A stretch of 64,000 nt of DNA from Nesterenkonia marinintestina (GTDB lineage: Bacteria > Actinomycetota > Actinomycetes > Actinomycetales > Micrococcaceae), in contig NZ_JAOEFD010000001.1 of the NCBI RefSeq assembly GCF_025420485.1, positions 310,001-374,000 of the forward strand, read 5' to 3'. Below, in pieces: positions 1 through 64,000 of the stretch. Made by a program: the position numbers and the translations under genes. Positions within the stretch are counted from its first letter, which is position 1. Each line of letters opens with the position of its first letter. Below the pieces are notes generated by a model. It did no database searches. It was not told the DNA's origin and worked only from the letters and a program-made list of their open reading frames with translations.

Positions 1-240
1 GTCACCTGCTCGCCGCACCCGGCCGAGACGGTGGTCCAGGTCGAGGACATGCGACGCAGACATCCCGAGCTGCGTCTGCTCGACGCCCATGAGGCCATGG
101 CCGCGGTCGCCGAGCCCGACGGCGCACAGCTGATGAGCACCGACCCCTCCGCCGGACCGACCGTGCAGCTGTGGCCCCACGTGCACGGCACCGACGCCAT
201 GTTCTTCGCCCTGTTCCACCGTCCGACACGACAGGAGTGA
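1..240 (+). CDS. rsmB: 16S rRNA m5C967 methyltransferase RsmB, C-terminal fragment
   Basis: The frame is open from base 1, so the gene begins upstream of the window and only its last 79 codons are present. The fragment starts with [10 protein letters not shown], which matches the end of the SAM-dependent RNA (C5-cytosine) methyltransferase fold, where the strand reading Y-V-T-C-S-P-H is followed by E-T. It ends with [17 protein letters not shown], the typical last strand of RsmB/Sun proteins. RsmB methylates C967 of 16S rRNA. The stop codon lies 2 bases before the rpe start, so the two are probably co-transcribed; rsmB-rpe adjacency is usual in actinobacteria. The family call rests on the C-terminus only. 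Confidence 0.82.
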
Positions 241-242
241 CG

Positions 243-965
243 ATGACCCCGTCCCCGACACCACCCTCGACGCCACCCTCGACATCACCCTCTGCGGCCG
301 CCCCCTGCATCCACCCGAGCATCCTCAGCGCCGACTTCGCAAACCTCGCCTCCGAACTGTCCCGCATCGACGGTGCGGATGCGGTCCACGTCGACGTCAT
401 GGACAACCACTTCGTCCCGAATCTGACCATCGGGCTGCCGGTGGTGCAGTCGCTCCGAGCAGCGACCGATCTGCCTATGGACGTCCACCTGATGATCGCC
501 GACGCCGACGTCTGGGCTCCGCAGTACGCCGAGGTCGGATGCGAGTCGGTCACCTTCCACGTGGAGGCCGCGCAGGCCCCGATCCGCTTGGCCCGGACCC
601 TGCGCTCCCACGGTTCCCGGGCGGCGATGGCGCTGAAGCCTGCGACCCCCGTCGAGCCCTACCTGGACATGCTCGGGGAGCTGGACATGCTCCTGCTGAT
701 GACGGTGGAGCCCGGTTTCGGCGGTCAGTCCTTCCTGGACGTCATCCTGCCGAAGATCCGTCGGGCCCGCCGAGCGATCGACGACGTCGGCGGGCATCTG
801 GCTCTGCAGGTCGACGGCGGCGTCAGCGCCGAGACCATCGGACGGGCGGCTGAGGCCGGGGCCGACACGTTCGTCGCCGGGTCGGCGGTGTACTCCGCCG
901 AGGATCCGGCTCAGGCGGTGGCCGCACTGCGGTCGCAGGCCGCCCGGGCACAGCATGGCGGCTGA
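243..965 (+). CDS. rpe: Ribulose-phosphate 3-epimerase
   Basis: Interconverts D-ribulose 5-phosphate and D-xylulose 5-phosphate in the pentose phosphate pathway, in the cytosol. The 240-residue product is a TIM barrel with the family signatures SILSADF near the N-terminus, [12 protein letters not shown] (metal-binding His and Asp), [12 protein letters not shown] and VDGGV (phosphate site). The ATG at 243 is chosen because it follows the rsmB stop directly; starting further upstream would run into rsmB. About 17 Pro/Ser/Thr-rich residues precede the first conserved strand, which is longer than usual, so the true start could be slightly internal. A hairpin lies just after the stop. Confidence 0.93.
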
Positions 966-984
966 TCGGGCGTCCGGAGAGGGA

Positions 985-1026
985 CCGGCGGTGCCCTCGA
1001 CCTTCCCCTGAAGAGAGCACCGCCGG
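985..1026. terminator. Hairpin between convergent rpe and nrdR
   Basis: Arms CCGGCGGTGC (985-994) and GCACCGCCGG (1017-1026) are perfectly complementary 10-mers around a 22-base loop. The element sits in the 101-bp gap between the ends of two convergent genes, so a shared bidirectional terminator is the natural reading. No clear U-tract follows on either strand. Confidence 0.45.
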
Positions 1027-1066
1027 AGATGTGATGCCGCGGACCCGCCGCGCGGCCCCGCGCGGG

Positions 1067-1570
1067 CTAGCGGAAGCCGAAGCGCGGCTGCACCACGCGG
1101 GCCGGGTCCGCGCTGGCGGGGGTGAGCTCCTCGCGGCGCAGCTCCGAGATGGCCTCCTCGAAGTCCGAGAGCCCGTCGAACCCGCGGTAGACGGAGGCGA
1201 AGCGGAGGTAGGCGACGACGTCCAGTCGCCGGAGCGGCCCCAGGATCGCCAGTCCGACGTCGTTGGCGTCGATCTCAGCATTGCCCGAGGCGCGCACGGC
1301 CTCCTCCACCTCCTGGGCCAGGACGGCGAGGTCGTCGCTGGAGACCGGACGGCCCTGGCAGGCCTTGCGCACGCCGTTGATGACCTTGGACCGGTCGAAG
1401 GGCTCAGCCGCTCCGGAGCGCTTGATCACGTTCAGCGCCGTGGTCTCCATCGTGGTGAAGCGCTTGGCGCACTGCGGACACTGGCGGCGGCGGCGGATCC
1501 CCGAGCCGTCCTCGAGCGTGCGCGAATCGACGACGCGGGACGCGTCATGCCGACAGTAGGGGCAGAACAT
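1067..1570 (-). CDS. nrdR: Transcriptional repressor NrdR
   Basis: ATP/dATP-sensing repressor of ribonucleotide reductase genes. The 167-residue protein begins with a zinc ribbon (CPYC near residues 3-6 and CPQC near 31-34) followed by the basic stretch GIRRRRQCP. The ATP-cone domain comes next ([20 protein letters not shown] onward) and ends with [14 protein letters not shown], the family hallmark. The C-terminal tail after residue 140 is short and variable, as usual. The ATG at 1570 is fixed by the zinc ribbon, which starts at residue 3. The gene lies downstream of dnaE on the same strand with about 120 bp between and probably has its own promoter. No ribonucleotide reductase genes are in the window. 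Confidence 0.94.
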
Positions 1571-1694
1571 CGCGGCACCGCTCCTCTCGTCCTCACTCCG
1601 GGTGCGCTGTGCCTCGCACTGTGGAGCAGTCTACCCACTACATATGGGCCGCCCAAATGCCGACGGCACCACATCTTGCGGCGATGCCGTGCGG

Positions 1695-4600
1695 TCAGGA
1701 CTCCAGACACCCGGGACCGAGCAGCACCTTGAGGTCGCCGTAGAGCGACGGCGAGGGCGTGACCTGGAAGTCCGTGCCCAGGCGCATCACCTCGATCCGG
1801 TCACCGTGGAGCAGCTTGAGGAACACATCGCTGGTGCCGCGATGGCGGCGCAGCGTCTCCCCCAGCTGTCGGACCAGGGGCTCGGCGGCCCGCTGCGACG
1901 GCACGGAGAGGACGACGGGGCCGCCGACGCCCTCGGCGTCGAGTTCGGGGACGGTCATCTCCTGGGCCGAGACGGACACCGCACCGTCGTCGCGGCGCTG
2001 CAGCCGGCCCCTGACCGCGACCACCAGGTCCTCCGCGAGGATCGTGGAGATCGGCTGGTAGGTCTTGCCGAAGAACATGACCTCGATCGTGCCGCCCATG
2101 TCCTCGATCTCGGCCTTGGCGTAGGGGTTGCCCGAGGACTTCGCGATGCGCCGCTCCAGTGAGGAGATCATCCCGCAGATGGTGACCACGGCACCGTCGG
2201 CGGGACCGTCCTCTCCGAGCAGCGAGGAGACCGACCGGTCCGCGTGCTGGGCCAGGACCCGCTCCAGGCCCTGGAGCGGGTGGTCGGAGACGTAGAGTCC
2301 GAGCATCTCCCGTTCGAAGGTCAGTCTGTCCTTCTTCTCCCACTCAGGAAGGTCGGGGACCGCGACCCCGTCGATGTCGCCGAGGTCCTCCTCCCCGGAG
2401 CCCAGGGCGCCGAAGATGTCGGTCTCGTACTGCATCGACTGCTTCTTGGCGCTGATGGCCTGGTCGATCGCCGTCTCGTGCACCGACACCAGGGCACGGC
2501 GGGTGTGGCCGAGCTCGTCGAAGGCGCCGGCCTTGATCATCGACTCCACGGTGCGCTTGTTGCACACGTGCAGCGGCACCTTCTTGAGGAAGTCTGAGAA
2601 CGTCTCGTACGCACCCTTCTCCTCGCGGGCCTCCACCATGCCCGCCACGACGTTGGATCCGACGTTGCGCACGGCACCCATGCCGAAGCGGATCCGATCG
2701 TCGCCGACCGGCGTGAACGTCAGCGCCGACTCGTTGACGCTGGGCGCCGAGACCTCGATCCCCATGCGTCGGCATTCGTTGAGGTAGAGGGCCAGCTTGT
2801 CCCGGTCACCGCCGACCGAGGTCAGCAGAGCGGCCATGTACTCCGCCGGATAGTTGGCCTTCAGATAGGCGGTCCAGTAGGCGACGAGGCCGTACGCCGC
2901 CGAGTGGGCCTTGTTGAAGGCGTAGTCGGAGAACGGCAGGAGGATGTCCCAGAGAGCGGTGACCGCGCCCTCCGAGTATCCGTGGTCGAGCATGCCGCGG
3001 TGGAACCCCACGTACTGCTTGTCCAGCTCGGACTTCTTCTTCTTGCCCATCGCGCGACGCAGGATGTCCGCCTGTCCGAGCGAATAGCCGGCCACCTTCT
3101 GGGCGATGGCCATCACCTGCTCCTGATACACGATGAGCCCGAAGGTCGTGCCGAGGATCTCGGAGAGCGGTTCGGCCAGCTCCGGGTGGATCGGGGTGAT
3201 CTCCTGCTGGCCGTTCTTGCGCAGCGCGTAGTTGGTGTGTGAGTTCGCACCCATCGGTCCGGGACGGTACAGGGCGATGGTCGCGGAGATGTCCTCGAAG
3301 TTGTCCGGACGCATCAGCCGCAGCAGCGAACGCATGGGACCGCCGTCGAGCTGGAAGACCCCGAGGGTGTCTCCCCGGGCGAGCAGGTCGTAGGAGGGAC
3401 GGTCCTCCAGATGCAGGGTCTCCAGGTCGAGCTCGATGTCGCGGTTGGCCCTCACGTTCTCCAGCGCGTCGGAGATGATGGTCAGGTTCCTCAGACCGAG
3501 GAAGTCCATCTTGATCAGGCCGAGGTTCTCGCAGATCGGGTAGTCGAACTGGGTGATGATCGCCCCGTCCTGCTCCCGCTTCATGATCGGAATGATGTCG
3601 ATCAGCGGGTCCGAGGACATGATGACGCCCGCGGCGTGGACGCCCCACTGACGCTTCAGTCCCTCCAGACCGGTGGCGAGGTCGAAGACCTCCCGCAGCC
3701 GGGGGTCCGACTCCAGCAGCTCGCGCATCTCCCCGGCCTCGGCGTAGCGCGAGGACTGTGAGTCGTGGATGTCGGGCAGCGGCATGGGCTTGCCCATGGC
3801 GTCGGGCGGCATGGCCTTGGTCAGCCGCTCACCGGTGGAGAAGGGCTCGCCGAGCACGCGGGAGGCGTCCTTCAGCGCACTCTTGGACTTGATCGTGCCG
3901 TAGGTGACGATCATCGCGACCCGCTCGTCCCCGTACTTCTCGACCACGTAGTCGATGACCTCGGAGCGGCGCCGATCGTCGAAGTCGACGTCGAAGTCGG
4001 GCATCGAGACGCGGTCCGGGTTGAGGAACCGCTCGAAGTAGAGTCCGTGCTCCAGGGGGTTGAGATCGGTGATGCGCATGGCGTACGCGACCATGGACCC
4101 GGCTCCCGAACCTCGGCCCGGTCCGACCCGGATCCCGTTCTCCTTGGCCCAGTTGATGAAGTCGGCGACGACGAGGAAGTACCCGGGGAACCCCATCTGG
4201 GTGATGATCCCGATCTCGTACTGGGCCTGGTCCCTGACGTCCGAGGGCACCCCGGCGGGGAACCGGTACTCCAATCCCCGCTCGACCTCCCGGACGAACC
4301 AGGACTCCTCGGTCTCACCCTCGGGCACCGGGAAGCGCGGCATGTACGAGGCGGACTCGTCGAACTCCACCTGGCAGCGCTCGGCGATGGCCAGCGTGTT
4401 GTCGCAGGCCTCCGGGAAGTCGCGGAACAGCTCACGCATCTCCGCCGGGGAGCGCAGGTAGAAGGTGTCGGCGTCGAACTTGAACCGGTTGGGGTCGTCC
4501 AGCGTGGAGTTCGACTGCAGGCAGAGCAGGGCCCCGTGGGACCTGTGGTCGTCCCGGTGGGTGTAGTGCAGATCGTTGGTGGCCACCAGCGGCAGGTTGA

Positions 4601-5249
4601 GGTCCTTGGCGAGTCGCAGCAGATCGCCCCTGACCTTCCGTTCGATCTCGAGCCCGTGGTCCATGAGCTCGCAGTAGAAGTTGCCGCGGCCGAAGATGTC
4701 CTCGAACTCGCCGGCGGCCCGCTTGGCCTCCTCGTACTGCCCCAGGTGCAGTCGGGTCTGGATCTCGCCGGAGGGGCACCCGGTGGTGGCGATGAGGCCC
4801 CGGCCGTAGTGCTGCAGCAGCTCGCGGTCCATCCGGGGCTTGTAGAAGAACCCTTCTGTCGAGGCCAGGGACCCGAGGCGGAAGAGGTTGTGCATCCCGG
4901 CGGTGTTCTCCGCCCACATGGTCATATGGGTGTAGGCACCGGCTCCGGCGACGTCCTTCTCCCCGGTCTGGCCCTCCCCCCATTTCACGCGTCGCCGTTC
5001 GGAGCGGTGGGTCCCCGGGGTCAGATAGGCCTCGAGCCCGATGATCGGCTTGACGTCGTAGTTCTGGGCGGTCTTCCAGAACTCGTAGGCCCCGAAGAGG
5101 AACCCGTGGTCCGTGGTCGCGACCGCCGGCATCCCCAGCCGCTGCGTCTCCGCGAAGAGCTCGTCGATCTTCGCGGCGCCGTCGAGCATGGAGTACTCGG
5201 TGTGGTTGTGCAGGTGGACGAAGTCTCCGGAGGTGCTGGCCATGGTCAT
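1695..5249 (-). CDS. dnaE: DNA polymerase III subunit alpha (DnaE1 type)
   Basis: Replicative polymerase, 1184 residues, which is full length for DnaE. It begins with the PHP domain (HLHNHTEYSMLDG near residues 13-25), then the polymerase palm with GPGRGSGAGS near 377-386 and the catalytic motif PDFDVDFDD near 417-425. Helix-hairpin-helix and OB-fold regions follow (ICGMISSLERR near the C-terminus). The ATG at 5249 forms an ATGA overlap with the upstream rluD-like stop. A GGAGG lies 4 bases upstream of it, and the second ATG at 5243 would have better spacing, so either may be used. It is in one coupled unit with the pseudouridine synthase and lspA. Confidence 0.96.
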   Translation of the reverse strand: MTMASTSGDFVHLHNHTEYSMLDGAAKIDELFAETQRLGMPAVATTDHGFLFGAYEFWKTAQNYDVKPIIGLEAYLTPGTHRSERRRVKWGEGQTGEKDVAGAGAYTHMTMWAENTAGMHNLFRLGSLASTEGFFYKPRMDRELLQHYGRGLIATTGCPSGEIQTRLHLGQYEEAKRAAGEFEDIFGRGNFYCELMDHGLEIERKVRGDLLRLAKDLNLPLVATNDLHYTHRDDHRSHGALLCLQSNSTLDDPNRFKFDADTFYLRSPAEMRELFRDFPEACDNTLAIAERCQVEFDESASYMPRFPVPEGETEESWFVREVERGLEYRFPAGVPSDVRDQAQYEIGIITQMGFPGYFLVVADFINWAKENGIRVGPGRGSGAGSMVAYAMRITDLNPLEHGLYFERFLNPDRVSMPDFDVDFDDRRRSEVIDYVVEKYGDERVAMIVTYGTIKSKSALKDASRVLGEPFSTGERLTKAMPPDAMGKPMPLPDIHDSQSSRYAEAGEMRELLESDPRLREVFDLATGLEGLKRQWGVHAAGVIMSSDPLIDIIPIMKREQDGAIITQFDYPICENLGLIKMDFLGLRNLTIISDALENVRANRDIELDLETLHLEDRPSYDLLARGDTLGVFQLDGGPMRSLLRLMRPDNFEDISATIALYRPGPMGANSHTNYALRKNGQQEITPIHPELAEPLSEILGTTFGLIVYQEQVMAIAQKVAGYSLGQADILRRAMGKKKKSELDKQYVGFHRGMLDHGYSEGAVTALWDILLPFSDYAFNKAHSAAYGLVAYWTAYLKANYPAEYMAALLTSVGGDRDKLALYLNECRRMGIEVSAPSVNESALTFTPVGDDRIRFGMGAVRNVGSNVVAGMVEAREEKGAYETFSDFLKKVPLHVCNKRTVESMIKAGAFDELGHTRRALVSVHETAIDQAISAKKQSMQYETDIFGALGSGEEDLGDIDGVAVPDLPEWEKKDRLTFEREMLGLYVSDHPLQGLERVLAQHADRSVSSLLGEDGPADGAVVTICGMISSLERRIAKSSGNPYAKAEIEDMGGTIEVMFFGKTYQPISTILAEDLVVAVRGRLQRRDDGAVSVSAQEMTVPELDAEGVGGPVVLSVPSQRAAEPLVRQLGETLRRHRGTSDVFLKLLHGDRIEVMRLGTDFQVTPSPSLYGDLKVLLGPGCLES

Positions 5250-6202
5250 CCGTCCTCCAGGATCGAGAGGGCGCCGGAGAGGTCCGGCGGGAGGTCTGAG
5301 GCGAAGGTCACCCGGTCCCCGGTGCCCGGATGGTCGATGCTCAGCTCGGCGGCGTGGAGCCACTGCCTGGTGAGTCCGAGCTCAGAGGCGAGGTGGGGGT
5401 CCGCGCCGTAGGTCAGGTCGCCGGCGCAGGGGTGGCCCATGGCCGAGAAGTGGACTCGGATCTGGTGGGTGCGGCCCGTCTCGAGTCGGACGTCCATCAG
5501 CGAGGCCCGGCCGTAGGCCTCCAGCAGGCGATAGTGGGTCCGGGCATCCCTCCCCGATTCGACGACGGCGAAGCGCCAGTCGTGGCCCGGGTGACGTCCG
5601 ATGGGCGCGTCCACGGTCCCGTCGACGGGATCCGGCAGCCCCTGGACCAGGGCCCGATAGGTCTTGGTCGGCGTCCGATCGCGGAAGGCGTCCTTGAGCA
5701 GGGAGTAGGCACGCTCCGTCTTGGCCACCACCATGACCCCGGAGGTCCCGACGTCGAGGCGGTGGACGATCCCTCGGCGCTCCTGGGCGCCCGAGGTGGC
5801 GATCTCGACCCCGGCGCCCAGCAGACCCCCGACCACCGTCGGCCCGGTCCAGCCCGGCGAAGGGTGGGCGGCCACGCCCACCGGCTTGTCGACCACGACG
5901 ACGTCGCGGTCCTGGTGCAGGATGTGCAGTCCCTCCACGATCTCGACCTTCACCTCCAGGGGGTCTGTGCGGGTCGGCCGCTCCGCGAGGAGGACCTCAC
6001 CGGCGCCGAGCTTCTCCGACTTCTTCACCGTCCGTCCCGGGGACGGGCCGCCGCCGGCCGCGGCCTCCCGACGGACCAGCCCCTCTTCGAGGCGGGTCGC
6101 CGCTTCGGTCCGGGAGACCCCCAGCGCCTGGGCCAGAACTGCGTCGGCGCGGCGACCGTCGGCGGCCTCCGCGACGACGATCCGGCACAACTCGGAGCTC
6201 AT
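5246..6202 (-). CDS. RluA/RluD-family 23S rRNA pseudouridine synthase
   Basis: Converts uridine to pseudouridine in RNA. The 318-residue protein has an N-terminal S4-like domain (VSRTEAATRLEEGLV near 29-43) and the catalytic domain with HRLDVGTSGVMVVAKT carrying the catalytic Asp. It then has LETGRTHQIRVHFSAMGHP, the family's conserved block. The ATG at 6202 overlaps the lspA stop by 4 nt, and the gene overlaps dnaE by 4 nt, so translation is probably coupled through all three. The lspA-rluD pair is a common bacterial arrangement. The exact target uridines cannot be read from the sequence, so no symbol is given, although RluD is the closest match. Confidence 0.92.
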   Translation of the reverse strand: MSSELCRIVVAEAADGRRADAVLAQALGVSRTEAATRLEEGLVRREAAAGGGPSPGRTVKKSEKLGAGEVLLAERPTRTDPLEVKVEIVEGLHILHQDRDVVVVDKPVGVAAHPSPGWTGPTVVGGLLGAGVEIATSGAQERRGIVHRLDVGTSGVMVVAKTERAYSLLKDAFRDRTPTKTYRALVQGLPDPVDGTVDAPIGRHPGHDWRFAVVESGRDARTHYRLLEAYGRASLMDVRLETGRTHQIRVHFSAMGHPCAGDLTYGADPHLASELGLTRQWLHAAELSIDHPGTGDRVTFASDLPPDLSGALSILEDG

Positions 6203-6843
6203 CGAAGCTCCTCCTGCTCCCGGTCCTCCTGCTCGTGCCCCTCCGGGTCGTCGTGGGACGACTCGGAGCTGGTGACGCGGGTGCCGTCCAGATGCAGCCC
6301 GATGAGCATCAGCAGGCAGATCACGATCATGGAGCAGACGATGAACGAATCGGCCACGTTGAAGATCGCGAAGCGAGGTACGGCGATGAAGTCCACGACC
6401 TCGCCCAGACCGAATCCCGGCGGCCTGAAGAGCCGGTCGGTCAGGTTGCCGCACACTCCTCCCACGAGGCCGCCGAGGGCGGCCGCCCAGCGCCAGGAGC
6501 CGCCCAGGTGCCGAGCCCTCCACACGACGTAGGCCAGGACCACGACCATGATCACCGTGAACAGCCAGGTGTGGTCGGTGCCCATGGAGAACGCCGCACC
6601 CGGATTCAGGTGGTACTGCCAGTAGAGGACCGGTGGCAGCACGTCGATGCGTTCGCCCAGGGCCATCGTGGACACGACCCAGGTCTTGGTCGCCTGGTCG
6701 AGCACCCAGGCGAACAGGGCGATGAGCGCGGCCGCGGTGACGGCGGTGCGGCGCGACGGGCTGCGCCGGACCGGATGCTCCGTGTGGCTGCTCACAGACT
6801 GATCACTGCTGACCCTCGGCCGCCTCACGGTCGATCGGCCCAC
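6199..6843 (-). CDS. lspA: Lipoprotein signal peptidase (signal peptidase II)
   Basis: Membrane aspartyl protease that removes the signal peptide of prolipoproteins at the lipobox Cys. Four transmembrane segments are visible. The catalytic motifs are GNLTDRLFR and FNVADSF (the two Asp residues), and HLNPGAAFSM is the third conserved block. The product has a basic cytoplasmic N-terminus of about 30 residues and an acidic, hydrophilic tail of about 35 residues. The GTG at 6843 has GGAG 10 bases upstream and would overlap the end of divIVA by 41 nt. A second GTG at 6795 avoids the overlap but lacks a ribosome site. Lipoproteins in this window (ZnuA, the TAXI binding protein, the orphan binding protein) are likely substrates. 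Confidence 0.93.
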   Translation of the reverse strand: MGRSTVRRPRVSSDQSVSSHTEHPVRRSPSRRTAVTAAALIALFAWVLDQATKTWVVSTMALGERIDVLPPVLYWQYHLNPGAAFSMGTDHTWLFTVIMVVVLAYVVWRARHLGGSWRWAAALGGLVGGVCGNLTDRLFRPPGFGLGEVVDFIAVPRFAIFNVADSFIVCSMIVICLLMLIGLHLDGTRVTSSESSHDDPEGHEQEDREQEELR

Positions 6844-7801
6844 GGCTGGTCAGCTCCTGCAGCTGGCCCTCGATGTAGTCCTTCAGGCGTGCGCGGTAGT
6901 CGCGCTCGAAGGCGGTGAGCTCGCTGACCCGTCCTTCGAGCTCCGCCTTGTCCCGCTCCAGGTCGGACAGCGTGCGGAACGCCGTCTCCTCGGCCTCCTC
7001 CCGGACCGAGGCCGAGTGCTCCTCGGCGGCGGTGACGATCTCCTCGCGGCGCCGCTCGCCCTCGGCGACGGCCGCATCGCGGGTCTCCTCGCCCTCGGCG
7101 ATGGCCGCGGCGCGCTTCTCCTCGCCCTCGGCGATGTACGCGTCCCGGGTCTGCTCGCCCTCGGCGACGTACTGGTCGTGGAGACGCTGGGCCATGGCGA
7201 GCACGCCTGCGGCGCTGGCGCCGGCGGCCTCGTGGGCGGAGGTCTGAGCCTCGGGCCCCGCATCGGACTCCGTCTCGGACTCCGGCTCGGCGGGCCTCAC
7301 CTGTGCCGGACGGGTGCCCGGAGCGTACTCGGGCTCGTCCTGTGCGGCCACGTCCGCCGCGTCCTCGGTCCGGAGGGCCGCGTCGGGGTCGACCGCGACC
7401 TCAGCCTCGACCGGCTCGTCCGGGCCGACGGCGTCGTCCGCCTCGGGGAGGGCGTCGGTCTCGGGTCCGAGGTCGTGGGCGGAATCCTCGTCGGAGACGT
7501 CCGCGGCGACGACGTCGGACTCATGCTCCTCGTCGAATCCGGTGACCTCGGCGGAGCTGCCGGCGTAGCCGGAGAGGCCGGCGTCGTCGAGCTCCGCCGG
7601 CTCCACGTTGCGGGGATCGTCCTCGATCTGCTGTTCGAGGCGGCCGACCTGGTCCTTGAGCTCCTTGTTCTCCGCGATAAGGCGGGTCCACTCGTCGAAG
7701 ATCTCGTCGAGGAAGTCGTCGACCTCGTCCTTGTCGTAGCCCGGACGGAACTTCGTCTCCGGGAACTCCTTGAACTTCACGTCCTCAGGGGTCAGAGCCA
7801 T
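6803..7801 (-). CDS. divIVA: Polar growth and septation protein DivIVA/Wag31
   Basis: Cytoskeletal coiled-coil protein that marks curved membrane at poles and septa. The 332-residue product starts with the canonical DivIVA membrane-binding domain (MALTPEDVKFKEFPETKFRPGY, then DKDEVDDFLDEI), followed by a first coiled coil to about residue 61. Next comes a very acidic low-complexity linker (about 66-190). A long C-terminal coiled coil then carries four 11-residue repeats that begin AEGE at residues 213, 224, 235 and 246. The ATG at 7801 is fixed by the conserved start and has GAGGTG upstream. It is the last gene of the dcw region, as in mycobacteria and Arthrobacter. Confidence 0.94.
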   Translation of the reverse strand: MALTPEDVKFKEFPETKFRPGYDKDEVDDFLDEIFDEWTRLIAENKELKDQVGRLEQQIEDDPRNVEPAELDDAGLSGYAGSSAEVTGFDEEHESDVVAADVSDEDSAHDLGPETDALPEADDAVGPDEPVEAEVAVDPDAALRTEDAADVAAQDEPEYAPGTRPAQVRPAEPESETESDAGPEAQTSAHEAAGASAAGVLAMAQRLHDQYVAEGEQTRDAYIAEGEEKRAAAIAEGEETRDAAVAEGERRREEIVTAAEEHSASVREEAEETAFRTLSDLERDKAELEGRVSELTAFERDYRARLKDYIEGQLQELTSRGPIDREAAEGQQ

Positions 7802-7945
7802 GGGTGTCACCTCGCAGGGATGCTGGGCGCCCACCGCTGCGGAAGCGGTCGCATCGCGACTCGGGCGGCGCCGATGGAGTCGAGTCGAGACCACCCTACC
7901 CCCTGCCGGTGACCTGCTCGAGCCGTGCCCGGTGCAGGACCCTGA

Positions 7946-8233
7946 TCAGGCCAGTCCGGTCGCCACAGCCTTGAGGATCACCACTGCCATGAACACGATG
8001 AGGAAGCCCAGGTCGAGGGAGACCCCACCCAGGTTCAGCGGAGGTACGCGGCGGTTCAGCCACCGGATCGGCGGGTCCGTGACGGTGTACACGCCCATCG
8101 CCAGGGCCAGCGCCGGCCCCTGGGGACGCCAGTGGCGGGCGTACTGCTGGGTCATGTCGAATACGATGCGGATGACCAGGGCGAGCTGGTACAGCGTCAG
8201 CAGGAGGTAGACCGGCGCAGTGATCAGGTCCAC
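7946..8233 (-). CDS. YggT family membrane protein
   Basis: The product is 95 residues with two hydrophobic segments (VYLLLTLYQLALVIRIVF and, at the C-terminus, LGFLIVFMAVVILKAVATGL). Between them lies the YggT signature VTDPPIRWLNRRVPPLNLGGVSLD. The family is found in the sepF-divIVA interval of Gram-positive dcw clusters, where it is thought to help division or osmotic tolerance; its biochemistry is unknown. The GTG at 8233 gives the usual family length, and GAGGAG lies about 12 bases upstream. No in-frame ATG fits better. A gap of about 145 bp separates it from divIVA. Confidence 0.88.
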   Translation of the reverse strand: MDLITAPVYLLLTLYQLALVIRIVFDMTQQYARHWRPQGPALALAMGVYTVTDPPIRWLNRRVPPLNLGGVSLDLGFLIVFMAVVILKAVATGLA

Positions 8234-8288
8234 GGGGTGATGTCTCTCCTCGTCAGGTGGATCGGCCGGGGCGGGCGACTCCCGGGGC

Positions 8289-8957
8289 TCAGCTCTGGTT
8301 GAAGACCTGGGCCGCGGCTCCGTGCTCGGCGGGGCTGCGCTCCTCGGCCAGCACCTCGACGTTCTTCGGGCTGAGCAGGAACACCTTGTTGGTGACCCGC
8401 TCGATGGATCCGCCCAGGCCGAAGACCAGTCCGGCGGAGAAGTCCACGAGCCGCTTGGCCTCGGACTCACCCATGTCGGTGACGTTCATGATCACGGGGA
8501 TGGAGTCGCGGAACGCCTCACCGATGATCTTGGCGTCGTTGTAGGAGCGCGGGTGGACGGTGGTGATCTTTCGCATGGAGGAGCTCTCGTCGCGGGAGGA
8601 GGGGGCGCGCTTGATGGGCGTGACCGGAGCACGGTAGTCCGGGTCCACAGCCAGGTTGGAGCTGTTGAAGCCGCCGGACTCCGAGGCGCCGGCCTGCCCG
8701 CCGTCGAGGGCCACGACCTCTCCGGTGCGCCCTCGCGAGGCGCTCGTCCGTGCGGCGCCGGAGCTGCGGGCGACTGCGCCGGTGCTCTGCGGGGACGCGG
8801 AGCGCGCAGGCTCGGCGGAGGCGCTCCGGGGCGTCTCGGCCGAGGGACGCGCCGGGGCGCTGCGGCGCTCGTCGGAGGAGGAGAAGCGCTCCTGCTCGTA
8901 GTCGTCGCCGTCGGCCAGACCGAGGTAGATCATGGTCTTCTTGAATGCTCCGGCCAT
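8289..8957 (-). CDS. sepF: Cell division protein SepF
   Basis: Membrane anchor and bundler of FtsZ in bacteria without FtsA. The 222-residue product begins with an amphipathic helix ([16 protein letters not shown]) that binds membrane. A variable Ala/Ser/Arg-rich linker runs to about residue 125. The globular SepF domain follows, starting at [21 protein letters not shown] and containing [17 protein letters not shown]. SepF recognises the conserved FtsZ tail, and that tail ([10 protein letters not shown]) is present in the FtsZ encoded here. The ATG start is fixed by the amphipathic helix. The order yggS-sepF-yggT is the standard one. Confidence 0.95.
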
Positions 8958-9019
8958 GGATGCGTCTCCTGGAAGTCTCAGTGGGGGCTCAGCTCGCCGT
9001 TCGCTGCGCAGTCACGAGA

Positions 9020-9802
9020 CTATCGCGGCTCGGGACGGTGGCCGAGGACATCTCGTCCGATGCGCAGGTGTGTCGCACCGGCGGCGACCGCGGCCTCGAG
9101 GTCCCCGCTCATCCCTGCGGAGATCCAGGCGGCCTCCGGGTGCCCCCGCCTCAGCTCTTCGGAGAGCTCGGCCAGTCGGGCGAAGGCCGGTGCGGGGTCC
9201 TCGTCCAGCGGCGCGACCGCCATGAGACCGGCCATGCGCAGGCCCTCGGCCTCCGCGATCCTCTCGGCCATGGCCCCGATCCGGTCGGGGGCCGCGCCGC
9301 CGCGCGCATCCTCCGGGACCTGTCGGCGCAGGTCCACCTGGATCAGGCAGTCGACGGGGCGGTCGGCACGCTCGGCGCCGGCTCGGACCAGCGCCTTCAG
9401 CAGGGAGGACCGGTCCACCGAATGGACGACGTCGGCGTAGTTCAGCACCGAACGGGCCTTGTTCGACTGGAGCTGGCCCACGAAGTGCCACCGGGGCCTC
9501 GGCGGGGCCTCGGAGAGCGCCCCGAGCAGTTCGTCGGTCTCGGCGGCCTTGGCGGAGGCCTCCTGGTCCTTGTTCTCTCCGACCTCGCCGACGCCGAGCC
9601 GGGCCAGACGCACCACGTCCTCGGCGGGGAACGTCTTGGTCACCACCACCAGCTCGGGGCGGTCCCGCCGATCGGCCGCCGCGGCCGCGCGGTCGATCCT
9701 GGCGCGCAGCGCGACCAGGTGCTCGGCGATCTGCCGTGTGCGGTCATCGGCGTCAGCCGGAAGGTCGTCCGGAGGCGGGGTGCTCGGGCTCGTCGGTGTC
9801 AC
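9020..9802 (-). CDS. YggS/PROSC family pyridoxal-phosphate homeostasis protein
   Basis: PLP-binding protein of the fold-type III alanine racemase family with no known catalytic activity; it buffers vitamin B6 and affects amino acid pools. The 260-residue product has the PLP lysine in ELVVVTKTFPAEDV, then GENKDQEA, WHFVGQLQSNKAR and HSVDR. The phosphate-binding end reads ISAGMSGDLEAAVAAGATHLRIG. All are family hallmarks. The GTG at 9802 is chosen because the region upstream is low-complexity. Its ribosome site (GAGG, 2 bases away) is poor, so the start is uncertain. It lies 32 bp downstream of pgeF. Confidence 0.9.
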   Translation of the reverse strand: MTPTSPSTPPPDDLPADADDRTRQIAEHLVALRARIDRAAAAADRRDRPELVVVTKTFPAEDVVRLARLGVGEVGENKDQEASAKAAETDELLGALSEAPPRPRWHFVGQLQSNKARSVLNYADVVHSVDRSSLLKALVRAGAERADRPVDCLIQVDLRRQVPEDARGGAAPDRIGAMAERIAEAEGLRMAGLMAVAPLDEDPAPAFARLAELSEELRRGHPEAAWISAGMSGDLEAAVAAGATHLRIGRDVLGHRPEPR

Positions 9803-9834
9803 GGCCTCGACTGTAGCGGATCGGGCGGTGGTCC

Positions 9835-10575
9835 TCAGTCGTGACCGTTCCGCCAGACGAGTCCGGCGAAGCGTCCCCGGCCGGGGGCGCGGCGGTGGGA
9901 GAACAGGTCCTCGTCCTCGATGGTGCAGCCGGCGACGTCGGTGACGGTGACCTCCCGGGAGGCGAGCACCGCCGCGGCTTCGGCCCGCAGATCCAGAGCA
10001 GGGGTGCCCCACCTCGTCTCCGAGGCGAGGGCCGGGCGCCCCTCGGAGGATTCGGCGCGCAGCGACTCCGGGACCTCGTAGCAGCGGCCGCATGCGCCGG
10101 GACCGATCCAGGCGGAGATCTCCTGCGCCCCGGCGGTCCGCATCGCGGCCACCGTGTTCTCCAGCACCCCGCCGAGCAGACCGACCCGTCCCGCGTGGGC
10201 GCCGGCGGTCATCGGACGCTCGCCGACCCGCCCCACGAACATCACCGGCAGACAGTCGGCGACCATGATCGCCAGGGCGGCCGAGGCGTCGGTGCTGAGC
10301 CAGGCGTCGCCGATCGGCGGCTGCGGCCCGGATGCGGCCGCGGCGTCGACGACGTCGGCCGAATGGGTCTGGTGGAGGAACCTCAGGCCTCCCTGGGGCA
10401 CCCCCATCGTCGCCTCCAGCCGTCGCCGGGAGGCCAGGGCGGCCCGTCGGGCGTGTGCGGGGTCGTCGGCGTCGGTCACCCCCGCGCTGAGGGAGAGGTT
10501 CCCGGCCTCCACACGCGTGAAGGCGACGCGGACTCCGTCGCCGGCATCGAGATGCCGCCAGAACGGAGCCTCCAC
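9835..10575 (-). CDS. pgeF: Laccase-domain purine nucleoside phosphorylase (PgeF/YlmD family)
   Basis: The 246-residue product is a member of the polyphenol-oxidase-like DUF152 family. Members act on purine nucleosides (adenosine or inosine phosphorolysis and deamination) and in E. coli edit mis-incorporated residues in peptidoglycan precursors, which would suit its place beside ftsZ. Zinc-site residues are visible in LHQTHSADV, MVADCLPVMF and GAHAGRVGLLGGV, with GPGACGRCYEVP following. The GTG at 10575 has GGAGG 5 bases upstream. The gene sits between ftsZ and yggS as in most actinobacteria. The biochemical activity here is assigned by family only. Confidence 0.88.
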   Translation of the reverse strand: MEAPFWRHLDAGDGVRVAFTRVEAGNLSLSAGVTDADDPAHARRAALASRRRLEATMGVPQGGLRFLHQTHSADVVDAAAASGPQPPIGDAWLSTDASAALAIMVADCLPVMFVGRVGERPMTAGAHAGRVGLLGGVLENTVAAMRTAGAQEISAWIGPGACGRCYEVPESLRAESSEGRPALASETRWGTPALDLRAEAAAVLASREVTVTDVAGCTIEDEDLFSHRRAPGRGRFAGLVWRNGHD

Positions 10576-10648
10576 GTCGCCTCCAGCGTCGGTGAGAGTC
10601 GGTCGTCCTCCGGACCGCGCCTGAGGTGGCCGCGGTCCGGAGCGGCCG

Positions 10649-11947
10649 TCACTTGAGGAAGTCGGGCACGTCCAGGTCGTCGCCGCGGGAACCGGTGTAG
10701 TCCGACTCCACGATGTCCGGGATGTCCTGCTGCTCCTGCTGGTGCGGGACCCGCTGCTGCGGAGCCGTCTGCTGCTCGTCGGCCGCGCGGCCTGCCGACG
10801 GCTGCTGCCCCTGCGGAGCGGCCTGCTGGGAGTGCTGCGGCTGGGAGTACTCCTGGCCCGACTGGTGCTGCTGCCCGGCCGCGGCGCCGGACGCCTGCTG
10901 CGGGGCGCCCCCGTGACGGTCCGTCGGTACGGTCCCGGGCACCCGCTGGGGGGCGGACTGCTGGGAGTACTGCGGTTGGGGAGCCGGCTGCGAGGTGGCG
11001 TCGACCTGGTCGAAGCCGGCGGCGATCACCGTGACCCGGGCCTCGTCTCCCAGGGCGTCGTCGATGACGGCGCCGAAGATGATGTTGGCCTCCGGGTGGG
11101 CGACCTCCTGGACCAGGCGAGCCGCCTCGTTGATCTCGAAGAGTCCGAGGTCGGAGCCGCCCTGGATGGAGAGCAGAACCCCGTGTGCGCCGTCGATGGA
11201 GGCCTCCAGCAGGGGCGAGGCGATGGCGAGCTCGGCCGCCTTGACGGCACGGTCCTCCCCGTTGGCGGAGCCGATGCCCATGAGCGCCGATCCGGCGCCC
11301 TGCATCACGGACTTCACATCGGCGAAGTCCAGGTTGATCAGGCCGGGCGTGGTGATGAGGTCGGTGATGCCCTGCACACCGGAGAGAAGGACCTGGTCGG
11401 CCGATCGGAACGCGTCGAGGACCGAGACGTTCTTGTCCGAGATGGACAGCAGACGGTCGTTCGGGATGACGATCAGGGTGTCGACCTCGTCACGGAGGTC
11501 GTCGATGCCCTGCTCGGCGGAGGACGCGCGACGGCGGCCCTCGAAGGTGAACGGACGGGTCACCACCCCGATGGTCAGCGCGCCCAGCGAGCGGGCGATG
11601 CGGGCCACGACCGGCGCACCGCCGGTCCCGGTGCCGCCGCCCTCGCCGGCGGTGACGAAGACCATGTCGGCCCCCTTGAGGACCTCTTCGATCTCCTCGG
11701 CGTGGTCCTCGGCGGCCTGGCGGCCCACCTCCGGGTTCGCCCCCGCTCCGAGCCCACGGGTCAGCTCCCGGCCGACGTCGAGCTTGACGTCCGCATCGGA
11801 CATCAGCAGGGCCTGGGCGTCGGTGTTGATGGCGATGAACTCCACGCCGCGCAGACCGACCTCGATCATGCGGTTCACGGCGTTGACACCGCCTCCGCCG
11901 ATACCGACGACCTTGATCACGGCCAGGTAGTTGTTCGGTGTTGCCAC
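10649..11947 (-). CDS. ftsZ: Cell division GTPase FtsZ
   Basis: Tubulin-like GTPase that forms the Z ring. The 432-residue product has the nucleotide loop [14 protein letters not shown] near residues 14-27, the tubulin signature [10 protein letters not shown] near 103-112, and PNDRLL. The T7 region [11 protein letters not shown] contains the GTP-hydrolysing Asp. The core ends near residue 318. It is followed by a glutamine/proline-rich linker of about 95 residues and the conserved tail [10 protein letters not shown] that binds SepF and other partners. The start codon is GTG at 11947. The gene is separated from ftsQ by 419 bp, much more than any other dcw junction here, so it probably has its own promoters. 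Confidence 0.97.
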
Positions 11948-12366
11948 GATTGTTGTGTCCCTTGCTCGTCTCTCACGTCATGTGGAACGGAGGCCCCCGT
12001 CGTCCGACACAGCCACGCGACTCCTCACTGTCACGCCGCGACCCGTCTTCGCCGAAGCGGATCCGGGTGCTGCGGTCCCGTCGACGTCGTCCGTCGCCGG
12101 CCCGGTATGGTTCGCGGTCACACCGCGCCGACGGACCCCGAAGGGCCCCTGACGTCACAGCGGCTGGTCGAAGTGCTGACGAGAGCCTCCGTCACATCGG
12201 TCATTCTTTCGGCGCACGCACCCCTCAGCAACGTTCAGGTTGAACTTGAACCTGAGGGATCCCGCCCGCCTCCTCCACGGTCGCGCGCAGGTCAGCCGCG
12301 ATCCGTCCTTCGCCGACCAGCCTACCCCGAGCAGCACGGCTGAGGACGGCACCCCGCCGAACACGG
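11948..12366 (-). promoter_or_regulatory. ftsQ-ftsZ intergenic region, likely ftsZ promoter region
   Basis: This is 419 bp without a convincing gene in a cluster whose other members mostly overlap. ftsZ is known to be driven by several promoters in the ftsQ-ftsZ interval in other actinobacteria, which this spacing supports. The only clear structure seen is an inverted repeat at 12235-12255. A 71-codon frame across 12155-12370 shows no protein-like features and is not called. Confidence 0.55.
12235..12255. promoter_or_regulatory. Inverted repeat upstream of ftsZ
   Basis: TCAGGTT (12235-12241) and AACCTGA (12249-12255) are perfect 7-base inverted arms around the spacer GAACTTG. CTCAG at 12224-12228 and CTGAG at 12252-12256 add an outer pair. 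It lies about 290 bp upstream of the ftsZ GTG. The symmetry and the position suggest an operator or an RNA hairpin in the ftsZ leader; the binding factor is unknown. Confidence 0.4.
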
Positions 12367-13413
12367 TCACCGCGTCACCGGCGCGTCCGGCGTGGAGATG
12401 TCGACGGTGTCGGCTTCGGCGAAGGCCGGGTCCTCGGAGTCGAGCAGCGCCTCGAGCACCGCCGCCTTCTCGCGACCGCGTTCGCTGCTGCCCCAGAGCA
12501 CCGTCCGTCCGTCGGTGAGCTCCAGCTCCACCGAGTCCACGGAGGATGCGGAGGCCGAATCCATGGCCTCCCGGGCCGACGGGGGAAGCTCTCCGAGCAC
12601 GGAGGCGACCGCACGGAAGACCGCACGGTCCTGCAGGGCGGACTGCTCACCGATGACCGGGGTGTGGTGCTCCTCCGCCTGGGCGACCTGCTCCTCGTCC
12701 TCGGCGTCGAAGGTGCGGATGACCTGGCCGTCCTCGTTGTAGAAGCGGATCTCGTCGTCGCTGCGCACTTCGGCCACCGGCGGATGCTCGACGACCTCGA
12801 CCAGCAGCTCGTCCGGCAGCCGACCCTGGACGACGACCTGGTCGATCACCGGCTCCTCGGCCAGCAGATCCTCGACGTGTCGGTTGCCGACCTGCGGCAG
12901 GGGGCGCCCCACCACGGGTTCGAGTAGCTCCTGAGCACGGTCGTCGGTGAGCAGATCGTTGCCCTGGACCTCGACGGCGCGGATCGTCAGCAGCGGCGAG
13001 ACCGTCAGCACCACCACGGTGAGCAGCAGGGCCAGCAGGCCGCCGCCGAGCAGCCAGAGCCCGCGGCGCCGGCGGCGTCGCACGCCGACGACCTTCGGCT
13101 CCGGGAACGCCAGGGTCTCTTCCTCGGCGTCCTCAGCATCCTCAGCGTCGGCGTCGACGTCGGCGTCGACGTCGTCGACCTGCGGCGTTCCCTCGGCCCC
13201 CTGCTCCCTCCGCTCTCCGGGCGCGCGTGTGGGCCCGCCCTCGGACCTCGGGGCGGTCGAGCCGGCTGCTCCCTCGGAGCGGGCGGTGCGCTCATCGCGG
13301 AGGACGACGACGTCGGCACCATCATCCGAACCGGCGCCGTCACCGGTGTCCGACGAGTCGTCCTCGGCGTCCCGGCGCCGGTCCCGGCTCTGCGGAATGC
13401 GGGGACGCTTCAC
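12367..13413 (-). CDS. ftsQ: Cell division protein FtsQ
   Basis: Bitopic divisome protein linking FtsB/FtsL with other division proteins. The 348-residue product has a long acidic, Arg/Ser-rich cytoplasmic part (about 1-110) and a basic stop (RRRRRRG). One transmembrane helix follows (LWLLGGGLLALLLTVVVLTV, about 118-137), then the POTRA domain (IRAVEVQGNDLLTDDRAQELL) and the FtsQ beta domain. The sequence shows an FtsQ-type DPNDEV-like stretch only weakly, but topology and context are decisive. GTG at 13413 forms a GTGA overlap with the murC stop. The cytoplasmic part is roughly twice the usual length. Confidence 0.9.
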   Translation of the reverse strand: MKRPRIPQSRDRRRDAEDDSSDTGDGAGSDDGADVVVLRDERTARSEGAAGSTAPRSEGGPTRAPGERREQGAEGTPQVDDVDADVDADAEDAEDAEEETLAFPEPKVVGVRRRRRRGLWLLGGGLLALLLTVVVLTVSPLLTIRAVEVQGNDLLTDDRAQELLEPVVGRPLPQVGNRHVEDLLAEEPVIDQVVVQGRLPDELLVEVVEHPPVAEVRSDDEIRFYNEDGQVIRTFDAEDEEQVAQAEEHHTPVIGEQSALQDRAVFRAVASVLGELPPSAREAMDSASASSVDSVELELTDGRTVLWGSSERGREKAAVLEALLDSEDPAFAEADTVDISTPDAPVTR

Positions 13414-14882
13414 CGGCTCCCCTCCGCGGAGAGCGCCTCCACGAGCCGAGGGCCCAGTGCGGTGACGTCGCCGGCGCCGACGGTGAGCACCAGGTCCCCG
13501 GGTGCGGCCGCACCGACTACGGTGCGCACCGCCTCCTCGCGGCCCTGCAGGCCTCCGCGCGGAGGCCTGTCGCCGGCGAAGAGGGGATCGGCGATGAGGG
13601 CGGCGGTGACCCCTTCGACGGGCCGCTCCCGGGCGGGATAGATCTCGAGCACCGCGACGGTGTCGGCCGTCCGCAGGGCGGCCGAGAACTCGGCGGCGAA
13701 CTCCTGAGTGCGCGAGAACAGGTGGGGCTGGAAGATCACGTGGACCCGGGATCCGGGATCCACCGCTTCGCGTGCCGCCGTGAGGAGGGCCGCGACCTCG
13801 GTGGGGTGGTGCGCGTAGTCGTCGTAGACGCGCACTCCGGCCGCTTCGCCCTGCAGGTCGAAGCGCCGCGCCACTCCCCGGAAGGCGCCGACCGTGACGG
13901 CGGAGTCCTCCAGGCTGAGTCCGGTCCGGCGTCCCACCGCCACGGAGGCGAGGGCGTTGAGGGCGTTATGTCCGCCGGGGACGCTCAGGGAGGCGCGCAC
14001 CGACCGACCGTCCTCCTCGATGCCGAACGTCTGCGCCGCGCCGTCGGGGATCCGACGGCCGGGCTCGGGGTCGTCGGTGAGCCGGAGGGCGGCCTCCGGT
14101 GATCGTCCGTAGGTCATCACCTCGACGCTCCGGGCGGCCAGATCGTCGGCGACGTCGGCGAGGAGCTCCCGGGCCCCCTCGTCGTCGAGACAGAGGATCA
14201 GCGTGCCGCCGTCGAGGATCCGCGCCGTGAAGTCCACGAACACCCGGTGCACGGCCTCGGGCGTGCCGTGGTGATCGAGGTGGTCGGCCTCCACATTGGT
14301 GATGACGGCGATCTCCGGACGGTAGTTCAGCAGCGAGCCGTCGGACTCGTCGGCCTCTGCGACGAACCACTCCCCCTCACCGGCCGATGCGTTGGTCCCC
14401 AGACCTGCGACGGAGGCGCCGACCGCGAAGCCGGGGCGCAGCCCCGCGGCGTCGAGCAGCGTGGCCGTCATGGATGAGGTCGTCGTCTTGCCGTGCGTCC
14501 CCGCCACAGCGACGCCGCGCCGGGCGTCCATGACCGCGGCCAGCCCTTCGGAGCGGTGCAGCACCCGCACGCCCCGGCGCACGGCCTCGTCGTACTCCGG
14601 ATTTCCGGCCTGGGCCACGGAGGAGGCGATGACCGTATCGATCCGCGCCCCGGCCTCCTGCTCGACCGAGGTGATGTTCTCCCTCCGGTAGCCGACGCGC
14701 ACCGGGACCCCCGAGGTGCGGAACTCGTCGAGCACCGGCAGGTCCTTGGCGTCGGTGCCGGAGATCGGCACCCCCTGCGCCTGCATGACCCTGGCCACCG
14801 CGGAGACGCCGACTCCGGCGAGGCCGAGGAAGTGGACCCGGCCGATCCGGGCCAGACGGTCGCTCGGTGCGGCATCGGTCAC
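13410..14882 (-). CDS. murC: UDP-N-acetylmuramate-L-alanine ligase
   Basis: ATP-dependent addition of L-Ala to UDP-MurNAc, the first Mur ligase step. The 490-residue product has the N-terminal Rossmann motif VHFLGLAGVGVSAVARVM, the P-loop GTHGKTTTSS near residues 128-137, EADESDGS, and ITNVEADHLDHHG (metal and ATP site). YDDYAHHPTEV marks the C-terminal domain. All catalytic blocks are intact. The GTG at 14882 overlaps the murG stop by 4 nt, and the gene overlaps ftsQ by 4 nt. Confidence 0.97.
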   Translation of the reverse strand: MTDAAPSDRLARIGRVHFLGLAGVGVSAVARVMQAQGVPISGTDAKDLPVLDEFRTSGVPVRVGYRRENITSVEQEAGARIDTVIASSVAQAGNPEYDEAVRRGVRVLHRSEGLAAVMDARRGVAVAGTHGKTTTSSMTATLLDAAGLRPGFAVGASVAGLGTNASAGEGEWFVAEADESDGSLLNYRPEIAVITNVEADHLDHHGTPEAVHRVFVDFTARILDGGTLILCLDDEGARELLADVADDLAARSVEVMTYGRSPEAALRLTDDPEPGRRIPDGAAQTFGIEEDGRSVRASLSVPGGHNALNALASVAVGRRTGLSLEDSAVTVGAFRGVARRFDLQGEAAGVRVYDDYAHHPTEVAALLTAAREAVDPGSRVHVIFQPHLFSRTQEFAAEFSAALRTADTVAVLEIYPARERPVEGVTAALIADPLFAGDRPPRGGLQGREEAVRTVVGAAAPGDLVLTVGAGDVTALGPRLVEALSAEGSR

Positions 14883-16012
14883 GATGTGCTCCCTAAGGTC
14901 TCGGAGGAGACGGCGCGGATCATCTCGCGGGCCATCCGCTCGTCGGCGTCGGTGATCCCACGTTCGCCGGCCTGCCGCTGCATGTCCGCCAGCAGGGCGG
15001 GGTCCTCGAGCAGCGGGATCACATTGCGTCGGATCCAGTCACGGCTGAGGTGTTCGTCCTTGACCAGCAGGGCGCCGCCGGCGTCCACGAGGTCCCGGGC
15101 GTTGAGCTCCTGCTCCCCGTTGCCCACCGGGAGCGGGACGAACACGGTGGGCAGCGAGACCGCGGCCACCTCGCAGACGGTCGCGGCTCCGGCGCGGGCG
15201 ATCAGCAGGTCGGCGGCGGCATAGGCCCGGTGCATGCCGTCGAGGTACTCGAGCTGGTGGTAGCCCTCCCGGGTCAGCAGGGTGCCCGGGGACTCCTCGA
15301 GGGCCTTCCCCCGACCGGAGAGGTGCAGGACCTGGGCCCCGGACTCCAGGACGTCGTCGAGCGAGGAGGCGAGCGCCCGGTTCAGCGACAGTGCGCCGGA
15401 TGACCCTCCGGTCACCACCAGGGTCGTGCGGTCGGGGTCCAGACCCAGGTCCTCGCGGGCCTGAGCCCGGTCGCGGCGACGGTCGAGCTGCGAGATGTCC
15501 CGCGACATCGGCATCCCGACCCACTGGGAGTGCTTCAGCGGAGTGCCCTCGAAGGCGACCCCGGTGAAGACCGCACCTCGGTTTCCGATCCTGTTGGCGA
15601 GTCCGGGACGCGTGTTGGCCTCGTGGACGAGCACGGGGACGCCCAGACGCTTCGCGGCCAGGTAGACCGGAGTGCAGACGTATCCTCCGACGCCGAGCAC
15701 GACGTCGGCCTCGTGCCGTCGCAGGACCTCGGCGGCGTCGGCGATCGCCCCGCGGAACCGACCGGGGAAGCGCAGCGCGTCCTTCGTGGGACGCCGAGGC
15801 ATGGGCACCTTCTCGATCGTCTCCAGCTCGAACCCGGCCTCCGGCACCAGCCGGGTCTCGAGGCCGACCTCGGTGCCGATCATCGTGATCCGGGAGTCCG
15901 GCGAGATCCTCTCGAGGGCGCGGGCCACCGCGATCATCGGGCTGACGTGGCCGGCGGTGCCGCCGCCGGCCAGGACTGCACGGACGGCGGGGGTCTTCTT
16001 CGAGGCACTCAT
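14879..16012 (-). CDS. murG: UDP-N-acetylglucosamine-undecaprenyl-PP-MurNAc-pentapeptide GlcNAc transferase
   Basis: Peripheral membrane GT-B glycosyltransferase that converts lipid I to lipid II. The 377-residue product has the N-terminal glycine loop LAGGGTAGHVSPMIAVARAL, GVGGYVCTPVYLAAK, and HEANTRPGLANR. The donor domain has VTGGSSGALSLN and the UDP-GlcNAc site ARAGAATVCEVAAVSLPTVFVPLP. The ATG at 16012 overlaps the ftsW stop as ATGA. The open frame continues upstream through ftsW, but that part is out-of-frame noise with no homology-like features. Confidence 0.97.
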   Translation of the reverse strand: MSASKKTPAVRAVLAGGGTAGHVSPMIAVARALERISPDSRITMIGTEVGLETRLVPEAGFELETIEKVPMPRRPTKDALRFPGRFRGAIADAAEVLRRHEADVVLGVGGYVCTPVYLAAKRLGVPVLVHEANTRPGLANRIGNRGAVFTGVAFEGTPLKHSQWVGMPMSRDISQLDRRRDRAQAREDLGLDPDRTTLVVTGGSSGALSLNRALASSLDDVLESGAQVLHLSGRGKALEESPGTLLTREGYHQLEYLDGMHRAYAAADLLIARAGAATVCEVAAVSLPTVFVPLPVGNGEQELNARDLVDAGGALLVKDEHLSRDWIRRNVIPLLEDPALLADMQRQAGERGITDADERMAREMIRAVSSETLGSTS

Positions 16013-17493
16013 GATGTGGTGGTCCTTCTCATGCTCGTCGTGGACACGGGCTCCTCCGCCGTGACGGAGTCGGTCGGCGGTGAGGCGGGCTCGCCCGTCC
16101 CTTCGGGCTCGGGATCCGCCGGCGGCGCCGAGCGGCGCTGACGATGGGCGAAGCTCATCACCACGCCCACGGCCAGCAGCGTGGATGTCAGGGAGGATCC
16201 GCCGTAGGAGATGAACGGCAGGGGCACCCCGATCACCGGCAGCAGGCCGGTGACCATACCGAGGTTGATGAAGGTCTGCCCGATGACCCAGGACATGATG
16301 CCCAAGGTGGTGATCTTCACGAAGCGGCTGTCGGCCCGGGCGGCGACGCGGAACATGCCGATCGCCAGGACGCCGTACAGCACGACGACGGTCAGGGCGC
16401 CGAGCAGCCCCAGCTCTTCGCCGAGGATGGTGAAGATGAAGTCGTTCTCCGCTTCGGGGATGTAGTTCCACTTCTGGCGGGACTGCCCGAGGCCGACGCC
16501 CCACCATCCTCCGGAGGCCAGCGCATAGAGGCCGTGCTGGGCCTGGTAGCAGAGGTCGCCCGACCCCTCGCAGGCGTCGCCGATGTCCAACCAGGCGCTC
16601 ACCCGCGCGAGCCGGTTGGGCGAGGTGATCACTCCGATGACGGCGCCCAGGACGCCGAGGGAGGCAGCGACCACGAAGTAGCGCACCTTCGTCCCGGCGA
16701 CGAAGAGGACCGTGGCGACGATGACGCCGAAGATCAGGGCGGTGCCGAGGTCGCGGCCGATCATGATGAACAGGAGGATGCTGGCGGCGCCGGGGAAGAT
16801 CACCGGGATCACCGCATGCTGCAGCTGGCCGACCAGGCGTCCCTTGCGGGCCAGCACGGATCCCGCCCAGACGATGAGGGCGAGCTTCGCGAACTCCGCG
16901 GGCTGGACGTTGATCGGTCCCATCCGCAGCCAGTTCCGGTTGCCGTTGACCTCGTGGCCCAGCGGACTGAGCACGAGTGCCAGCCCCAGGACCGTGACGA
17001 TCAGCAGGGGCCAGGCGATCCGCTGCAGCAGTCGCTGGGGCATCAGGACGACCGCGAAGATCCCGGCGAATCCGACCACGGCCCACATGGCCTGGCGGAG
17101 GAAGAGCCCGTATGCGGTGGTGGTGCTCCCCACGGTCTCGATGGCCGAGGAGGACAGCACCATCACTGCTCCGATGACCGTCAGGGCGAACGAGGAGCCG
17201 AACAGCATCCAGAAGGTCGTATGCGGCCGGCCGTCCTCGACGAAGGACCAGAATCGGCCCACCGCGTCGTGGACGCGGCCGCCCGTGGGGCGTCGGACCG
17301 CGGAGGCCCCCGCGGCGTCCTGACCGGGCGCAGGCTCGGCCCCTTCGGCAGGGTCCTCGACGTCCCGGGCGTCCTCGACGGCCCTCAGATGGGGGCGGGG
17401 CTCCGCTGCGGCGACCTCATCGCCGGAGCGCGGTCCCTCTCCGGAGCGCGACCCCTCATCGGAGGGGGAGGATGGCAGGCGCGGCGTGCGCAT
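16009..17493 (-). CDS. ftsW: Lipid II polymerase FtsW (SEDS family)
   Basis: SEDS-family peptidoglycan glycosyltransferase of the divisome. The 494-residue product carries an N-terminal cytoplasmic extension of about 90 acidic residues and then about ten transmembrane segments. Family motifs include VNGNRNWLRMGPINVQPAEFAK, IMIGRDLGTAL, and GWWGVGLGQSRQKWNYIPEAENDFIF. Its C-terminal side has GVPLPFISYGGSSL. The catalytic Asp of SEDS proteins lies within the segment carrying GRDLGTA or nearby loops. A hydrophilic tail of about 45 residues follows the last helix. FtsW works with the FtsI encoded in the same cluster. There is a 42-bp gap to murD upstream. Confidence 0.95.
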   Translation of the reverse strand: MRTPRLPSSPSDEGSRSGEGPRSGDEVAAAEPRPHLRAVEDARDVEDPAEGAEPAPGQDAAGASAVRRPTGGRVHDAVGRFWSFVEDGRPHTTFWMLFGSSFALTVIGAVMVLSSSAIETVGSTTTAYGLFLRQAMWAVVGFAGIFAVVLMPQRLLQRIAWPLLIVTVLGLALVLSPLGHEVNGNRNWLRMGPINVQPAEFAKLALIVWAGSVLARKGRLVGQLQHAVIPVIFPGAASILLFIMIGRDLGTALIFGVIVATVLFVAGTKVRYFVVAASLGVLGAVIGVITSPNRLARVSAWLDIGDACEGSGDLCYQAQHGLYALASGGWWGVGLGQSRQKWNYIPEAENDFIFTILGEELGLLGALTVVVLYGVLAIGMFRVAARADSRFVKITTLGIMSWVIGQTFINLGMVTGLLPVIGVPLPFISYGGSSLTSTLLAVGVVMSFAHRQRRSAPPADPEPEGTGEPASPPTDSVTAEEPVSTTSMRRTTTS

Positions 17494-17535
17494 CGTGGTG
17501 ACCGGCCTCCTCGTCGTCTCGTCGGTGGGTCAAGT

Positions 17536-19104
17536 CTAGGGCTGCTCCATCAGCTCGGCGACCGCTGCGACGAAGGCCTCGCCGCGCGCCCGGTAGGAGC
17601 CGAACTGGTCCATCGAAGCGGCGGCAGGGGCCATGAGCACCGTCTGGTGGGGCCGTACGACCCGGGCCGCTTCGGCCACGGCGGCCCGCATGGCCGCCGG
17701 CCCGTCTGGTCCGTTCAGGACGCCGGTGTCCGCCGCATCGGGCTGTCGCAGTGCCTCATCCTCCCGCACGGCCGCACCCACCACAGGGACGTCGGGCGCG
17801 TGTCGCGCCAGGCTGGCGCGCAGCTGGGAGGAGTCTGTGCCGATCAGGACCACATGCCGCAGCCGGGGCGCGACCCGGGCCACGAGGTCGTCGTACTCGA
17901 CGCCCTTGGGCAGCCCGCCGGCGATCCACACCACGTCGGAGAAGCTGCGGAGCGAGGCCTCCGCGGCGTGGGGGTTCGTGGCCTTTGAGTCGTTGACCCA
18001 CAGGACGTCGTCGGACTTGGCCACGGGCTGGATGGTGTGGTCGGCGGCGGAGAACCCGCGGATCGCTTCGCGGATCGCCGAAGGGTCGACGTCGGCCGCC
18101 CGGGCCAGTGCGGCGGCGGCCAGGGTGTTGGCCACCACGTGACGGGGCGCGATCGGACCGAAGTCGGCCAGCTCCCCGAGCTCCAGTGCGCGGCTGCGCC
18201 GTTCGGCGAGGAACGCCCGGTCCACCAGGACGTCCTCGGCCAGACCGAGCATAGAGACGCTCGGCATCCCCAGGGTGAAGCCGATCGCTCGGCAGCCCTC
18301 CTGCACATCGGCGTCGGCGACCATCTGCTCGGTGATCGGCTCGTCCACGTTGTACACGCAGGCCGCACGCGTGTTCTCGAAGATCCGAGCCTTGGCGGCG
18401 GTGTAGGCGTCCATGCCGCCGTGCCAGTCCACGTGGTCGCGAGTGATGTTGAGCACGGCCGAGGCCAGAGGGTCCAGCAGCTCGGTGTAGTGGAGCTGGA
18501 AGCTGGAGAGCTCCACCGCCAGGAGGTCGTACCCCTCCGGGTCGCGGATCGCGTCGAGCACGGGGACCCCGACGTTGCCGCAGGCGATCGCCCGGCGTCC
18601 GTCGGCCAGCAGCATGGCCTCCAGCATGCGCACCGTGGTGGACTTCCCGTTGGTGCCGGTGATCGTGAGCCAGTCCGGCCGCCGTGCGCCCGGTCGCGCC
18701 CCGAGCCGCCAGGCGAGCTCCACCTCGGACCACACCGGAACGTCCCGTGCGGCCGCGTCGCACATCAGCGGGGAGTCGGGACGCCAACCGGGCGAGGTGA
18801 CGATGATCTCGGGCGCCTCTCCGTCGACGTCGGGCACCGACTCGGTGTGCTCGGCGCCCAGACGGACCTCGTGCACGCCCACGATGCGCAGCGTCTCGGC
18901 GTCACGGTGACGCTCCTGGGAGGTGCCGGCGTCGACCACGACGACCTTCGCCCCCAGTTCGGCGAGCGTGTCGGCGGCCGCGAAGCCGGAGAGGCCCAGC
19001 CCGGTGACCGCGACGCGCAGGCCGGCCCAGGGGGCGTCCCAGCCGCGCAGGTCGGGACGGACGGAGGGTGTGCGGACCGGTCCGGTCACTGCAGGATCAC
19101 CCAT
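17536..19104 (-). CDS. murD: UDP-N-acetylmuramoyl-L-alanine-D-glutamate ligase
   Basis: Adds D-Glu to UDP-MurNAc-L-Ala. The 522-residue product has the N-terminal nucleotide fold VAVTGLGLSGFAAADTL, the P-loop TITGTNGKSTTVRML near residues 147-161, and ELSSFQL. It also has LNITRDHVDWHGGMDAYTAAK and NDSKATNPHAAEASLRSF, all diagnostic for MurD. It is somewhat longer than the E. coli enzyme because of an N-terminal extension (about 28 residues) and inserts in the C-terminal domain. The ATG at 19104 overlaps the end of mraY by 19 nt. Confidence 0.96.
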   Translation of the reverse strand: MGDPAVTGPVRTPSVRPDLRGWDAPWAGLRVAVTGLGLSGFAAADTLAELGAKVVVVDAGTSQERHRDAETLRIVGVHEVRLGAEHTESVPDVDGEAPEIIVTSPGWRPDSPLMCDAAARDVPVWSEVELAWRLGARPGARRPDWLTITGTNGKSTTVRMLEAMLLADGRRAIACGNVGVPVLDAIRDPEGYDLLAVELSSFQLHYTELLDPLASAVLNITRDHVDWHGGMDAYTAAKARIFENTRAACVYNVDEPITEQMVADADVQEGCRAIGFTLGMPSVSMLGLAEDVLVDRAFLAERRSRALELGELADFGPIAPRHVVANTLAAAALARAADVDPSAIREAIRGFSAADHTIQPVAKSDDVLWVNDSKATNPHAAEASLRSFSDVVWIAGGLPKGVEYDDLVARVAPRLRHVVLIGTDSSQLRASLARHAPDVPVVGAAVREDEALRQPDAADTGVLNGPDGPAAMRAAVAEAARVVRPHQTVLMAPAAASMDQFGSYRARGEAFVAAVAELMEQP

Positions 19105-20192
19105 TCGCCGTAGAAGAGCGCGAGGCCGAGGCCGACGGCCAGGGCACCGATGATCCAGAAGCGGACGACCACGGTGACCTCCGCCCAGCCCTTGAGCTCG
19201 AAGTGGTGCTGCAGCGGAGCCATGAGGAAGACGCGCCGACCGCCGGAGAGCTTGAAGAAGCCGACCTGGATGATGACCGAGACGGTGATGAGCACGAAGA
19301 GGCCGCCGAGGATGATGAAGAGCAGCTCGGTGTGCGTCAGGATGGCGAAGGCGGCCAGGGCTCCGCCGAGGCCGAGGGACCCGGTGTCACCCATGAAGAT
19401 CTTCGCCGGGGACGTGTTCCACCAGAGGAATCCGATGAGTGCGCCGGTGATGATGCCGGCCAGGACCGCCATGTCCAGCGGGTCCCGCACTCCGTAGCAG
19501 ACCTCGGGGATCGACGTCTCCAGCGAGCAGTTCTGGTTCCACTGCCACGCGGCGATGAGGGTGTAGGCGGCGGTGACCATGGCTGAGGCCCCGGTGGCGA
19601 GGCCGTCGAGACCGTCCGTCAGATTGACCGCGTTCGTCGCGGCGGTGGCGATGACGTTGGCCCACACGACGAAGAGGATCGCGCCGATCACGGGCCCGAA
19701 GAAGGCGAAGTCCAGGGCGGTCTCGCGGACGAACGACACCGCGGTGGAGGCCGGGGTCTGGCCGTCGGCGTTCGGGATGACCAGAGCGAGCACCGCGAAC
19801 AGCACACCGACGATGCCCTGGCCCAGGATCTTCATCCATGGGGTCAGACCCAGCGACTGCTTCTTGGAGATCTTGGAGAAGTCGTCGGCGAATCCGACGG
19901 CGGCCATGCCCACCATCAGGAACAGCAGCAGCAGACCCGAGGCCGTCGGTCCGGTGGCGCCGTCCCGGGTGAGCGCGAGGAACAGGTGGGTGGCGAAGTA
20001 CGCGATGACGGTGGCCATGACGAAGACGGCGCCGCCCATCGTGGGCGTACCGCGCTTGACGTGGTGGGTCGTGGGTCCGTCGTCGCGGATGAACTGGCCG
20101 TAGCCGCGCCTGACCAGCAGCCGGATGAACAGCGGGGTGCCCACCAAGGTCAGGATCAGCCCCAGACCGGACCCGATCACCACACCTACCAC
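19086..20192 (-). CDS. mraY: Phospho-N-acetylmuramoyl-pentapeptide transferase
   Basis: Integral membrane enzyme that makes lipid I from UDP-MurNAc-pentapeptide and undecaprenyl phosphate. The 368-residue product has about ten transmembrane helices. Family motifs are HHVKRGTPTMGGAVF, VGFADDFSKISKK (catalytic Asp pair), NAVNLTDGLDGLATG, and the C-terminal loop PLQHHFELKGW. The GTG at 20192 overlaps the murF stop by 7 nt. All active-site blocks are intact. Confidence 0.97.
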   Translation of the reverse strand: MVGVVIGSGLGLILTLVGTPLFIRLLVRRGYGQFIRDDGPTTHHVKRGTPTMGGAVFVMATVIAYFATHLFLALTRDGATGPTASGLLLLFLMVGMAAVGFADDFSKISKKQSLGLTPWMKILGQGIVGVLFAVLALVIPNADGQTPASTAVSFVRETALDFAFFGPVIGAILFVVWANVIATAATNAVNLTDGLDGLATGASAMVTAAYTLIAAWQWNQNCSLETSIPEVCYGVRDPLDMAVLAGIITGALIGFLWWNTSPAKIFMGDTGSLGLGGALAAFAILTHTELLFIILGGLFVLITVSVIIQVGFFKLSGGRRVFLMAPLQHHFELKGWAEVTVVVRFWIIGALAVGLGLALFYGEWVILQ

Positions 20193-21697
20193 GCGGCACC
20201 TGCCTTCCCCTCATGGTCGTCCCCTGCGGGGCTGTCGTCCTCACCGTGTCCGCCGGAAGAGGTGTCGGCGGCGATGCGGTCACCCAGAAGTCTAAGTCCT
20301 GCGCTGTTCGAGGACTTGAACAACACGACGTCGCCGGGCTCCAGGATCTCTCGCAGCCGCTGCTCCGCCTCGTCGGCGGTGGCGACCCACAGGACCTCTG
20401 TCCCCCAGCTGCCCTCCGCCACGGCGCCGCGGTACAGGGGGTAGGCCTCGTCGCCGACCACGAGCGTCTGCGCGATGTTCAGACGGACCACGGTCTCCCC
20501 CAGCTGGGTGTGCCGCATGATCGACTCGTCCCCGAGCTCCAGCATGGCGCCGAGCACCGCCACCGAGCGGCGTCGCCCGGCCCGAGCGATCGTGGCCAGC
20601 GTGCGCAGCGCCTCGCGCATGGATTCGGGGTTCGCGTTGTAGGCGTCGTTGATGACGGTGACCCCGTCGGCCCGCTCGGTGCGCTCCATCCGCCAGCGGC
20701 TGGAGGGGCCGCGTCCGTCGAGCCGGGCGGCGACGTCCTCCGCTGCGACGCCGACGGCGCGGGCGGCGGCCGCGGCGGCCAGCACGTTGGTCACATGGTG
20801 GGCACCGGTGAGTCCGGAGGTCAGCCGCCGCGCCGGCGCCGTGCCCAGATGCAGGTCGAATCCCGCGCGGCCGGCCTCGTCGAGGGTGACCCCTCGGGCG
20901 GCGACGACGTCGTCCGTCGGGCCGCCGAGGCCCTCGCCGTCGACGCTCAGCCAGGTGATCGGGGCGACCGCGACCTCGGCCATGGCTCGGACCTGGGCGT
21001 CGTCGGCGTTGAGGATGACCCGACCCTGGGCGGGGACGGCCTCGACGAGCTCCTGCTTGACCGCCGCGATCCGGTCGGTGCCGCCGAACTTGCCGGCGTG
21101 GGCCGATCCGACCATCAGCACGGCGCCGACGTCGGGACAGACCATCTCCGAGAGGTACCGGATGTTCCCGGGACCGTCGGCGCCCATCTCCACCACGAGG
21201 AAGCGAGTCTCCAGCGCGGCGGTGAATACGGTCAGGGGCACGCCGACCTCGCCGTTGTAGGACCCCTGCGGCGCGACCGTGGGGCCTTCGGCCTCCAGCA
21301 CCGCCCGCAGCAGGTCCTTGGTGGTCGTCTTTCCGGCCGATCCGGTGATTCCGATGACGGTGGTGGGCGAATGCGCCCGGATCCGGTCGACGATCCCGGC
21401 GGCAAGCCGACCCATGGCCAGGACGACGTCGTCGACCAGGACCGCCGGGTGCGGACCGCCGTCGGGGTCGTCGGTCTCCCGTTCGGCCAGGACGAGGCGG
21501 GCGCCCGCGGCGAGCGCGGAGTCGATGAAGCGGTGGCCGTCGGTGGTCTCCCCCGGCTTGGCGACGAACAGAGATCCCTCGGTCATCGCCCTGGAGTCGG
21601 TGTCTGCGGAGGTGACGACCAGCTCCTCGGGATCGTCCACTCCGCGCAGGGCGCCCTCGGTGAGCGCGGCGACCTCGGCTGCCGTCAGGGGGATCAT
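20186..21697 (-). CDS. murF: UDP-N-acetylmuramoyl-tripeptide-D-alanyl-D-alanine ligase
   Basis: Adds D-Ala-D-Ala to the UDP-MurNAc tripeptide. The 503-residue product has an N-terminal domain with TDSRAMTEGSLFVAKPGETTDGHRF and the P-loop IGITGSAGKTTTKDLL near residues 116-130. It then has GSYNGEVGVPLTV, EMGADGPGNIRYLSEM and INDAYNANPESMREAL, all MurF signatures. A hydrophilic C-terminal tail (about 20 residues) follows the last conserved block. The ATG at 21697 overlaps murE by 4 nt. Confidence 0.96.
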   Translation of the reverse strand: MIPLTAAEVAALTEGALRGVDDPEELVVTSADTDSRAMTEGSLFVAKPGETTDGHRFIDSALAAGARLVLAERETDDPDGGPHPAVLVDDVVLAMGRLAAGIVDRIRAHSPTTVIGITGSAGKTTTKDLLRAVLEAEGPTVAPQGSYNGEVGVPLTVFTAALETRFLVVEMGADGPGNIRYLSEMVCPDVGAVLMVGSAHAGKFGGTDRIAAVKQELVEAVPAQGRVILNADDAQVRAMAEVAVAPITWLSVDGEGLGGPTDDVVAARGVTLDEAGRAGFDLHLGTAPARRLTSGLTGAHHVTNVLAAAAAARAVGVAAEDVAARLDGRGPSSRWRMERTERADGVTVINDAYNANPESMREALRTLATIARAGRRRSVAVLGAMLELGDESIMRHTQLGETVVRLNIAQTLVVGDEAYPLYRGAVAEGSWGTEVLWVATADEAEQRLREILEPGDVVLFKSSNSAGLRLLGDRIAADTSSGGHGEDDSPAGDDHEGKAGAAW

Positions 21698-23361
21698 CGC
21701 TCCCCCTCCTCGGCGGCGAGGACGTCGAAGCCGCGTGCCTGCAGGGCGCGGCGCAGCTCCACCCGGTCGTCGATGGCGTGGTGGGCGCCGTCGAAGTCCT
21801 GGTGCACCTCGTGTCCGCGTCCGGCCAGGATGATGGTGTCCTCGGCACCGGCGACCTCGACGGCACGGTCGATGGCCGCCGCCCGGGGGGCGACCTCTTC
21901 GAGCCGGGTGGTCAGGCGCCCCGACTCGACGGCCTCACGGGCACCCTGCATGACCTCGGCACGGATCTGAGCCGGGTCCTCGCTGTGGGGGTCGTCGTCG
22001 CTGACGATCACGTGGTCTGCCATGCGCACGGCGATCGCGCCCATGGTGGGCCGCTTGGATCGGTCCCGGTCTCCTGCCGCACCGACCACCAGGATGATCC
22101 GCCCCCGGCCCCGGGTCTGGCCGGCCGCCTCGAGGGTGCGGATCATGGCGTCGGGGTTGTGGGCGAAGTCCACGATCGCCGCCGGCGCGGTGCCGACGAC
22201 CTGCATACGTCCGGGGACGCTGATGGTGAACGGCTCGGCCTCCCGGAGGGCGGCCACGACGTCGTCGCGCTCGTCCTGCAGGGCGTCGGACTCCAGCACC
22301 ATCACCGCGGCCAGGGCCGCGTTGGAGACGTTGAACATGCCGGGCAGACCGGTCCGCGTGCGGATCCGCTCGCCGCTGTGCCGGTGGTGGAGGGTGAAGG
22401 CGTGGCCCAGCCCGTCGGCGACGACGTCGGTGACCTCCCAGTCCACCTCGGTCGGCTGGCCGGTGGTGGCCAGCGTGACCACGCGACCGGTGGCGGCCAG
22501 GGCCATCCGGTGGCCCCAGGTGTCGTCCACGGTGATGACCGAGGTGCGGGTCCGGCGGCGGGTGAACAGCTCGGCCTTGGCCGCGAAGTACTCCTCCATG
22601 GAGCCGTGCAGGTCCAGGTGGTCCTGGGTCAGATTGGTGAAGCCGGCGACGTCGTAGTGCAGCCCGGCCGTCCGTCGGTAGGTGATCGCGTGCGAGGAGA
22701 CCTCCATCGCCGCGGATCCCACCCCGCGCTCGCGGAACAGCGCCATCAGCGAGTGCAGCTGGACGGCCTCGGGAGTGGTGAGCTGGGAGGGGATCGTGTC
22801 CCGACCCGCGCGGATCTCGATGGTGCCGATGAGCCCGGTGGTGAGCCCTCGGTGTCGCATCACCTCGTCGAGCAGGGACCGCAGGAAGTAGGTGGTGGTG
22901 GTCTTGCCGTTGGTTCCGGTCACCCCGAACAGCGCGGGTCCGGACTCCGAGGTGTTGCCGTAGACGAAGGCGGCCGCGGGCCCGGCGGCCTCACGCACTC
23001 CGGCGACCTCGATCACCGGGACCCGATATCCGACGACGTCGCGCACCCGGGCCAGCCCGTCCGCATCCGTGAGCACGGCGGCCGCGCCGGCCTCCACGGC
23101 CGCGGCGGCGAAGTCGGCCCCGTGGAACCGCGCGCCGCTGACGGCCACGAACAGATCGCCCTCGCCCACCGCCTGCGGGTTCATAGCCGCCCCGGTCAGC
23201 CGGGTCTGCAGGCTCTCTCTGCCCACGGGAGTCACGATGGGGTCGTATCCGGCGCTCTGGAGCACAGCTGCCAGGTCCTCCAGGGCGCCGCCGGCGACGG
23301 CGGACGGGCGGAACACGCTGTCCTGTTCCGCGACGGTGAGCCGGACGTCGGTCTCGGTCAT
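21694..23361 (-). CDS. murE: UDP-MurNAc-L-Ala-D-Glu ligase adding the third residue, probably L-lysine
   Basis: Adds the diamino acid at stem-peptide position 3. The 555-residue product has the P-loop GVTGTNGKTTTTYFL near residues 146-160, MEVSSHAI, and TNLTQDHLDLHGSMEEYFAAK. The C-terminal domain has VDFAHNPDAMIRTLEAA. The specificity motif near residues 455-463 reads DDDPHSEDP. meso-Diaminopimelate enzymes have D-N-P-R at this place, where the Arg binds the second carboxylate; here His replaces the Arg. This points to an L-Lys (or other non-DAP) enzyme, in agreement with lysine-type walls of Micrococcaceae. The start ATG at 23361 is 66 bp from the ftsI stop. Confidence 0.95.
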   Translation of the reverse strand: MTETDVRLTVAEQDSVFRPSAVAGGALEDLAAVLQSAGYDPIVTPVGRESLQTRLTGAAMNPQAVGEGDLFVAVSGARFHGADFAAAAVEAGAAAVLTDADGLARVRDVVGYRVPVIEVAGVREAAGPAAAFVYGNTSESGPALFGVTGTNGKTTTTYFLRSLLDEVMRHRGLTTGLIGTIEIRAGRDTIPSQLTTPEAVQLHSLMALFRERGVGSAAMEVSSHAITYRRTAGLHYDVAGFTNLTQDHLDLHGSMEEYFAAKAELFTRRRTRTSVITVDDTWGHRMALAATGRVVTLATTGQPTEVDWEVTDVVADGLGHAFTLHHRHSGERIRTRTGLPGMFNVSNAALAAVMVLESDALQDERDDVVAALREAEPFTISVPGRMQVVGTAPAAIVDFAHNPDAMIRTLEAAGQTRGRGRIILVVGAAGDRDRSKRPTMGAIAVRMADHVIVSDDDPHSEDPAQIRAEVMQGAREAVESGRLTTRLEEVAPRAAAIDRAVEVAGAEDTIILAGRGHEVHQDFDGAHHAIDDRVELRRALQARGFDVLAAEEGER

Positions 23362-23426
23362 GGGCTTCTCGATCTCTCAGTCGATGGTAGGGCGCGACGG
23401 CGGCGTCGCCGGGTCCGGGGTCAAGA

Positions 23427-25208
23427 CTAGTCGTCCAGCTGGATCTCGTAGGCCTCGTCCTCGTCGCCTTCGGGAGGGACCTGGTAGGTGCTCAGCACGT
23501 GCCCCATGACGTCGGAGAAGGTGTCGGTCACCTGCCAGGACTGCCAGTGTCCCTGGGGACGGTGGATGCTCACCGACACCAGGTACTGGGGGTCGTCCAG
23601 CGGAGCCGCTCCGATGAAGGAGATGGTGTGGCCGTCGAAGCCGCCGCCTTCGCCGGCCGCCTGGGCGATCCCGGTCTTGCCGCCGACCCGATAGCCCGGG
23701 ACCTGTGCTCCGTCGCCGGTGCCCTCGGTCACCACGCCCTCGAAGAGCCGCAGCATCTCCTCGGAGGTCTCCTCGCTGAACACGCGTTCCCCCTCGGCAC
23801 GGTCCACGGGGTGCTCCCGGCCGTCGGGGTCGACGTAGGCGTCGATCAGCTGGAGGTCCTGGTGCACGCCGCCGTTGACCATGGCCTGGAACATGCTGAT
23901 GCTGTGGAGCACCGAGGAGGTGTATCCCTGGCCGAACTGCGTGCTGTAGGGCTGGCGGGCGTCCCACTCCTCCGGCGGCCGCAGCAGCGACGTCGCCTCA
24001 GAGGGCATCCCGATGTCGATGTCCTCACCGAGACCGGTGGCACGCATGTAGTCGTAGCGGACCTGTTCGTCGACCTCGTTGCCGACCATCACGGTGCCGG
24101 TGTTGTAGGACCGGGCGAAGATGCCCGCCGCGGTCATCTCATACGTCGGATGGCGGACGGCGTCGTTGACGACCTGTCCGTCGAAGTCATAGCGGTTGGG
24201 GACGGTGAATGCGTCCGTCGGGGTCACCGCGCCCTCCTCCAGGGCGGCGGCGAAGGTGATGGCCTTTCCGGTCGACCCCGGTTCGAAGTCCTGCGTGACG
24301 GCCAGCGGACGCCGGAAGAGCTCGTCGGTCTCCCCCGGGTCGGCGGGATCCACCGTCTGTGAGTCGGCCATGGCCAGGATGTCGCCGGTCTCCGCGTCCA
24401 GCACGGTCACGTTGCCCCACTGCGCGTTGTACTGGTTGGCCTTCTCGGCCACGGCCTCCTGGGCGAACCACTGGAGGTCCTGGTCCAGGGTGAGTCGGAG
24501 GTCCTGCCCGTCCTGGGCGGGAGTCTCCTCGAAGGTGGCGGTGGGGATGCGCACCCCGTCGGCGGCGATCTCATAGGTGCGCTCACCGTCGGCCCCGGCC
24601 AGGGCGTCCTGCTGCGAGAGCTCCAGACCGTCGAGCGGCTGGCCGTCGGCGCCGACGAAGCCGAGGATCGAACCGCCCACCGAACCGGAGGGGTAGGTCC
24701 GCTGGCTCAGCGGTTCGGCGTAGAGTCCGGGGATACCGATCTCCATCGCCTGACGCCGCTCCTCCGGAGTGATGCCGCGCTTGACGACCGAGTAGGGGCT
24801 GTCTCCGACCAGCGCCTCCTCGAGGTCCTGCGGATCCTCGTCGAGGGCCTCTCCGAGGTCGGCCAGGGCGCTGTCCAGGGTCACGGTGGTCTGCAGGCCC
24901 GAGACCTCGTCCCGGTCGCGGAAGTCGTCGACGACGCGCTGGTCGACGACGAGGTCGTAGCGTTCGACGTTGGTGGCCATGGTGCGGCCCTGGGAGTCGA
25001 TGATGTCTCCGCGTTCGGCGGGGATCGGCACGGTCCGCAGCCGTTCGGAGACCGCGGCCTGGGCGTGGCCGGAGGGGTCCAGCCCCTGGACGAAGACGAG
25101 TCGGATCCCGAGGACGGCGAGCAGCAGGACCAGCACCGCCAGCCCGATGCGCATCCGCTGCGACATCATGGCGCCGTGCTGGCCTCGGTGGCCGGAGGCG
25201 GGGGTCAT
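23427..25208 (-). CDS. ftsI: Peptidoglycan D,D-transpeptidase FtsI (class B PBP)
   Basis: Septal transpeptidase that crosslinks glycan strands made by FtsW. The 593-residue product has a single N-terminal membrane anchor (about 20-40), the dimerisation/pedestal domain (IPAERGDIIDSQGRTMA near 62-78) and the transpeptidase domain. The three active-site motifs are S312-T-G-K315, S366-Y-N368 and K510-T-G. No PASTA domains follow; the protein ends with an acidic tail. ATG at 25208 lies just after ftsL but has only a weak ribosome site (GAGGAC 12 bases away). ATG at 25169 is an alternative. Confidence 0.94.
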   Translation of the reverse strand: MTPASGHRGQHGAMMSQRMRIGLAVLVLLLAVLGIRLVFVQGLDPSGHAQAAVSERLRTVPIPAERGDIIDSQGRTMATNVERYDLVVDQRVVDDFRDRDEVSGLQTTVTLDSALADLGEALDEDPQDLEEALVGDSPYSVVKRGITPEERRQAMEIGIPGLYAEPLSQRTYPSGSVGGSILGFVGADGQPLDGLELSQQDALAGADGERTYEIAADGVRIPTATFEETPAQDGQDLRLTLDQDLQWFAQEAVAEKANQYNAQWGNVTVLDAETGDILAMADSQTVDPADPGETDELFRRPLAVTQDFEPGSTGKAITFAAALEEGAVTPTDAFTVPNRYDFDGQVVNDAVRHPTYEMTAAGIFARSYNTGTVMVGNEVDEQVRYDYMRATGLGEDIDIGMPSEATSLLRPPEEWDARQPYSTQFGQGYTSSVLHSISMFQAMVNGGVHQDLQLIDAYVDPDGREHPVDRAEGERVFSEETSEEMLRLFEGVVTEGTGDGAQVPGYRVGGKTGIAQAAGEGGGFDGHTISFIGAAPLDDPQYLVSVSIHRPQGHWQSWQVTDTFSDVMGHVLSTYQVPPEGDEDEAYEIQLDD

Positions 25209-25266
25209 GGCTGGTCGGGTCCTCGTGGTCCTGGGCAGGGTCCGCGGCTCGCCGCCGCGGCGGCGG

Positions 25267-25905
25267 TCAGTCCCAGCTCGGAGCCGGGATCGTGCCTCCA
25301 TCGTATTCCGAGGAGGGCTGTGCCGCGCCCGACTCTTCGGCCGCGTCGGAGGACTCGGCCTCACCGGGAGTCGGCTGCGCGAGCAGCTCCAACGCACCGG
25401 CTCCGAGGAGACCCGAGGGTGCCTCCGCCGCGGCGGCGGAGACGTCCAGGGTGTCCACGCCCTCCGACCCCGGCTGCAGAGGGTTCTGGACGAAGCTGGA
25501 CGGGCGGTCTGCCGAATCGGCGGCCTCGGCCTCCCCGGCGACGGCCCCGGACTCGAGGTCGAGGGCACCGGCCTGCCCCGGCATGACCATGCCCAGGTCC
25601 ACCGCGCTGCCGGAGAGGGCCTGGGGGGACTCGAGGTACTGGTTCTGCTGGCTCAGGGCCTGGTTCTGCTGGACCAGCAGCTGGCGTTCGGCCTGCAGCT
25701 CGACCACGCGGTACTGGGTGTTCGAGACGTGGATGTTGACGGTGAGCACCATGACCAGCGCGGCCAGGAGCAGTCCGACGATGCCGATCGTCAGACCCCG
25801 GTGACGGCGGTGGAGCTTGGGCAGCGCTCGCAGCGTCGGGCGACGGACGGCGGCGGCGCGTGGGGTGCTCTGCGGCTGCGGCATCGCCGCTGCAGGTGTG
25901 CTCAT
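25267..25905 (-). CDS. ftsL: FtsL-like divisome protein with long C-terminal extension
   Basis: The product is 212 residues: a basic cytoplasmic N-terminus, one transmembrane helix (GLTIGIVGLLLAALVMVLTV, about 37-56) and a leucine-zipper-like coiled coil (VVELQAERQLLVQQNQALSQQNQYLESP, about 67-94). It then has a 110-residue Ala/Glu/Ser-rich tail. Topology and position between rsmH and ftsI identify it as FtsL, which with FtsQ and DivIC activates FtsWI. FtsL proteins are usually 100-120 residues, so the tail roughly doubles the length. The start overlaps the rsmH stop by 4 nt. Confidence 0.83.
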   Translation of the reverse strand: MSTPAAAMPQPQSTPRAAAVRRPTLRALPKLHRRHRGLTIGIVGLLLAALVMVLTVNIHVSNTQYRVVELQAERQLLVQQNQALSQQNQYLESPQALSGSAVDLGMVMPGQAGALDLESGAVAGEAEAADSADRPSSFVQNPLQPGSEGVDTLDVSAAAAEAPSGLLGAGALELLAQPTPGEAESSDAAEESGAAQPSSEYDGGTIPAPSWD

Positions 25906-27023
25906 ACCGACCTCCTCCGTCCGACCGTTCCGTCGGGGCGCTGCGCCCCGGTGTCCGATGTGGTCCGTCGCCGCCCTGTGCGATCGTCTCTGATCCTCTC
26001 AGCCGCTCGCAGCTTTGCGGATGAGGCGCGCGGATTGCTCCCGCTTTCCTGAGGATCCGGAGTCTCGGCGCCCCGCGTCACGGCCCGATAGGTGGGGCGG
26101 TGCTCCTCGAGCTCCACGGGAAGACCTGCCGGCGCCGAGGACGTGGTGCGTGCGGTCACCGCCCGCTTGACGATCCGGTCCTCGAGTGAGTGGTAGCTCA
26201 GCACGACCAGCCGTCCGCCGAGGTCGATGCGGTCCATCGCCTCGGGGATCGCTGCCGCCAGCACCTCGAGCTCTCGGTTGACGGCGATCCGCAGCGCTTG
26301 GAAGGTGCGCTTGGCGGGGTGGCCGCCGGTGCGCTTCTTCGAGGCCGGCACCGCCGAGTCGACCAGGGCGGCGAGCTCCGCCGTTCCGGTCAGCGGCCCG
26401 TCGGCGCGTGCGGCGACGATCCGTGAGGCGATGCGCCGGGCGAACCTCTCCTCCCCGTACTCGGTCAGGATGCGCCGCAGCTCCGCCTCGTCGGCGCGTG
26501 CGAGCAGCTCGGCGGCCGTCTCGTCCTCCGAATCGGCGGAGCCGTCCATGCGCATGTCCAGCGGAGCGTCGTAGGAGTAGGCGAACCCGCGGTCGGCCTC
26601 GTCGAGCTGCAGCGAGGAGACCCCGAGGTCGAACAGGACCCCGGCGAGGCCGACGGGCCGGCCCCCGGTGCGGGCGATCTCCTCGAGCTGCCGGTCCAGG
26701 ACCTCACCGAGGTGGTCGAACACGGTCCGGACCGGATGCAGACGGTCGGCGTACCCGGACAGGCGTCGAGCGGCGAGCCGCAGGGCCTCCGGGTCCCGGT
26801 CGAGTCCCACGACGACGACGTCGTCGTCGGATTCCAGGATCGCTTCGGTGTGCCCGCCCATGCCGAGGGTGGCATCGACGACGACCGGAGTCCGGCCCTG
26901 GTCGGCGACGGCCTCGATGCCGGGGGTCAGGAGCTCGACGCAGCGCCGGAGCATCACCGGCACGTGCTTCTCAGCCGGGTTCTGCTCGGCCGGGTTCTGC
27001 TCATCCCGGTTCCCCTCGACCAT
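25902..27023 (-). CDS. rsmH: 16S rRNA (cytosine(1402)-N(4))-methyltransferase
   Basis: SAM-dependent methylation of C1402 N4 in 16S rRNA (former MraW). The 373-residue product has HVPVMLRRCVELL, the SAM loop VVDATLGMGGHTEAIL, and GLDRDPEAL. It continues with GVLFDLGVSSLQLDEADRGF, KRTFQALRIAVN and LSYHSLEDRIVK, all family hallmarks. The ATG at 27023 is preceded by GAGGAGGACCC, an excellent ribosome site. Reading further upstream would enter the hairpin-rich gap behind mraZ. The C-terminal 60 residues are basic and low-complexity. Confidence 0.96.
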   Translation of the reverse strand: MVEGNRDEQNPAEQNPAEKHVPVMLRRCVELLTPGIEAVADQGRTPVVVDATLGMGGHTEAILESDDDVVVVGLDRDPEALRLAARRLSGYADRLHPVRTVFDHLGEVLDRQLEEIARTGGRPVGLAGVLFDLGVSSLQLDEADRGFAYSYDAPLDMRMDGSADSEDETAAELLARADEAELRRILTEYGEERFARRIASRIVAARADGPLTGTAELAALVDSAVPASKKRTGGHPAKRTFQALRIAVNRELEVLAAAIPEAMDRIDLGGRLVVLSYHSLEDRIVKRAVTARTTSSAPAGLPVELEEHRPTYRAVTRGAETPDPQESGSNPRASSAKLRAAERIRDDRTGRRRTTSDTGAQRPDGTVGRRRSV

Positions 27024-27140
27024 GGGTCCTCCTCGCTCGCTGCGGTCGCTCAGTGGTGCGGAGTGGTCGGGGCGGCTGATCGGCAGACGTCGGACGGCGG
27101 GGCGTGAGGCCCTCAGACCGGTTCCCGGCCCGCTCCGGAC

Positions 27141-27200
27141 GCCGCCTGACATCGGGGAAGTGAAGTCAGGTGGCGCCCGGGCGGACGGAGAACCCGCCCG
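27141..27200 (-). promoter_or_regulatory. Two hairpins in the mraZ-rsmH leader
   Basis: Between the mraZ stop and the rsmH start, GCCGCCTGAC (27141-27150) pairs with GTCAGGTGGC (27165-27174) with one G-U pair. CGGGCGG (27178-27184) pairs with CCGCCCG (27194-27200). No U-tract follows either. They may stabilise the processed transcript or partly attenuate read-through from mraZ; function is inferred only. Confidence 0.35.
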
Positions 27201-27213
27201 AGGGATCGCCCGA

Positions 27214-27645
27214 TCAGAGGAGCCCCGGGACCGCGATCTCGTCGGTGGACGAGAACTCGGCCTCCTTGGCCTCCATGTAGGCCTCCCAGGATGCGGCGTC
27301 CCAGATCTCGGCGCGGTCGCCCGCCCCGATCACCGCGACGTCGCGGTCCAGCCCCGCATACTCCCGCAGGCTGGGCGGGATGGTGATCCTGCCCTGCTTG
27401 TCCGGCGTCTCATCGGAGGCTCCGGAGAGGAACATGCGGATGTAGTCACGTGCCTGTCGAGAGGCCAGCGGCGCCTGCCGAAGCTGCTGGTGGACGTTCT
27501 GGAACTCCGCCGCACTGAACACGTAGACGCATCGCTCCTGCCCGCGCGTGAGGACCAGGCCGTCGGCCAGCTCATCACGGTACTTCGCGGGAAGGATGAG
27601 GCGTCCCTTCTCGTCCATGCGTGGGGTGTACGTGCCGAGGAACAA
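27214..27645 (-). CDS. mraZ: Transcriptional regulator MraZ
   Basis: Dodecameric AbrB-fold DNA-binding protein that represses its own dcw promoter by binding direct repeats. The 143-residue product contains two SpoVT/AbrB-like halves with the motifs [16 protein letters not shown] and [16 protein letters not shown]. The start is taken as TTG at 27645 because MraZ proteins begin MFLGTY and the next ATG would remove the first strand. A GAGG lies 10 bases upstream. The three repeats at 27710-27735 lie in its leader in the right place for autoregulation. The TTG start may limit production of this repressor. Confidence 0.93.
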
Positions 27646-27709
27646 CGCGCCACCGCCTCACATGTTCGAAGTGGGATCACCTCCGGAAGGTCCCCTGCCC
27701 TCTGACATC

Positions 27710-27735
27710 CTCCACTTTACTCCACTTTCCCCCAC
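27710..27735 (-). promoter_or_regulatory. MraZ operator: three direct repeats spaced 10 bp
   Basis: On the minus strand the sequence reads GTGGGG-GAAA-GTGGAG-TAAA-GTGGAG, that is, boxes at 27735-27730, 27725-27720 and 27715-27710 with exact 10-bp periodicity. MraZ proteins bind tandem G-rich boxes (TGGGN in E. coli) with one-turn spacing upstream of mraZ, so this is a strong candidate for the dcw autorepression site. It lies about 65-90 bp upstream of the mraZ TTG. Confidence 0.75.
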
Positions 27736-27817
27736 ATACAAGCCACTTCTCACCATATCTTCGGCCTGTGACGCGGACAGGAAGCCCGAGGACCCGTCTG
27801 ACCTGGGGTTCTCATGG

Positions 27818-27833
27818 GTGGAGGAAAGTGGGG
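27818..27833 (+). promoter_or_regulatory. Inverted pair of MraZ-type boxes
   Basis: On the plus strand GTGGAG (27818-27823), GAAA, GTGGGG (27828-27833): the same box and the same 10-bp spacing as the operator at 27710-27735, but in the opposite orientation and about 85 bp further upstream of mraZ. Confidence 0.55.
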
Positions 27834-27930
27834 GAGCATGCCCCGACCTGTCGGTCCGACCGGGTCGGCAGGCCGATTCCGACCCTCTCTGGGAGTCCCC
27901 TGCCCGTCTGACGGGCCGCTGCGGGGAGAG

Positions 27931-27992
27931 GTGGAGTCACCCGTGGTGGAAAGTGGAGGGGCCCGTGGTGGGAAGTGGAGGACCCCGTGGAG
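27931..27992 (+). repeat. 22-bp tandem array of inverted MraZ-type boxes
   Basis: On the plus strand GTGGAG occurs at 27931, 27953, 27975 and 27987, and GTGGTG at 27943 and 27965. Pairs GTGGTG-N4-GTGGAG (27943/27953 and 27965/27975) keep the 10-bp step of MraZ operators, and the whole unit repeats every 22 bp (27943, 27965, 27987), close to two helical turns. No gene starts downstream on this strand, so the array is more likely a remote operator for mraZ than a promoter element of its own. Confidence 0.55.
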
Positions 27993-28043
27993 AGGCCTCG
28001 GCGATGTCCGGCTCCGCGGCACCGGGCCGCACGGGTCGGCACA

Positions 28044-28087
28044 GACGACGGCGGGCCCCACGGTCATCCGTGGGGCCCGCCGTCGTC
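28044..28087. terminator. Strong hairpin behind the DUF3040 gene
   Basis: A perfect 20-bp stem: GACGACGGCGGGCCCCACGG (28044-28063), loop TCAT, and its complement at 28068-28087. It lies 43 bp after the stop of the minus-strand DUF3040 gene and before the mraZ promoter region, so it probably insulates dcw from read-through. There is no U-tract, as is common in high-GC actinobacteria. Confidence 0.7.
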
Positions 28088-28129
28088 CGGATCCGGCTCC
28101 GCAGCGGTGCGGCGTCCGAATCGGTCGGA

Positions 28130-28543
28130 TCAGTCCTGGCGGCGGCGCTCCTCCCAGCGCTGCTCCAGACCGCTCATGAAGGAGCCGGGGCCGGTGGAGT
28201 CCGTTCCGCCGCGGGGGCCGCCCCCACCGCCGCCGGGACCGCGGCCGTCGCCCGAGGATCCTCCGGAGGGTCGAGCCGAGGTGCTTCCGGCCGTCGCGAA
28301 GTAGACGCCGGCTCCCATCACCAGGAAGCCGCCGACCCCGACGACGATGAGCTGGCTGCTGATGCCGAGGATGAGGACGCCCAGTCCCACCACGGCGACG
28401 AGCAGGCCGATCACGAGGCTGCGCACGTTGAGGCGTCCGACGGCAGGCGACTCCTGCATGGAGGTGGCGAAGCCGGGGTCCTCCGACTGCAGCTGCTCCT
28501 CCATCTGCTTGAGCATCCGCTGTTCGTGCTCAGAGAGTGCCAT
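28130..28543 (-). CDS. DUF3040 family membrane protein
   Basis: The 137-residue product begins with MALSEHEQRMLKQMEEQL, the hallmark of the actinobacterial DUF3040 family. Two adjacent transmembrane segments follow (about 41-60 and 62-81; LVIGLLVAVVGLGVLILGIS, LIVVGVGGFLVMGAGVYFATA) and then a glycine-rich hydrophilic tail. The ATG at 28543 has AAGGAG 9 bases upstream. The gene is conserved directly upstream of mraZ in many actinobacteria, which suggests an envelope or division link, but no function is established for the family. Confidence 0.85.
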   Translation of the reverse strand: MALSEHEQRMLKQMEEQLQSEDPGFATSMQESPAVGRLNVRSLVIGLLVAVVGLGVLILGISSQLIVVGVGGFLVMGAGVYFATAGSTSARPSGGSSGDGRGPGGGGGGPRGGTDSTGPGSFMSGLEQRWEERRRQD

Positions 28544-28716
28544 GACGTGGCTCCTTGACGTATCTGTCCGGTCGGTCTCGGCCGCAGGGTACGGGACCGA
28601 CGCCGCCGGCCTGCCGGTGGGTACAGCCCGGGTCACTAGTCTAGCCCCTCCCCCGCATGGTCCACCAGCTCGGCCGGGATACCGGCAGAAGTCCGGTCGA
28701 ACCGAGGAATCCCAGG

Positions 28717-29955
28717 TCAGCGCGACGACTCGTCCTGCGCCTCGGAGTCGTCATCGTCGCGTCGGATCAGGGAGGCGGGACCGAGGCGCACCTCCGGGAA
28801 TCGGCGGGCCACCGTGTCCACAGCGGCCTCGGCATCGGTCCAGCGCGACTCCGACCCGTCGAAGCTCAGCTGGACCCCGCCGTCGCCGCGGCTCAGCCTC
28901 TCCGCACGGAGACCGATCAGCCGCACGGGCTGCGGGCGGTCGCCGAGGCGGTCGAGCAGGCGCGTGGCCGCCCGATGCAGCACCGGCGCGGATCGGGTCG
29001 GGTGGGACAGTCCCGAGGAACGGGTCAGCGTCTGGAAGTCGCGGTAGCGCAGCTTGAGGCTGACCCCCGCCGCGGAGAGGTCGGCGGCCCGCAGCCTGGC
29101 GGCGATCCTGTGGCTGAGGCGCAGCAGCTCGGCCCGCAGCGCCTCGGTGGAGGTCAGATCGACCGCGAAGGTCTCCTCCGCGCCGATGCTCTTCTCCTCA
29201 CGCTCGGGCTCCACCTCGCGGTCGTCGATGCCCCATGCGAGGTCGTGGAGGTGCTCCCCCACCCGCCCGAACCGAGCTCGCAGCACATCCCGGGGCGTCT
29301 CGGCGAGCTGGGCCACGGTACGGATCCCGCGGCCGTGGAGCGCATCAGCCGTCGTCCCGCCCACACCCCACAGCGCCTCGACCGGGAGGGCGTGGAGGAA
29401 CGGGAGGCGTCGTGCCGGCGGCACGAGCATCAGACCGTCGGGCTTCGCCCTCGTCGAGGCGATCTTGGCGACGAACTTCCGATCGGCGATCCCCACGGTG
29501 CACGGCAGGCCGAACTCGTCTCGGATCTCCCGTCGGATCTGCTCGCCGATGCGGTCCGGGGGCCCGAGCCGACGCACCGCCCCGGTGAGGTCGAGGAACG
29601 CCTCGTCGACGCTGAGCTGCTCCACACGATCCGTGAGCGTGCCGAAGTGGGCCATGATGCGCGCCGAGAGCTCCCGGTACCGCGGCGGGTGGGGTTCGAG
29701 GATCATCGCGCCGGGACTCAGCCGCCGGGCGCGGACCAGCGGCATGCCCGACCGGACCCCGTCGGCTCGTGCCGGATACGAGGCGGAGAGCACCACGGAG
29801 CGGGGCGAATCGTGGGCCACGATCAGGCGACGACCCCTCAGCTGAGGGCGCTCCAACAGCTCGACCTCGACGAAGTACGCGTCCATGTCCGCATGAGCGA
29901 TCACCGGAGAGGCGGTGCGGCGTCGTCCCCCCGGTTTCTCGTCATGGGACTCCAT
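28717..29955 (-). CDS. dinB: DNA polymerase IV (Y family)
   Basis: Error-prone translesion polymerase. The 412-residue product has the palm motif ADMDAYFVEVELLERPQL, LSASYPARADGVRSGMP, and QLSVDEAFLDLTG with the catalytic Asp-Glu. The little finger domain begins with the EEKSIGAEETF block. The C-terminus is hydrophilic and shows no clear beta-clamp motif beyond QLSFDG near residue 372, which fits a clamp-binding QLxxF-like pentapeptide. It is divergent from the polyprenyl synthase gene with a 131-bp gap. No LexA-type SOS box was recognised upstream. Confidence 0.93.
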   Translation of the reverse strand: MESHDEKPGGRRRTASPVIAHADMDAYFVEVELLERPQLRGRRLIVAHDSPRSVVLSASYPARADGVRSGMPLVRARRLSPGAMILEPHPPRYRELSARIMAHFGTLTDRVEQLSVDEAFLDLTGAVRRLGPPDRIGEQIRREIRDEFGLPCTVGIADRKFVAKIASTRAKPDGLMLVPPARRLPFLHALPVEALWGVGGTTADALHGRGIRTVAQLAETPRDVLRARFGRVGEHLHDLAWGIDDREVEPEREEKSIGAEETFAVDLTSTEALRAELLRLSHRIAARLRAADLSAAGVSLKLRYRDFQTLTRSSGLSHPTRSAPVLHRAATRLLDRLGDRPQPVRLIGLRAERLSRGDGGVQLSFDGSESRWTDAEAAVDTVARRFPEVRLGPASLIRRDDDDSEAQDESSR

Positions 29956-30010
29956 GGCCTCAGGCTATCGACCGCCGATGACATACGCCGCACCGGGACG
30001 ACCGCCCGGA

Positions 30011-30016
30011 TAGGGT
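30011..30016 (+). promoter_or_regulatory. Candidate -10 element of the polyprenyl synthase gene
   Basis: TAGGGT fits the actinobacterial TANNNT -10 pattern and lies about 70 bp upstream of the ATG at 30087. No convincing -35 is seen, so this is a weak call. Confidence 0.3.
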
Positions 30017-30086
30017 GGAGAGCGCCCTCGGGGCCGGGGCCGACAGCCGGCGTCGACCGTCCCGGACCGACCGTCGAGGAGGGGCA

Positions 30087-31169
30087 ATGGAGATCGAAGA
30101 GTTCATCGTCGCCGTCGAAGATGCCTGTCGAGGCTTCCTGTCCGATCGGCGCTCCGAGGTCGGAGACATCTCCCCGGACGCGGTGCCGCTGGTGGACCAG
30201 CTGGGGGACATGCTGGAGGGCGGCAAACGGCTGCGTCCGGTGCTGGCGTGGATCGGGTGGCGGTCGGCCGCCGAGGATCCGGGGCACCCGGCCGTCATGC
30301 ACTCGGGCACGGCCCTCGAGCTGTTCCAGGCGGCCGCGCTCATCCACGACGACGTCGTCGACCGCTCGGATCACCGCCGCGGACACCCCAGCTTCCATCG
30401 GAGCATGGCCGCCCGGCACCGCGAGTCGGGATTCTCCGGCGACGCCGAGCATTTCGGCACCTCGTCGGCGATCCTGGCCGGCGACCTCGCCCTGTCCTGG
30501 GCGGGCGAAGCCTTCGACCGCGCCGCGGAGAGCACCGGCACCGACTCCTCGGCCGCCCGCGCCGTGTTCCGCACGATGCACACCCAGGTCATCACCGGCC
30601 AGTACCTCGACGTGCGGGCCGAGATCGCCCCGGCCCGGACGACCGAGGAGGACGCGGTCGCCGCCGCCCGCACCGTCCTGCGGCACAAGGCGGCGAAGTA
30701 CTCGACCGAGCACCCAGTGGTGCTCGGTGCCGCGCTTGCCGGGGCCGAGGAGCCCCTGCGCCGGGCCTGGGCCCGCAGCGCCCTGCCCTTGGGGGAAGCC
30801 TTCCAGCTGCGCGACGATCTGCTCGGCGTCTTCGGCGATCCGGCCAGCACGGGCAAGCCCGTCGGCGACGACCTCCGCGAGGGCAAACGCACCGAGCTGG
30901 TGGCCTACGGACTCTTCCGCGCACCCCGAGGACAGGCCGAGGAACTGGAGTCGATGCTCGGCGATCCGCGGCTCGACGAGGAGGACGTGGCTCGGGCCCG
31001 CCGCATCCTGCAGGAATCCGGGGCCGTCGACGAGGTGGAGCGGAGCATCGATGCGCTGGTCGCCGAGAGCGACCGCCGACTCGACGACGTCGTCGGGCTC
31101 GGCGTCGCCTCAGACGTCGTGGAGGACTACCGGACCGTGGCCGACCGACTGGTGCGCCGGGTCCGGTGA
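30087..31169 (+). CDS. Polyprenyl (probably geranylgeranyl) diphosphate synthase
   Basis: Trans-prenyltransferase that extends allylic diphosphates with isopentenyl diphosphate. The 360-residue product has GGKRLRP near residues 51-57, the first Asp-rich motif IHDDVVDRSDHRRG, GDLALSWA, and KAAKYSTEHPVVLGAAL. The second Asp-rich motif is FQLRDDLLGVFGDPASTGKPVGDDLREGK. Bulky or small residues before the first motif usually set chain length and cannot be judged confidently here; C20 is likely from the actinobacterial context beside the kinase gene. The ATG at 30087 follows GAGGAGGGG. Products could feed carotenoids or menaquinone. Confidence 0.9.
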   Translation: MEIEEFIVAVEDACRGFLSDRRSEVGDISPDAVPLVDQLGDMLEGGKRLRPVLAWIGWRSAAEDPGHPAVMHSGTALELFQAAALIHDDVVDRSDHRRGHPSFHRSMAARHRESGFSGDAEHFGTSSAILAGDLALSWAGEAFDRAAESTGTDSSAARAVFRTMHTQVITGQYLDVRAEIAPARTTEEDAVAAARTVLRHKAAKYSTEHPVVLGAALAGAEEPLRRAWARSALPLGEAFQLRDDLLGVFGDPASTGKPVGDDLREGKRTELVAYGLFRAPRGQAEELESMLGDPRLDEEDVARARRILQESGAVDEVERSIDALVAESDRRLDDVVGLGVASDVVEDYRTVADRLVRRVR

Positions 31170-31213
31170 CCGCCTGCTCGGTCGTGCCTCGGAGCTCAGG
31201 TGCCGGACTTCGC

Positions 31214-31219
31214 TAGTGT
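31214..31219 (+). promoter_or_regulatory. -10 element of a probable leaderless kinase transcript
   Basis: TAGTGT matches TANNNT and ends 7 bases before the GTG at 31227, the spacing expected when transcription starts at the start codon. No ribosome site precedes that GTG, in agreement with leaderless translation, which is common in actinobacteria. Confidence 0.45.
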
Positions 31220-31226
31220 GGGTGAC

Positions 31227-32840
31227 GTGAGCAGGGAATCAGCCGACCCGTGGATCGGGTCGACCGTCGACGGCCGGTACACCGTGACCAGCCGGGTCGC
31301 GCGTGGAGGCATGTCCACCGTGTACCTGGCTGAGGATCACCGATTGGGCCGCAGCGTGGCGATGAAGGTCCTCTTCCCCCATATGGCGGAGGACCGCAAG
31401 GTCGTCGAACGGTTCGAGCAGGAGGCCAGGAACTCCGCGCTCCTCTCCCACCCCCATGTCGTCCAGGTGCTCGACCAGGGACAGACCCGGGAGACCGCCT
31501 ACCTGGTGATGGAGCACGTGCCCGGCGCGACCCTGCGGACGCTGCTCAAGCGCGGCGCCATGACTCCGCGGCTGGCGCTGACCTACGCCGATGCGATCCT
31601 CCAGGGACTCGGGGCGGCCCATCGGGCCGGGCTGGTGCACCGAGACATCAAGCCTGAGAACGTGCTGGTCTCCACCGACGGCCGGATCAAGCTGGCGGAC
31701 TTCGGACTCGCCCGCGCCGCGACCCACAATTCGGGCACCTCCACCCTGATGGGCACAGTGGCCTACATCTCCCCCGAGCTGCTCTCCGGCGAGGGCGCAG
31801 ACGAGCGGGCGGACGTGTACGCCGTGGGCATCCTCCTCTACGAGATGCTCACCGGTGTGCAGCCGTTCACCGGTGACTCTCCGGTGCGGGTGGCTTTCCA
31901 GCACGTGAACTCGACGGTTCCCGCGCCGTCGCAGACGGTGCCGGGGCTCGCCGAAGGACTGGACGAGCTCGTCGCCGCGGCGACGCGCCGCGAGGTCGAC
32001 CAGCGTCCCAAGGACGCCGACGCGCTGCGCCGACTCCTCACCGAGGTCCGCCGAGGGCTCAGCGAGTCGCAGCTCGACTTCAGCGGGGCGACGGACTCCG
32101 GGGCGGCCGGTCAGAAGGCCGCCGCGGACGGTGCCCACGGGGAGGCCCACACCGACCCCGACGCCACCCGCGCCTACCACCCGGGCGAGGACTTCCCCAC
32201 CCGCACCGAGGCCGAAGGGTGGGACGACGACGTCGACGCGGCCATCGAGCATGCACGCTCGGGCGCCACCCTGGACGAGGAGGACCGCCAACTGGTCGCG
32301 GAGGTCCCCACCGAGGCGTTCCGCCACGAGGACACGCACCGGGGCGCGCATGAGGAGGCGTACGAGGACACGAACGGGGACACCTACGAGGACACCTGGG
32401 CGGCAGAGACCGAAGCGCTCGACGCCCGCGGCGCCGACGCGCCGGACCGGACCATGGCCATACCGGCCGCCGCCCCCTCCGCTGATGCCCCACGCGAGGT
32501 CGAGGAGACCGGCGAGTTCTCCGCAGTGGGCGAGGTCCGCTATGACCGAGAGCAGGACCCGCCGACGGAGGGTCTGAGTCTGCCCCGGTTCCGTCGCAGC
32601 GCCGACGATCCGGAGCGGGCGCGTCAGCGCGCCGAGGTCCGGTTGGCCGGCCCCAGCACGCGGCGGACCTGGGTCACAGCGGCTCTGATCATGATCGGCA
32701 CCGCACTGATCGTCCTGTTCTTCTGGTACCTGGGCCTGAGCACGGAGATCATCCCCAGCCTCGGCGGAGCCTCACCGGACTCCGGCGCGGTCGACCCTCC
32801 GACGGATCAGGGGTGGGCGAGCGCCTCAGCCACGAGGTAG
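31227..32840 (+). CDS. PknL-like membrane Ser/Thr protein kinase without PASTA domains
   Basis: Hanks-type kinase of 537 residues. The kinase domain (about 18-285) is complete: glycine loop ARGGMSTVYLAE, ATP-binding Lys47, catalytic HRDIKPEN (Asp140), DFG (Asp158), activation loop with SGTSTLMGTVAYISPE. A 200-residue acidic juxtamembrane region follows, then one transmembrane helix (about 482-503; ALIMIGTALIVLFFWYLGL) and only about 34 extracytoplasmic residues. PknL/PknB relatives at this locus (next to polyprenyl synthase and class II DAHP synthase) usually carry extracellular PASTA repeats that sense cell-wall fragments; none is present. The GTG at 31227 is preferred over 31200 because of the -10 box. 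The 3' end overlaps the convergent DAHP synthase gene by 34 bp. Confidence 0.9.
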   Translation: MSRESADPWIGSTVDGRYTVTSRVARGGMSTVYLAEDHRLGRSVAMKVLFPHMAEDRKVVERFEQEARNSALLSHPHVVQVLDQGQTRETAYLVMEHVPGATLRTLLKRGAMTPRLALTYADAILQGLGAAHRAGLVHRDIKPENVLVSTDGRIKLADFGLARAATHNSGTSTLMGTVAYISPELLSGEGADERADVYAVGILLYEMLTGVQPFTGDSPVRVAFQHVNSTVPAPSQTVPGLAEGLDELVAAATRREVDQRPKDADALRRLLTEVRRGLSESQLDFSGATDSGAAGQKAAADGAHGEAHTDPDATRAYHPGEDFPTRTEAEGWDDDVDAAIEHARSGATLDEEDRQLVAEVPTEAFRHEDTHRGAHEEAYEDTNGDTYEDTWAAETEALDARGADAPDRTMAIPAAAPSADAPREVEETGEFSAVGEVRYDREQDPPTEGLSLPRFRRSADDPERARQRAEVRLAGPSTRRTWVTAALIMIGTALIVLFFWYLGLSTEIIPSLGGASPDSGAVDPPTDQGWASASATR

Positions 32841-34210
32841 GCCATCTCCAGGGACTGCTTGTGGTTCAGCCTCGGGTCGCACAGCGACTCGTACCGGTCG
32901 TCGAACGCGGTCTCGTCGACCACGTCCGAACCGCCCAGACATTCGGCGACGTCGTCGCCGGTCATCTCCACGTGGAGGCCGCCTGGGTAGCTCCCCAGGG
33001 TGCGGTGGACCTCGAAGAAGCCGCGCACCTCGTCCATGACGTCGTCGAAGTGTCGGGTCTTGTACCCGTTCTTCGCCGTGATCGTGTTGCCGTGCATGGG
33101 GTCGGTGACCCACACGACCTGCGAGTCAGCGTCGCGGGCGGCCTCGATCAGCGGGGGCAGAGCCTCCCGAACGGCGCCGGCACCCATCCGTGAGATGAAC
33201 GTGAGCCGACCCGGCACACGGTGCGGGTCGAGACGCTCGACCAGCTCTTCGACGTCCGATGCGGTCGTCTTCGGGCCGAGCTTCACTCCCAGGGGGTTCT
33301 GCACCCGGGAGAGGTAGTCCACGTGGGCTCCGTCCAGGTCCCGGGTGCGCTCCCCGATCCAGACGAAGTGCCCCGAAGTCACGTACGGCTTGCCGGTCCT
33401 CGAGTCGATGCGGGTGAGCGCGCGCTCGTAGTCGAGCAGGAGCGCTTCGTGGGCGGAGTAGAACTCGGTGCGGCGGAGCTTCTCGAAGTCGGCTCCGCAG
33501 GCTTCCATGAAGCGCACGGCACGGTCGATCTCGGCCGCCGTGGACTCGTACTTCGCATGCGCAGGATTCGAGGTGAAACCCTTGTTCCACTGCTGCACCG
33601 CCCTCAGGTCGGCGAAGCCGCCCTCGGTGAAGGCGCGCACGAGGTTCAGCGTGGCGGAGGAGGTGTCGTAGGCGGTGACCATCCGCTTGGGGTCCGGGAT
33701 GCGAGCCTGTTCGGTGAAGTCGAAGCCGTTGACGATCTCGCCGCGGAAGCTCGGCAGACTCACCTCTCCGCGGGTCTCCATGTCCGAGGAGCGGGGCTTG
33801 GCGAACTGGCCCGCCATCCGACCCATCTTCACCACAGGGAGCGAGGCCCCGTAGGTGAGGACGACGGCCATCTGGAGGATGGTCTTCACCCGGGCGCTGA
33901 TCCTGTCTGCGGTGGCGCCGCGGAAGGTCTCCGCGCAGTCGCCTCCCTGCAGGAGGAAGGCCTCCCCGTGGGCGACCGACGCCAGCCGGCGGGTGAGCTG
34001 GTCGACCTCGCCGGCGAAGACCAGGGGCGGCTTCGCCGAGAGGGTGTCGACGGAGCTCTGGAAGTCGGGGTGGTCCTGCCAGGCCGGCTGCTGACTGATC
34101 GGCAGACGACGCCACTCGTCGAGGCCCGGATACTCGGCGGCGCCGGTGTGGAGGATCTCGCCGGGGGCGGTCAGCCGGGACTCGATGTGGGTCTCTGTCG
34201 TCTCAGTCAC
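32807..34210 (-). CDS. aroG: Class II 3-deoxy-7-phosphoheptulonate synthase (DAHP synthase)
   Basis: First step of the shikimate pathway: phosphoenolpyruvate plus erythrose 4-phosphate to DAHP. The 467-residue product belongs to the plant-like class II family: WRRLPISQQPAWQD, LQGGDCAETF (metal Cys), MGRMAGQFAKPRS, KGFTSNPAHAKYE, YSAHEALLLDYE, SGHFVWIGERTR, NPLGVKLGPKT, WVTDPMHGN and PGGLHVEMTG. Actinobacterial members are feedback-regulated by aromatic amino acids. GTG at 34210 has GAGAGG close by. A candidate promoter (TTGGGA, 18 bp, TACCCT) lies at 34218-34247. The gene ends inside the 3' end of the kinase gene. Confidence 0.95.
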   Translation of the reverse strand: MTETTETHIESRLTAPGEILHTGAAEYPGLDEWRRLPISQQPAWQDHPDFQSSVDTLSAKPPLVFAGEVDQLTRRLASVAHGEAFLLQGGDCAETFRGATADRISARVKTILQMAVVLTYGASLPVVKMGRMAGQFAKPRSSDMETRGEVSLPSFRGEIVNGFDFTEQARIPDPKRMVTAYDTSSATLNLVRAFTEGGFADLRAVQQWNKGFTSNPAHAKYESTAAEIDRAVRFMEACGADFEKLRRTEFYSAHEALLLDYERALTRIDSRTGKPYVTSGHFVWIGERTRDLDGAHVDYLSRVQNPLGVKLGPKTTASDVEELVERLDPHRVPGRLTFISRMGAGAVREALPPLIEAARDADSQVVWVTDPMHGNTITAKNGYKTRHFDDVMDEVRGFFEVHRTLGSYPGGLHVEMTGDDVAECLGGSDVVDETAFDDRYESLCDPRLNHKQSLEMAYLVAEALAHP

Positions 34211-34250
34211 GCCTCTCAGGGTACGACTGACGGGTGCCGCCTCCCAACCC

Positions 34251-34291
34251 GCGCAGCGTGTGCGTCCACATCATGGACGCACACGCTGCGC
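34251..34291. terminator. Perfect hairpin behind the acyl-CoA synthetase gene
   Basis: Arms of 18 bp, GCGCAGCGTGTGCGTCCA (34251-34268) and its complement (34274-34291), around the loop CATCA. It lies 40 bp after the stop of the minus-strand long-chain acyl-CoA synthetase and upstream of the DAHP synthase promoter. A terminator without U-tract is the simplest reading. A regulatory hairpin for the DAHP synthase gene is possible but would lie upstream of its putative promoter. Confidence 0.6.
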
Positions 34292-34330
34292 GGATCGGAG
34301 GCGACCGAGGGGTCCGAGCCGTCCTCCGGC

Positions 34331-36139
34331 TCAGGAGTCGTCGGAGTAGATCGCTTCGATGTCGTCCGCGTAGTCCTCCAGCACCTGGGGACGCCGGATC
34401 TTCATGGACGGGGTGAGGTGGCCCGAGTCGATGCTGAAGTCCTCGGCGATGAGACGGAACTCGCGGATGGACTCGGCCCGCGACACCGACTCGTTGGCCC
34501 GGTCGATCACCGACTGGATGTGCTGGGTGATCTCCTCCCGGCGGATCAGCTCCTCCATCGGGGTCTCGGGGTCGATGTTCCGCTTCTCCAGCCACTGGGG
34601 CAGGATCTCCGGATCAAGCGTGATGAGCGCCGCGATGAACGGGCGGTTGTCGCCGACCACGACGACCTGGCTTACGATCGCGTCGGAGCGGATCTGGTCC
34701 TCGAGCTGGTTCGGTGAGACGTTCTTGCCGGCCGCGGTCACCAGGATCTCCTTCTTGCGCCCGGTGATGGTGAGGAAGCCGTCGTCGTCGAGGGAGCCGA
34801 TGTCGCCGGTGGGGAACCAGCCGTCGGAGTCGAAGGTCTCGGTCTCCAGGTCAGGCCGGTTCCAGTAGCCCGGGAAGACGCACACACCGCGTGCGAAGAT
34901 CTCGCCGTCGTCGGCGATGCGGACCTCGTTGCCCGGCAGCGGGTGCCCGACGGACCCGATCCGCAGGTTCTCCGGAGTGTTGACGGTGACCGGCGCGGTG
35001 GTCTCGGTCAGGCCGTATCCCTCGAGGATCGTCACACCGATGCCGTGGAAGAAGTGGCCCATCTTGGCACCGAGGGGGCTGCCGCCGGAGACCGCGTGCT
35101 GGACCTGTCCCCCCATGCGGTCGAGCAGCTTGCTGTAGACGAGCTTGGCGAACAGCTTGTGCTTCAGGTTCAGGACCAGGGGCACGTTGCCGGCCTGCTG
35201 GGCCTTTGACCACTCGACGGCGGTGTCGGCGGCCTTCTGGAAGATGGCGCCCTTGCCGTCGCCCTCGGCCTTGAGCAGTGCGGCATTGTAGATCTTCTCG
35301 AACACGCGGGGCACCGCGAGGAGGAAGGTCGGCCGGAAGGTGCCGAGGTCGTCGACCAGGCGCTTCACGTCGGAGGTGTGGCCGACCGTCGATCCGGCGG
35401 CCACGGACATCACGGCGATGAACCGCGCGAAGACGTGAGCCAGAGGGATGAACAGCACGGTGGAGGCGTCCTTGTTCGCCACCTCGTTCAGGTTCTGCAG
35501 GGACTGCAGGGAGAGCTCGGCGAAGTTCCCGTGGGTCAGCATGCACCCCTTGGGGCGGCCGGTCGTCCCCGAGGTGTAGATGATGGTCGCCAGATCCTTC
35601 TTGGCGGCACGGCTCCTGGCGGTCTCCACGGCGGCGTCCGAGACGGACCCGCCGTCGGCGCGCAGGGTGTCCAGGTCCTCGTTGTCCAGCCGCAGGATGT
35701 GTTCCACTCCGGTGAGCTTCTCCTGGGAGATCGCTCGGTCCACGACCTTCTCGTGGGCGCCGGAGTCGACGACCATGAACTTCACGCCGGCGTCCTCGAT
35801 GATCCAGGCGACCTGGGCCGGCGAGGACGTCTCATAGATGGGGACGATGACGGCGCCGGCGTACCATCCGGCGAAGTCCAGCAGAGTCCACTCGTAGCGG
35901 GTCGGGGCCATGATGGCCACACGGTCCCCGGGTTCGATCCCTCGGGAGATCATGCCCTTCGCCAGGGCGACGACGTCCTCGTGGAACTCCGCCGCGCTGA
36001 CCTCGGTCCACTCCCCCTCGGTGAGCTGACGCTTGAAGAGCGAATTCTGCGGATCGGATTCGACCTGCCGCTCCAGGAGGTCGGTGATGTTCAGCTCATC
36101 CGGCACTCGTGTGGCCTTGGGTGCGGCGGTGTCCTTCAC
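34331..36139 (-). CDS. Long-chain acyl-CoA synthetase (FadD15-like)
   Basis: AMP-forming ligase that activates fatty acids with CoA. The 602-residue product has the P-loop IIYTSGTTGRPKGCMLTHGN, FIPLAHVFAR, and LLAVPRVFEKIYN. It also has LEGYGLTETTAPVT, GWFPTGDIG, and ITGRKKEILVTAAGKNVSP with the A8 hinge and catalytic region. Length and motifs match the FadD15 / bacterial long-chain group rather than the medium-chain or aromatic ligases. The GTG at 36139 has a good promoter upstream. It stands alone, away from the second CoA ligase at 48011. Confidence 0.93.
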   Translation of the reverse strand: MKDTAAPKATRVPDELNITDLLERQVESDPQNSLFKRQLTEGEWTEVSAAEFHEDVVALAKGMISRGIEPGDRVAIMAPTRYEWTLLDFAGWYAGAVIVPIYETSSPAQVAWIIEDAGVKFMVVDSGAHEKVVDRAISQEKLTGVEHILRLDNEDLDTLRADGGSVSDAAVETARSRAAKKDLATIIYTSGTTGRPKGCMLTHGNFAELSLQSLQNLNEVANKDASTVLFIPLAHVFARFIAVMSVAAGSTVGHTSDVKRLVDDLGTFRPTFLLAVPRVFEKIYNAALLKAEGDGKGAIFQKAADTAVEWSKAQQAGNVPLVLNLKHKLFAKLVYSKLLDRMGGQVQHAVSGGSPLGAKMGHFFHGIGVTILEGYGLTETTAPVTVNTPENLRIGSVGHPLPGNEVRIADDGEIFARGVCVFPGYWNRPDLETETFDSDGWFPTGDIGSLDDDGFLTITGRKKEILVTAAGKNVSPNQLEDQIRSDAIVSQVVVVGDNRPFIAALITLDPEILPQWLEKRNIDPETPMEELIRREEITQHIQSVIDRANESVSRAESIREFRLIAEDFSIDSGHLTPSMKIRRPQVLEDYADDIEAIYSDDS

Positions 36140-36190
36140 GCGGCGACTCCTAGTCGATCGGGCTCGTCAGGCTTGTCTGTGGCTCTCCTC

Positions 36191-36219
36191 ACACTATTAC
36201 TCGCAGGTACGGTTGTCAC
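36191..36219 (-). promoter_or_regulatory. Promoter of the long-chain acyl-CoA synthetase gene
   Basis: On the minus strand GTGACA (36219-36214), a 17-bp spacer and TAGTGT (36196-36191), about 50 bp upstream of the GTG. Both hexamers and the spacing fit the actinobacterial housekeeping consensus well. Confidence 0.5.
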
Positions 36220-36237
36220 GCCGGCGCACCGCCGTGC

Positions 36238-36621
36238 TCACACCTGCGCGCCGTCACCGCCGCCGGTGCGGTTCTGCGGCATCTGCAGGAACAGCACCAC
36301 GAGACCGACCAGGGCGAGGCCGACGAGACCCGGCCCGACGAACCCGGGAAGCGTGAGCGGCAGCCAGATCAGCAGCAGGAGCACGACCAGAGAGCCGACG
36401 AACATCGTCACTCCCAGGACCACTCCCGGCCTGGCGCCGGCCAAGGGGTTCCGCGGGTTCGGAGGGTGGAAGTCGTCGAGATCGTCCGAGGTGTGGTCGT
36501 CGACGCGGTGGTCGCGCGGCCCGCGCGCCGCGGAGTCACCCGACGGGCCTCCCGGGCGCCGACGCGGCCGACCGTCACGACCGAACAGGGCGCTGGGGTC
36601 GTCGTCGCGGTGTGGGCTCAT
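36238..36621 (-). CDS. Small two-helix membrane protein of unknown function
   Basis: The 127-residue product has a hydrophilic Arg/Asp/Pro-rich N-terminus (about 1-62). Two close transmembrane segments follow (VVLGVTMFVGSLVVLLLLIWLP and VGPGLVGLALVGLVVLFLQ), then a short tail. No family was recognised. The ATG at 36621 overlaps the stop of the upstream hydrolase gene by 4 nt, so the two are co-translated. Proteins of this shape next to an alpha/beta hydrolase are common in Micrococcales, but no role is known. Confidence 0.7.
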   Translation of the reverse strand: MSPHRDDDPSALFGRDGRPRRRPGGPSGDSAARGPRDHRVDDHTSDDLDDFHPPNPRNPLAGARPGVVLGVTMFVGSLVVLLLLIWLPLTLPGFVGPGLVGLALVGLVVLFLQMPQNRTGGGDGAQV

Positions 36622-37442
36622 GGTCTGCTCCGGGTCGGTCGGGGTCTCGGGCGGGGTCTCGGGCGGGGGTCGTGACCGCGTGCGGCACGATCGAGCGCAG
36701 CGCGATCGATGTGTCCGACCGCGCGACGGGCCAGCAGCTCGGCGTCGTGGTCGAGCGTGGCCACGTGGCGCGAACGGGGCAGCAGCAGCTGTTCCATCGG
36801 TGCCCGTCGGGCTCGGGTCACCAGGGTATCGGCCGCGGAGGCGGGGAGCACGGAGTCGCTCGCCGACCGGGCCAACAGGATCGGACAGGTGATGAGCGGC
36901 AGCTCGCGGCGGACCGTGCGTGCCAGGCGATCCAGCTCGACCACGCCGCGCACCGGGGTCCGGGGGTAGGCGACCTCCTCGACCTCCTCCCGGGCGATGT
37001 CCCCGGCGACTCCTGCGACGCTGGCGACCACGGGGTGCAGCAGCCGCGCCGCCGCCGCGGTCCCCGGCTTCAGCCTCAGCCCCGGATTGATCGCCACGAC
37101 GGCCAGCACGTCGCGGCGTGCGGCCACATGCAGGGCCAGTGCACCGCCCATCGACAGCCCGACCACTGCGACGGCCCGGTGCCTTGCCGCCGTCCGGTCC
37201 CAGGAGGCGAGCGCGGCGCGCAGGATGCGTCGGTGCGGGGTGCCCGCCAGGTCTCGCCAGTCTGTGCCGTGGCCCGGCAGGAGCGGGAGGTCCACACCGT
37301 ATCCGGCGGCGGCGAGCGCGTCGGCGAGAGGGGCGACGGACTGGGTCGTGGAGGTGAAGCCGTGGAGCACGCAGACGCCGATCGCGGAGCGGTCGAGAAC
37401 TCCGTCCGACTCCTCTCTCGGGGCTTCCCGGGTGCGGTCCAT
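36618..37442 (-). CDS. Alpha/beta hydrolase (carboxylesterase-like)
   Basis: The 274-residue product has the alpha/beta hydrolase order: oxyanion region VLHGFTSTTQS, the lid start LLPGHGTDWRDL, nucleophile elbow VGLSMGGALAL (Ser), the Asp near ARSASDSVLP, and the catalytic His in SRHVATLD. The pattern resembles Est30/YvaK-type carboxylesterases and monoacylglycerol lipases. ATG at 37442 is preceded by TAGGGT with a 7-base gap, which suggests a leaderless transcript. The C-terminus ends in Pro-Arg repeats. It is divergent from the PlsC gene, so a role in lipid turnover is possible; the substrate cannot be told. Confidence 0.85.
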   Translation of the reverse strand: MDRTREAPREESDGVLDRSAIGVCVLHGFTSTTQSVAPLADALAAAGYGVDLPLLPGHGTDWRDLAGTPHRRILRAALASWDRTAARHRAVAVVGLSMGGALALHVAARRDVLAVVAINPGLRLKPGTAAAARLLHPVVASVAGVAGDIAREEVEEVAYPRTPVRGVVELDRLARTVRRELPLITCPILLARSASDSVLPASAADTLVTRARRAPMEQLLLPRSRHVATLDHDAELLARRAVGHIDRAALDRAARGHDPRPRPRPRPRPTRSRP

Positions 37443-37449
37443 GGATCCC

Positions 37450-37477
37450 ACCCTAGCTGCGGCGGAGCGCGTAGAGT
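37450..37477. promoter_or_regulatory. Back-to-back -10 elements of the hydrolase and plsC-like genes
   Basis: On the minus strand TAGGGT (37455-37450) lies 7 bases before the hydrolase ATG. On the plus strand TAGAGT (37472-37477) lies 46 bases before the acyltransferase GTG. The two promoters would overlap, so the genes may be controlled together. Confidence 0.35.
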
Positions 37478-37523
37478 TGACTCCGGATCTGCCCCGCCCT
37501 CCCGGAAGGACATCCGCGCAGCC

Positions 37524-38270
37524 GTGTTCTACTACGTCGCCAAGACCTTCGTCGTCGGACCCGTGGTCAACACAGCCTTCCGCCCCTGGGTCAAAGGGCT
37601 CGGCAACGTGCCCCAGGAGGGCGGCGCGATCTTGGCGTCGAACCACCTCTCCTTCTCCGACTCCGTGTTCCTGCCGGTGAAGGTGCCCCGCCCGGTGCGC
37701 TTCCTGGCGAAGAAGGACTACTTCGACAAGCAGGGGCCGACGGGATGGGTGCAGAAGGCCTTCTTCGACATCACAGGCCAGATCCCCATGGACCGCTCCG
37801 GGGGGAAGGCCAGCCAGGACTCGCTCGACGCCGGCGAGCAGGCGCTGCGCGACGGCGAGGTCCTCGGCATCTACCCCGAAGGCACCCGCTCCCCCGACGG
37901 CCGGCTGTATCGGGGCAAGCTCGGAGTCGCCCGGCTGGCGCTGCGGACCCGAGTTCCGGTGATCCCCGTGGCCATGATCGGCACCGACAAGGTGCAGCCC
38001 ATCGGCAAGAAGGTGCCGAACATCCGCCGCGTCGGCGTGATCTTCGGCGAGCCGATGACCTTCGAGGGCTACTACGACAACTCTGAGGACCGATTCGCCC
38101 AGCGCGCGGTGACGGACGAGATCATGTATCAGATCATGCGGCTCTCCGGTCAGGAGTATGTGGACACCTACGCCGCCGACGAGAAGCGCAGACTCGAGCG
38201 GGAGACCGCCGAACGACGGATCAGCGACCGGGACGCGGGGAACCGTGGACGCGGTGAACGGAATAGCTGA
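37524..38270 (+). CDS. 1-acyl-sn-glycerol-3-phosphate acyltransferase (PlsC family)
   Basis: Makes phosphatidic acid in phospholipid synthesis, at the inner membrane face. The 248-residue product has the HX4D catalytic motif in ASNHLSFSD, the glycerol-phosphate site in VLGIYPEGTRSPDGRLYRGKLG, and VIPVAMIGTDKVQP. The GTG at 37524 gives the usual membrane-associated N-terminus (VFYYVAKTFVVGPVVN). Its ribosome site (AAGGA, about 13 bases away) is distant. The C-terminal 30 residues are charged, and the last 50 bp overlap the convergent membrane-protein gene. Confidence 0.9.
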   Translation: MFYYVAKTFVVGPVVNTAFRPWVKGLGNVPQEGGAILASNHLSFSDSVFLPVKVPRPVRFLAKKDYFDKQGPTGWVQKAFFDITGQIPMDRSGGKASQDSLDAGEQALRDGEVLGIYPEGTRSPDGRLYRGKLGVARLALRTRVPVIPVAMIGTDKVQPIGKKVPNIRRVGVIFGEPMTFEGYYDNSEDRFAQRAVTDEIMYQIMRLSGQEYVDTYAADEKRRLERETAERRISDRDAGNRGRGERNS

Positions 38271-38778
38271 GCAGGCCCAGGGCCAACAGGCCTGAGAGCA
38301 TCAGCGTGACGGCGGTGGTCCAACCGCCGGGCAACCACCAGGCGTCGTCCAGCGGCCACCAGGAGGGCACGTCTCGCCACAGCCCCCAGGTGATCCCCCA
38401 CGCGATGAGTGCCAGTCCTCCGAGCGCGCTGAGCGCGATACGCGGTGGGGTCCGGACTCCGTGGACGGCTCCACGGATGGCCTTCAGCTTGACCGGCTCC
38501 ATCATCCGGCGTGCCCAGGCGTAGCGGAGGCCGAGGAGCGCCAGTCCTGCGGCCAGCATCAGCAGCCCCGGGCCCGGCAGCACCAGGGCCGCCGCCCCGA
38601 TCACGAGCAGCAGCCATCCGACGAACTCGAGGAGCCTGGCGCGCACCCATAGGGGGATCAGGCGCCGGTGTTCTCCGGTCTCCGAGTCTGCTCCGACTCC
38701 GCGCCCGGCGCCGGAGTGCGTCCCGGAGGGGCCTCCACCGCTGACCTGCGACGACGTCGCCCTCGTCCCTGCTTCCAT
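38221..38778 (-). CDS. PGPGW-family transmembrane protein
   Basis: The 185-residue product has a hydrophilic N-terminus of about 40 residues. A hydrophobic block then contains LVLPGPGLLMLAAGLALLGLRYAWARR, the pattern of the putative transmembrane PGPGW family (TIGR02611-like). Two further C-terminal hydrophobic segments follow (IALSALGGLALIAWGITWGLW and TTAVTLMLSGLLALGLLSYSV). The function of the family is unknown. The ATG at 38778 is chosen because the frame further upstream is low-complexity. The 3' end overlaps the convergent acyltransferase gene by 50 bp. Confidence 0.75.
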   Translation of the reverse strand: MEAGTRATSSQVSGGGPSGTHSGAGRGVGADSETGEHRRLIPLWVRARLLEFVGWLLLVIGAAALVLPGPGLLMLAAGLALLGLRYAWARRMMEPVKLKAIRGAVHGVRTPPRIALSALGGLALIAWGITWGLWRDVPSWWPLDDAWWLPGGWTTAVTLMLSGLLALGLLSYSVHRVHGSPRPGR

Positions 38779-38872
38779 GGCCCCGAGCGTCTCACCGGAA
38801 CCTGGGAGTTCGGTGGAGGGCGTCGGTCGATCCCGCACCCCGGTCCGGTCCCCGGTCCGAGGAGGGGGATCC

Positions 38873-40075
38873 CTACCGAGCGGTGCGCGTGAAGGAGGAG
38901 ATCCCGGTGATGTCGCGCCCCACGATGAGCGCCTGCATCGAATCGGTCCCTTCGTAGGTCGAGACGACCTCCATGTCGGTGAGATGCCTCGCCACATGGT
39001 TCTCCAGCAGCAGGCCGTTGCCGGCCATGATGTCGCGCGCCGTCCGGCACATCGACAGCGCCTTCCGGGAGGTCGTCATCTTCACCAGTGATGCCATGGC
39101 GGTGGTGAATTCGCCGCGCTCCTGCAGTTCGGCCATACGGGTGCACAGCAGCTGCATGGAGGTCAGGTCGGAGAGCATGCCGGCGAGGCGCTCCTGGACC
39201 AGCTGGTAGGAGGCGATGGGGGCGCCGAACTGCTCCCGCTCCGAGGCGTAGCGGGACGCCAGCTCGAACGCCGCCATGCCATGACCGACCGCCTCCCAGG
39301 ATGCTCCTCCGCGCGTGGCCGACAGCACCTTGTTGACGCCGGCGAAGCTCTCACACCCGGCGAGTCTGTTCTCCAGGGGAAGCCGCACGTCCTCGATGAC
39401 GATGTCCGCCTGATGGATGGACCGTTTGGCCATCTTGCCGCGGATGATCTCCGGGCGGAATCCGTCGGGGTACGTGCCGTCGTCCTCCTTCTCGACCACG
39501 AAGGCCTTGACCTGGGAGTCGGCCTCGTCGCGTGCGAAGACGACGATGACGTCGGCGGCATGGCCGTTGCCGATCCACCGCTTGCGGCCGCGCAGGATCC
39601 ACGAGTCGCCCACTCTGCGGGCCGACGTCTCCAAGGAGACCGAGTCTGAGCCGTGATCAGGTTCGGTGAGGCCGAACGCCCCCGTCTTCTCCAGGGCCGC
39701 CAATGCGGGCAGCCAGCGACTCCGCTGGTCCTCGTCCCCCAGCATGTAGATGCTCCCCATGCACAGGCTCGAATGGACTCCGACGAATGTGTTGATGGAC
39801 CCGTCGATCCGCCCCATCTCACGTGCTGCGATGCCCGCCGCCTGACGCGACAGGCCCGGGCAGCCGTAGCCCTCGATGAAGCCCCCGATGATGCCGAGGT
39901 TGCCGAGGCCGGGCAGCACGGGATCCGGAAACTCGGCTCGTTCCCAGTAGGAATTGATGATGGGCTCGACCTCGGTCAGGCCGAACTCGCGGACCCGATC
40001 GCGGAGGCGTCGGACGTCGTCGTCCAGGTCACTGTCTAGAAGGAAGTAGTCGGGATGTTCGATGACCGATGTCAT
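38873..40075 (-). CDS. Glutaryl-CoA-dehydrogenase-like acyl-CoA dehydrogenase, altered substrate site
   Basis: FAD enzyme that oxidises acyl-CoA at C2-C3. The 400-residue product aligns along its whole length with glutaryl-CoA dehydrogenases: FGLTEPDHGSDSVSLET (flavin site), RKRWIGNGHAADVIVV, RYASEREQFGAPIASYQL, and the catalytic base Glu375 in TYEGTDSMQALIVGR. Known glutaryl-CoA dehydrogenases have an Arg (mature human Arg94, in a G-Y-R-S context) that binds the distal carboxylate. Here the aligned segment is GSINTF and the residue is Asn95 (codon 39793-39791, AAC). A decarboxylating glutaryl-CoA reaction is therefore doubtful. It is the last gene of an operon with the thioesterase (4-nt overlap) and the CoA-transferase. 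Confidence 0.85.
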   Translation of the reverse strand: MTSVIEHPDYFLLDSDLDDDVRRLRDRVREFGLTEVEPIINSYWERAEFPDPVLPGLGNLGIIGGFIEGYGCPGLSRQAAGIAAREMGRIDGSINTFVGVHSSLCMGSIYMLGDEDQRSRWLPALAALEKTGAFGLTEPDHGSDSVSLETSARRVGDSWILRGRKRWIGNGHAADVIVVFARDEADSQVKAFVVEKEDDGTYPDGFRPEIIRGKMAKRSIHQADIVIEDVRLPLENRLAGCESFAGVNKVLSATRGGASWEAVGHGMAAFELASRYASEREQFGAPIASYQLVQERLAGMLSDLTSMQLLCTRMAELQERGEFTTAMASLVKMTTSRKALSMCRTARDIMAGNGLLLENHVARHLTDMEVVSTYEGTDSMQALIVGRDITGISSFTRTAR

Positions 40076-40524
40076 GAGTGTTCTCCACCTTCTGGTGTGT
40101 CAGCGTCGGAGTTCGGGGCAGGAACGGCATGGGCCTCGAGGACCGCTCTCAGGGAGTCCGTCATAGGTGTGGGACGACCGTCATCGGCAGAGAGGTTGAC
40201 GATGACGGCATCCGAGCGCAGGCAAAGAACTCCTCCTTGGAGCAGTTCGTGCCTGACGGTGAAGGAGGTGCGACCGATGGAGGTGATCCACGCGCGCCCG
40301 AGGACGTCCTCGCCGAAGTGCACCTCCCGGTCGAAGGTCACGTCCAGGGCGCGGACCACCCGTGGCCCCGAGGGCCCCGGAGGCTCTGCGCCCCAGGCCA
40401 CCATGGCTCGCAGGCGGACCTCCTCGATCAGGGTCATCAGACGCGCGTTGTTGACGTGTCCGTTGAGGTCCTGGTCAGACCATCGGACCTGGAGACCACA
40501 GGTGAATTCGGGCGATGTCGTCAC
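40072..40524 (-). CDS. Hotdog-fold acyl-CoA thioesterase (4-hydroxybenzoyl-CoA thioesterase family)
   Basis: The 150-residue product has the hotdog signature VRWSDQDLNGHVNNARLMTLIEEVR, with the catalytic Asp in the SDQD stretch (the second D corresponds to Asp17 of the Pseudomonas enzyme), and ALDVTFDREVHFGEDV. Such enzymes hydrolyse acyl-CoA to free CoA. GTG at 40524 overlaps the CoA-transferase stop as GTGA, and the gene overlaps the dehydrogenase by ATGA, so the three form one translational unit. A TTG at 40554 is an alternative start. Likely role: removal of dead-end or excess CoA esters in this pathway (inference). Confidence 0.85.
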   Translation of the reverse strand: MTTSPEFTCGLQVRWSDQDLNGHVNNARLMTLIEEVRLRAMVAWGAEPPGPSGPRVVRALDVTFDREVHFGEDVLGRAWITSIGRTSFTVRHELLQGGVLCLRSDAVIVNLSADDGRPTPMTDSLRAVLEAHAVPAPNSDADTPEGGEHS

Positions 40525-41711
40525 GAGATCCCCATCTTCTGCTGCCCGATCCAACGGAGGACGTCCTCCCTGTCCTGATCGAGTGCGGGGGGAGCCTTGT
40601 CATAGTGGACGGGCGTCCGACTGAACTCCACCGGGTGACGGATGAGGGGGACCTCCTCCTCGCCACGTCCCACCTGGACGACTGGATTGAGTCCGATGCT
40701 GTCAGCGAAGTCGACGCCTTCGTCGACTCCGAGGATCGGTGCACAGGGGATGCCCTCCGCCTGGAGGCGGCGGAACCATTCCTGTGCAGTCCCTCGAGTC
40801 AGGGCCTCCGTCATCTCTCGCCTCAGGAAGTCCCTGTGGGCATTCCGGTCGGCCATCGTTCGGAACCTCGGGTCCGCTCCGAGCCATGACCGGTCGATCA
40901 CCTGTGCGAGCCGTCGGAACTGCCCGTCGTTTCCGCAGCAGATCACGATCTCGCGGTCCGATGCGGCGAACGGCCCGTAGGGGAACAGGCTCGGGTGGTC
41001 GTTCCCCAGCCGCATCGGCACGTTTCCGCAGGCCGCATAGCCCGTGCTCTGGTTGACCAGACCTGAGAGCGCAGACGTCAGAAGATTGAGCTCAACACCC
41101 TGACCGAGTCCCGATGCTCGGCGTTCTATCAGGGCCCCGAGGATTCCGACCGCGGCGTGCAGGCCCGTGATGACGTCGAACATCGCGACACCCGCGCGCT
41201 GCGGGGGCCCCTCGGAGGACCCGGTCACCACCATGAGCCCGGACATGGCCTGTGCGAGCAGGTCATACCCCGGCATATCGTGCCCGCCCTGGGTGCCGAA
41301 CCCGGTGATCGAGACATGGATCAGTTCCGGCCATCGGGTCTCCGTCGACGATCGGTCCAGACCGAAGCGGGCCAGTCCCCCAGGCTTGAAGTTCTCGACC
41401 AGCACGTCAGAGCAGTCGATGATGTCGTACGCGGCCGCACGATCGGCATCGTCCTTCAGGTCGAGCACTATCGACTGCTTGTTCCGATTGCAGGAGAGGT
41501 AATAGGTGCTCACACCGTCCCTGTGCGGAGGCACCCACTGCCTCGAGTCATCACCGCTCGGGGCTTCCACCTTGATGACGGTCGCTCCCATGTCTGCCAA
41601 CAGCATGGTGGCGTAGGGCCCAGCGAGCACACGTGTGAAATCCGCGATGACGAGACCCGCGAGCGGTCCGTCACCACCGTTCGTCGTCTGAGGCGGCTCG
41701 GCGTCTGACAT
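40521..41711 (-). CDS. CaiB/BaiF family III CoA-transferase, resembling succinate-CoA:glutarate CoA-transferase
   Basis: Transfers CoA between carboxylic acids. The 396-residue product begins with LAGLVIADFTRVLAGPYATMLLADMGATVIKVEAP, then STYYLSCNRNKQSIVLDLKD, and ENFKPGGLARFGL. It then has VSITGFGTQGGHDMPGYDLLAQAMSGLM and GVAMFDVITGLHAAVG, where Asp179 is the expected covalent catalytic residue. The stretch around STYYLSCNRNK is close to mitochondrial SUGCT and bacterial glutarate CoA-transferases, so a succinyl-CoA-dependent activation of a dicarboxylate is likely, without proof of the acid. The ATG at 41711 has GGAGGG 7 bases upstream. It is first in the operon and divergent from a LysR gene. 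Confidence 0.88.
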   Translation of the reverse strand: MSDAEPPQTTNGGDGPLAGLVIADFTRVLAGPYATMLLADMGATVIKVEAPSGDDSRQWVPPHRDGVSTYYLSCNRNKQSIVLDLKDDADRAAAYDIIDCSDVLVENFKPGGLARFGLDRSSTETRWPELIHVSITGFGTQGGHDMPGYDLLAQAMSGLMVVTGSSEGPPQRAGVAMFDVITGLHAAVGILGALIERRASGLGQGVELNLLTSALSGLVNQSTGYAACGNVPMRLGNDHPSLFPYGPFAASDREIVICCGNDGQFRRLAQVIDRSWLGADPRFRTMADRNAHRDFLRREMTEALTRGTAQEWFRRLQAEGIPCAPILGVDEGVDFADSIGLNPVVQVGRGEEEVPLIRHPVEFSRTPVHYDKAPPALDQDREDVLRWIGQQKMGIS

Positions 41712-41739
41712 CTCCAGCCCTCCGGTGCTGACCTGTGGG

Positions 41740-41801
41740 TTGACACAGATCACATAACCACCTGAATTATGCCCTGTCCAATACCTAATCAGATGTATAT
41801 T
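41740..41801. promoter_or_regulatory. Divergent promoter region with candidate LysR operator
   Basis: On the minus strand TTGGAC (41781-41776), an 18-bp spacer and TTATGT (41757-41752) can drive the CoA-transferase operon. On the plus strand TTGACA (41740-41745), with a weak AATTAT-like -10 near 41765, or TATATT (41796-41801), can drive the LysR gene. The inverted repeat CATAA (41753-41757), nine bases, TTATG (41767-41771) contains the T-N11-A pattern of LysR boxes and overlaps the -10 and spacer of the operon promoter. Confidence 0.42.
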
Positions 41802-41835
41802 GATGACGAGATCGACACAGTCAGTAGGGAGTTCC

Positions 41836-42747
41836 ATGGAGGTCCGCGAGGCGGAAGCCTTCCTCATGGTGGCCGATGAGCTGCACTTCGGGCGTGCGGC
41901 CGCGCGTCTCAATATGGCGCAGCCCCCATTGAGCCGGCTCATCCGCCAGCTGGAGAGGAAGCTGCGCACGAGGCTCTTCGACCGCAGCACGAGGAGCGTA
42001 GAGATGACGCCGGCCGGTTCGGCCCTCGTCGATCCTGCTAGGCGCCTGGTCGCCGTGTCACGCGAAGCGCAGGAGGCCGTATCGAGTGCCATGAACGGTG
42101 AGACCGGCACCGTGCACATCGGATTCGCCGGCGCTTCGATCAATCGGACGATCGGACAGCTGGCCCGAACGCTGCGTCGGACGCACCCCCGAGTGCTGCT
42201 CGAGTTCCACGGATCACAGTTCTCACCTGCAGGACTCGACCGTGTCTTGGACGGCACACTGGACCTCGCGTTCGGTCGGTGGGACTTCATCCCCGCCACG
42301 CTCGAGTCACACGTCATCGCGCTCGAAACTACCCTGGTCGTTCTGCCGGCTCGCCATCCCCTGGCCGACCAGCCAGAGGTGCGCGTCTCCGACCTCGCCC
42401 ACGAGAACTGGATCACGCTTCCCGGGGGATTCGGCTCCGCCCTGTACAACAGGCTGACCACCCTCACCCGGGGTGCCGGATTCGTTCCGAAGATCACCCA
42501 GACTGCGCCGGACTCGTGGACCCTGGTCATCCTCGTCGCCGCTGAGATGGGCTGCGCGCTGACATTGGACTCCGTCCGAGACAACGTCACCACTCCCGGA
42601 GTCGTCTTCCGGCCGGTCGCGGACCCCCAGGAGCCGCTCGAAGTGCGCATGATCTGGCGACGGGACGATCCGAGCATCGCACTCCGGAACGTCACCGAGG
42701 CGGCGAAGGCCCTGCTGCCGGACCCCCGCATTCAGGAATCGTCGTAG
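41836..42747 (+). CDS. LysR-family transcriptional regulator
   Basis: The 303-residue product has an N-terminal winged helix-turn-helix (EAEAFLMVADELHFGRAAARLNMAQPPLSRLIRQLERKLRTRLF split over about residues 5-50). The effector-binding domain follows, starting near GTVHIGFAGASINRTIGQL. The divergent position beside the CoA-transferase operon is the classic LysR arrangement, and LysR regulators (GcdR type) control glutarate operons in Pseudomonas. ATG at 41836 is chosen for the AGGGAG ribosome site; an upstream frame starts at 41800. The 3' end overlaps the convergent dehydrogenase gene by 16 bp. Confidence 0.9.
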   Translation: MEVREAEAFLMVADELHFGRAAARLNMAQPPLSRLIRQLERKLRTRLFDRSTRSVEMTPAGSALVDPARRLVAVSREAQEAVSSAMNGETGTVHIGFAGASINRTIGQLARTLRRTHPRVLLEFHGSQFSPAGLDRVLDGTLDLAFGRWDFIPATLESHVIALETTLVVLPARHPLADQPEVRVSDLAHENWITLPGGFGSALYNRLTTLTRGAGFVPKITQTAPDSWTLVILVAAEMGCALTLDSVRDNVTTPGVVFRPVADPQEPLEVRMIWRRDDPSIALRNVTEAAKALLPDPRIQESS

Positions 42748-43646
42748 GTGTACCACCCTCGCCCGGTCTTCCGGCCGAAATGACCGGCCTCATAGAGTCG
42801 TCGGACGGCCGGGTGCGGCAGGGCGCCTTCATCGCCGGTCTGTTCGAACTCGGCGAGACGGATCAAATGTACGACGTCGATGCCGACGAGGTCCATCAGT
42901 TCGAACGGGCCCATAGGATGCCGGAGGGCGGTGCGAGCCGCCCTGTCGATGTCCTCCACGTCGGCGACCCCGGCGTCGTGGAGTTCGAGTGCTTCTCGAC
43001 GGATCGCCCCGAGGATTCGGTTCGCGACGAATCCTGGGATCTCTCGGCGGAGCCGCACCCCCGACTTGCCCAATGACCGCACCAGCTCCATCGACGTATC
43101 GACGACGGTCTCCGCAGTGCCGTCATGCGGCACCACTTCGACACACTCCATCACCAGAGCAGGATTGAAGAAGTGCAGGTTCAGCACCCGATCGGGTCGG
43201 GTCGTGCTGTCTGCGAGCTGCGACGAGACGATGTTCGACGAATTGGTCGCCAGGATCGTCCTCCGGGGCGTCTCCCGATCGAGGTCCTCGAAGATCCGCC
43301 GCTTCACCTCCAACGACTCCGCCGCCGCTTCGATGACGAAGTCGCACTCCGACACCGCGGTCGCGCGGTCCGTCGAGAGTCGCAGCCGCTCCATGGCCCG
43401 ATCAACATCATCACGAGCTCTCCGGCCTCGGGAGACGTCTCGATCCATCCGTGACTGCAAGGCATCTCGGGCGCCGTCCAGCAGCTCGTCCGACAGGTCG
43501 ACGAGCGAGGTGCTGTATCCGGCCAGCGCACACACCATGGCGATCTGAGAGCCCATGACTCCGGCTCCCACGACAGCGATCTCTCGCACTTCTCCTGCCG
43601 GCCCTGAACGATGTTCTTCAGCGTGTTTCCGACCTGTCGATGTCAT
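42732..43646 (-). CDS. 3-hydroxyacyl-CoA dehydrogenase (Hbd type)
   Basis: NAD-dependent oxidation of 3-hydroxyacyl-CoA to 3-ketoacyl-CoA. The 304-residue monofunctional protein has the Rossmann loop IAVVGAGVMGSQIAMVCALAGY near residues 23-44, NSSNIVSSQLA, the catalytic His in LHFFNPALVMECVEVV, and PGFVANRILGAIRREAL. The C-terminal domain has PMGPFELMDLVGIDVV. It lies 6 bp after the enoyl-CoA hydratase gene, so the two steps are co-expressed. The size and domain layout match 3-hydroxybutyryl-CoA dehydrogenases rather than the fused FadB type. Confidence 0.92.
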   Translation of the reverse strand: MTSTGRKHAEEHRSGPAGEVREIAVVGAGVMGSQIAMVCALAGYSTSLVDLSDELLDGARDALQSRMDRDVSRGRRARDDVDRAMERLRLSTDRATAVSECDFVIEAAAESLEVKRRIFEDLDRETPRRTILATNSSNIVSSQLADSTTRPDRVLNLHFFNPALVMECVEVVPHDGTAETVVDTSMELVRSLGKSGVRLRREIPGFVANRILGAIRREALELHDAGVADVEDIDRAARTALRHPMGPFELMDLVGIDVVHLIRLAEFEQTGDEGALPHPAVRRLYEAGHFGRKTGRGWYTYDDS

Positions 43647-43652
43647 GGCAAC

Positions 43653-44480
43653 TCACTCCCCCGAACGGTCATGGTGGACGGACAGGAAGTCTGCTCGTCG
43701 CCCCTCCAGGAACGCGCTCGTCCCCTCAGACTTCTCGTCGGTGCTGTAGATCACCGACTGAGCCAACCGCTCCAGCAGCAGGCCCGTCTCCTGGTCGACG
43801 TCGAACCCGCGTCTGATGACTTCGGACGCGAGCTTCACGGCCAGGGGCCCCTTCGCCAGGATCCGAGTCGCTGCGGACTCGGCCGCTGTGATCAGGTCGT
43901 CGGAGGACACGATTTCGGTGACCAGCCCATAGGTGAGGGCCTCCTCACCGGAGACCCGCCTCCCCGTGAGGATCATGTCGGTCGCACGACCGATTCCGAC
44001 CATGCGGGCGAGCCGCTGTGTACCCCCTGCAGCGGGAATGATTCCGAGCCCGGTCTCCAGCAGCCCGAAGACCGCGTCCGTCGAAGCGATCCGCACGTCA
44101 CACGCCAGAGCAAGTTCACATCCGCCCCCGAACGCATAGCCGTTGACGGCCGCGATCGTCGGCTTCGGGAAGGCCTCGATCCTCGAATACAGCCTCTGCA
44201 TCCTCGCCGTGAGCCCGTCGACGGGTCGACGGCGCTCCAGCTCCCGGATGTCCGCACCGGCGACGAAAGCCTTGCTCCCGGCTCCCGTGAAGATCAGGAG
44301 CCGGACTGAGTCATCGTGCTCGAATGCGTCCAACAGCTCTGCCAGACGTGAGAGCACCTCCGCATTCATGGCGTTGTGAACCTGCGGGCGGTTGATCGTC
44401 ACCACCACGATGCCGTCTCGGTTCGCTGTGAGGACCGGGTCCTCAGACTGCTGCACGTCCGCGTCAGCGATTCCGGTCAT
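43653..44480 (-). CDS. Enoyl-CoA hydratase (crotonase family)
   Basis: Hydrates 2-enoyl-CoA to 3-hydroxyacyl-CoA. The 275-residue product has the oxyanion-hole stretch KAFVAGADIRELE, AVNGYAFGGGCELALACD with the first catalytic Glu, and FGLLETGLGIIPAAGGTQRLARMVG with the second Glu, so full hydratase activity is expected. The ATG at 44480 lies 30 bp after the TRAP permease stop, placing it in the transporter operon. Confidence 0.92.
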   Translation of the reverse strand: MTGIADADVQQSEDPVLTANRDGIVVVTINRPQVHNAMNAEVLSRLAELLDAFEHDDSVRLLIFTGAGSKAFVAGADIRELERRRPVDGLTARMQRLYSRIEAFPKPTIAAVNGYAFGGGCELALACDVRIASTDAVFGLLETGLGIIPAAGGTQRLARMVGIGRATDMILTGRRVSGEEALTYGLVTEIVSSDDLITAAESAATRILAKGPLAVKLASEVIRRGFDVDQETGLLLERLAQSVIYSTDEKSEGTSAFLEGRRADFLSVHHDRSGE

Positions 44481-44510
44481 GGGTCGCTCCTCTCGATAGT
44501 CCGTCGACTG

Positions 44511-46541
44511 TCACGATGATGTGTCGGCAGCCTGGGCCGCGGTGCGTCCGCGGAAGAGACTGATCGCGGCCGTCGCGAGGACGACGCCCAGACCGATCAG
44601 CGTCCACGTGGTGCTGGGGAGGAACATGACGAATCCGCCCACGGCCAACGGAACCCGGAGGACAAGCGTCAGGCGCACCTCGGCCAGGCTCAACCACCCG
44701 CTGAACGCACAGGCGAGGGCGAAGACCGCCACGATGCTCGCCAGACCGTTGACGAGGACCTCCCCCGCAGGCGCCTGAGCCACCAGGGCGGGATTGAGCG
44801 CGAACCCGAACGGGACGACGTACTTGACCAGCCCAAGACGCATGGCCTCAACACATGTCGCCATCGCCGGCGCCTTGGAGATCCCGGCGGCTGCGAACGC
44901 GGCCAGTCCGACGGGAGGCGTGATGTAGGAGACGGAGGCCCAATAGATGACGAACAGGTGCGCGGCGATGGGATCGACCCCGAGCTCGATCACGGCTGGA
45001 GCCATCACGATCGCAAGGAAGACGTAGGCCGCCGAGATGGTGAGTCCCATGCCGAGGACGAAGCAGGCGAACGCTCCGGCGATGAGCATCAGCACCACGT
45101 TCTCCCCGACCAGGGCGACGAGATCGCGAGACAGGGAGAGCGCGACGCCGGTCGCAGACAAGCCTCCCAGAATCAGGCCGACACCGGCGATGATGCCGAT
45201 GATCTGAGCCAGGGTCTTTCCCACGTCGAGGGTCATCTCGGTCCATTCCTTCGGTCCGAATCTGACGCTCGGTCGGACCAGAGCGATGACGAGGAGGACC
45301 GCGACCACCCAGAACGGCACCTGAGACTCATTCCCCGTGGTGAAGAGCATGAGAGTCAGAAGGACCAAGCAGCTGAGATAGGGCCAACCGGCGAGGAGTG
45401 CAGAGCCGACCCGGGGCAGCAGGTCCCGTGGCGACCCCCTGAGCCCTCTCATCGCGGCGTAGCCGTCGATCTGGATGAAGATCCCCAGGAAGTACAGGAT
45501 GGCAGGAATTGTGGCCGCGATCAGAATCTCGGTGTAGGAGACACCGACGAATGACACCATGAGGAACGCGGCCGTCCCCATGATCGGTGGGGTGATCGAA
45601 CCCCCGGACGAGGCCGTCGCTTCAACCGCCCCGGCCGTCTTTCGGCTGAAGCCGCTCTTGATCATGGCTGGAATGGTCATCGGACCGGTCGTCAGGACAT
45701 TGGAGACCGCCGATCCGCTCATCATGCCCATAGTGGCCGAGCTCGCCACGGAGACCTTGGCCGACCCCCCACGAAACCGTCCGAACAGGGCGGTCGAGAG
45801 TTCATGGAAGAATTGGGCTCCACCCGTGTGCTGGAGCACGACGCCGAAGAGGAGGAAGCCGACGAGGATGCTTCCTGCGGTCTGCAGGGGCAGACCCAGG
45901 ATCGACTCGTTGCCCATGGCATGCACCTGGGCCAGCGTGGCGACGTCGTACTGGATACCCTCGAGGAATCCGACGGGCAGCTGTCCGGCGGTCACAGGAT
46001 AGATCGACACCAGGAAGGCCAGCACTGCGACGATCCAGCCCGCACCGCGGCGCAGCACCTCGATGATGAGGCCCCAGAGGACGAAGCTCACGACTGTGGC
46101 GAAGGTCGGAGCGACGAAGGCCCAACCGTACTCGTGGATGTCGACGCCGTGGAAGGCGAAGTACGCGGCACACGACACGAACAGAACGATGAGCACCACG
46201 TCGTACCAGGGGAGGCCTCTCCGCACGCCTCCTGTCGCCGCTGTCGCAGATCGTCTGGCCGGCATCACGATGAAGAGGATCGGGATGAAGAGCATGATGA
46301 GCAGATAGAGGAACGTGTTCGTCAGCAGTGCGATGCCGAAGAGGTTCCAGAAGAAGACCTGATTCATCGTCAGGAGCAGTCCCAGCAGCGTGAGACCGAT
46401 CACCGCCCATCGCCAGAACATCGTGAGCCTGGGATTCTCCGACTCCTCCGCCATCAGAGACTGGTCCGGGACGGTGTCGGACGTGTCGGTGCCGTCGGGA
46501 GCGTCGGGCCGCAGTCCGTCGGTCAGGGGCGTGGTACTCAT
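44511..46541 (-). CDS. TRAP transporter permease, fused 4TM/12TM (TAXI type)
   Basis: Ion-driven secondary uptake of an organic acid. The 676-residue protein has about 17 transmembrane segments and combines the small DctQ-like and large DctM-like subunits, as is usual for TAXI TRAP systems. The DctM part has SVASSATMGMMSGSAVSNVLTTGPMTIPAMIKSGFSRKTAGAVEATASSGGSITPPIMGTAAFLM (in pieces, about 270-335). The second half has VSYITPPVGLAAFAAAGI. These are the substrate-gate repeats. The ATG at 46541 overlaps the binding-protein stop by 4 nt. Physical linkage to hydratase and dehydrogenase genes suggests that the imported acid is degraded through CoA thioesters. Confidence 0.92.
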   Translation of the reverse strand: MSTTPLTDGLRPDAPDGTDTSDTVPDQSLMAEESENPRLTMFWRWAVIGLTLLGLLLTMNQVFFWNLFGIALLTNTFLYLLIMLFIPILFIVMPARRSATAATGGVRRGLPWYDVVLIVLFVSCAAYFAFHGVDIHEYGWAFVAPTFATVVSFVLWGLIIEVLRRGAGWIVAVLAFLVSIYPVTAGQLPVGFLEGIQYDVATLAQVHAMGNESILGLPLQTAGSILVGFLLFGVVLQHTGGAQFFHELSTALFGRFRGGSAKVSVASSATMGMMSGSAVSNVLTTGPMTIPAMIKSGFSRKTAGAVEATASSGGSITPPIMGTAAFLMVSFVGVSYTEILIAATIPAILYFLGIFIQIDGYAAMRGLRGSPRDLLPRVGSALLAGWPYLSCLVLLTLMLFTTGNESQVPFWVVAVLLVIALVRPSVRFGPKEWTEMTLDVGKTLAQIIGIIAGVGLILGGLSATGVALSLSRDLVALVGENVVLMLIAGAFACFVLGMGLTISAAYVFLAIVMAPAVIELGVDPIAAHLFVIYWASVSYITPPVGLAAFAAAGISKAPAMATCVEAMRLGLVKYVVPFGFALNPALVAQAPAGEVLVNGLASIVAVFALACAFSGWLSLAEVRLTLVLRVPLAVGGFVMFLPSTTWTLIGLGVVLATAAISLFRGRTAAQAADTSS

Positions 46542-47743
46542 CGGTCGCTCTCCCCACCATTCGATCCGTCATCATCGTCGTCTACTTCGGGCAGGTCGGG
46601 CAGATTGTCCTGCTTCCACGAATACCACTGTCGGGCGACGTCGTCGTCGGTCGCATGATCATCCCAGAAGTCCGGCCAGGCTGATCTCATCAGCTGCTCA
46701 CGCTCCAGCAGAGCATCCTGACGCGCCTGGAGGCTCTCCGACCACCGGTCCGCACGTTCGAAGAACCGCACGGCGCCTTCGTGGAATGGCACGACCATAG
46801 GTGTCATGAGCACTTCGTCCCGATGGAAGTTGTGCGCATCAGGGGTCGCGTCCTTGAAGCTCCCGTAGTTCTCATCGATGTGCTCGAGAAGCGTGAGCAC
46901 CTCATCGGCGGAGCGCTCTTCGAGAGTCGTGAGAGGGATCGAGTACTGCATGTTGACCACGGACTCACCCTCGTCCAGACCTGCGCCGTCGGTGAACGAA
47001 CCGGGTCTGACCATCGGGGCCAGCGTCTCCCAGGTCTCGTAGCGGGACTCGTCGTCGCCGCCGAGGTCGAGCCAGCGGACAGGATACTGACTTGCGAGCT
47101 CCTCGATGTTCGCCCCTACGACGTTCTGATAGAGCGCATCGAGCTGCCCCGATCTCAGTGCATCGATCTGTTCGGCGTAGCTGATGTCGACGAGGTCGAC
47201 GTCGTCAGACGTCAGCCCTCCATAGTTGAGGATCGCTTCGAGCTTGCGGTTCATGGACGTGCTGGCGACGAGTCGGGGATACCGTCGTCCCTCCAGATCC
47301 TCGACCGTCTCGATTCCGCTGTCTTCGAGGACGAGCACCCCATAGTTGCCGGGAGGGGCGAAGATCTGACGGATCGGCTGGGGTCCCCACTGTCCAGAGG
47401 CGAACTCATCATCACCCTCGAATGCATAGAAGTACTCGTCACCTGCCCTCGCGTACTGGGCCGTCTGACTCATGACGGGAGCCAGTCTTCCTATTCCAGT
47501 GTCGCTGGTCATCAGCCGAACCTGCACACCGGACTGTTGGGTCATGGCATTGGCCACAGCCGCCAGGTCGTTGTAGGTGCCGGTCCCCACCCCGTACGTC
47601 GACCACACCATCTGCTCCGGGAGCCCATCCGACCGCACAGACGGCTGACCGCACCCAGCCAGCAGACCGGCCGCCGCCACCGAACCGACGCCGGCCAGGA
47701 ATGATCGCCGGCTGCAGGGCAGGGTCATCGTCGCCTCCATCAT
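46538..47743 (-). CDS. TAXI-family TRAP solute-binding lipoprotein
   Basis: Extracytoplasmic receptor for the fused TRAP permease. The 401-residue product begins with a twin-arginine-type lipoprotein signal: CSRRSFLAGVGSVAAAGLLAGC, with RR at 12-13 and the lipidated Cys31. The mature part carries TAXI features (YGVGTGTYNDLAAVANAMTQQSGVQVRL; binding segment around YAEQIDALRSGQLDALYQ). The end is very acidic. ATG at 47743 has AGGAG 8 bases upstream; the ATG at 47728 is also preceded by GGAGG. It is the first gene of the transport/beta-oxidation operon. The substrate cannot be predicted from sequence. Confidence 0.9.
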   Translation of the reverse strand: MMEATMTLPCSRRSFLAGVGSVAAAGLLAGCGQPSVRSDGLPEQMVWSTYGVGTGTYNDLAAVANAMTQQSGVQVRLMTSDTGIGRLAPVMSQTAQYARAGDEYFYAFEGDDEFASGQWGPQPIRQIFAPPGNYGVLVLEDSGIETVEDLEGRRYPRLVASTSMNRKLEAILNYGGLTSDDVDLVDISYAEQIDALRSGQLDALYQNVVGANIEELASQYPVRWLDLGGDDESRYETWETLAPMVRPGSFTDGAGLDEGESVVNMQYSIPLTTLEERSADEVLTLLEHIDENYGSFKDATPDAHNFHRDEVLMTPMVVPFHEGAVRFFERADRWSESLQARQDALLEREQLMRSAWPDFWDDHATDDDVARQWYSWKQDNLPDLPEVDDDDDGSNGGESDR

Positions 47744-48010
47744 CAGAACTCTCCTGTGCTGACTCCGAACGTGAGCCGCATCACAGGTTCGGATGGGAGT
47801 CAGTCAACCGGTCATACATTCACAGCACCAGCCCTCCGGGCCTTTGATACCTCCAACGCAATAATCCGACATCACCTGCACAATGGCCGACTGCCGTCGA
47901 CCACGCCTGTTGCCTCTGGACATCCGCCCCTGCGACGCTGACCATCACTGCGTACCGACGGCGGCCCGTGCGGACCGGTCGGTCCCTTCGACGTGCAGAG
48001 GAGCGGCTCG
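47744..48010. promoter_or_regulatory. Divergent control region between TAXI operon and acyl-CoA synthetase
   Basis: 267 bp between divergent starts, visibly richer in A+T than the surrounding genes. GACTCCGAAC (47761-47770) is matched by GTTC (47787-47790) plus GGAGTC (47796-47801), an inverted repeat interrupted by five bases in the right arm, which could bind a regulator. No regulator gene lies directly here; the LysR protein encoded 6 kb away is one candidate. Confidence 0.4.
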
Positions 48011-49549
48011 GTGTTCAATCTCGCAATGGTGCTGACCGAATCTGCGGCGAGACACCCCGAGAGACCCGCCGTATTGGACGACGGGCGGGCGTGGACCTTC
48101 TCCGAGTTGGACAGGCGCGCAGACGCCTTCGCCGACTCCCTGCAGTCCGACGGGATTCGCCCGGGAGACGCCGTCGGCCTACAGATGGCGAACGGAGCTG
48201 CATTCGTCATCGCGTACTACGGGATCCTCAGAGCAGGATCGGTCGTCGTACCGGTGAACCCGTTGGCAGTGTCCCGCGAGATCTCACACATCATGAAGTC
48301 GGCCGAACTCCGATCGATGGTCACCGAATCCGAGAACCTCGAGACGGTCCTCCGAGCCGACCCTCAGGGACGCCTCCCCACCATGTTCGTCGCGGGACCG
48401 GCAGACCCACCGACCCGACGCATCAGGTCCTTCGACGAGGCTTCCGCGAAACCTGCCTCGTCCGAGCATCGCCTGCCCGTGATGCGGCCTCTGGACAGTA
48501 CCGCGGCCATCATCTTCACCTCCGGCACGACAGGGGCGCCGAAGGCCGCGGAGCTCACTCACGGAAATCTCCTCAGCAGCTGCACGCATGTCACCAGGGA
48601 CGCGGATGTGCGCGAGGCGGATGTCACGCTGGCCTGCATCCCCCTCTTCCACGTCTTCGGCATGACCGGACTTATGAACACCTCGGTGGCCCAAGGCCTC
48701 CCGCTCGTCACACTGCGTCGATTCTCCCCGGACGACGTGTTCCGACTGATCGAGGAGCATTCCGTCACCCGCACCTCATTCGTGCCGACGATGATCGCCG
48801 AGCTCATCTCTGCCGACCCGCCGGACCGCGACCTCTCCTCTCTGCGCCGAATCACATCGGGCGGCGCACCGCTGGACGTGCAGCACGTGGCAGGGACGGA
48901 GGAGCTGTTCCCTGCGGCCACCCTGCTGGAAGGCTACGGCGCCTCCGAGACGACCTCGTCGATATGCGTCAACCGGGATCGCGGCACTCGGCGTCTGGGG
49001 TCGGTCGGGACGGCGACCTGGGGAACCCAGATCCGCGTCGTCGACGACGACGGTCGTGCGGTCCCGAAGGGAGCCTCCGACATCGGTGAGGTGCAGGTGC
49101 GGGGTCTCACCGTCTTCAGCGGATACCGGGGCGACCCCGAAGCGACGGCCGCCGCCTTCGACGGGGACTGGCTCCGGACCGGCGACCTCGGTCACGTGGA
49201 CTCCGACGGATACCTGTTCCTGTCCGGTCGCCGAAGTGAGCTGATCATCCGTGGCGGGTACAACGTCTATCCGGCAGAGGTGGAGGTCGTCCTGACCAGT
49301 CATCCATCCGTCGCCGAAGCGGCTGTGATCGGTGTCCCCGATGTGCGACTCGGTCAGGAGATAGTCGCCTTCATCGTCACCAGCGCTCAGGTGGAGGCTC
49401 AGGAGCTGGACGCGTTCGCGCGCGAACGTCTCTCCCGCTACAAGTGTCCGCGCGAGATCCGATTCGTCGACGACCTCCCCAAGACTGCGTCTGGAAAGAT
49501 CCGACGTGCAGTTCTGTCGCGTGATGGGAACACCTCGTCTGAGGTCTGA
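48011..49549 (+). CDS. AMP-forming acyl-CoA synthetase
   Basis: Activates a carboxylic acid to its CoA thioester. The 512-residue product has the P-loop IIFTSGTTGAPKAAELTHGN, CIPLFHVFGMTGLM, ITSGGAPLDVQH, LLEGYGASETTSS, WLRTGDLGH, and SGRRSELIIRGGYNVYPAEVE. The A10 lysine lies in LPKTASGKIRR. It resembles medium-chain/short-chain fatty acid and aryl-acid ligases. The GTG at 48011 is preferred because GAGGAG lies 7 bases upstream; an in-frame GTG at 47993 is an alternative. It is divergent from the TAXI TRAP operon and probably activates the imported acid, in parallel with or alternative to the CoA-transferase. Confidence 0.9.
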   Translation: MFNLAMVLTESAARHPERPAVLDDGRAWTFSELDRRADAFADSLQSDGIRPGDAVGLQMANGAAFVIAYYGILRAGSVVVPVNPLAVSREISHIMKSAELRSMVTESENLETVLRADPQGRLPTMFVAGPADPPTRRIRSFDEASAKPASSEHRLPVMRPLDSTAAIIFTSGTTGAPKAAELTHGNLLSSCTHVTRDADVREADVTLACIPLFHVFGMTGLMNTSVAQGLPLVTLRRFSPDDVFRLIEEHSVTRTSFVPTMIAELISADPPDRDLSSLRRITSGGAPLDVQHVAGTEELFPAATLLEGYGASETTSSICVNRDRGTRRLGSVGTATWGTQIRVVDDDGRAVPKGASDIGEVQVRGLTVFSGYRGDPEATAAAFDGDWLRTGDLGHVDSDGYLFLSGRRSELIIRGGYNVYPAEVEVVLTSHPSVAEAAVIGVPDVRLGQEIVAFIVTSAQVEAQELDAFARERLSRYKCPREIRFVDDLPKTASGKIRRAVLSRDGNTSSEV

Positions 49550-49603
49550 ACGAGGGGGCTGACACGGCCCCGGACGTCCCGGCAGAGATCGGACGGAGAG
49601 AAA

Positions 49604-49635
49604 GAAGCACCCCGGACCGTGGTCCGGGGTGCTTC
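49604..49635. terminator. Rho-independent bidirectional terminator
   Basis: GAAGCACCCCGGACC (49604-49618) pairs with GGTCCGGGGTGCTTC (49621-49635) in a 15-bp arm hairpin. On the minus strand the stem is followed by TTTCTCTCC, a U-rich end suited to the tRNA transcript. On the plus strand it lies 55 bp after the acyl-CoA synthetase stop, so it can serve both. Confidence 0.7.
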
Positions 49636-49659
49636 TGAGGTCCTCAGGCAGGACAGCTG

Positions 49660-49743
49660 TGCGCGAGGGGGGACTTGAACCCCCACGCCCGTGAAGGCAC
49701 TGGCACCTGAAGCCAGCGCGTCTACCTATTCCGCCACTCGCGC
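49660..49743 (-). tRNA. tRNA-Leu (anticodon CAG)
   Basis: On the minus strand the acceptor stem GCGCGAG (49743-49737) pairs with CTCGCGC (49667-49661), with discriminator A at 49660. The D arm is followed by the anticodon stem CTGGC/GCCAG with loop TTCAGGT, which gives anticodon CAG. A long variable arm (about TGCCTTCACGGGCG) marks a class II tRNA, and the T arm reads GGGGGTTCAAGTCCCCC. The CCA end is not encoded. It marks the boundary between the acyl-CoA island and the housekeeping genes that follow. Confidence 0.93.
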
Positions 49744-49845
49744 GGGCGTTTCCCGTCGGCCTGGCCGACGAACAACGGAGTCCATCTTAGCCACAGAACT
49801 CCGACCGCGCATAATCACGGAGGGGTGACCCCCGTCTCAGCCGGG

Positions 49846-50889
49846 TCAGTCGTCCGCCTCCTCCGGATCCTCCGGTTCGACGTCCTCGCCGACGACGACG
49901 TCGGCGGAGTCCATCAGCTCCTGGGGCACCTCCAAGCCCATCTGCTCCGCCGCGTCCGGATTGAGGTACAGCTGGATGTCGTCGAGCGTCTCCACCGGTG
50001 TCTGTCCCGGGTCCTCGTCGTCCTGCAGGATGCGCAGCGCCATCTCTCCGGCCTGGCGCCCCAAGGCCTCATAGTCCACAGCGTAGGAGCCGATGGTCCC
50101 CCGAGCCACCGAATCTCCGTCGGCGGAGAAGACCGGGATCTGCTGATCGCGCCCGAAGCTGATCACCGACTCGAGGCCGGAGACGACCACATTGTCCGTG
50201 GGGATCCAGATCGCGTCGACCCCGGAGAGCGACTCCACTCCCTGCTGGACTTCCGCGGAGTTGGTGATGGTCGAGGTCTCGATCTCCACGTCGAGCTCCT
50301 CGGCGGCTTCGCGCGCCATCTCCACCTGGACCTCCGAGTTCACCTCACCCGAGGCGTAGAGGACACCGATCGACTCCACGTCGGGATCCGCCTCGGTGAT
50401 CAGCCCGAGCTGCTCCTCCACCGGATTCAGATCGGAGAGCCCGGTGACGTTCTCACCCGGCTCCTCCCAGGAGTCGACGAGCCCGGCCTCCTCAGGCTCG
50501 GTGACGGCCAAGAACACCACAGGAAGGTCTTCGCCCTGCGTCGCGGTGACGATCTGCTGCGACTGCGAGGTCGCGATCGTGGCCACCAGATCGTGGCCCC
50601 CTTCGGCCAGCTGCCCGGCCACCGTGGTCTCGGTGGCGGCGTCGCCCTGAGCGTTGCGCTCGGTCCACTCGACATCGACCTCCGCCTCCTCGAAGGCCTG
50701 CCGGAACCCCTCCCGTGCGGCGTCGAGCGACGGGTGCTCCACAGGCTGTGCGATGCCGATCGAATACGGGTCCTCCTCAGTACCCCGGTCATCACCCCCG
50801 GCGCCCTCCCCGCAGGACGTCAGCACGAGCGCGGCGAGCGCCGTCGGAACCAAGAATCGCAGGGCGGGCGGAACGAGACGGTCGGACAC
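49846..50889 (-). CDS. Orphan ABC substrate-binding lipoprotein (TrpX / ABC_sub_bind type)
   Basis: The 347-residue product has a lipoprotein signal (LVPTALAALVLTSC, lipidated Cys26) and a two-lobed periplasmic-binding fold like the ABC_sub_bind (PF04392, TrpX) group: YSIGIAQPVEHPSLDAAREGF, DLVATIATSQSQQIV, PVVFLAVTEPEEAGLV, NVTGLSDLNPVEEQLGLI, IWIPTDNVVVSGLESV. Members bind tryptophan or tyrosine-like solutes. The mature protein is highly acidic. No permease or ATPase gene follows; downstream is only the tRNA. It may work with a system elsewhere in the genome or be a remnant. GTG at 50889 has AAGGG 8 bases upstream. Confidence 0.87.
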   Translation of the reverse strand: MSDRLVPPALRFLVPTALAALVLTSCGEGAGGDDRGTEEDPYSIGIAQPVEHPSLDAAREGFRQAFEEAEVDVEWTERNAQGDAATETTVAGQLAEGGHDLVATIATSQSQQIVTATQGEDLPVVFLAVTEPEEAGLVDSWEEPGENVTGLSDLNPVEEQLGLITEADPDVESIGVLYASGEVNSEVQVEMAREAAEELDVEIETSTITNSAEVQQGVESLSGVDAIWIPTDNVVVSGLESVISFGRDQQIPVFSADGDSVARGTIGSYAVDYEALGRQAGEMALRILQDDEDPGQTPVETLDDIQLYLNPDAAEQMGLEVPQELMDSADVVVGEDVEPEDPEEADD

Positions 50890-51022
50890 TGGGGTTCCCT
50901 TCCTCAGGCGGATGCGAGCGGCTCCGGGCGAGGCGCCGACGGAGTGTCGACCATTCTTCCACGCGGCCCCCGAGCTCCGAGGCCGCGCGGCGGGCGGCGA
51001 CGCCGATAGAATCACCTCCGTC

Positions 51023-54000
51023 ATGGATGAGACCTCCCCCGCCGCCTCCCGCCGCAGCTACACCGCCGCCGAGCTGAACTATCCGGCCGAGCTGCCGGTC
51101 GTCGCCGAACGGGAACGCCTGCTCGAGGCCCTCCGTGACCACCAGGTGGTCGTCGTCGCCGGCGAGACGGGCTCGGGAAAGACCACTCAGCTGCCCAAGA
51201 TGCTGCTGGAGCTGGGAGTTCACCGGCACGGGACCGTCGGTCACACCCAGCCGCGGCGGCTGGCCGCGCGCACGGTGGCCGAACGGCTCGCCGAGGAGCT
51301 GGGCACCTCACTGGGCGACCAGGTGGGCTACCAGGTCCGCTTCACCTCGGAAGTCTCAGACTCCACCGATGTGAAGCTCATGACCGACGGCATCCTGCTC
51401 GCCGAGATCCGCCGGGATCCGCTGCTGAAGCGATACTCCGCCGTCATCATCGACGAGGCCCACGAACGCAGCCTCACCATCGACGTCATCCTGGGGTACC
51501 TGAAGTCGATCCTCCCCCGACGACCCGATCTGAAGGTCATCGTCACCTCGGCCACCATCGACCCCGAACGCTTCGCCGCGCACTTCGGGACCTCCTCCGA
51601 CGACGACCCCCGAGAGACGGCCTCCGAGGTGCCCATCGTCGAGGTCTCGGGGCGCACCTACCCCGTCGAGATCCGCTATCGTCCGCTGCGCCCCGAGGAC
51701 GCCGGGATCCACGACGAGACCCACGACTTCGACGACCCCGCGACCTCCCCCGCCGGCGAGCGGCCCCCGGCCGACGGCCGGGAGCGCGACATGATCGACG
51801 CCGTCGCCGACGCCGTCGTCGAGCTCGCCGAGGAGCCCTCCGGCGACATCCTGATCTTCTTCCCCGGCGAGCGCGAGATCCGCGACGCGGCCGACGCCCT
51901 GGCCGAGACGGTCCGTCGCCACCGTCGACTGGCCGACGCGGAGATCCTTCCGCTGTTCGGACGCCTGTCCATGGCCGAGCAGAAGCGGGTCTTCCACCCC
52001 GGCGGCCGGCGTCGGATCGTCTTGGCGACCAACGTGGCCGAGACCTCGCTGACCGTCCCCGGCATCCGCTACGTCATCGACACCGGCACCGCCCGCATCT
52101 CGCGCTACTCCACCCGGACCAAGGTCCAACGTCTCCCCATCGAGCCCATCTCGCAGGCCAGCGCGAACCAGCGCTCGGGCCGGTCGGGACGCACCTCGCC
52201 GGGCATCGCGATCCGCCTGTACTCCGAGGAGGACTTCGAGTCACGGCCGGAGTTCACAGACCCGGAGATCCTCCGCACATCCCTCGCCTCGGTGCTGCTG
52301 CAGATGTCCTCGATGGGCATCACGCGCACCCCGGAGGAGCTGCTCGACTTCCCCTTCGTCCAGCCTCCCGACGCCAAGGCGGTCAACGACGCCGTCCGGC
52401 TGCTCACCGAGCTCGGAGCCCTCCACGCCGGTCGGGGCAGGGCCCCGAAGGGCGCGATCACCCGGATCGGCCGACAGCTGGCCCAGCTGCCGGTCGACCC
52501 GCGCCTGGGACGCATGATGGTCGAAGCCGCACGTCGGGACTGCCTGGAGGAGGTCACCGTGCTGGTGGCCGCGCTGTCCATCCAGGACGTCCGGGAACGT
52601 CCCACCGAGCAGCGCCGACAGGCCGACGAGCTCCACGGCCGCTTCCGTGACACCGAGTCCGACTTCTCGGCGCTGCTGAACCTCTGGCGCCACCTGGTGG
52701 AGAAGCAGAAGGAGCTCTCCGGGAACCAGTTCCGACGCCTGTGCCGCCGGGAGTTCCTCAACTATCTGCGGGTGCGGGAATGGCAGGACCTGGTCGTCCA
52801 GCTCACCGACCTCGCCGCCGAGGCCGACCTGACCGAACATCGCTCAGGACGAGGCTCAGGACGCCGCTCAGGGCGTCGGCGCGGCTCCTCCCGACGCATG
52901 CCGGTGGACCCGGCCGGCCGTCACACGGCGGTCCACCAGTCGCTGCTGGCGGGACTGCTCAGCCACATCGGTCTCTTCGCCCCCCGGACCAAGGACTATC
53001 AGGGCGCCCGCGGCACCCGGTTCGCCGTGTTCCCCGGCTCGGGCCTCTTCAAGCGTCAGCACGACTGGGTGATGGCGGCCGAGCTCGTGGAGACCAGCCG
53101 ACTGTGGGCCCGCACGGTCGCGGCGATCCGTCCCGAGTGGGTCGAGGAGCTCGCACCGCACCTGGTGAAGACCCAACACTCCGATCCCCGATGGTCGGCG
53201 TCGCGGGGCGCCGCGGTGGTCACCGAGAAGGTCACGCTCTACGGCGTGCCGATCGTCGCCGACCGTGCTGTGCTCTACGGCCGCGTGGACCGCGAGGGCG
53301 CGCGGGAGGAGTTCATCCGACGCGCGCTCATCGACGGCGAGTGGACCACCCGCCATCACTTCGACGCGCGCAACAGGAGGCGCTTCGAGGAGCTGGAGGA
53401 GCTGCAGAGCCGCACGCGCCGCCGTGACCTCCAGGCCTCCGACGACGACCTCTTCGCGTTCTTCGATGCCCGCGTGCCCGACGACGTCGTCTCGCAGCGC
53501 CACTTCGACTCCTGGTGGAAGCATGCGCGCCACGAGACGCCCGAGCTGCTCGACCTGACCGAGGAGCACCTCTACGCGCAGGACGCCGACGCCGTCGACG
53601 TGGAGGCCTTCCCCGAGCACCTGGACCTCGACGGGCTGCGGCTTCCCCTGCAGTACGAGTTCAACCCCACCGTGTCCGGGAACCGCTCCGGAGCCGCCTC
53701 GGACGGGGTGACCGTCCGGATTCCTGTGGTCTTCCTCAATCAGATCTCCTCGGACCAGCTCGACTGGCTGATCCCGGGGCTGCGCACCGAACTGATCACG
53801 GCGCTCATCCGCTCGATGCCCAAACAGCTGCGCCGGAACTTCGTGCCGGCGCCGGACGTCGCCGCCGAGGCGCGCACGGCCCTGGAGGAGGGGTCCGTCC
53901 CGTACGCGGACCCCTTCGTCGGCTCCCTCGCACGGGTGCTCAGAGGTCTGCGCGGGGTGCCGGTGGACCCCTCGGGGCTGCGTGTCGATGCCCTGCCGGC

Positions 54001-55156
54001 GCACCTGAGGTTCACCTTCGCAGTGGTCTCGGAGAAGGGCCGGGTGCTGGACAGCTCCACGGATCTCACCGAGCTGCAGCTGCGCTACGCCGAGCAGAAC
54101 CGTCGGGCCATCGGTCGGTCGCTGGCCGAGCCGGACTCGGCAGACCGGGACGGGTCGGGACGGACCCGGGCACCGGATGCGGAGAGGGCAGCCGATCCGA
54201 GGAGCGGGGCGAGGGCCTCGTCATCCGGCGGGAAGGGCCCTCGGCCCGGGGCCGGCGCCCGACGCTCCGCCGTCCCCGAGCAGCGGCACCAGACCAGCTG
54301 GACCTTCGGTGATCTGCCCACAGAGCTGACCGCTCAGATCTCCGGCCGCGGCGTCGCAGGCTTCCCAGCCCTGGTTCCCGACGACGAGGAGGGGGGCCGC
54401 GGGGTGCGCTGCCTCATCGTCGACTCCGCAGAGGAGCAGGAGCGCCGGCACCGACGCGGTGTGGTCACCCTCCTCCGCGAGGTGCTGCCCTCTCCCCAGC
54501 GCTACGTGGTCGAACACCTCTCCCACCGGGAGCGTCTGGCCTTCAACCAGTCGCCGCACGGCACGGTGGAGTCGCTGGTCGTGGACTGCACCACCGCCGC
54601 CCTGGACCATCTCGTGCCGTCCGCACTGCCGTTCACGGCCGAAGCCTTCGAACGGGTCTCCCGCGAGGCCAGGGCCGAACTCATCGAGACGGTGCTGCGG
54701 CTGACCGGCACCGTTGCCGAGGTGCTCACCCTCGCCGGCGAGGTCACTGCGCGCCTGCAGTCGACGTCCTCGCCGGCGCTGGCACCGGCGGTCTCCGACA
54801 TGGAGGCCCAGCTGGGTCAGCTGGTGCGTCCCGGGTTCGTCGCGGAGGCCGGGTTCGCGCAGGTCCGGCACCTCACCCGATACCTGCGCGGCATGCTCCT
54901 CCGACTGGACCGGCTGGAGGCCGGCCAGGGGGTCACCAGGGACGCCGCGGACATGGACTCCGTCCAGCGGCTCGAGGACGAGTTCGACGCCGCCGTCGAG
55001 GCGGTCCCGTCCCAGCTGCCGGTGCCCCGCGCCCTGGACGAGGTCCGGTGGATGCTGGAGGAGTACCGGATCAACCTGTTCGCCCAGCAGCTCGGGACGG
55101 CTCAGACCGTCTCCCCCAAACGCATCCGACGGGCGGTGAAGCAGGGAAGCCGCTGA
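51023..55156 (+). CDS. hrpA: DEAH-box ATP-dependent RNA helicase HrpA
   Basis: A large RNA helicase of 1377 residues. Motif I AGETGSGKTTQLPK lies near residues 46-59, motif II IIDEAHERS near 150, motif III VTSATID. Helicase domain 2 has ETSLTVPGIRYVIDTG and QRSGRSGRTSPG. The ratchet/OB region follows, and a long C-terminal DUF3418-type domain (NPTVSGNRSGAASDGVTVRIPVVFLNQI onward). HrpA rescues stalled ribosomes and cleaves problem mRNAs in E. coli. Two Arg/Ser/Gly-rich low-complexity stretches (about residues 612-630 and 1030-1085) look like species-specific inserts. TAGAAT at 51007-51012 is a likely -10 just upstream. Confidence 0.94.
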   Translation: MDETSPAASRRSYTAAELNYPAELPVVAERERLLEALRDHQVVVVAGETGSGKTTQLPKMLLELGVHRHGTVGHTQPRRLAARTVAERLAEELGTSLGDQVGYQVRFTSEVSDSTDVKLMTDGILLAEIRRDPLLKRYSAVIIDEAHERSLTIDVILGYLKSILPRRPDLKVIVTSATIDPERFAAHFGTSSDDDPRETASEVPIVEVSGRTYPVEIRYRPLRPEDAGIHDETHDFDDPATSPAGERPPADGRERDMIDAVADAVVELAEEPSGDILIFFPGEREIRDAADALAETVRRHRRLADAEILPLFGRLSMAEQKRVFHPGGRRRIVLATNVAETSLTVPGIRYVIDTGTARISRYSTRTKVQRLPIEPISQASANQRSGRSGRTSPGIAIRLYSEEDFESRPEFTDPEILRTSLASVLLQMSSMGITRTPEELLDFPFVQPPDAKAVNDAVRLLTELGALHAGRGRAPKGAITRIGRQLAQLPVDPRLGRMMVEAARRDCLEEVTVLVAALSIQDVRERPTEQRRQADELHGRFRDTESDFSALLNLWRHLVEKQKELSGNQFRRLCRREFLNYLRVREWQDLVVQLTDLAAEADLTEHRSGRGSGRRSGRRRGSSRRMPVDPAGRHTAVHQSLLAGLLSHIGLFAPRTKDYQGARGTRFAVFPGSGLFKRQHDWVMAAELVETSRLWARTVAAIRPEWVEELAPHLVKTQHSDPRWSASRGAAVVTEKVTLYGVPIVADRAVLYGRVDREGAREEFIRRALIDGEWTTRHHFDARNRRRFEELEELQSRTRRRDLQASDDDLFAFFDARVPDDVVSQRHFDSWWKHARHETPELLDLTEEHLYAQDADAVDVEAFPEHLDLDGLRLPLQYEFNPTVSGNRSGAASDGVTVRIPVVFLNQISSDQLDWLIPGLRTELITALIRSMPKQLRRNFVPAPDVAAEARTALEEGSVPYADPFVGSLARVLRGLRGVPVDPSGLRVDALPAHLRFTFAVVSEKGRVLDSSTDLTELQLRYAEQNRRAIGRSLAEPDSADRDGSGRTRAPDAERAADPRSGARASSSGGKGPRPGAGARRSAVPEQRHQTSWTFGDLPTELTAQISGRGVAGFPALVPDDEEGGRGVRCLIVDSAEEQERRHRRGVVTLLREVLPSPQRYVVEHLSHRERLAFNQSPHGTVESLVVDCTTAALDHLVPSALPFTAEAFERVSREARAELIETVLRLTGTVAEVLTLAGEVTARLQSTSSPALAPAVSDMEAQLGQLVRPGFVAEAGFAQVRHLTRYLRGMLLRLDRLEAGQGVTRDAADMDSVQRLEDEFDAAVEAVPSQLPVPRALDEVRWMLEEYRINLFAQQLGTAQTVSPKRIRRAVKQGSR

Positions 55157-55181
55157 GCCGTTCGGCGGCCCCCGCTGAGCC

Positions 55182-55616
55182 TCAGTCCTCCTCGGCGGGG
55201 ACGTGCTCGGCGTCGCCCATCAGGCGCAGCGCGACCCGAAGCTTCTCTGCGGCGACGTCCATCCGTTCCGGATCGGGATCCGACTCGACCCGGCCGAAGT
55301 CAAAGTCCGCCATGGATTCGGAGGGCCACACGTGGATGTGCAGATGGTCGATCTCGTAGCCGGCGATGACGAGACCGGCGCGCGCGGAGCCGAAGGCCTC
55401 GACCTCGGCCTTCCCGATGCGATGGGCCACCCGCATCAGATGGGCCATGAGCTCCGGGTCGGCGTCGGTCCAGCGGTCGACCTCATGACGAGGCACCACC
55501 AGCGTGTGCCCGTAGGCCAGGGGCGCGATGGAGAGGAAGGCGACGCAGGTCTCGTCCTGCCACACGAACCGACCGGGCAGCTCGCCGTCGATGATCTTTG
55601 TGAACACCGTGCTCAT
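55182..55616 (-). CDS. HIT-family nucleotide hydrolase/transferase
   Basis: The 144-residue product has the histidine triad HLHIHVWP near residues 91-98 and the family's N-terminal pattern FTKIIDGELPGRFVWQDETCVAFL with YGHTLVVPRHEVDRW. HIT proteins hydrolyse nucleoside phosphoramidates or dinucleoside polyphosphates; the physiological substrate here is unknown. The ATG at 55616 is fixed by the conserved start. It is convergent with hrpA, 25 bp apart. Confidence 0.93.
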   Translation of the reverse strand: MSTVFTKIIDGELPGRFVWQDETCVAFLSIAPLAYGHTLVVPRHEVDRWTDADPELMAHLMRVAHRIGKAEVEAFGSARAGLVIAGYEIDHLHIHVWPSESMADFDFGRVESDPDPERMDVAAEKLRVALRLMGDAEHVPAEED

Positions 55617-55776
55617 GGGTGTGCTCCTTCCGGGTCCCGCGGGACCCTACGGGTGTGCGGTGGGCGGGGGCCCTGATGCGATCGTACGTCCCCAGCTCGG
55701 AGCACCGATACGTCGGGGGCGCTGATATTCTGGATCGGCCCGCCGCCGGGAACCACGCCCCGCAGGGAGGAGCGCC

Positions 55777-56205
55777 ATGACCCAGGAGTCGACCTCGCAG
55801 CGGCCCGCCGCCCCGGCGACCCGCGCCCGCAGCACTCGCCAGAAGCGCGCCGTCTGGGCCGCGCTGAGCTCGCTCGAGGACTTCGTCAGCGCCCAGGACC
55901 TGCACCGCATCCTCACCGAGCGGGGCGAGAAGGTCTCTCTGGCCACCGTCTACCGCATCCTTCAGTCGCATCAGGAGGAGGGGACCGTCGACGTCCTCCG
56001 CCCCGACGACGGCGAGGCGGTGTTCCGGCTCTGCGAACGCGAGGAGCATCATCACCATCTGGTCTGCCGCAGCTGCGGACTGACCGTGGAGTTCGCGGCC
56101 GAAGACATCGAGGCCTGGGCCGCGCGGTTCGCCGAGGAGCAGGGCTTCACCGAACAGCATCACACCTTGGAGGTGTACGGGCTCTGCGCCGACTGCTCGG
56201 CCTGA
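55777..56205 (+). CDS. zur: Fur-family zinc regulator (Zur)
   Basis: Winged-helix metalloregulator of 142 residues. The DNA-binding domain (about 18-82; TRQKRAVWAALSSLEDFVSAQDLH and VSLATVYRILQSHQEEG) is followed by the metal-binding dimerisation domain. That domain has HHHHLVCRSCGLTVEF and CADC, the structural zinc cysteines. Its location beside znuABC favours Zur over Fur. The ATG at 55777 has GGGAGGAGC upstream, and GATATTCT near 55725 may be its -10. Its last 46 bp overlap the 3' end of znuB on the other strand. Confidence 0.9.
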   Translation: MTQESTSQRPAAPATRARSTRQKRAVWAALSSLEDFVSAQDLHRILTERGEKVSLATVYRILQSHQEEGTVDVLRPDDGEAVFRLCEREEHHHHLVCRSCGLTVEFAAEDIEAWAARFAEEQGFTEQHHTLEVYGLCADCSA

Positions 56206-57050
56206 GACCGACGACGGCGTCGCCGCCCCCGTCCGACCACCAGACAGATGAGATAGATCAGGAACGAGATCGTCGTGATGTAGGGGCTGATGGGTATCGT
56301 TCCGGTGATGGCGAGCATGATCCCGCCCACCGCGGAGATCAGCGAGAAGGCCATGGACAGCAGCACCGCGGACATGGGATGCACGGTGACGCGCAGCGAG
56401 GCGGCCGCGGGGACGACCAGCAGCGCCAGCACCAGCAGGGCCCCGATGATCTGCACGGACATCGCCACGGCGGCGCCGAGCAGGACCATGAAGCCGATGG
56501 ACAGCGCGTTGACGCCCACACCCCGGGCGCGCGCAAGCTGCGGATCCACCGAGGCGAACATCAGCGGCCTCCAGATGACCACCAGGACGGCGCTGATCAG
56601 CACCGCACCGGTGACCAGGGTCCGGGTCTGGATGTCGTCGACCCCGATGATCTGTCCGGTCAGCAGCCCGAACTTGTTCGCCGAACGCCCTTGGTACAGG
56701 GACAGGAAGAGTATGCCGAGACCGAGCCCGAACGGCATCAGGACTCCGGTGACCGCACCGACGTCCTTGTCCCGCAGGCTCAGCACCCCGATCAGGGCGG
56801 CGGCGGCCACTGCTCCCACCGCTGAGCCGGCGACCACGTCGAGTCCGGCCAGCAGGGCGAGCGCCGCACCGGCGAAGGAGATCTCGGCGATGCCGTGGAC
56901 CACCAGCGCGGTGCGCCGCAGCATGATGAACACCCCGATCATGCCGCCCATCAGGCCGAGCACTCCGGCGGCGATCACCGAGTTGGAGACGAGCTGGAAG
57001 AGGTCCCAGTAACCCTCCAGGGTGAACGACCCGCTGATCCTCTCGATCAT
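56160..57050 (-). CDS. znuB: Zinc ABC transporter permease
   Basis: Integral membrane subunit of a zinc (possibly manganese) importer. The 296-residue product has about eight hydrophobic segments and the ABC-3 family blocks GGMIGVFIMLRRTALVVHGIAEISFAGAALA, PFGLGLGILFLS, and the coupling region VGVNALSIGFMVLLGAAVAMSVQIIGALLVLALLVVPAAAS (in pieces). The C-terminus ends in a run of Arg residues and a hydrophilic tail encoded in the overlap with zur. ATG at 57050 overlaps znuC by 4 nt. Confidence 0.92.
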   Translation of the reverse strand: MIERISGSFTLEGYWDLFQLVSNSVIAAGVLGLMGGMIGVFIMLRRTALVVHGIAEISFAGAALALLAGLDVVAGSAVGAVAAAALIGVLSLRDKDVGAVTGVLMPFGLGLGILFLSLYQGRSANKFGLLTGQIIGVDDIQTRTLVTGAVLISAVLVVIWRPLMFASVDPQLARARGVGVNALSIGFMVLLGAAVAMSVQIIGALLVLALLVVPAAASLRVTVHPMSAVLLSMAFSLISAVGGIMLAITGTIPISPYITTISFLIYLICLVVGRGRRRRRRSQAEQSAQSPYTSKV

Positions 57051-57950
57051 GCCGACCTCCCGTGCTCGCCGTGGGACTGGTGGTCGTCGTCGTGGACGTG
57101 GGGGCCGACTCCCACACGGGGGTCTTCGGGCGCGAGAGGCTCCTCGGCCCGATGCCCGGGAGCGCAGTGGTGCCCCTCGAAGTGCTGGGACATGACCACC
57201 AGTCGTCCGCGGTGCTCGATGACGTCGATCGGAGCGCCATAGAGCTCGGAGAGCACCTCGGACCGCATGACGGCCTCCGTGGTCCCGATGCGGTGACCGC
57301 CGGGGGCCAGGTAGAGCACCCGGTCGACGTGCTCGACGACGGGGTTGATCTCATGGGTGACGAACACGACCGCCGTGCCGGATTCAGCCTGTTCGCGGAT
57401 CAGCCGGGTGACGCCCTGCTGATGGTGGAGGTCGAGGGAGTGCAGCGGCTCGTCGCACAGCAGCACGGTCGGCTCGGAGGCCAGCGCCTGGGCGGCACGC
57501 AGGCGCTGCTGCTCGCCGCCGGAGAGCAGCCCCACCGGTTCGTCGGCGTAGTCCGAGGCGCCGACCTTCTCGAGCAGCTCGTCGACCCGGCGGCGCATCC
57601 GGCGTCGGTGCATCCGAATTCCGTAGCGGTGTCCGTCGAGGCCCAGGGCGACGACGTCCCGGGCGCGCAGCGGAGTCTCTGCGGGCATATCGGCCTGCTG
57701 GGGGATGTAGCCCACACGGCTGGATCCGCGTCGCGCGGGACGGCCGGCGATCTCCGCCGACCCCGAGTCCAGCCGCTGCAGCCCCAGAAGGACCTTCAGC
57801 AGAGTGGACTTCCCGGCACCGTTGGGGCCCAGAACGGCGAGGAACTCTCCGGGTGAGAGGTCCAGGTCCAGGCCGGACCAGAGGCTGCGGCCGTGGAAGC
57901 CGACGCCGGCGTTGCGCAGCGACAGGACGGACCGGGCCGCAGCGGGAGAC

Positions 57951-57961
<11 letters not shown>
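57047..57961 (-). CDS. znuC: Zinc ABC transporter ATP-binding protein
   Basis: ATPase of the zinc importer. The 304-residue product has Walker A GPNGAGKSTLLKVLLG near residues 43-58, the Q-loop in GYIPQQADMP, signature LSGGEQQRLRAAQALA, Walker B TVLLCDEPLHSLD and the switch His in VVFVTHEINPV. The last 45 residues are rich in His (HHCAPGHRAEEP..., HVHDDDHQSHGEHG), which may bind zinc near the transporter. ATG at 57961 overlaps the znuA stop by 11 nt. Confidence 0.93.
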
Positions 57962-58976
<1,015 letters not shown>

Positions 58977-59013
58977 GGGGAACTTTCGGCGAAGGGGCGG
59001 CGATGTCGGTCCT

Positions 59014-59043
59014 CAGGCTACGCCGCACTCTTGTTGAGAACAA
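59014..59043 (-). promoter_or_regulatory. Promoter and candidate Zur site of znuABC
   Basis: On the minus strand TTGTTC, a 17-bp spacer and TAGCCT (59019-59014) form a possible promoter about 40 bp upstream of the znuA GTG. TTGTT-GAG-AACAA (59031-59043) is a perfect 5-base inverted repeat overlapping the -35. That is where a Zur repressor would be expected, although the match to known Zur boxes is only general. Confidence 0.38.
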
Positions 59044-59070
59044 ATCGCAACACGAGCTCCTCGTCGTCGC

Positions 59071-60174
59071 TCAGCGTCTGCGCTCCTCGACCGGCTCGTC
59101 CGCCTCCTCCTCGACCCGGTGCCGGCGCCGAGAGTCCCGCGACTGCGTCACGTCATGGATCTCGCCGATGAGCACCTCGAGGATGTCCTCGAGGAACAGG
59201 ATGCCCAGCGTCCGCCCGTCGGCATGCAGGACCCTGGCCAGGTGGGACCCGGTGCGCTGCATCCGGGCCAGGCAGTCCTCGATCTCATCCTCAGGTGCCA
59301 TGTTCACCAGGGAACGGACCGCGGTGTAGGGCAGCGGGTCCTCGTAGTGGGACTGCGGCAGCGTCATGATGTCCTTGAGGTGGACGTAGCCGTCGAAGTC
59401 GCCGTCGTCGTCGACCACCAGGAACCGGGAGAACCCGGTGCGACCCACAGCTTTCTCAACCTGCTTGGGGATGACGTCGTTGGGGAGCGAGACCACATCC
59501 TCGACCGGCACCATCACGGACTCGGCCGTGTAGTCGGAGAACTCCAGGGCTCCGGCGATGACGCCGGACTCGTCGGAGACGGTCCCCCCGCGGGTCGACT
59601 CGGCGACGATCGACTGCATCTCCTCCAGCGTGAACGTCGAGACCACCTCGTCGCGCGGAGTGATCCGGAACATGCGGAGCACGACGTTCGCGATGACGTT
59701 GAGCACCCAGATCAGCGGCATGAGCAGCCGATACAGCAGGACCAGCGGCGGAGCCAGCAGCAGCACCGCCCGGTCCGCCACCGAGACCGCGTAGTTCTTC
59801 GGCACCATCTCGCCGAGGGTGACGTGGAGGAAGGAGACGATCAGCAGTGCGACGACGAATGCGGTCACCGAGGCGACGGCCTGCGAGAGCCCGACCGCGG
59901 TGAGCGGATCGGTGAGCAGGTGGTGGATCGCCGGCTCCGACACCAGCAGGATCAGCAGCGAGCAGACGGTGATGCCCAGCTGGGCGATCGCGAGCATCTG
60001 TGACACGTGCTCCATCGCGTACAGCGCCGTCTTGGCCCGGGAGGAGCCGGCCTCGGCCTTGGGCTCGATCTGGCTGCGGCGCGCGCTCATCACGGCGAAC
60101 TCGCCGCCGACGAAGAAGGCGTTGCCGACCAGGAGCACCACCAGCCAGACGATCCCCATCAGGTCGCCGCCCAT
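59071..60174 (-). CDS. CNNM/CBS-domain membrane protein (hemolysin-like), downstream paralogue
   Basis: The 367-residue product has an N-terminal DUF21/CNNM membrane domain (about four helices; VVLLVGNAFFVGGEFAVMSARRSQIE and VTLGEMVPKNYAVS). Two CBS domains follow (about 205-330; VPVEDVVSLPNDV, GRTLGILFLEDILEVLIGEI). Proteins of this family transport or sense Mg2+/Co2+ (CorC, MpfA); the older name hemolysin is misleading. No C-terminal CorC domain is present, only a charged tail. It overlaps its paralogue by one base (TGATG), so the two are co-translated and may form a heteromer. Confidence 0.88.
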   Translation of the reverse strand: MGGDLMGIVWLVVLLVGNAFFVGGEFAVMSARRSQIEPKAEAGSSRAKTALYAMEHVSQMLAIAQLGITVCSLLILLVSEPAIHHLLTDPLTAVGLSQAVASVTAFVVALLIVSFLHVTLGEMVPKNYAVSVADRAVLLLAPPLVLLYRLLMPLIWVLNVIANVVLRMFRITPRDEVVSTFTLEEMQSIVAESTRGGTVSDESGVIAGALEFSDYTAESVMVPVEDVVSLPNDVIPKQVEKAVGRTGFSRFLVVDDDGDFDGYVHLKDIMTLPQSHYEDPLPYTAVRSLVNMAPEDEIEDCLARMQRTGSHLARVLHADGRTLGILFLEDILEVLIGEIHDVTQSRDSRRRHRVEEEADEPVEERRR

Positions 60175-61565
60175 CAGGCCTCACCTCCCTGCTTGGCGAC
60201 GTGCTCGGCCCGCTCCTCGGCGGCCCTGCGGGCCCGCTCGCGGGCGGCGTCCACGGCCGCGCGCTGCGCCTCGGGGTCGGGGACGAACCGGACCCGGTCG
60301 ATCCGGCGGCCGTCCACCGTCACGACCTCCAGGGTCCCGCCGGGGACCTCGACGACGTCGCCGACCGCCGCCATCCGTCCCAGGCGGTCCAGCACATAGC
60401 CGGCCACGGTCTCGTAGACGGAGTCGTCGGGGATCTCGAGCACCAGGATCTGCGCATTGATCTCATCCGGTCTGATCAGACCGGGGAAGTACCAGTCGCC
60501 GGCACGGGACTGCAGCACTCCTGGGGCGATGCGGTCGTGCTCGTCGGAGACCTCGCCGACGATCTCCTCGACCACGTCCTCCAGGGTCAGCACTCCGGCG
60601 GTCCCCCCGTACTCGTCCACGACCACGGCCATCTGCAGGGGCGCTTCGCGCAGGTCGGAGAGGAGCCCGTCGATGTGGATGGTCTCAGGGACCCGCACCA
60701 CCTCGGACATCACCGTGGCCGCCACCAGGCCGTCGCGCTTGTCCCGAGGCACCGCCACCGCCTTCTTCACATGGGTGACGCCTCGGACGTCGTCCACCGA
60801 CTCGCCCAGGACGGGGAAGCGGGAGTAGCCGGTGCGTCGGGCCAGATCGATCAGGTCGGTCAGCGGCGCGTCGGCCTCGATGCTTGCCATACGGGGGCGC
60901 GGTGTCATCACGTCGGCGGCGGTCTGTTCGGAGAAGCGCAGGGTCCGGTCGAGGAAGGTCGCCGTCCCCTCGTCGAGGGTGCCGAGCATCGCCGAGCGAC
61001 GGACCATCGACGACAGCTCCTCGGGGGTCCTCGCTCCGGAGAGCTCTTCCTTGACCTCGAGCCCGAAGCGGTGCAGGACCTTGTTCGAGAAGCCGTTGAG
61101 GACCACGATGGCCGGCCGGAAGACCGCGGTGAAGAGCAGCTGAGGCCGGGCCAGCGCCCGGCCCAGCGGGAACGCGATGGCGATGGCCATGTTCTTGGGC
61201 ACGAGCTCACCGATGATCATCGTCACCATCGTCGCGATCACCATCGCCGTGATCAGCGAGACGGCCCCGGCGGCGGCGTCGGGCACCCCCAGGGCCTCGA
61301 TGGGGTCTGCCAGAAGGGCGCCGAGGGCCGGTTCGGCGACATAACCGGTGAGCAGGGTCGTCAGCGTGATGCCGAGCTGGCAGCTGGAGAGCTGGGTCGA
61401 CAGCGACTTCAGACACTTCATCAGCGGCACGGAACCGGTGTCACCCTCATCGATGGAGCGCTGGACGGTGGGCTGGTCCAGCGCCACCAGGGAGAACTCG
61501 ACGGCGACGAAGAAGCCGGTTCCCAGGATCAGCAGGAATCCGAGGCCGAGAAGGAGGAACTCCAC
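60174..61565 (-). CDS. CNNM/CBS-domain membrane protein with CorC domain, upstream paralogue
   Basis: The 463-residue product has the DUF21/CNNM membrane domain (VAVEFSLVALDQPTVQRS; IGELVPKNMAIAIAFPLG), then two CBS domains (MTPRPRMASIEADAPL; AVVVDEYGGTAGVLTLEDVVEEIVGEVSDE). A C-terminal CorC/HlyC transporter-associated domain follows (YETVAGYVLDRLGRMAAVGD, VTVDGRRIDRVRF). Likely role is Mg2+ or other divalent-cation efflux or homeostasis. It differs from the downstream paralogue by having the CorC domain, so the pair may be a two-subunit system. ATG at 61565. Confidence 0.9.
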   Translation of the reverse strand: MEFLLLGLGFLLILGTGFFVAVEFSLVALDQPTVQRSIDEGDTGSVPLMKCLKSLSTQLSSCQLGITLTTLLTGYVAEPALGALLADPIEALGVPDAAAGAVSLITAMVIATMVTMIIGELVPKNMAIAIAFPLGRALARPQLLFTAVFRPAIVVLNGFSNKVLHRFGLEVKEELSGARTPEELSSMVRRSAMLGTLDEGTATFLDRTLRFSEQTAADVMTPRPRMASIEADAPLTDLIDLARRTGYSRFPVLGESVDDVRGVTHVKKAVAVPRDKRDGLVAATVMSEVVRVPETIHIDGLLSDLREAPLQMAVVVDEYGGTAGVLTLEDVVEEIVGEVSDEHDRIAPGVLQSRAGDWYFPGLIRPDEINAQILVLEIPDDSVYETVAGYVLDRLGRMAAVGDVVEVPGGTLEVVTVDGRRIDRVRFVPDPEAQRAAVDAARERARRAAEERAEHVAKQGGEA

Positions 61566-61700
61566 CTAGGAACCGCACCTCCCGGAGCATGCCGACGGTC
61601 GGGCGGGGGCGGCGGGCTGTGCGGAACGGTCGAGGACCGGTTGTCGATACTCCATCAGAGCACCGATCCTAGCGTGCGCCGAGGTCAGCGCACCAGCAGG

Positions 61701-63194
61701 TCACCACGTGGTGGGCACCGGCTTGCCCTCCTCGTATCCGGCCGCCGACTGCAGCCCGACGACCGCACGCTCCCGGAAGCGCGCGAGGTCCTCGGCACCG
61801 GTGTAGGTCATCGCGGACCTCAGCCCGGCGGTGATCATGTCCAGCAGGTCCTCCACGCCGGGGCGGCGCGGGTCCAGGTACATCTTCGACGAGGAGATGC
61901 CCTCCTCGAACAGACCCTTGCGCGCCCTGGCGAAGGCGTCCTCCTGGGCGGTGCGGTTCTGCACGGCTCGCGCCGAGGCCATGCCGAAGCTCTCCTTGTA
62001 CCGGCGTCCGTCGGACTCGAGGATCAGATCGCCGGGCGATTCGAAGGTTCCGGCGAACCACGAGCCGACCATCACCTGGCTCGCACCCGCGGCCAGAGCC
62101 AGGGCGACGTCACGGGGATGCCGGACCCCTCCGTCGGCCCAGATCCGCCCGCCCTGCTGACGGGCCGCCGCGGCGCACTCCATCACCGCGGAGAACTGCG
62201 GCCGGCCGACCGCCGTCATCATCCGCGTGGTGCACATCGCGCCGGGACCCACACCGACCTTGGCGATGTCCGCCCCGGCGGCCATCAGATCCCGGACGCC
62301 GTCGGCGGTGACCACGTTGCCGGCCACCACCGGCACGGTGCGGCCGTGGGCGTCGACCACCCGGCGCACTGCCTCCAGGGCGTCGAACATCTTCCGCTGA
62401 TGGCCGTGGGCGGTGTCGACCACGAGCACATCGCTGCCGGACTCCAGCAGGGTCTCGGCACGTCCGGCGACGTCGCCGTTGATCCCGACCGCCGTGGCGA
62501 CCCGCAGACGGCCCGCATCGTCGAGGGCCGGACGGTACATCGTCGAACGCAGCGCGCCTCGGGGCGTGAGCACTCCGGCCAGTCGACCGTCCGAGGCCGT
62601 GACCGGCGCGAAGTCGGCGCCGACCGCGTCCATCTGGGTGAAGGCCCGCTCCAGACCCTCGTGCAGCCGCTCCGCGTCGAAGGGCGAATCCTCGGTGAGC
62701 CCGAGCTCGTCCTCGGTGAATCGGACCTGCGGCATCCGCATGACCGAACCGGCGGTGGAGAAGCGGTCGAGCCCGACGCAGTCGGCCGCCGCCACGACGC
62801 CGGCCAGGCGCATCTCATCGTCGACGACGCACACCGCAGGGTGGCTCCGCCTGTCCAGCAGGTGCAGCACGTCGAGCAGAGTGTCGCGCGGGGCCACCCG
62901 CAGCGCGGTGTCGAAGACGGGGTGCGATGCCTTGACCCGGGAGACCACCTGGCGGACCACCTCGGACGGGACGTCCTGCGGGAGCACGCCGAGCCCCCCT
63001 CGGCGGGCCATCGTCTCGACCATGCGCCGACCGGTGACCGCCGTCATATTGGCGGAGACCAGCGGAATCCCCGCACCGGTGCCGTCGTCGGGAGCGATGT
63101 CCACCTCGGTGCGGGACATGGCCTCGGACCGCGACGGCACGAGGAAGACGTCGGAGTACGTGAGATCTGTGATGGGTTCGTTCAGCAGACGCAT
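61701..63194 (-). CDS. guaB1: GuaB1-family IMP dehydrogenase-like protein, probable GMP reductase
   Basis: The 497-residue product has the IMPDH/GMPR barrel ([22 protein letters not shown]), a Bateman (CBS) module (about residues 95-215), [16 protein letters not shown], and [42 protein letters not shown] with the active-site Cys. It continues with [37 protein letters not shown]. The CTTR sequence after the Cys and the overall pattern are of the actinobacterial GuaB1 group, which in mycobacteria was shown to be a GMP reductase rather than an IMP dehydrogenase. No second guaB is in the window. The CBS module implies nucleotide regulation. Confidence 0.87.
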
Positions 63195-63468
63195 GGCGGG
63201 AGGGGAACCTCTTCGTCGTCGGGAGCATCAGACACGATACCCGGTGCAGTGGCGACCACGTCACCGAAGTCATTATGCTGGGACCGATGAGCGCTAGGGA
63301 TCGTCAGGGTCGCCCTCGGCCCGCGACCGAGGAGCGACGAAGCTTCTCAGTCGCACCCCTGCGCCCGAAGGGTCCGCGTGGTCGTCCGGCGGGCCGACGG
63401 CCCGTACGTCCGGGATGCGGGTCCTTGGGAATCCGGAGAGAACACACCATGGAAGAGGCGTATCCAAC
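63195..63468. promoter_or_regulatory. Divergent region between guaB1 and kgd
   Basis: 274 bp between divergent genes. TATGCT near 63272-63277 may be a -10 on the plus strand for the 2-oxoglutarate enzyme. A 63-codon plus-strand frame from the ATG at 63287 is Arg/Pro-rich and unlike a protein; it overlaps the next gene's start and is not called. Confidence 0.35.
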
Positions 63469-64000
63469 GTGCCAGATCTAACGTCCAGCCGACTCGCGGA
63501 GGAGTTCCCCGGAAACGAATGGTTGGTCGCCGACCTGTACGACAGGTTCAAGGACGACCCCGGCTCCGTGGACCGCAAGTGGGCAGACATCTTCCGTCGG
63601 CTCGAGGATGAGTCGACGGAGGCCTCTGCGGACCGCGGGTCCGACTCGGACGGGAAGTCGGGGCAGGACGATGCGCGCTCCGGCTCATCGAGGTCGTCGT
63701 CCTCGGACTCGGAGTCTTCGCAGGGGGACTCCGGCACGGATCCGGCCGCGTCCGACGAGACCACGCCGAGCACGGCCACTCCGGCCGACCCCGACGCGGC
63801 CCAGCGCCCGGACTCCGAGAAGTCTGGGGGGAAGTCCGGGGGGAAGTCCGGGGGGAAGACCTCCGAGGACTCAGGGAAGGACTCGGCCAAGACGTCCTCC
63901 AAGAGTTCGTCCAAGAGTTCGTCGAAGAGCACGTCCAAGGGCTCGGACGAGCGCGACGACGAGGGCTCGGACAAGAGCTCTAAGTCGCACAAGGCGCCGA
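63469..64000 (+). CDS. kgd: Multifunctional 2-oxoglutarate metabolism enzyme (Kgd/OdhA), N-terminal part
   Basis: Only the first 177 codons are in the window; the frame is open to the end. Residues 1-45 (VPDLTSSRLAEEFPGNEWLV, then ADLYDRFKDDPGSVDRKWADIF) match the E1 N-terminal peptide of the actinobacterial 2-oxoglutarate dehydrogenase/decarboxylase, which in this family is fused to an E2 catalytic domain. The rest is a Ser/Lys/Asp/Gly low-complexity linker with 12-bp DNA repeats (three GGK units near 63826-63862, four S-K-S-type units at 63898-63945). Other actinobacterial linkers are mostly Ala/Pro-rich. GTG at 63469 is chosen by homology; GAGG lies 10 bases upstream. Confidence 0.85.
   Translation, partial: MPDLTSSRLAEEFPGNEWLVADLYDRFKDDPGSVDRKWADIFRRLEDESTEASADRGSDSDGKSGQDDARSGSSRSSSSDSESSQGDSGTDPAASDETTPSTATPADPDAAQRPDSEKSGGKSGGKSGGKTSEDSGKDSAKTSSKSSSKSSSKSTSKGSDERDDEGSDKSSKSHKAP
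63826..63945 (+). repeat. Two sets of 12-bp tandem repeats in the kgd linker
   Basis: Three copies of a unit like AAGTCCGGGGGG around 63826-63862 encode Lys-Ser-Gly-Gly. Four copies of a unit like TCCAAGAGTTCG at 63898-63909, 63910-63921, 63922-63933 and 63934-63945 encode Ser-Lys-Ser-Ser. Both keep the reading frame, so length can vary without loss of the enzyme. Confidence 0.75.

What the first reader, a model, noticed from the sequence alone, without database searches (positions are those of the whole stretch)
38873..49549. Self-contained acyl-CoA catabolic island with its own TRAP-TAXI importer
Nine genes between housekeeping blocks encode uptake (TAXI receptor plus fused TRAP permease), two activation routes (family III CoA-transferase and AMP-forming ligase), an acyl-CoA dehydrogenase, a hydratase, a hydroxyacyl-CoA dehydrogenase, a thioesterase and a LysR regulator. 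The set covers import to 3-ketoacyl-CoA; only a thiolase is missing. The gene content and divergent promoters indicate one functional unit for an unknown carboxylic acid. The island ends next to a tRNA-Leu gene, a common integration site, although no integrase or repeat of the tRNA end was seen.
Basis: partly seen in the sequence, partly recalled or inferred. Interest (0 to 1): 0.72.

Follow-up and report, generated by a model that had tools for sequence, protein, structure and literature searches.

The report
Mobile dicarboxylate (probably adipate) catabolic island
A nine-gene DNA island inserted beside a tRNA gene in a Nesterenkonia bacterium most likely imports a short two-acid molecule, probably adipic acid (a nylon building block), and prepares it for breakdown; it matters mainly because it suggests a job for a poorly understood class of importer.

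Summary
In detail: nine intact genes (TAXI receptor, fused TRAP permease, hydratase, hydroxyacyl-CoA dehydrogenase, LysR, family III CoA-transferase, thioesterase, acyl-CoA dehydrogenase, AMP-forming ligase) fill 38873-49549 of a Nesterenkonia chromosome. It is a genomic island: GC 64.6% against 69.8%; the PlsC/tRNA-Leu site is free of it in 15 of 15 relatives where it could be read; a cousin island sits on a mobilizable Kocuria flava plasmid between transposase genes. Fifteen of 36 other loci keep the gene order. The "missing" thiolase is PcaF-like, linked in 7 of 12 relatives and unlinked here. Substrate: relatives' islands also carry glutaryl-CoA dehydrogenase (14 of 37 loci); one relative joins orthologues of the enzymes to a cyclohexanone monooxygenase (the route to adipate) without the importer. 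This genome has a separate glutarate-type cluster whose dehydrogenase keeps Arg94; the island's enzyme does not. Best reading: a transferable C5-C7 dicarboxylate module, here probably for adipate, yielding 3-oxoadipyl-CoA, then acetyl-CoA plus succinyl-CoA, which could recharge the CoA-transferase. Substrate is inferred, not shown; no enzyme passes a curated dicarboxylate cut-off. The parts are known kinds; I did not find the combination in my searches.

The parts
38873..40075 (-). acyl-CoA dehydrogenase, 'type 1' (N at the position of glutaryl-CoA dehydrogenase Arg94)
   Evidence: Pfam ACAD domains; best solved relative Arabidopsis ACX4 2ix5 328.6 bits, then glutaryl-CoA dehydrogenase 2eba 272.4; motif GSINTF vs SGLRT
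40072..40524 (-). 4HBT-family thioesterase; the ORF is open from 40554 (TTG), but a GTG at 40524 overlaps the CaiB stop (GTGA) and is the likelier start (inference)
   Evidence: Pfam 4HBT_2 55.8 bits; start read
40521..41717 (-). family III (CaiB-type) CoA-transferase; likely ATG at 41711
   Evidence: Pfam CoA_transf_3 376.4 bits; best NCBIfam model succinate-glutarate CoA-transferase, 306.8 bits, below its cut-off of 750
41766..41782 (-). conserved ATTGG-N7-ATAAT core (T-N11-A) in the LysR/CaiB gap; the K. carniphila copy (L092) reads ATTAG-N7-CTAAT
   Evidence: aligned upstream sequences read by eye; place checked
41836..42747 (+). LysR-family regulator, divergent from the CoA-transferase, 3' end overlapping the HAD gene by 16 bp
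   Evidence: Pfam HTH_1 and LysR_substrate
42732..43646 (-). 3-hydroxyacyl-CoA dehydrogenase (HAD)
   Evidence: Pfam 3HCDH_N/3HCDH
43653..44480 (-). enoyl-CoA hydratase (ECH)
   Evidence: Pfam ECH_1 217.8 bits; third-best NCBIfam model PaaF 2,3-dehydroadipyl-CoA hydratase 252.1 bits, below cut-off 371
44511..46541 (-). TRAP transporter fused permease
   Evidence: TIGR02123 581.2 bits, above cut-off 320.65
46538..47743 (-). TAXI solute receptor; N-terminus reads CSRRSFLAG...LLAGC (twin-arginine and lipobox look; motifs recalled)
   Evidence: TIGR02122 211 bits, above cut-off 84.35; solved relatives 1us4/1us5, 8u79
47847..47865 (-). candidate LysR operator ATTATTGC-N6-GGTAT between TAXI and ligase
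   Evidence: motif trained on 22 relatives without the window; score 22.5, 0 of 1500 genome segments and 0 of 200 shuffles as high; place checked
48011..49549 (+). AMP-forming acyl-CoA ligase, divergent from TAXI
   Evidence: Pfam AMP-binding 300.9 bits; at this place in 5 of 36 other loci, all of the same genus
49603..49636 (.). perfect 16-bp hairpin between ligase and tRNA-Leu (terminator-like)
   Evidence: inverted repeat I11
49659..49743 (-). tRNA-Leu(CAG), edge of the insertion site
   Evidence: ARAGORN
37524..38270 (+). PlsC-like acyltransferase, other edge of the site in relatives
   Evidence: next to tRNA-Leu without the island in 15 of 19 fetched relatives

Best explanation
A horizontally acquired catabolic island for a short aliphatic dicarboxylate, most likely adipate. 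Inferred steps: the TAXI receptor captures the diacid and the TRAP permease imports it; the family III CoA-transferase (or the AMP-forming ligase as a starter) makes adipyl-CoA; the type-1 dehydrogenase makes 2,3-dehydroadipyl-CoA; hydratase and hydroxyacyl-CoA dehydrogenase make 3-oxoadipyl-CoA; a PcaF-like thiolase encoded elsewhere in the genome splits it into acetyl-CoA and succinyl-CoA, and succinyl-CoA can serve as CoA donor for the next turn. The thioesterase is a release valve for CoA. LysR senses the acid or its CoA ester and drives both divergent promoters. Shown: gene content, order, foreign composition, empty site, conservation, a candidate operator, linkage to GCDH and PcaF-like thiolase in several relatives and to cyclohexanone monooxygenase in one. 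Inferred: substrate, CoA donor, every enzyme activity, regulation.
For: Dicarboxylate: glutaryl-CoA dehydrogenase (65-78% identical to this genome's C5 copy, R at the Arg94 position) lies in or beside the island in 14 of 37 loci. The window genome also has a separate glutarate-type cluster at C5 (TAXI, TRAP 37%, GCDH-like, LysR 51%, CaiB 53%), so the island looks like a diverged sister of a glutarate module. Adipate: in G027 the dehydrogenase (79%), CoA-transferase (64%), HAD (63-67%), LysR (60%) and a PcaF-like thiolase (75%) are interleaved with an aldehyde dehydrogenase and a cyclohexanone monooxygenase (768.6 bits to 6er9; best hit not named CHMO 583.3), and the TRAP orthologue is absent, as it could be if adipate is made inside the cell. 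CHMO-like genes (54% or more to that of G027) occur in 3 of the 12 relatives with the type-1 dehydrogenase (G001, G027, G032) and in 0 of the other 45 (Fisher p 0.0075, kinship ignored). BVMO-like and ADH genes, with a hydrolase, flank islands in K. flava plasmid 1 and Corynebacterium 122RC1. All four thiolases scanned score best to 3-oxoadipyl-CoA thiolase models (517-532 bits to TIGR02430). The dehydrogenase has N where GCDH has Arg94, so it is probably not a decarboxylating glutaryl-CoA enzyme. Island.
Against: No enzyme passes a curated equivalog cut-off for a dicarboxylate enzyme: CaiB 306.8 of 750, PaaF-type hydratase 252.1 of 371, PcaF 532.1 of 597. The dehydrogenase's nearest solved relative is Arabidopsis ACX4 (a short-chain monocarboxylate enzyme, recalled), and I identified no residue that would bind a distal carboxylate. 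CaiB scores higher to formyl-CoA transferase-like and YfdE structures than to human SUGCT (258, 252 against 223 bits). Physical linkage to CHMO is one genome; the window genome has no CHMO, and in G001 and G032 the CHMO-like genes are on other contigs than the dehydrogenase. No lactonase was recognised in the G027 stretch. The thiolase of the window genome also occurs in 14 of 19 genus relatives without the type-1 dehydrogenase, so it is not dedicated. No known adipyl-CoA dehydrogenase sequence could be compared. A TAXI mutant of Psychrobacter was affected on acetate, butyrate and fumarate (PMC5812351, passages), so TAXI systems are not only for diacids. The window's CaiB-side gap lacks the strong operator (score 5.1, shuffle fraction 0.27).
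Confidence: 0.55

Rival explanations
1. Same kind of island but for an odd-chain diacid (pimelate or glutarate): the type-1 dehydrogenase shortens pimelyl-CoA to glutaryl-CoA, which GCDH then decarboxylates.
For: GCDH is in or beside the island in 14 of 37 loci and on C5 in this genome.
Against: G027 joins the type-1 set to CHMO, a C6 route, without GCDH in the fetched stretch; the window island and 12 of the 15 other loci with the full block show no GCDH in the fetched stretch; the PcaF-like thiolase favours a C6 3-oxo diacid.
Confidence: 0.2
2. An island for a short- or medium-chain monocarboxylate (for example valerate or hexanoate), using ordinary beta-oxidation.
For: Dehydrogenase nearest to ACX4 and the Staphylococcus FadE model; the unlinked thiolase of this genome lies beside a TIGR00366-type permease (388 of 575.75 bits); a TAXI mutant of Psychrobacter was affected on acetate and butyrate (PMC5812351, passages).
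Against: GCDH linkage, CHMO linkage, PcaF-like thiolases.
Confidence: 0.17
3. An aromatic diacid (phthalate) island: TAXI-TRAP plus succinyl-CoA:phthalate CoA-transferase is a known pair in denitrifiers.
For: TAXI-TRAP uptake of phthalate and a succinyl-CoA-dependent transferase are described in the same pathway (PMC13040137, passages; PMC6362003, passages).
Against: No UbiD-type decarboxylase or ring-attacking enzyme among the nine genes; the enzymes here are beta-oxidation enzymes.
Confidence: 0.03
4. A chance neighbourhood of unrelated beta-oxidation genes inherited with the chromosome.
For: Such genes are common in Actinomycetes (general knowledge).
Against: Conserved order in 15 of 36 other loci, site free of the island in 15 of 15 readable relatives, low GC, plasmid-borne relative.
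Confidence: 0.02

Closest known systems
gcdR-gcdH-CoA-transferase glutarate pathway of Pseudomonas putida (PP_0158, PP_0159)
   Same: LysR regulator with a CoA-transferase and a GCDH-clade dehydrogenase; diacid activated by CoA transfer (PMC6667623 and PMC10870600, passages).
   Different: The dehydrogenase here lacks the Arg94 position and sits with hydratase, HAD and a TAXI-TRAP importer; the glutarate-type cluster of this genome is elsewhere.
dca adipate beta-oxidation genes (Acinetobacter baylyi dcaAKIJP)
   Same: Self-contained activation and beta-oxidation of adipate (PMC12543098 and PMC10870600, passages).
   Different: dca uses a two-subunit transferase and other transport genes (recalled); no TAXI-TRAP; sequences could not be compared here.
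TAXI-TRAP phthalate uptake with succinyl-CoA:phthalate CoA-transferase
   Same: TAXI receptor plus fused permease close to catabolic genes for a diacid activated by CoA transfer (PMC13040137, passages).
   Different: Aromatic substrate and decarboxylase; here aliphatic-type beta-oxidation genes.

Membership tests
TAXI-TRAP transporter | TAXI receptor above the family cut-off | tested here: met
   TIGR02122 211 bits, cut-off 84.35
TAXI-TRAP transporter | fused DctQM permease next to the receptor | tested here: met
   TIGR02123 581.2 bits, cut-off 320.65; genes overlap by 4 bp
TAXI-TRAP transporter | receptor binds and permease moves a substrate | not testable with these tools
   needs binding and uptake assays
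Glutarate (gcd) catabolic module | LysR gene with a family III CoA-transferase and a GCDH-clade dehydrogenase | tested here: met
Glutarate (gcd) catabolic module | Arg94 of decarboxylating glutaryl-CoA dehydrogenase | tested here: not met
   N in the window and in the type-1 relatives aligned (A in one); R in the C5 copy and in the island-borne GCDHs; the Tyr-Glu pair is kept in the window (TYEGT)
Glutarate (gcd) catabolic module | CoA-transferase above NF052585 cut-off | tested here: not met
   306.8 of 750 bits; the C5 paralogue also fails, 354.3
Adipate beta-oxidation set | activation enzyme, acyl-CoA dehydrogenase, hydratase, hydroxyacyl-CoA dehydrogenase together | tested here: met
Adipate beta-oxidation set | 3-oxoadipyl-CoA thiolase | tested here: inconclusive
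   best model of the unlinked thiolase, but 532.1 of 597 bits; linked in 7 of 12 relatives
Adipate beta-oxidation set | adipate as substrate | not testable with these tools
   only genomic linkage to CHMO in G027
Genomic island | empty site in relatives | tested here: met
   15 of 15 readable PlsC/tRNA-Leu sites lack it, 4 of 19 not readable
Genomic island | foreign composition | tested here: met
   0 of 80 windows as low in GC
Genomic island | integrase or attachment repeat | tested here: not met

The most novel reading that the evidence does not exclude
A plug-in diacid island of Actinomycetes: an ancestral glutarate module (TAXI-TRAP, LysR, family III CoA-transferase, GCDH) was duplicated; one copy lost the Arg94 site, gained hydratase and hydroxyacyl-CoA dehydrogenase, and became a mobile adipate module whose thiolytic product, succinyl-CoA, recharges its own activating enzyme. 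Its TAXI receptor would then be an aliphatic C5-C7 dicarboxylate receptor, and the importer is swapped out (MFS, or none) where the acid is made from cyclic ketones or reaches the cell another way.
Probability: 0.4. Interest if true: 0.62.

Novelty: new variant of a known kind. Interest (0 to 1): 0.48.

Why it matters
TAXI-TRAP systems were called a neglected group in 2018, with a glutamate/glutamine-binding structure and one growth phenotype as leads (PMC5812351, passages); phthalate uptake has since been reported (PMC13040137, passages). This locus offers a concrete, cheap-to-test aliphatic ligand set and a candidate enzyme for each step. Adipate is a monomer of nylon and of biodegradable polyesters, and Arthrobacter KI72, of the same family (recalled), is reported to make adipate from a nylon by-product (PMC9477822, passages), so a compact transferable importer-plus-oxidation cassette would be a useful alternative to dca genes.

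Tried and rejected
Glutarate as the direct substrate was my first hypothesis (best NCBIfam model of CaiB is the glutarate transferase, dehydrogenase in the GCDH clade); dropped as first choice because the Arg94 position is N and because a separate GCDH-type cluster exists on C5.

I first took the C33 thiolase as the orthologue of the island thiolase; one search showed that 14 of 19 genus relatives without the type-1 dehydrogenase have it at 80-88% (the other five had no hit at E 1e-100), so the island-linked copy is absent here.

A tRNA-end repeat and an integrase were sought and not found. The CaiB and HAD trees do not place the window copy (no supported set); only the TRAP tree does, with Corynebacterium copies at 100/99, not with the nearest species, and the window row is flagged there as a long branch whose place is unsure. 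The operator motif failed on its own shuffles at 0.05 in 9 of 24 TAXI upstream regions, fits 3 of its 22 training rows poorly (L085, L299, L303), and several training rows are close relatives.

Papers: 10 searches of the held library, listings only; passages read in nine papers, none in full. No listed title or abstract start describes this cluster; that is no proof that it is unpublished. N. massiliensis is reported adipate-negative (PMC4148991, passages), but its island status was not determined.

Rows left out of the counts: seven named loci taken as duplicates of unnamed ones by equal contig length (L095, L096, L098, L099, L108, L112, L141); the more distant TRAP relatives (L113, L115-L120, L122-L125, L127-L140, L143-L154, L157, L159-L167); L298 (overlaps L299), L304, L305 (more distant dehydrogenase clusters) and L306 (overlaps L297).
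Full report
What is there. On the minus strand: TAXI receptor, fused TRAP permease, enoyl-CoA hydratase, 3-hydroxyacyl-CoA dehydrogenase, then (after the plus-strand LysR gene) family III CoA-transferase, 4HBT thioesterase, acyl-CoA dehydrogenase. The AMP-forming ligase is divergent from TAXI and ends 109 bp before tRNA-Leu(CAG). There are two divergent gaps: LysR/CaiB and TAXI/ligase.

Where it is. So the window is from a Nesterenkonia genome of 2.58 Mb; the species was not determined.

It is an island. Island GC is 0.646; 80 overlapping 10-kb windows from 398 kb of the same genome average 0.698 (sd 0.012), minimum 0.653. Gene by gene the shift is milder: eight of nine genes fall below the 20th percentile of background GC3, the dehydrogenase at the 34th (the background genes came from my own ORF picker, which favours high GC3). 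I fetched the PlsC/tRNA-Leu/HrpA surroundings of 19 relatives. In 15 of 19 PlsC and tRNA-Leu are neighbours and no island gene is matched between them; the gap between the matched parts is 87-238 bp in six and 0.8-6.6 kb in nine with other cargo; in the other four PlsC lies elsewhere or the contig ends. In the window the gap is 11.4 kb. The two relatives nearest by PlsC (G009 86%, G003 84%) share with the window an ABC-type binding protein between tRNA and HrpA but carry their own island on another contig or about 1.5 Mb away. In the TRAP tree the window copy groups with Corynebacterium copies (100/99), not with those two species, though it is a long branch; CaiB and HAD trees leave it unresolved. 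A related island lies on the mobilizable 113-kb plasmid of Kocuria flava, with an IS256 transposase gene on one side and another transposase gene on the other. No integrase or attachment repeat was found, so how it moved is unknown.

It is a unit, but a modular one. Of 57 relatives searched (58 genomes with the own one), 8 have the TRAP at 62-75% identity and no other exceeds 45%. Twelve have the type-1 dehydrogenase at 66% or more; 4 of these 12 (G013, G024, G027, G032) have it without that TRAP. Of 36 other loci examined, 15 keep the window's order of TAXI, TRAP, ECH, HAD, LysR, CaiB and dehydrogenase (thioesterase not always detected) and 5, all of the same genus, have the ligase in the window's place. 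A motif learned from the LysR/CaiB gaps of 22 relatives, the window held out, finds a high-scoring site in the window's TAXI/ligase gap (47847-47865, score 22.5; 0 of 1500 genome segments, 0 of 200 shuffles). It passes its own shuffles at 0.05 in 15 of 24 TAXI upstream regions, fails in 9, and the window's own CaiB side scores low. This suggests, without proving it, that LysR controls both promoters. The LysR/CaiB gap also keeps a T-N11-A core (by eye), the form of the GcdR site in P. putida (PMC6667623, passages).

The thiolase. Six of the 12 relatives (G001, G007, G012, G013, G018, G020) carry a thiolase directly beside the type-1 dehydrogenase and a seventh (G027) within 10 kb; the other five show none there at the cut-off used, E 1e-100. 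Three such thiolases from relatives (L086, L103, L107) and the unlinked window-genome copy at C33:43263-44558 all score best to 3-oxoadipyl-CoA thiolase models, 517-532 bits to TIGR02430 against a cut-off of 597. The C33 copy is widespread: 14 of 19 genus relatives without the type-1 dehydrogenase have it at 80-88%. The pathway could therefore close in this genome, with a non-dedicated enzyme.

Substrate. Four lines point to an aliphatic dicarboxylate. (1) Many relatives' islands hold a second dehydrogenase with the signature SGxRTxVSVQGSLAM, 65-78% identical to this genome's C5 GCDH-like protein: 14 of 37 loci. (2) This genome has, at C5:56.9-65.6 kb, a TAXI-TRAP, GCDH-like dehydrogenase, LysR (51%) and CaiB (53%) set, a paralogous glutarate-type cluster. 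(3) In G027 the island enzymes are interleaved with an aldehyde dehydrogenase (best model SSADH, below cut-off) and a monooxygenase that is clearly a cyclohexanone monooxygenase (768.6 bits to 6er9; the best hit not so named 583.3). Cyclohexanone oxidation leads through caprolactone and 6-hydroxyhexanoate to adipate (established knowledge). The importer is absent there, as it could be if adipate arises inside the cell. Across the 57 relatives, CHMO-like genes at 54% or more occur in 3 of the 12 with the type-1 dehydrogenase and in 0 of 45 without (one partial 37% hit in G051) (Fisher p 0.0075, kinship ignored); in G001 and G032 they lie on other contigs. (4) BVMO-like and alcohol dehydrogenase genes with a hydrolase (annotated in K. 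flava, by eye in the other) flank islands in K. flava and Corynebacterium 122RC1; the latter has GCDH and no type-1 dehydrogenase in view, K. flava both. Their BVMOs are not clearly CHMO (K. flava: 252.6 bits to a putative flavin-binding monooxygenase). The type-1 dehydrogenase has N (A in one relative) where GCDH has Arg94. In a solved GCDH the tyrosine that contacts the terminal carboxylate hydrogen-bonds this Arg (PMC3169403, passages); that the Arg itself holds the carboxylate is recalled. The tyrosine is kept in the window. So the island enzyme is probably a non-decarboxylating partner for another acid. Adipate is the best single guess; pimelate and monocarboxylates remain open.

Against this: no member passes a curated cut-off for a dicarboxylate enzyme, the dehydrogenase is nearest among solved proteins to plant ACX4, CaiB is nearer to formyl-CoA transferase-like structures than to SUGCT, the physical CHMO link is one genome, and the window genome has no CHMO.

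Mechanism, with status. Uptake by TAXI-TRAP: family shown, ligand inferred. Activation by CoA transfer, succinyl-CoA as donor: inferred from the family. Dehydrogenation, hydration, oxidation to 3-oxoadipyl-CoA: families shown, substrate inferred. Thiolysis to acetyl-CoA plus succinyl-CoA by the C33 enzyme: inferred; it would return the CoA donor. Ligase as an ATP-driven starter and thioesterase as a CoA release valve: inference only.

Known or new. TAXI-TRAP beside genes of a CoA-transferase pathway is known for phthalate (PMC13040137, passages); gcd and dca pathways are known for glutarate and adipate. Not seen in my searches is a mobile actinomycete island joining a TAXI-TRAP importer to aliphatic diacid beta-oxidation. 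I file it as a new variant of a known kind.

Noticed in passing
window 38270-49659 and L278-L292: The PlsC/tRNA-Leu gap is a variable spot in the genus: xylanase-like gene in G009, G003, G008, G013, rhodanese and YeeE-like genes in G019, G012, G022, other single genes in G010 and G006, under 240 bp in six (gene names by eye; the second G012 gene was not picked cleanly).
   Followed up: partly
G000:C5:56900-65600 (L175): Second TAXI-TRAP cluster with an APC-type permease (by eye), GCDH-like dehydrogenase, LysR and CaiB: probable glutarate cluster of the same genome.
   Followed up: partly
window 49846-51024: ABC-type binding protein (TrpX model 252.6 of 390 bits) between tRNA-Leu and HrpA; at this place seen only in G009 and G003 of 19 sites (one site, G008, cut by the contig end); a second copy lies on C33 near the unlinked thiolase.
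   Followed up: partly
L111, L114, L118, L124, L136-L139, L146, L147, L152, L153, L159: More distant TRAP relatives (51-59%) in Nocardioides, Amycolatopsis, Prauserella, Janibacter, Cryobacterium and others share loci with one or both of two CoA-transferase-subunit-like clusters (c11, c12; weak TIGR02428/02429 hits): probably another substrate.
   Followed up: no
L301 (G013): ECH, LysR, CaiB, thioesterase, dehydrogenase and thiolase occur with an MFS-type gene (by eye) instead of the TRAP, and a second, related dehydrogenase cluster with ligase and a non-fused TRAP lies next to it.
   Followed up: no
L102:13400-14400 (Kocuria atrinae): The type-1 dehydrogenase matches in four separate pieces, suggesting a broken gene or assembly errors.
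   Followed up: no
upstream of TAXI in L092, L096, L102 and others: A GTGTTGCGCATCAC-like element (Crp/GlxR-like by recall) precedes TAXI in several Kocuria copies (by eye).
   Followed up: no
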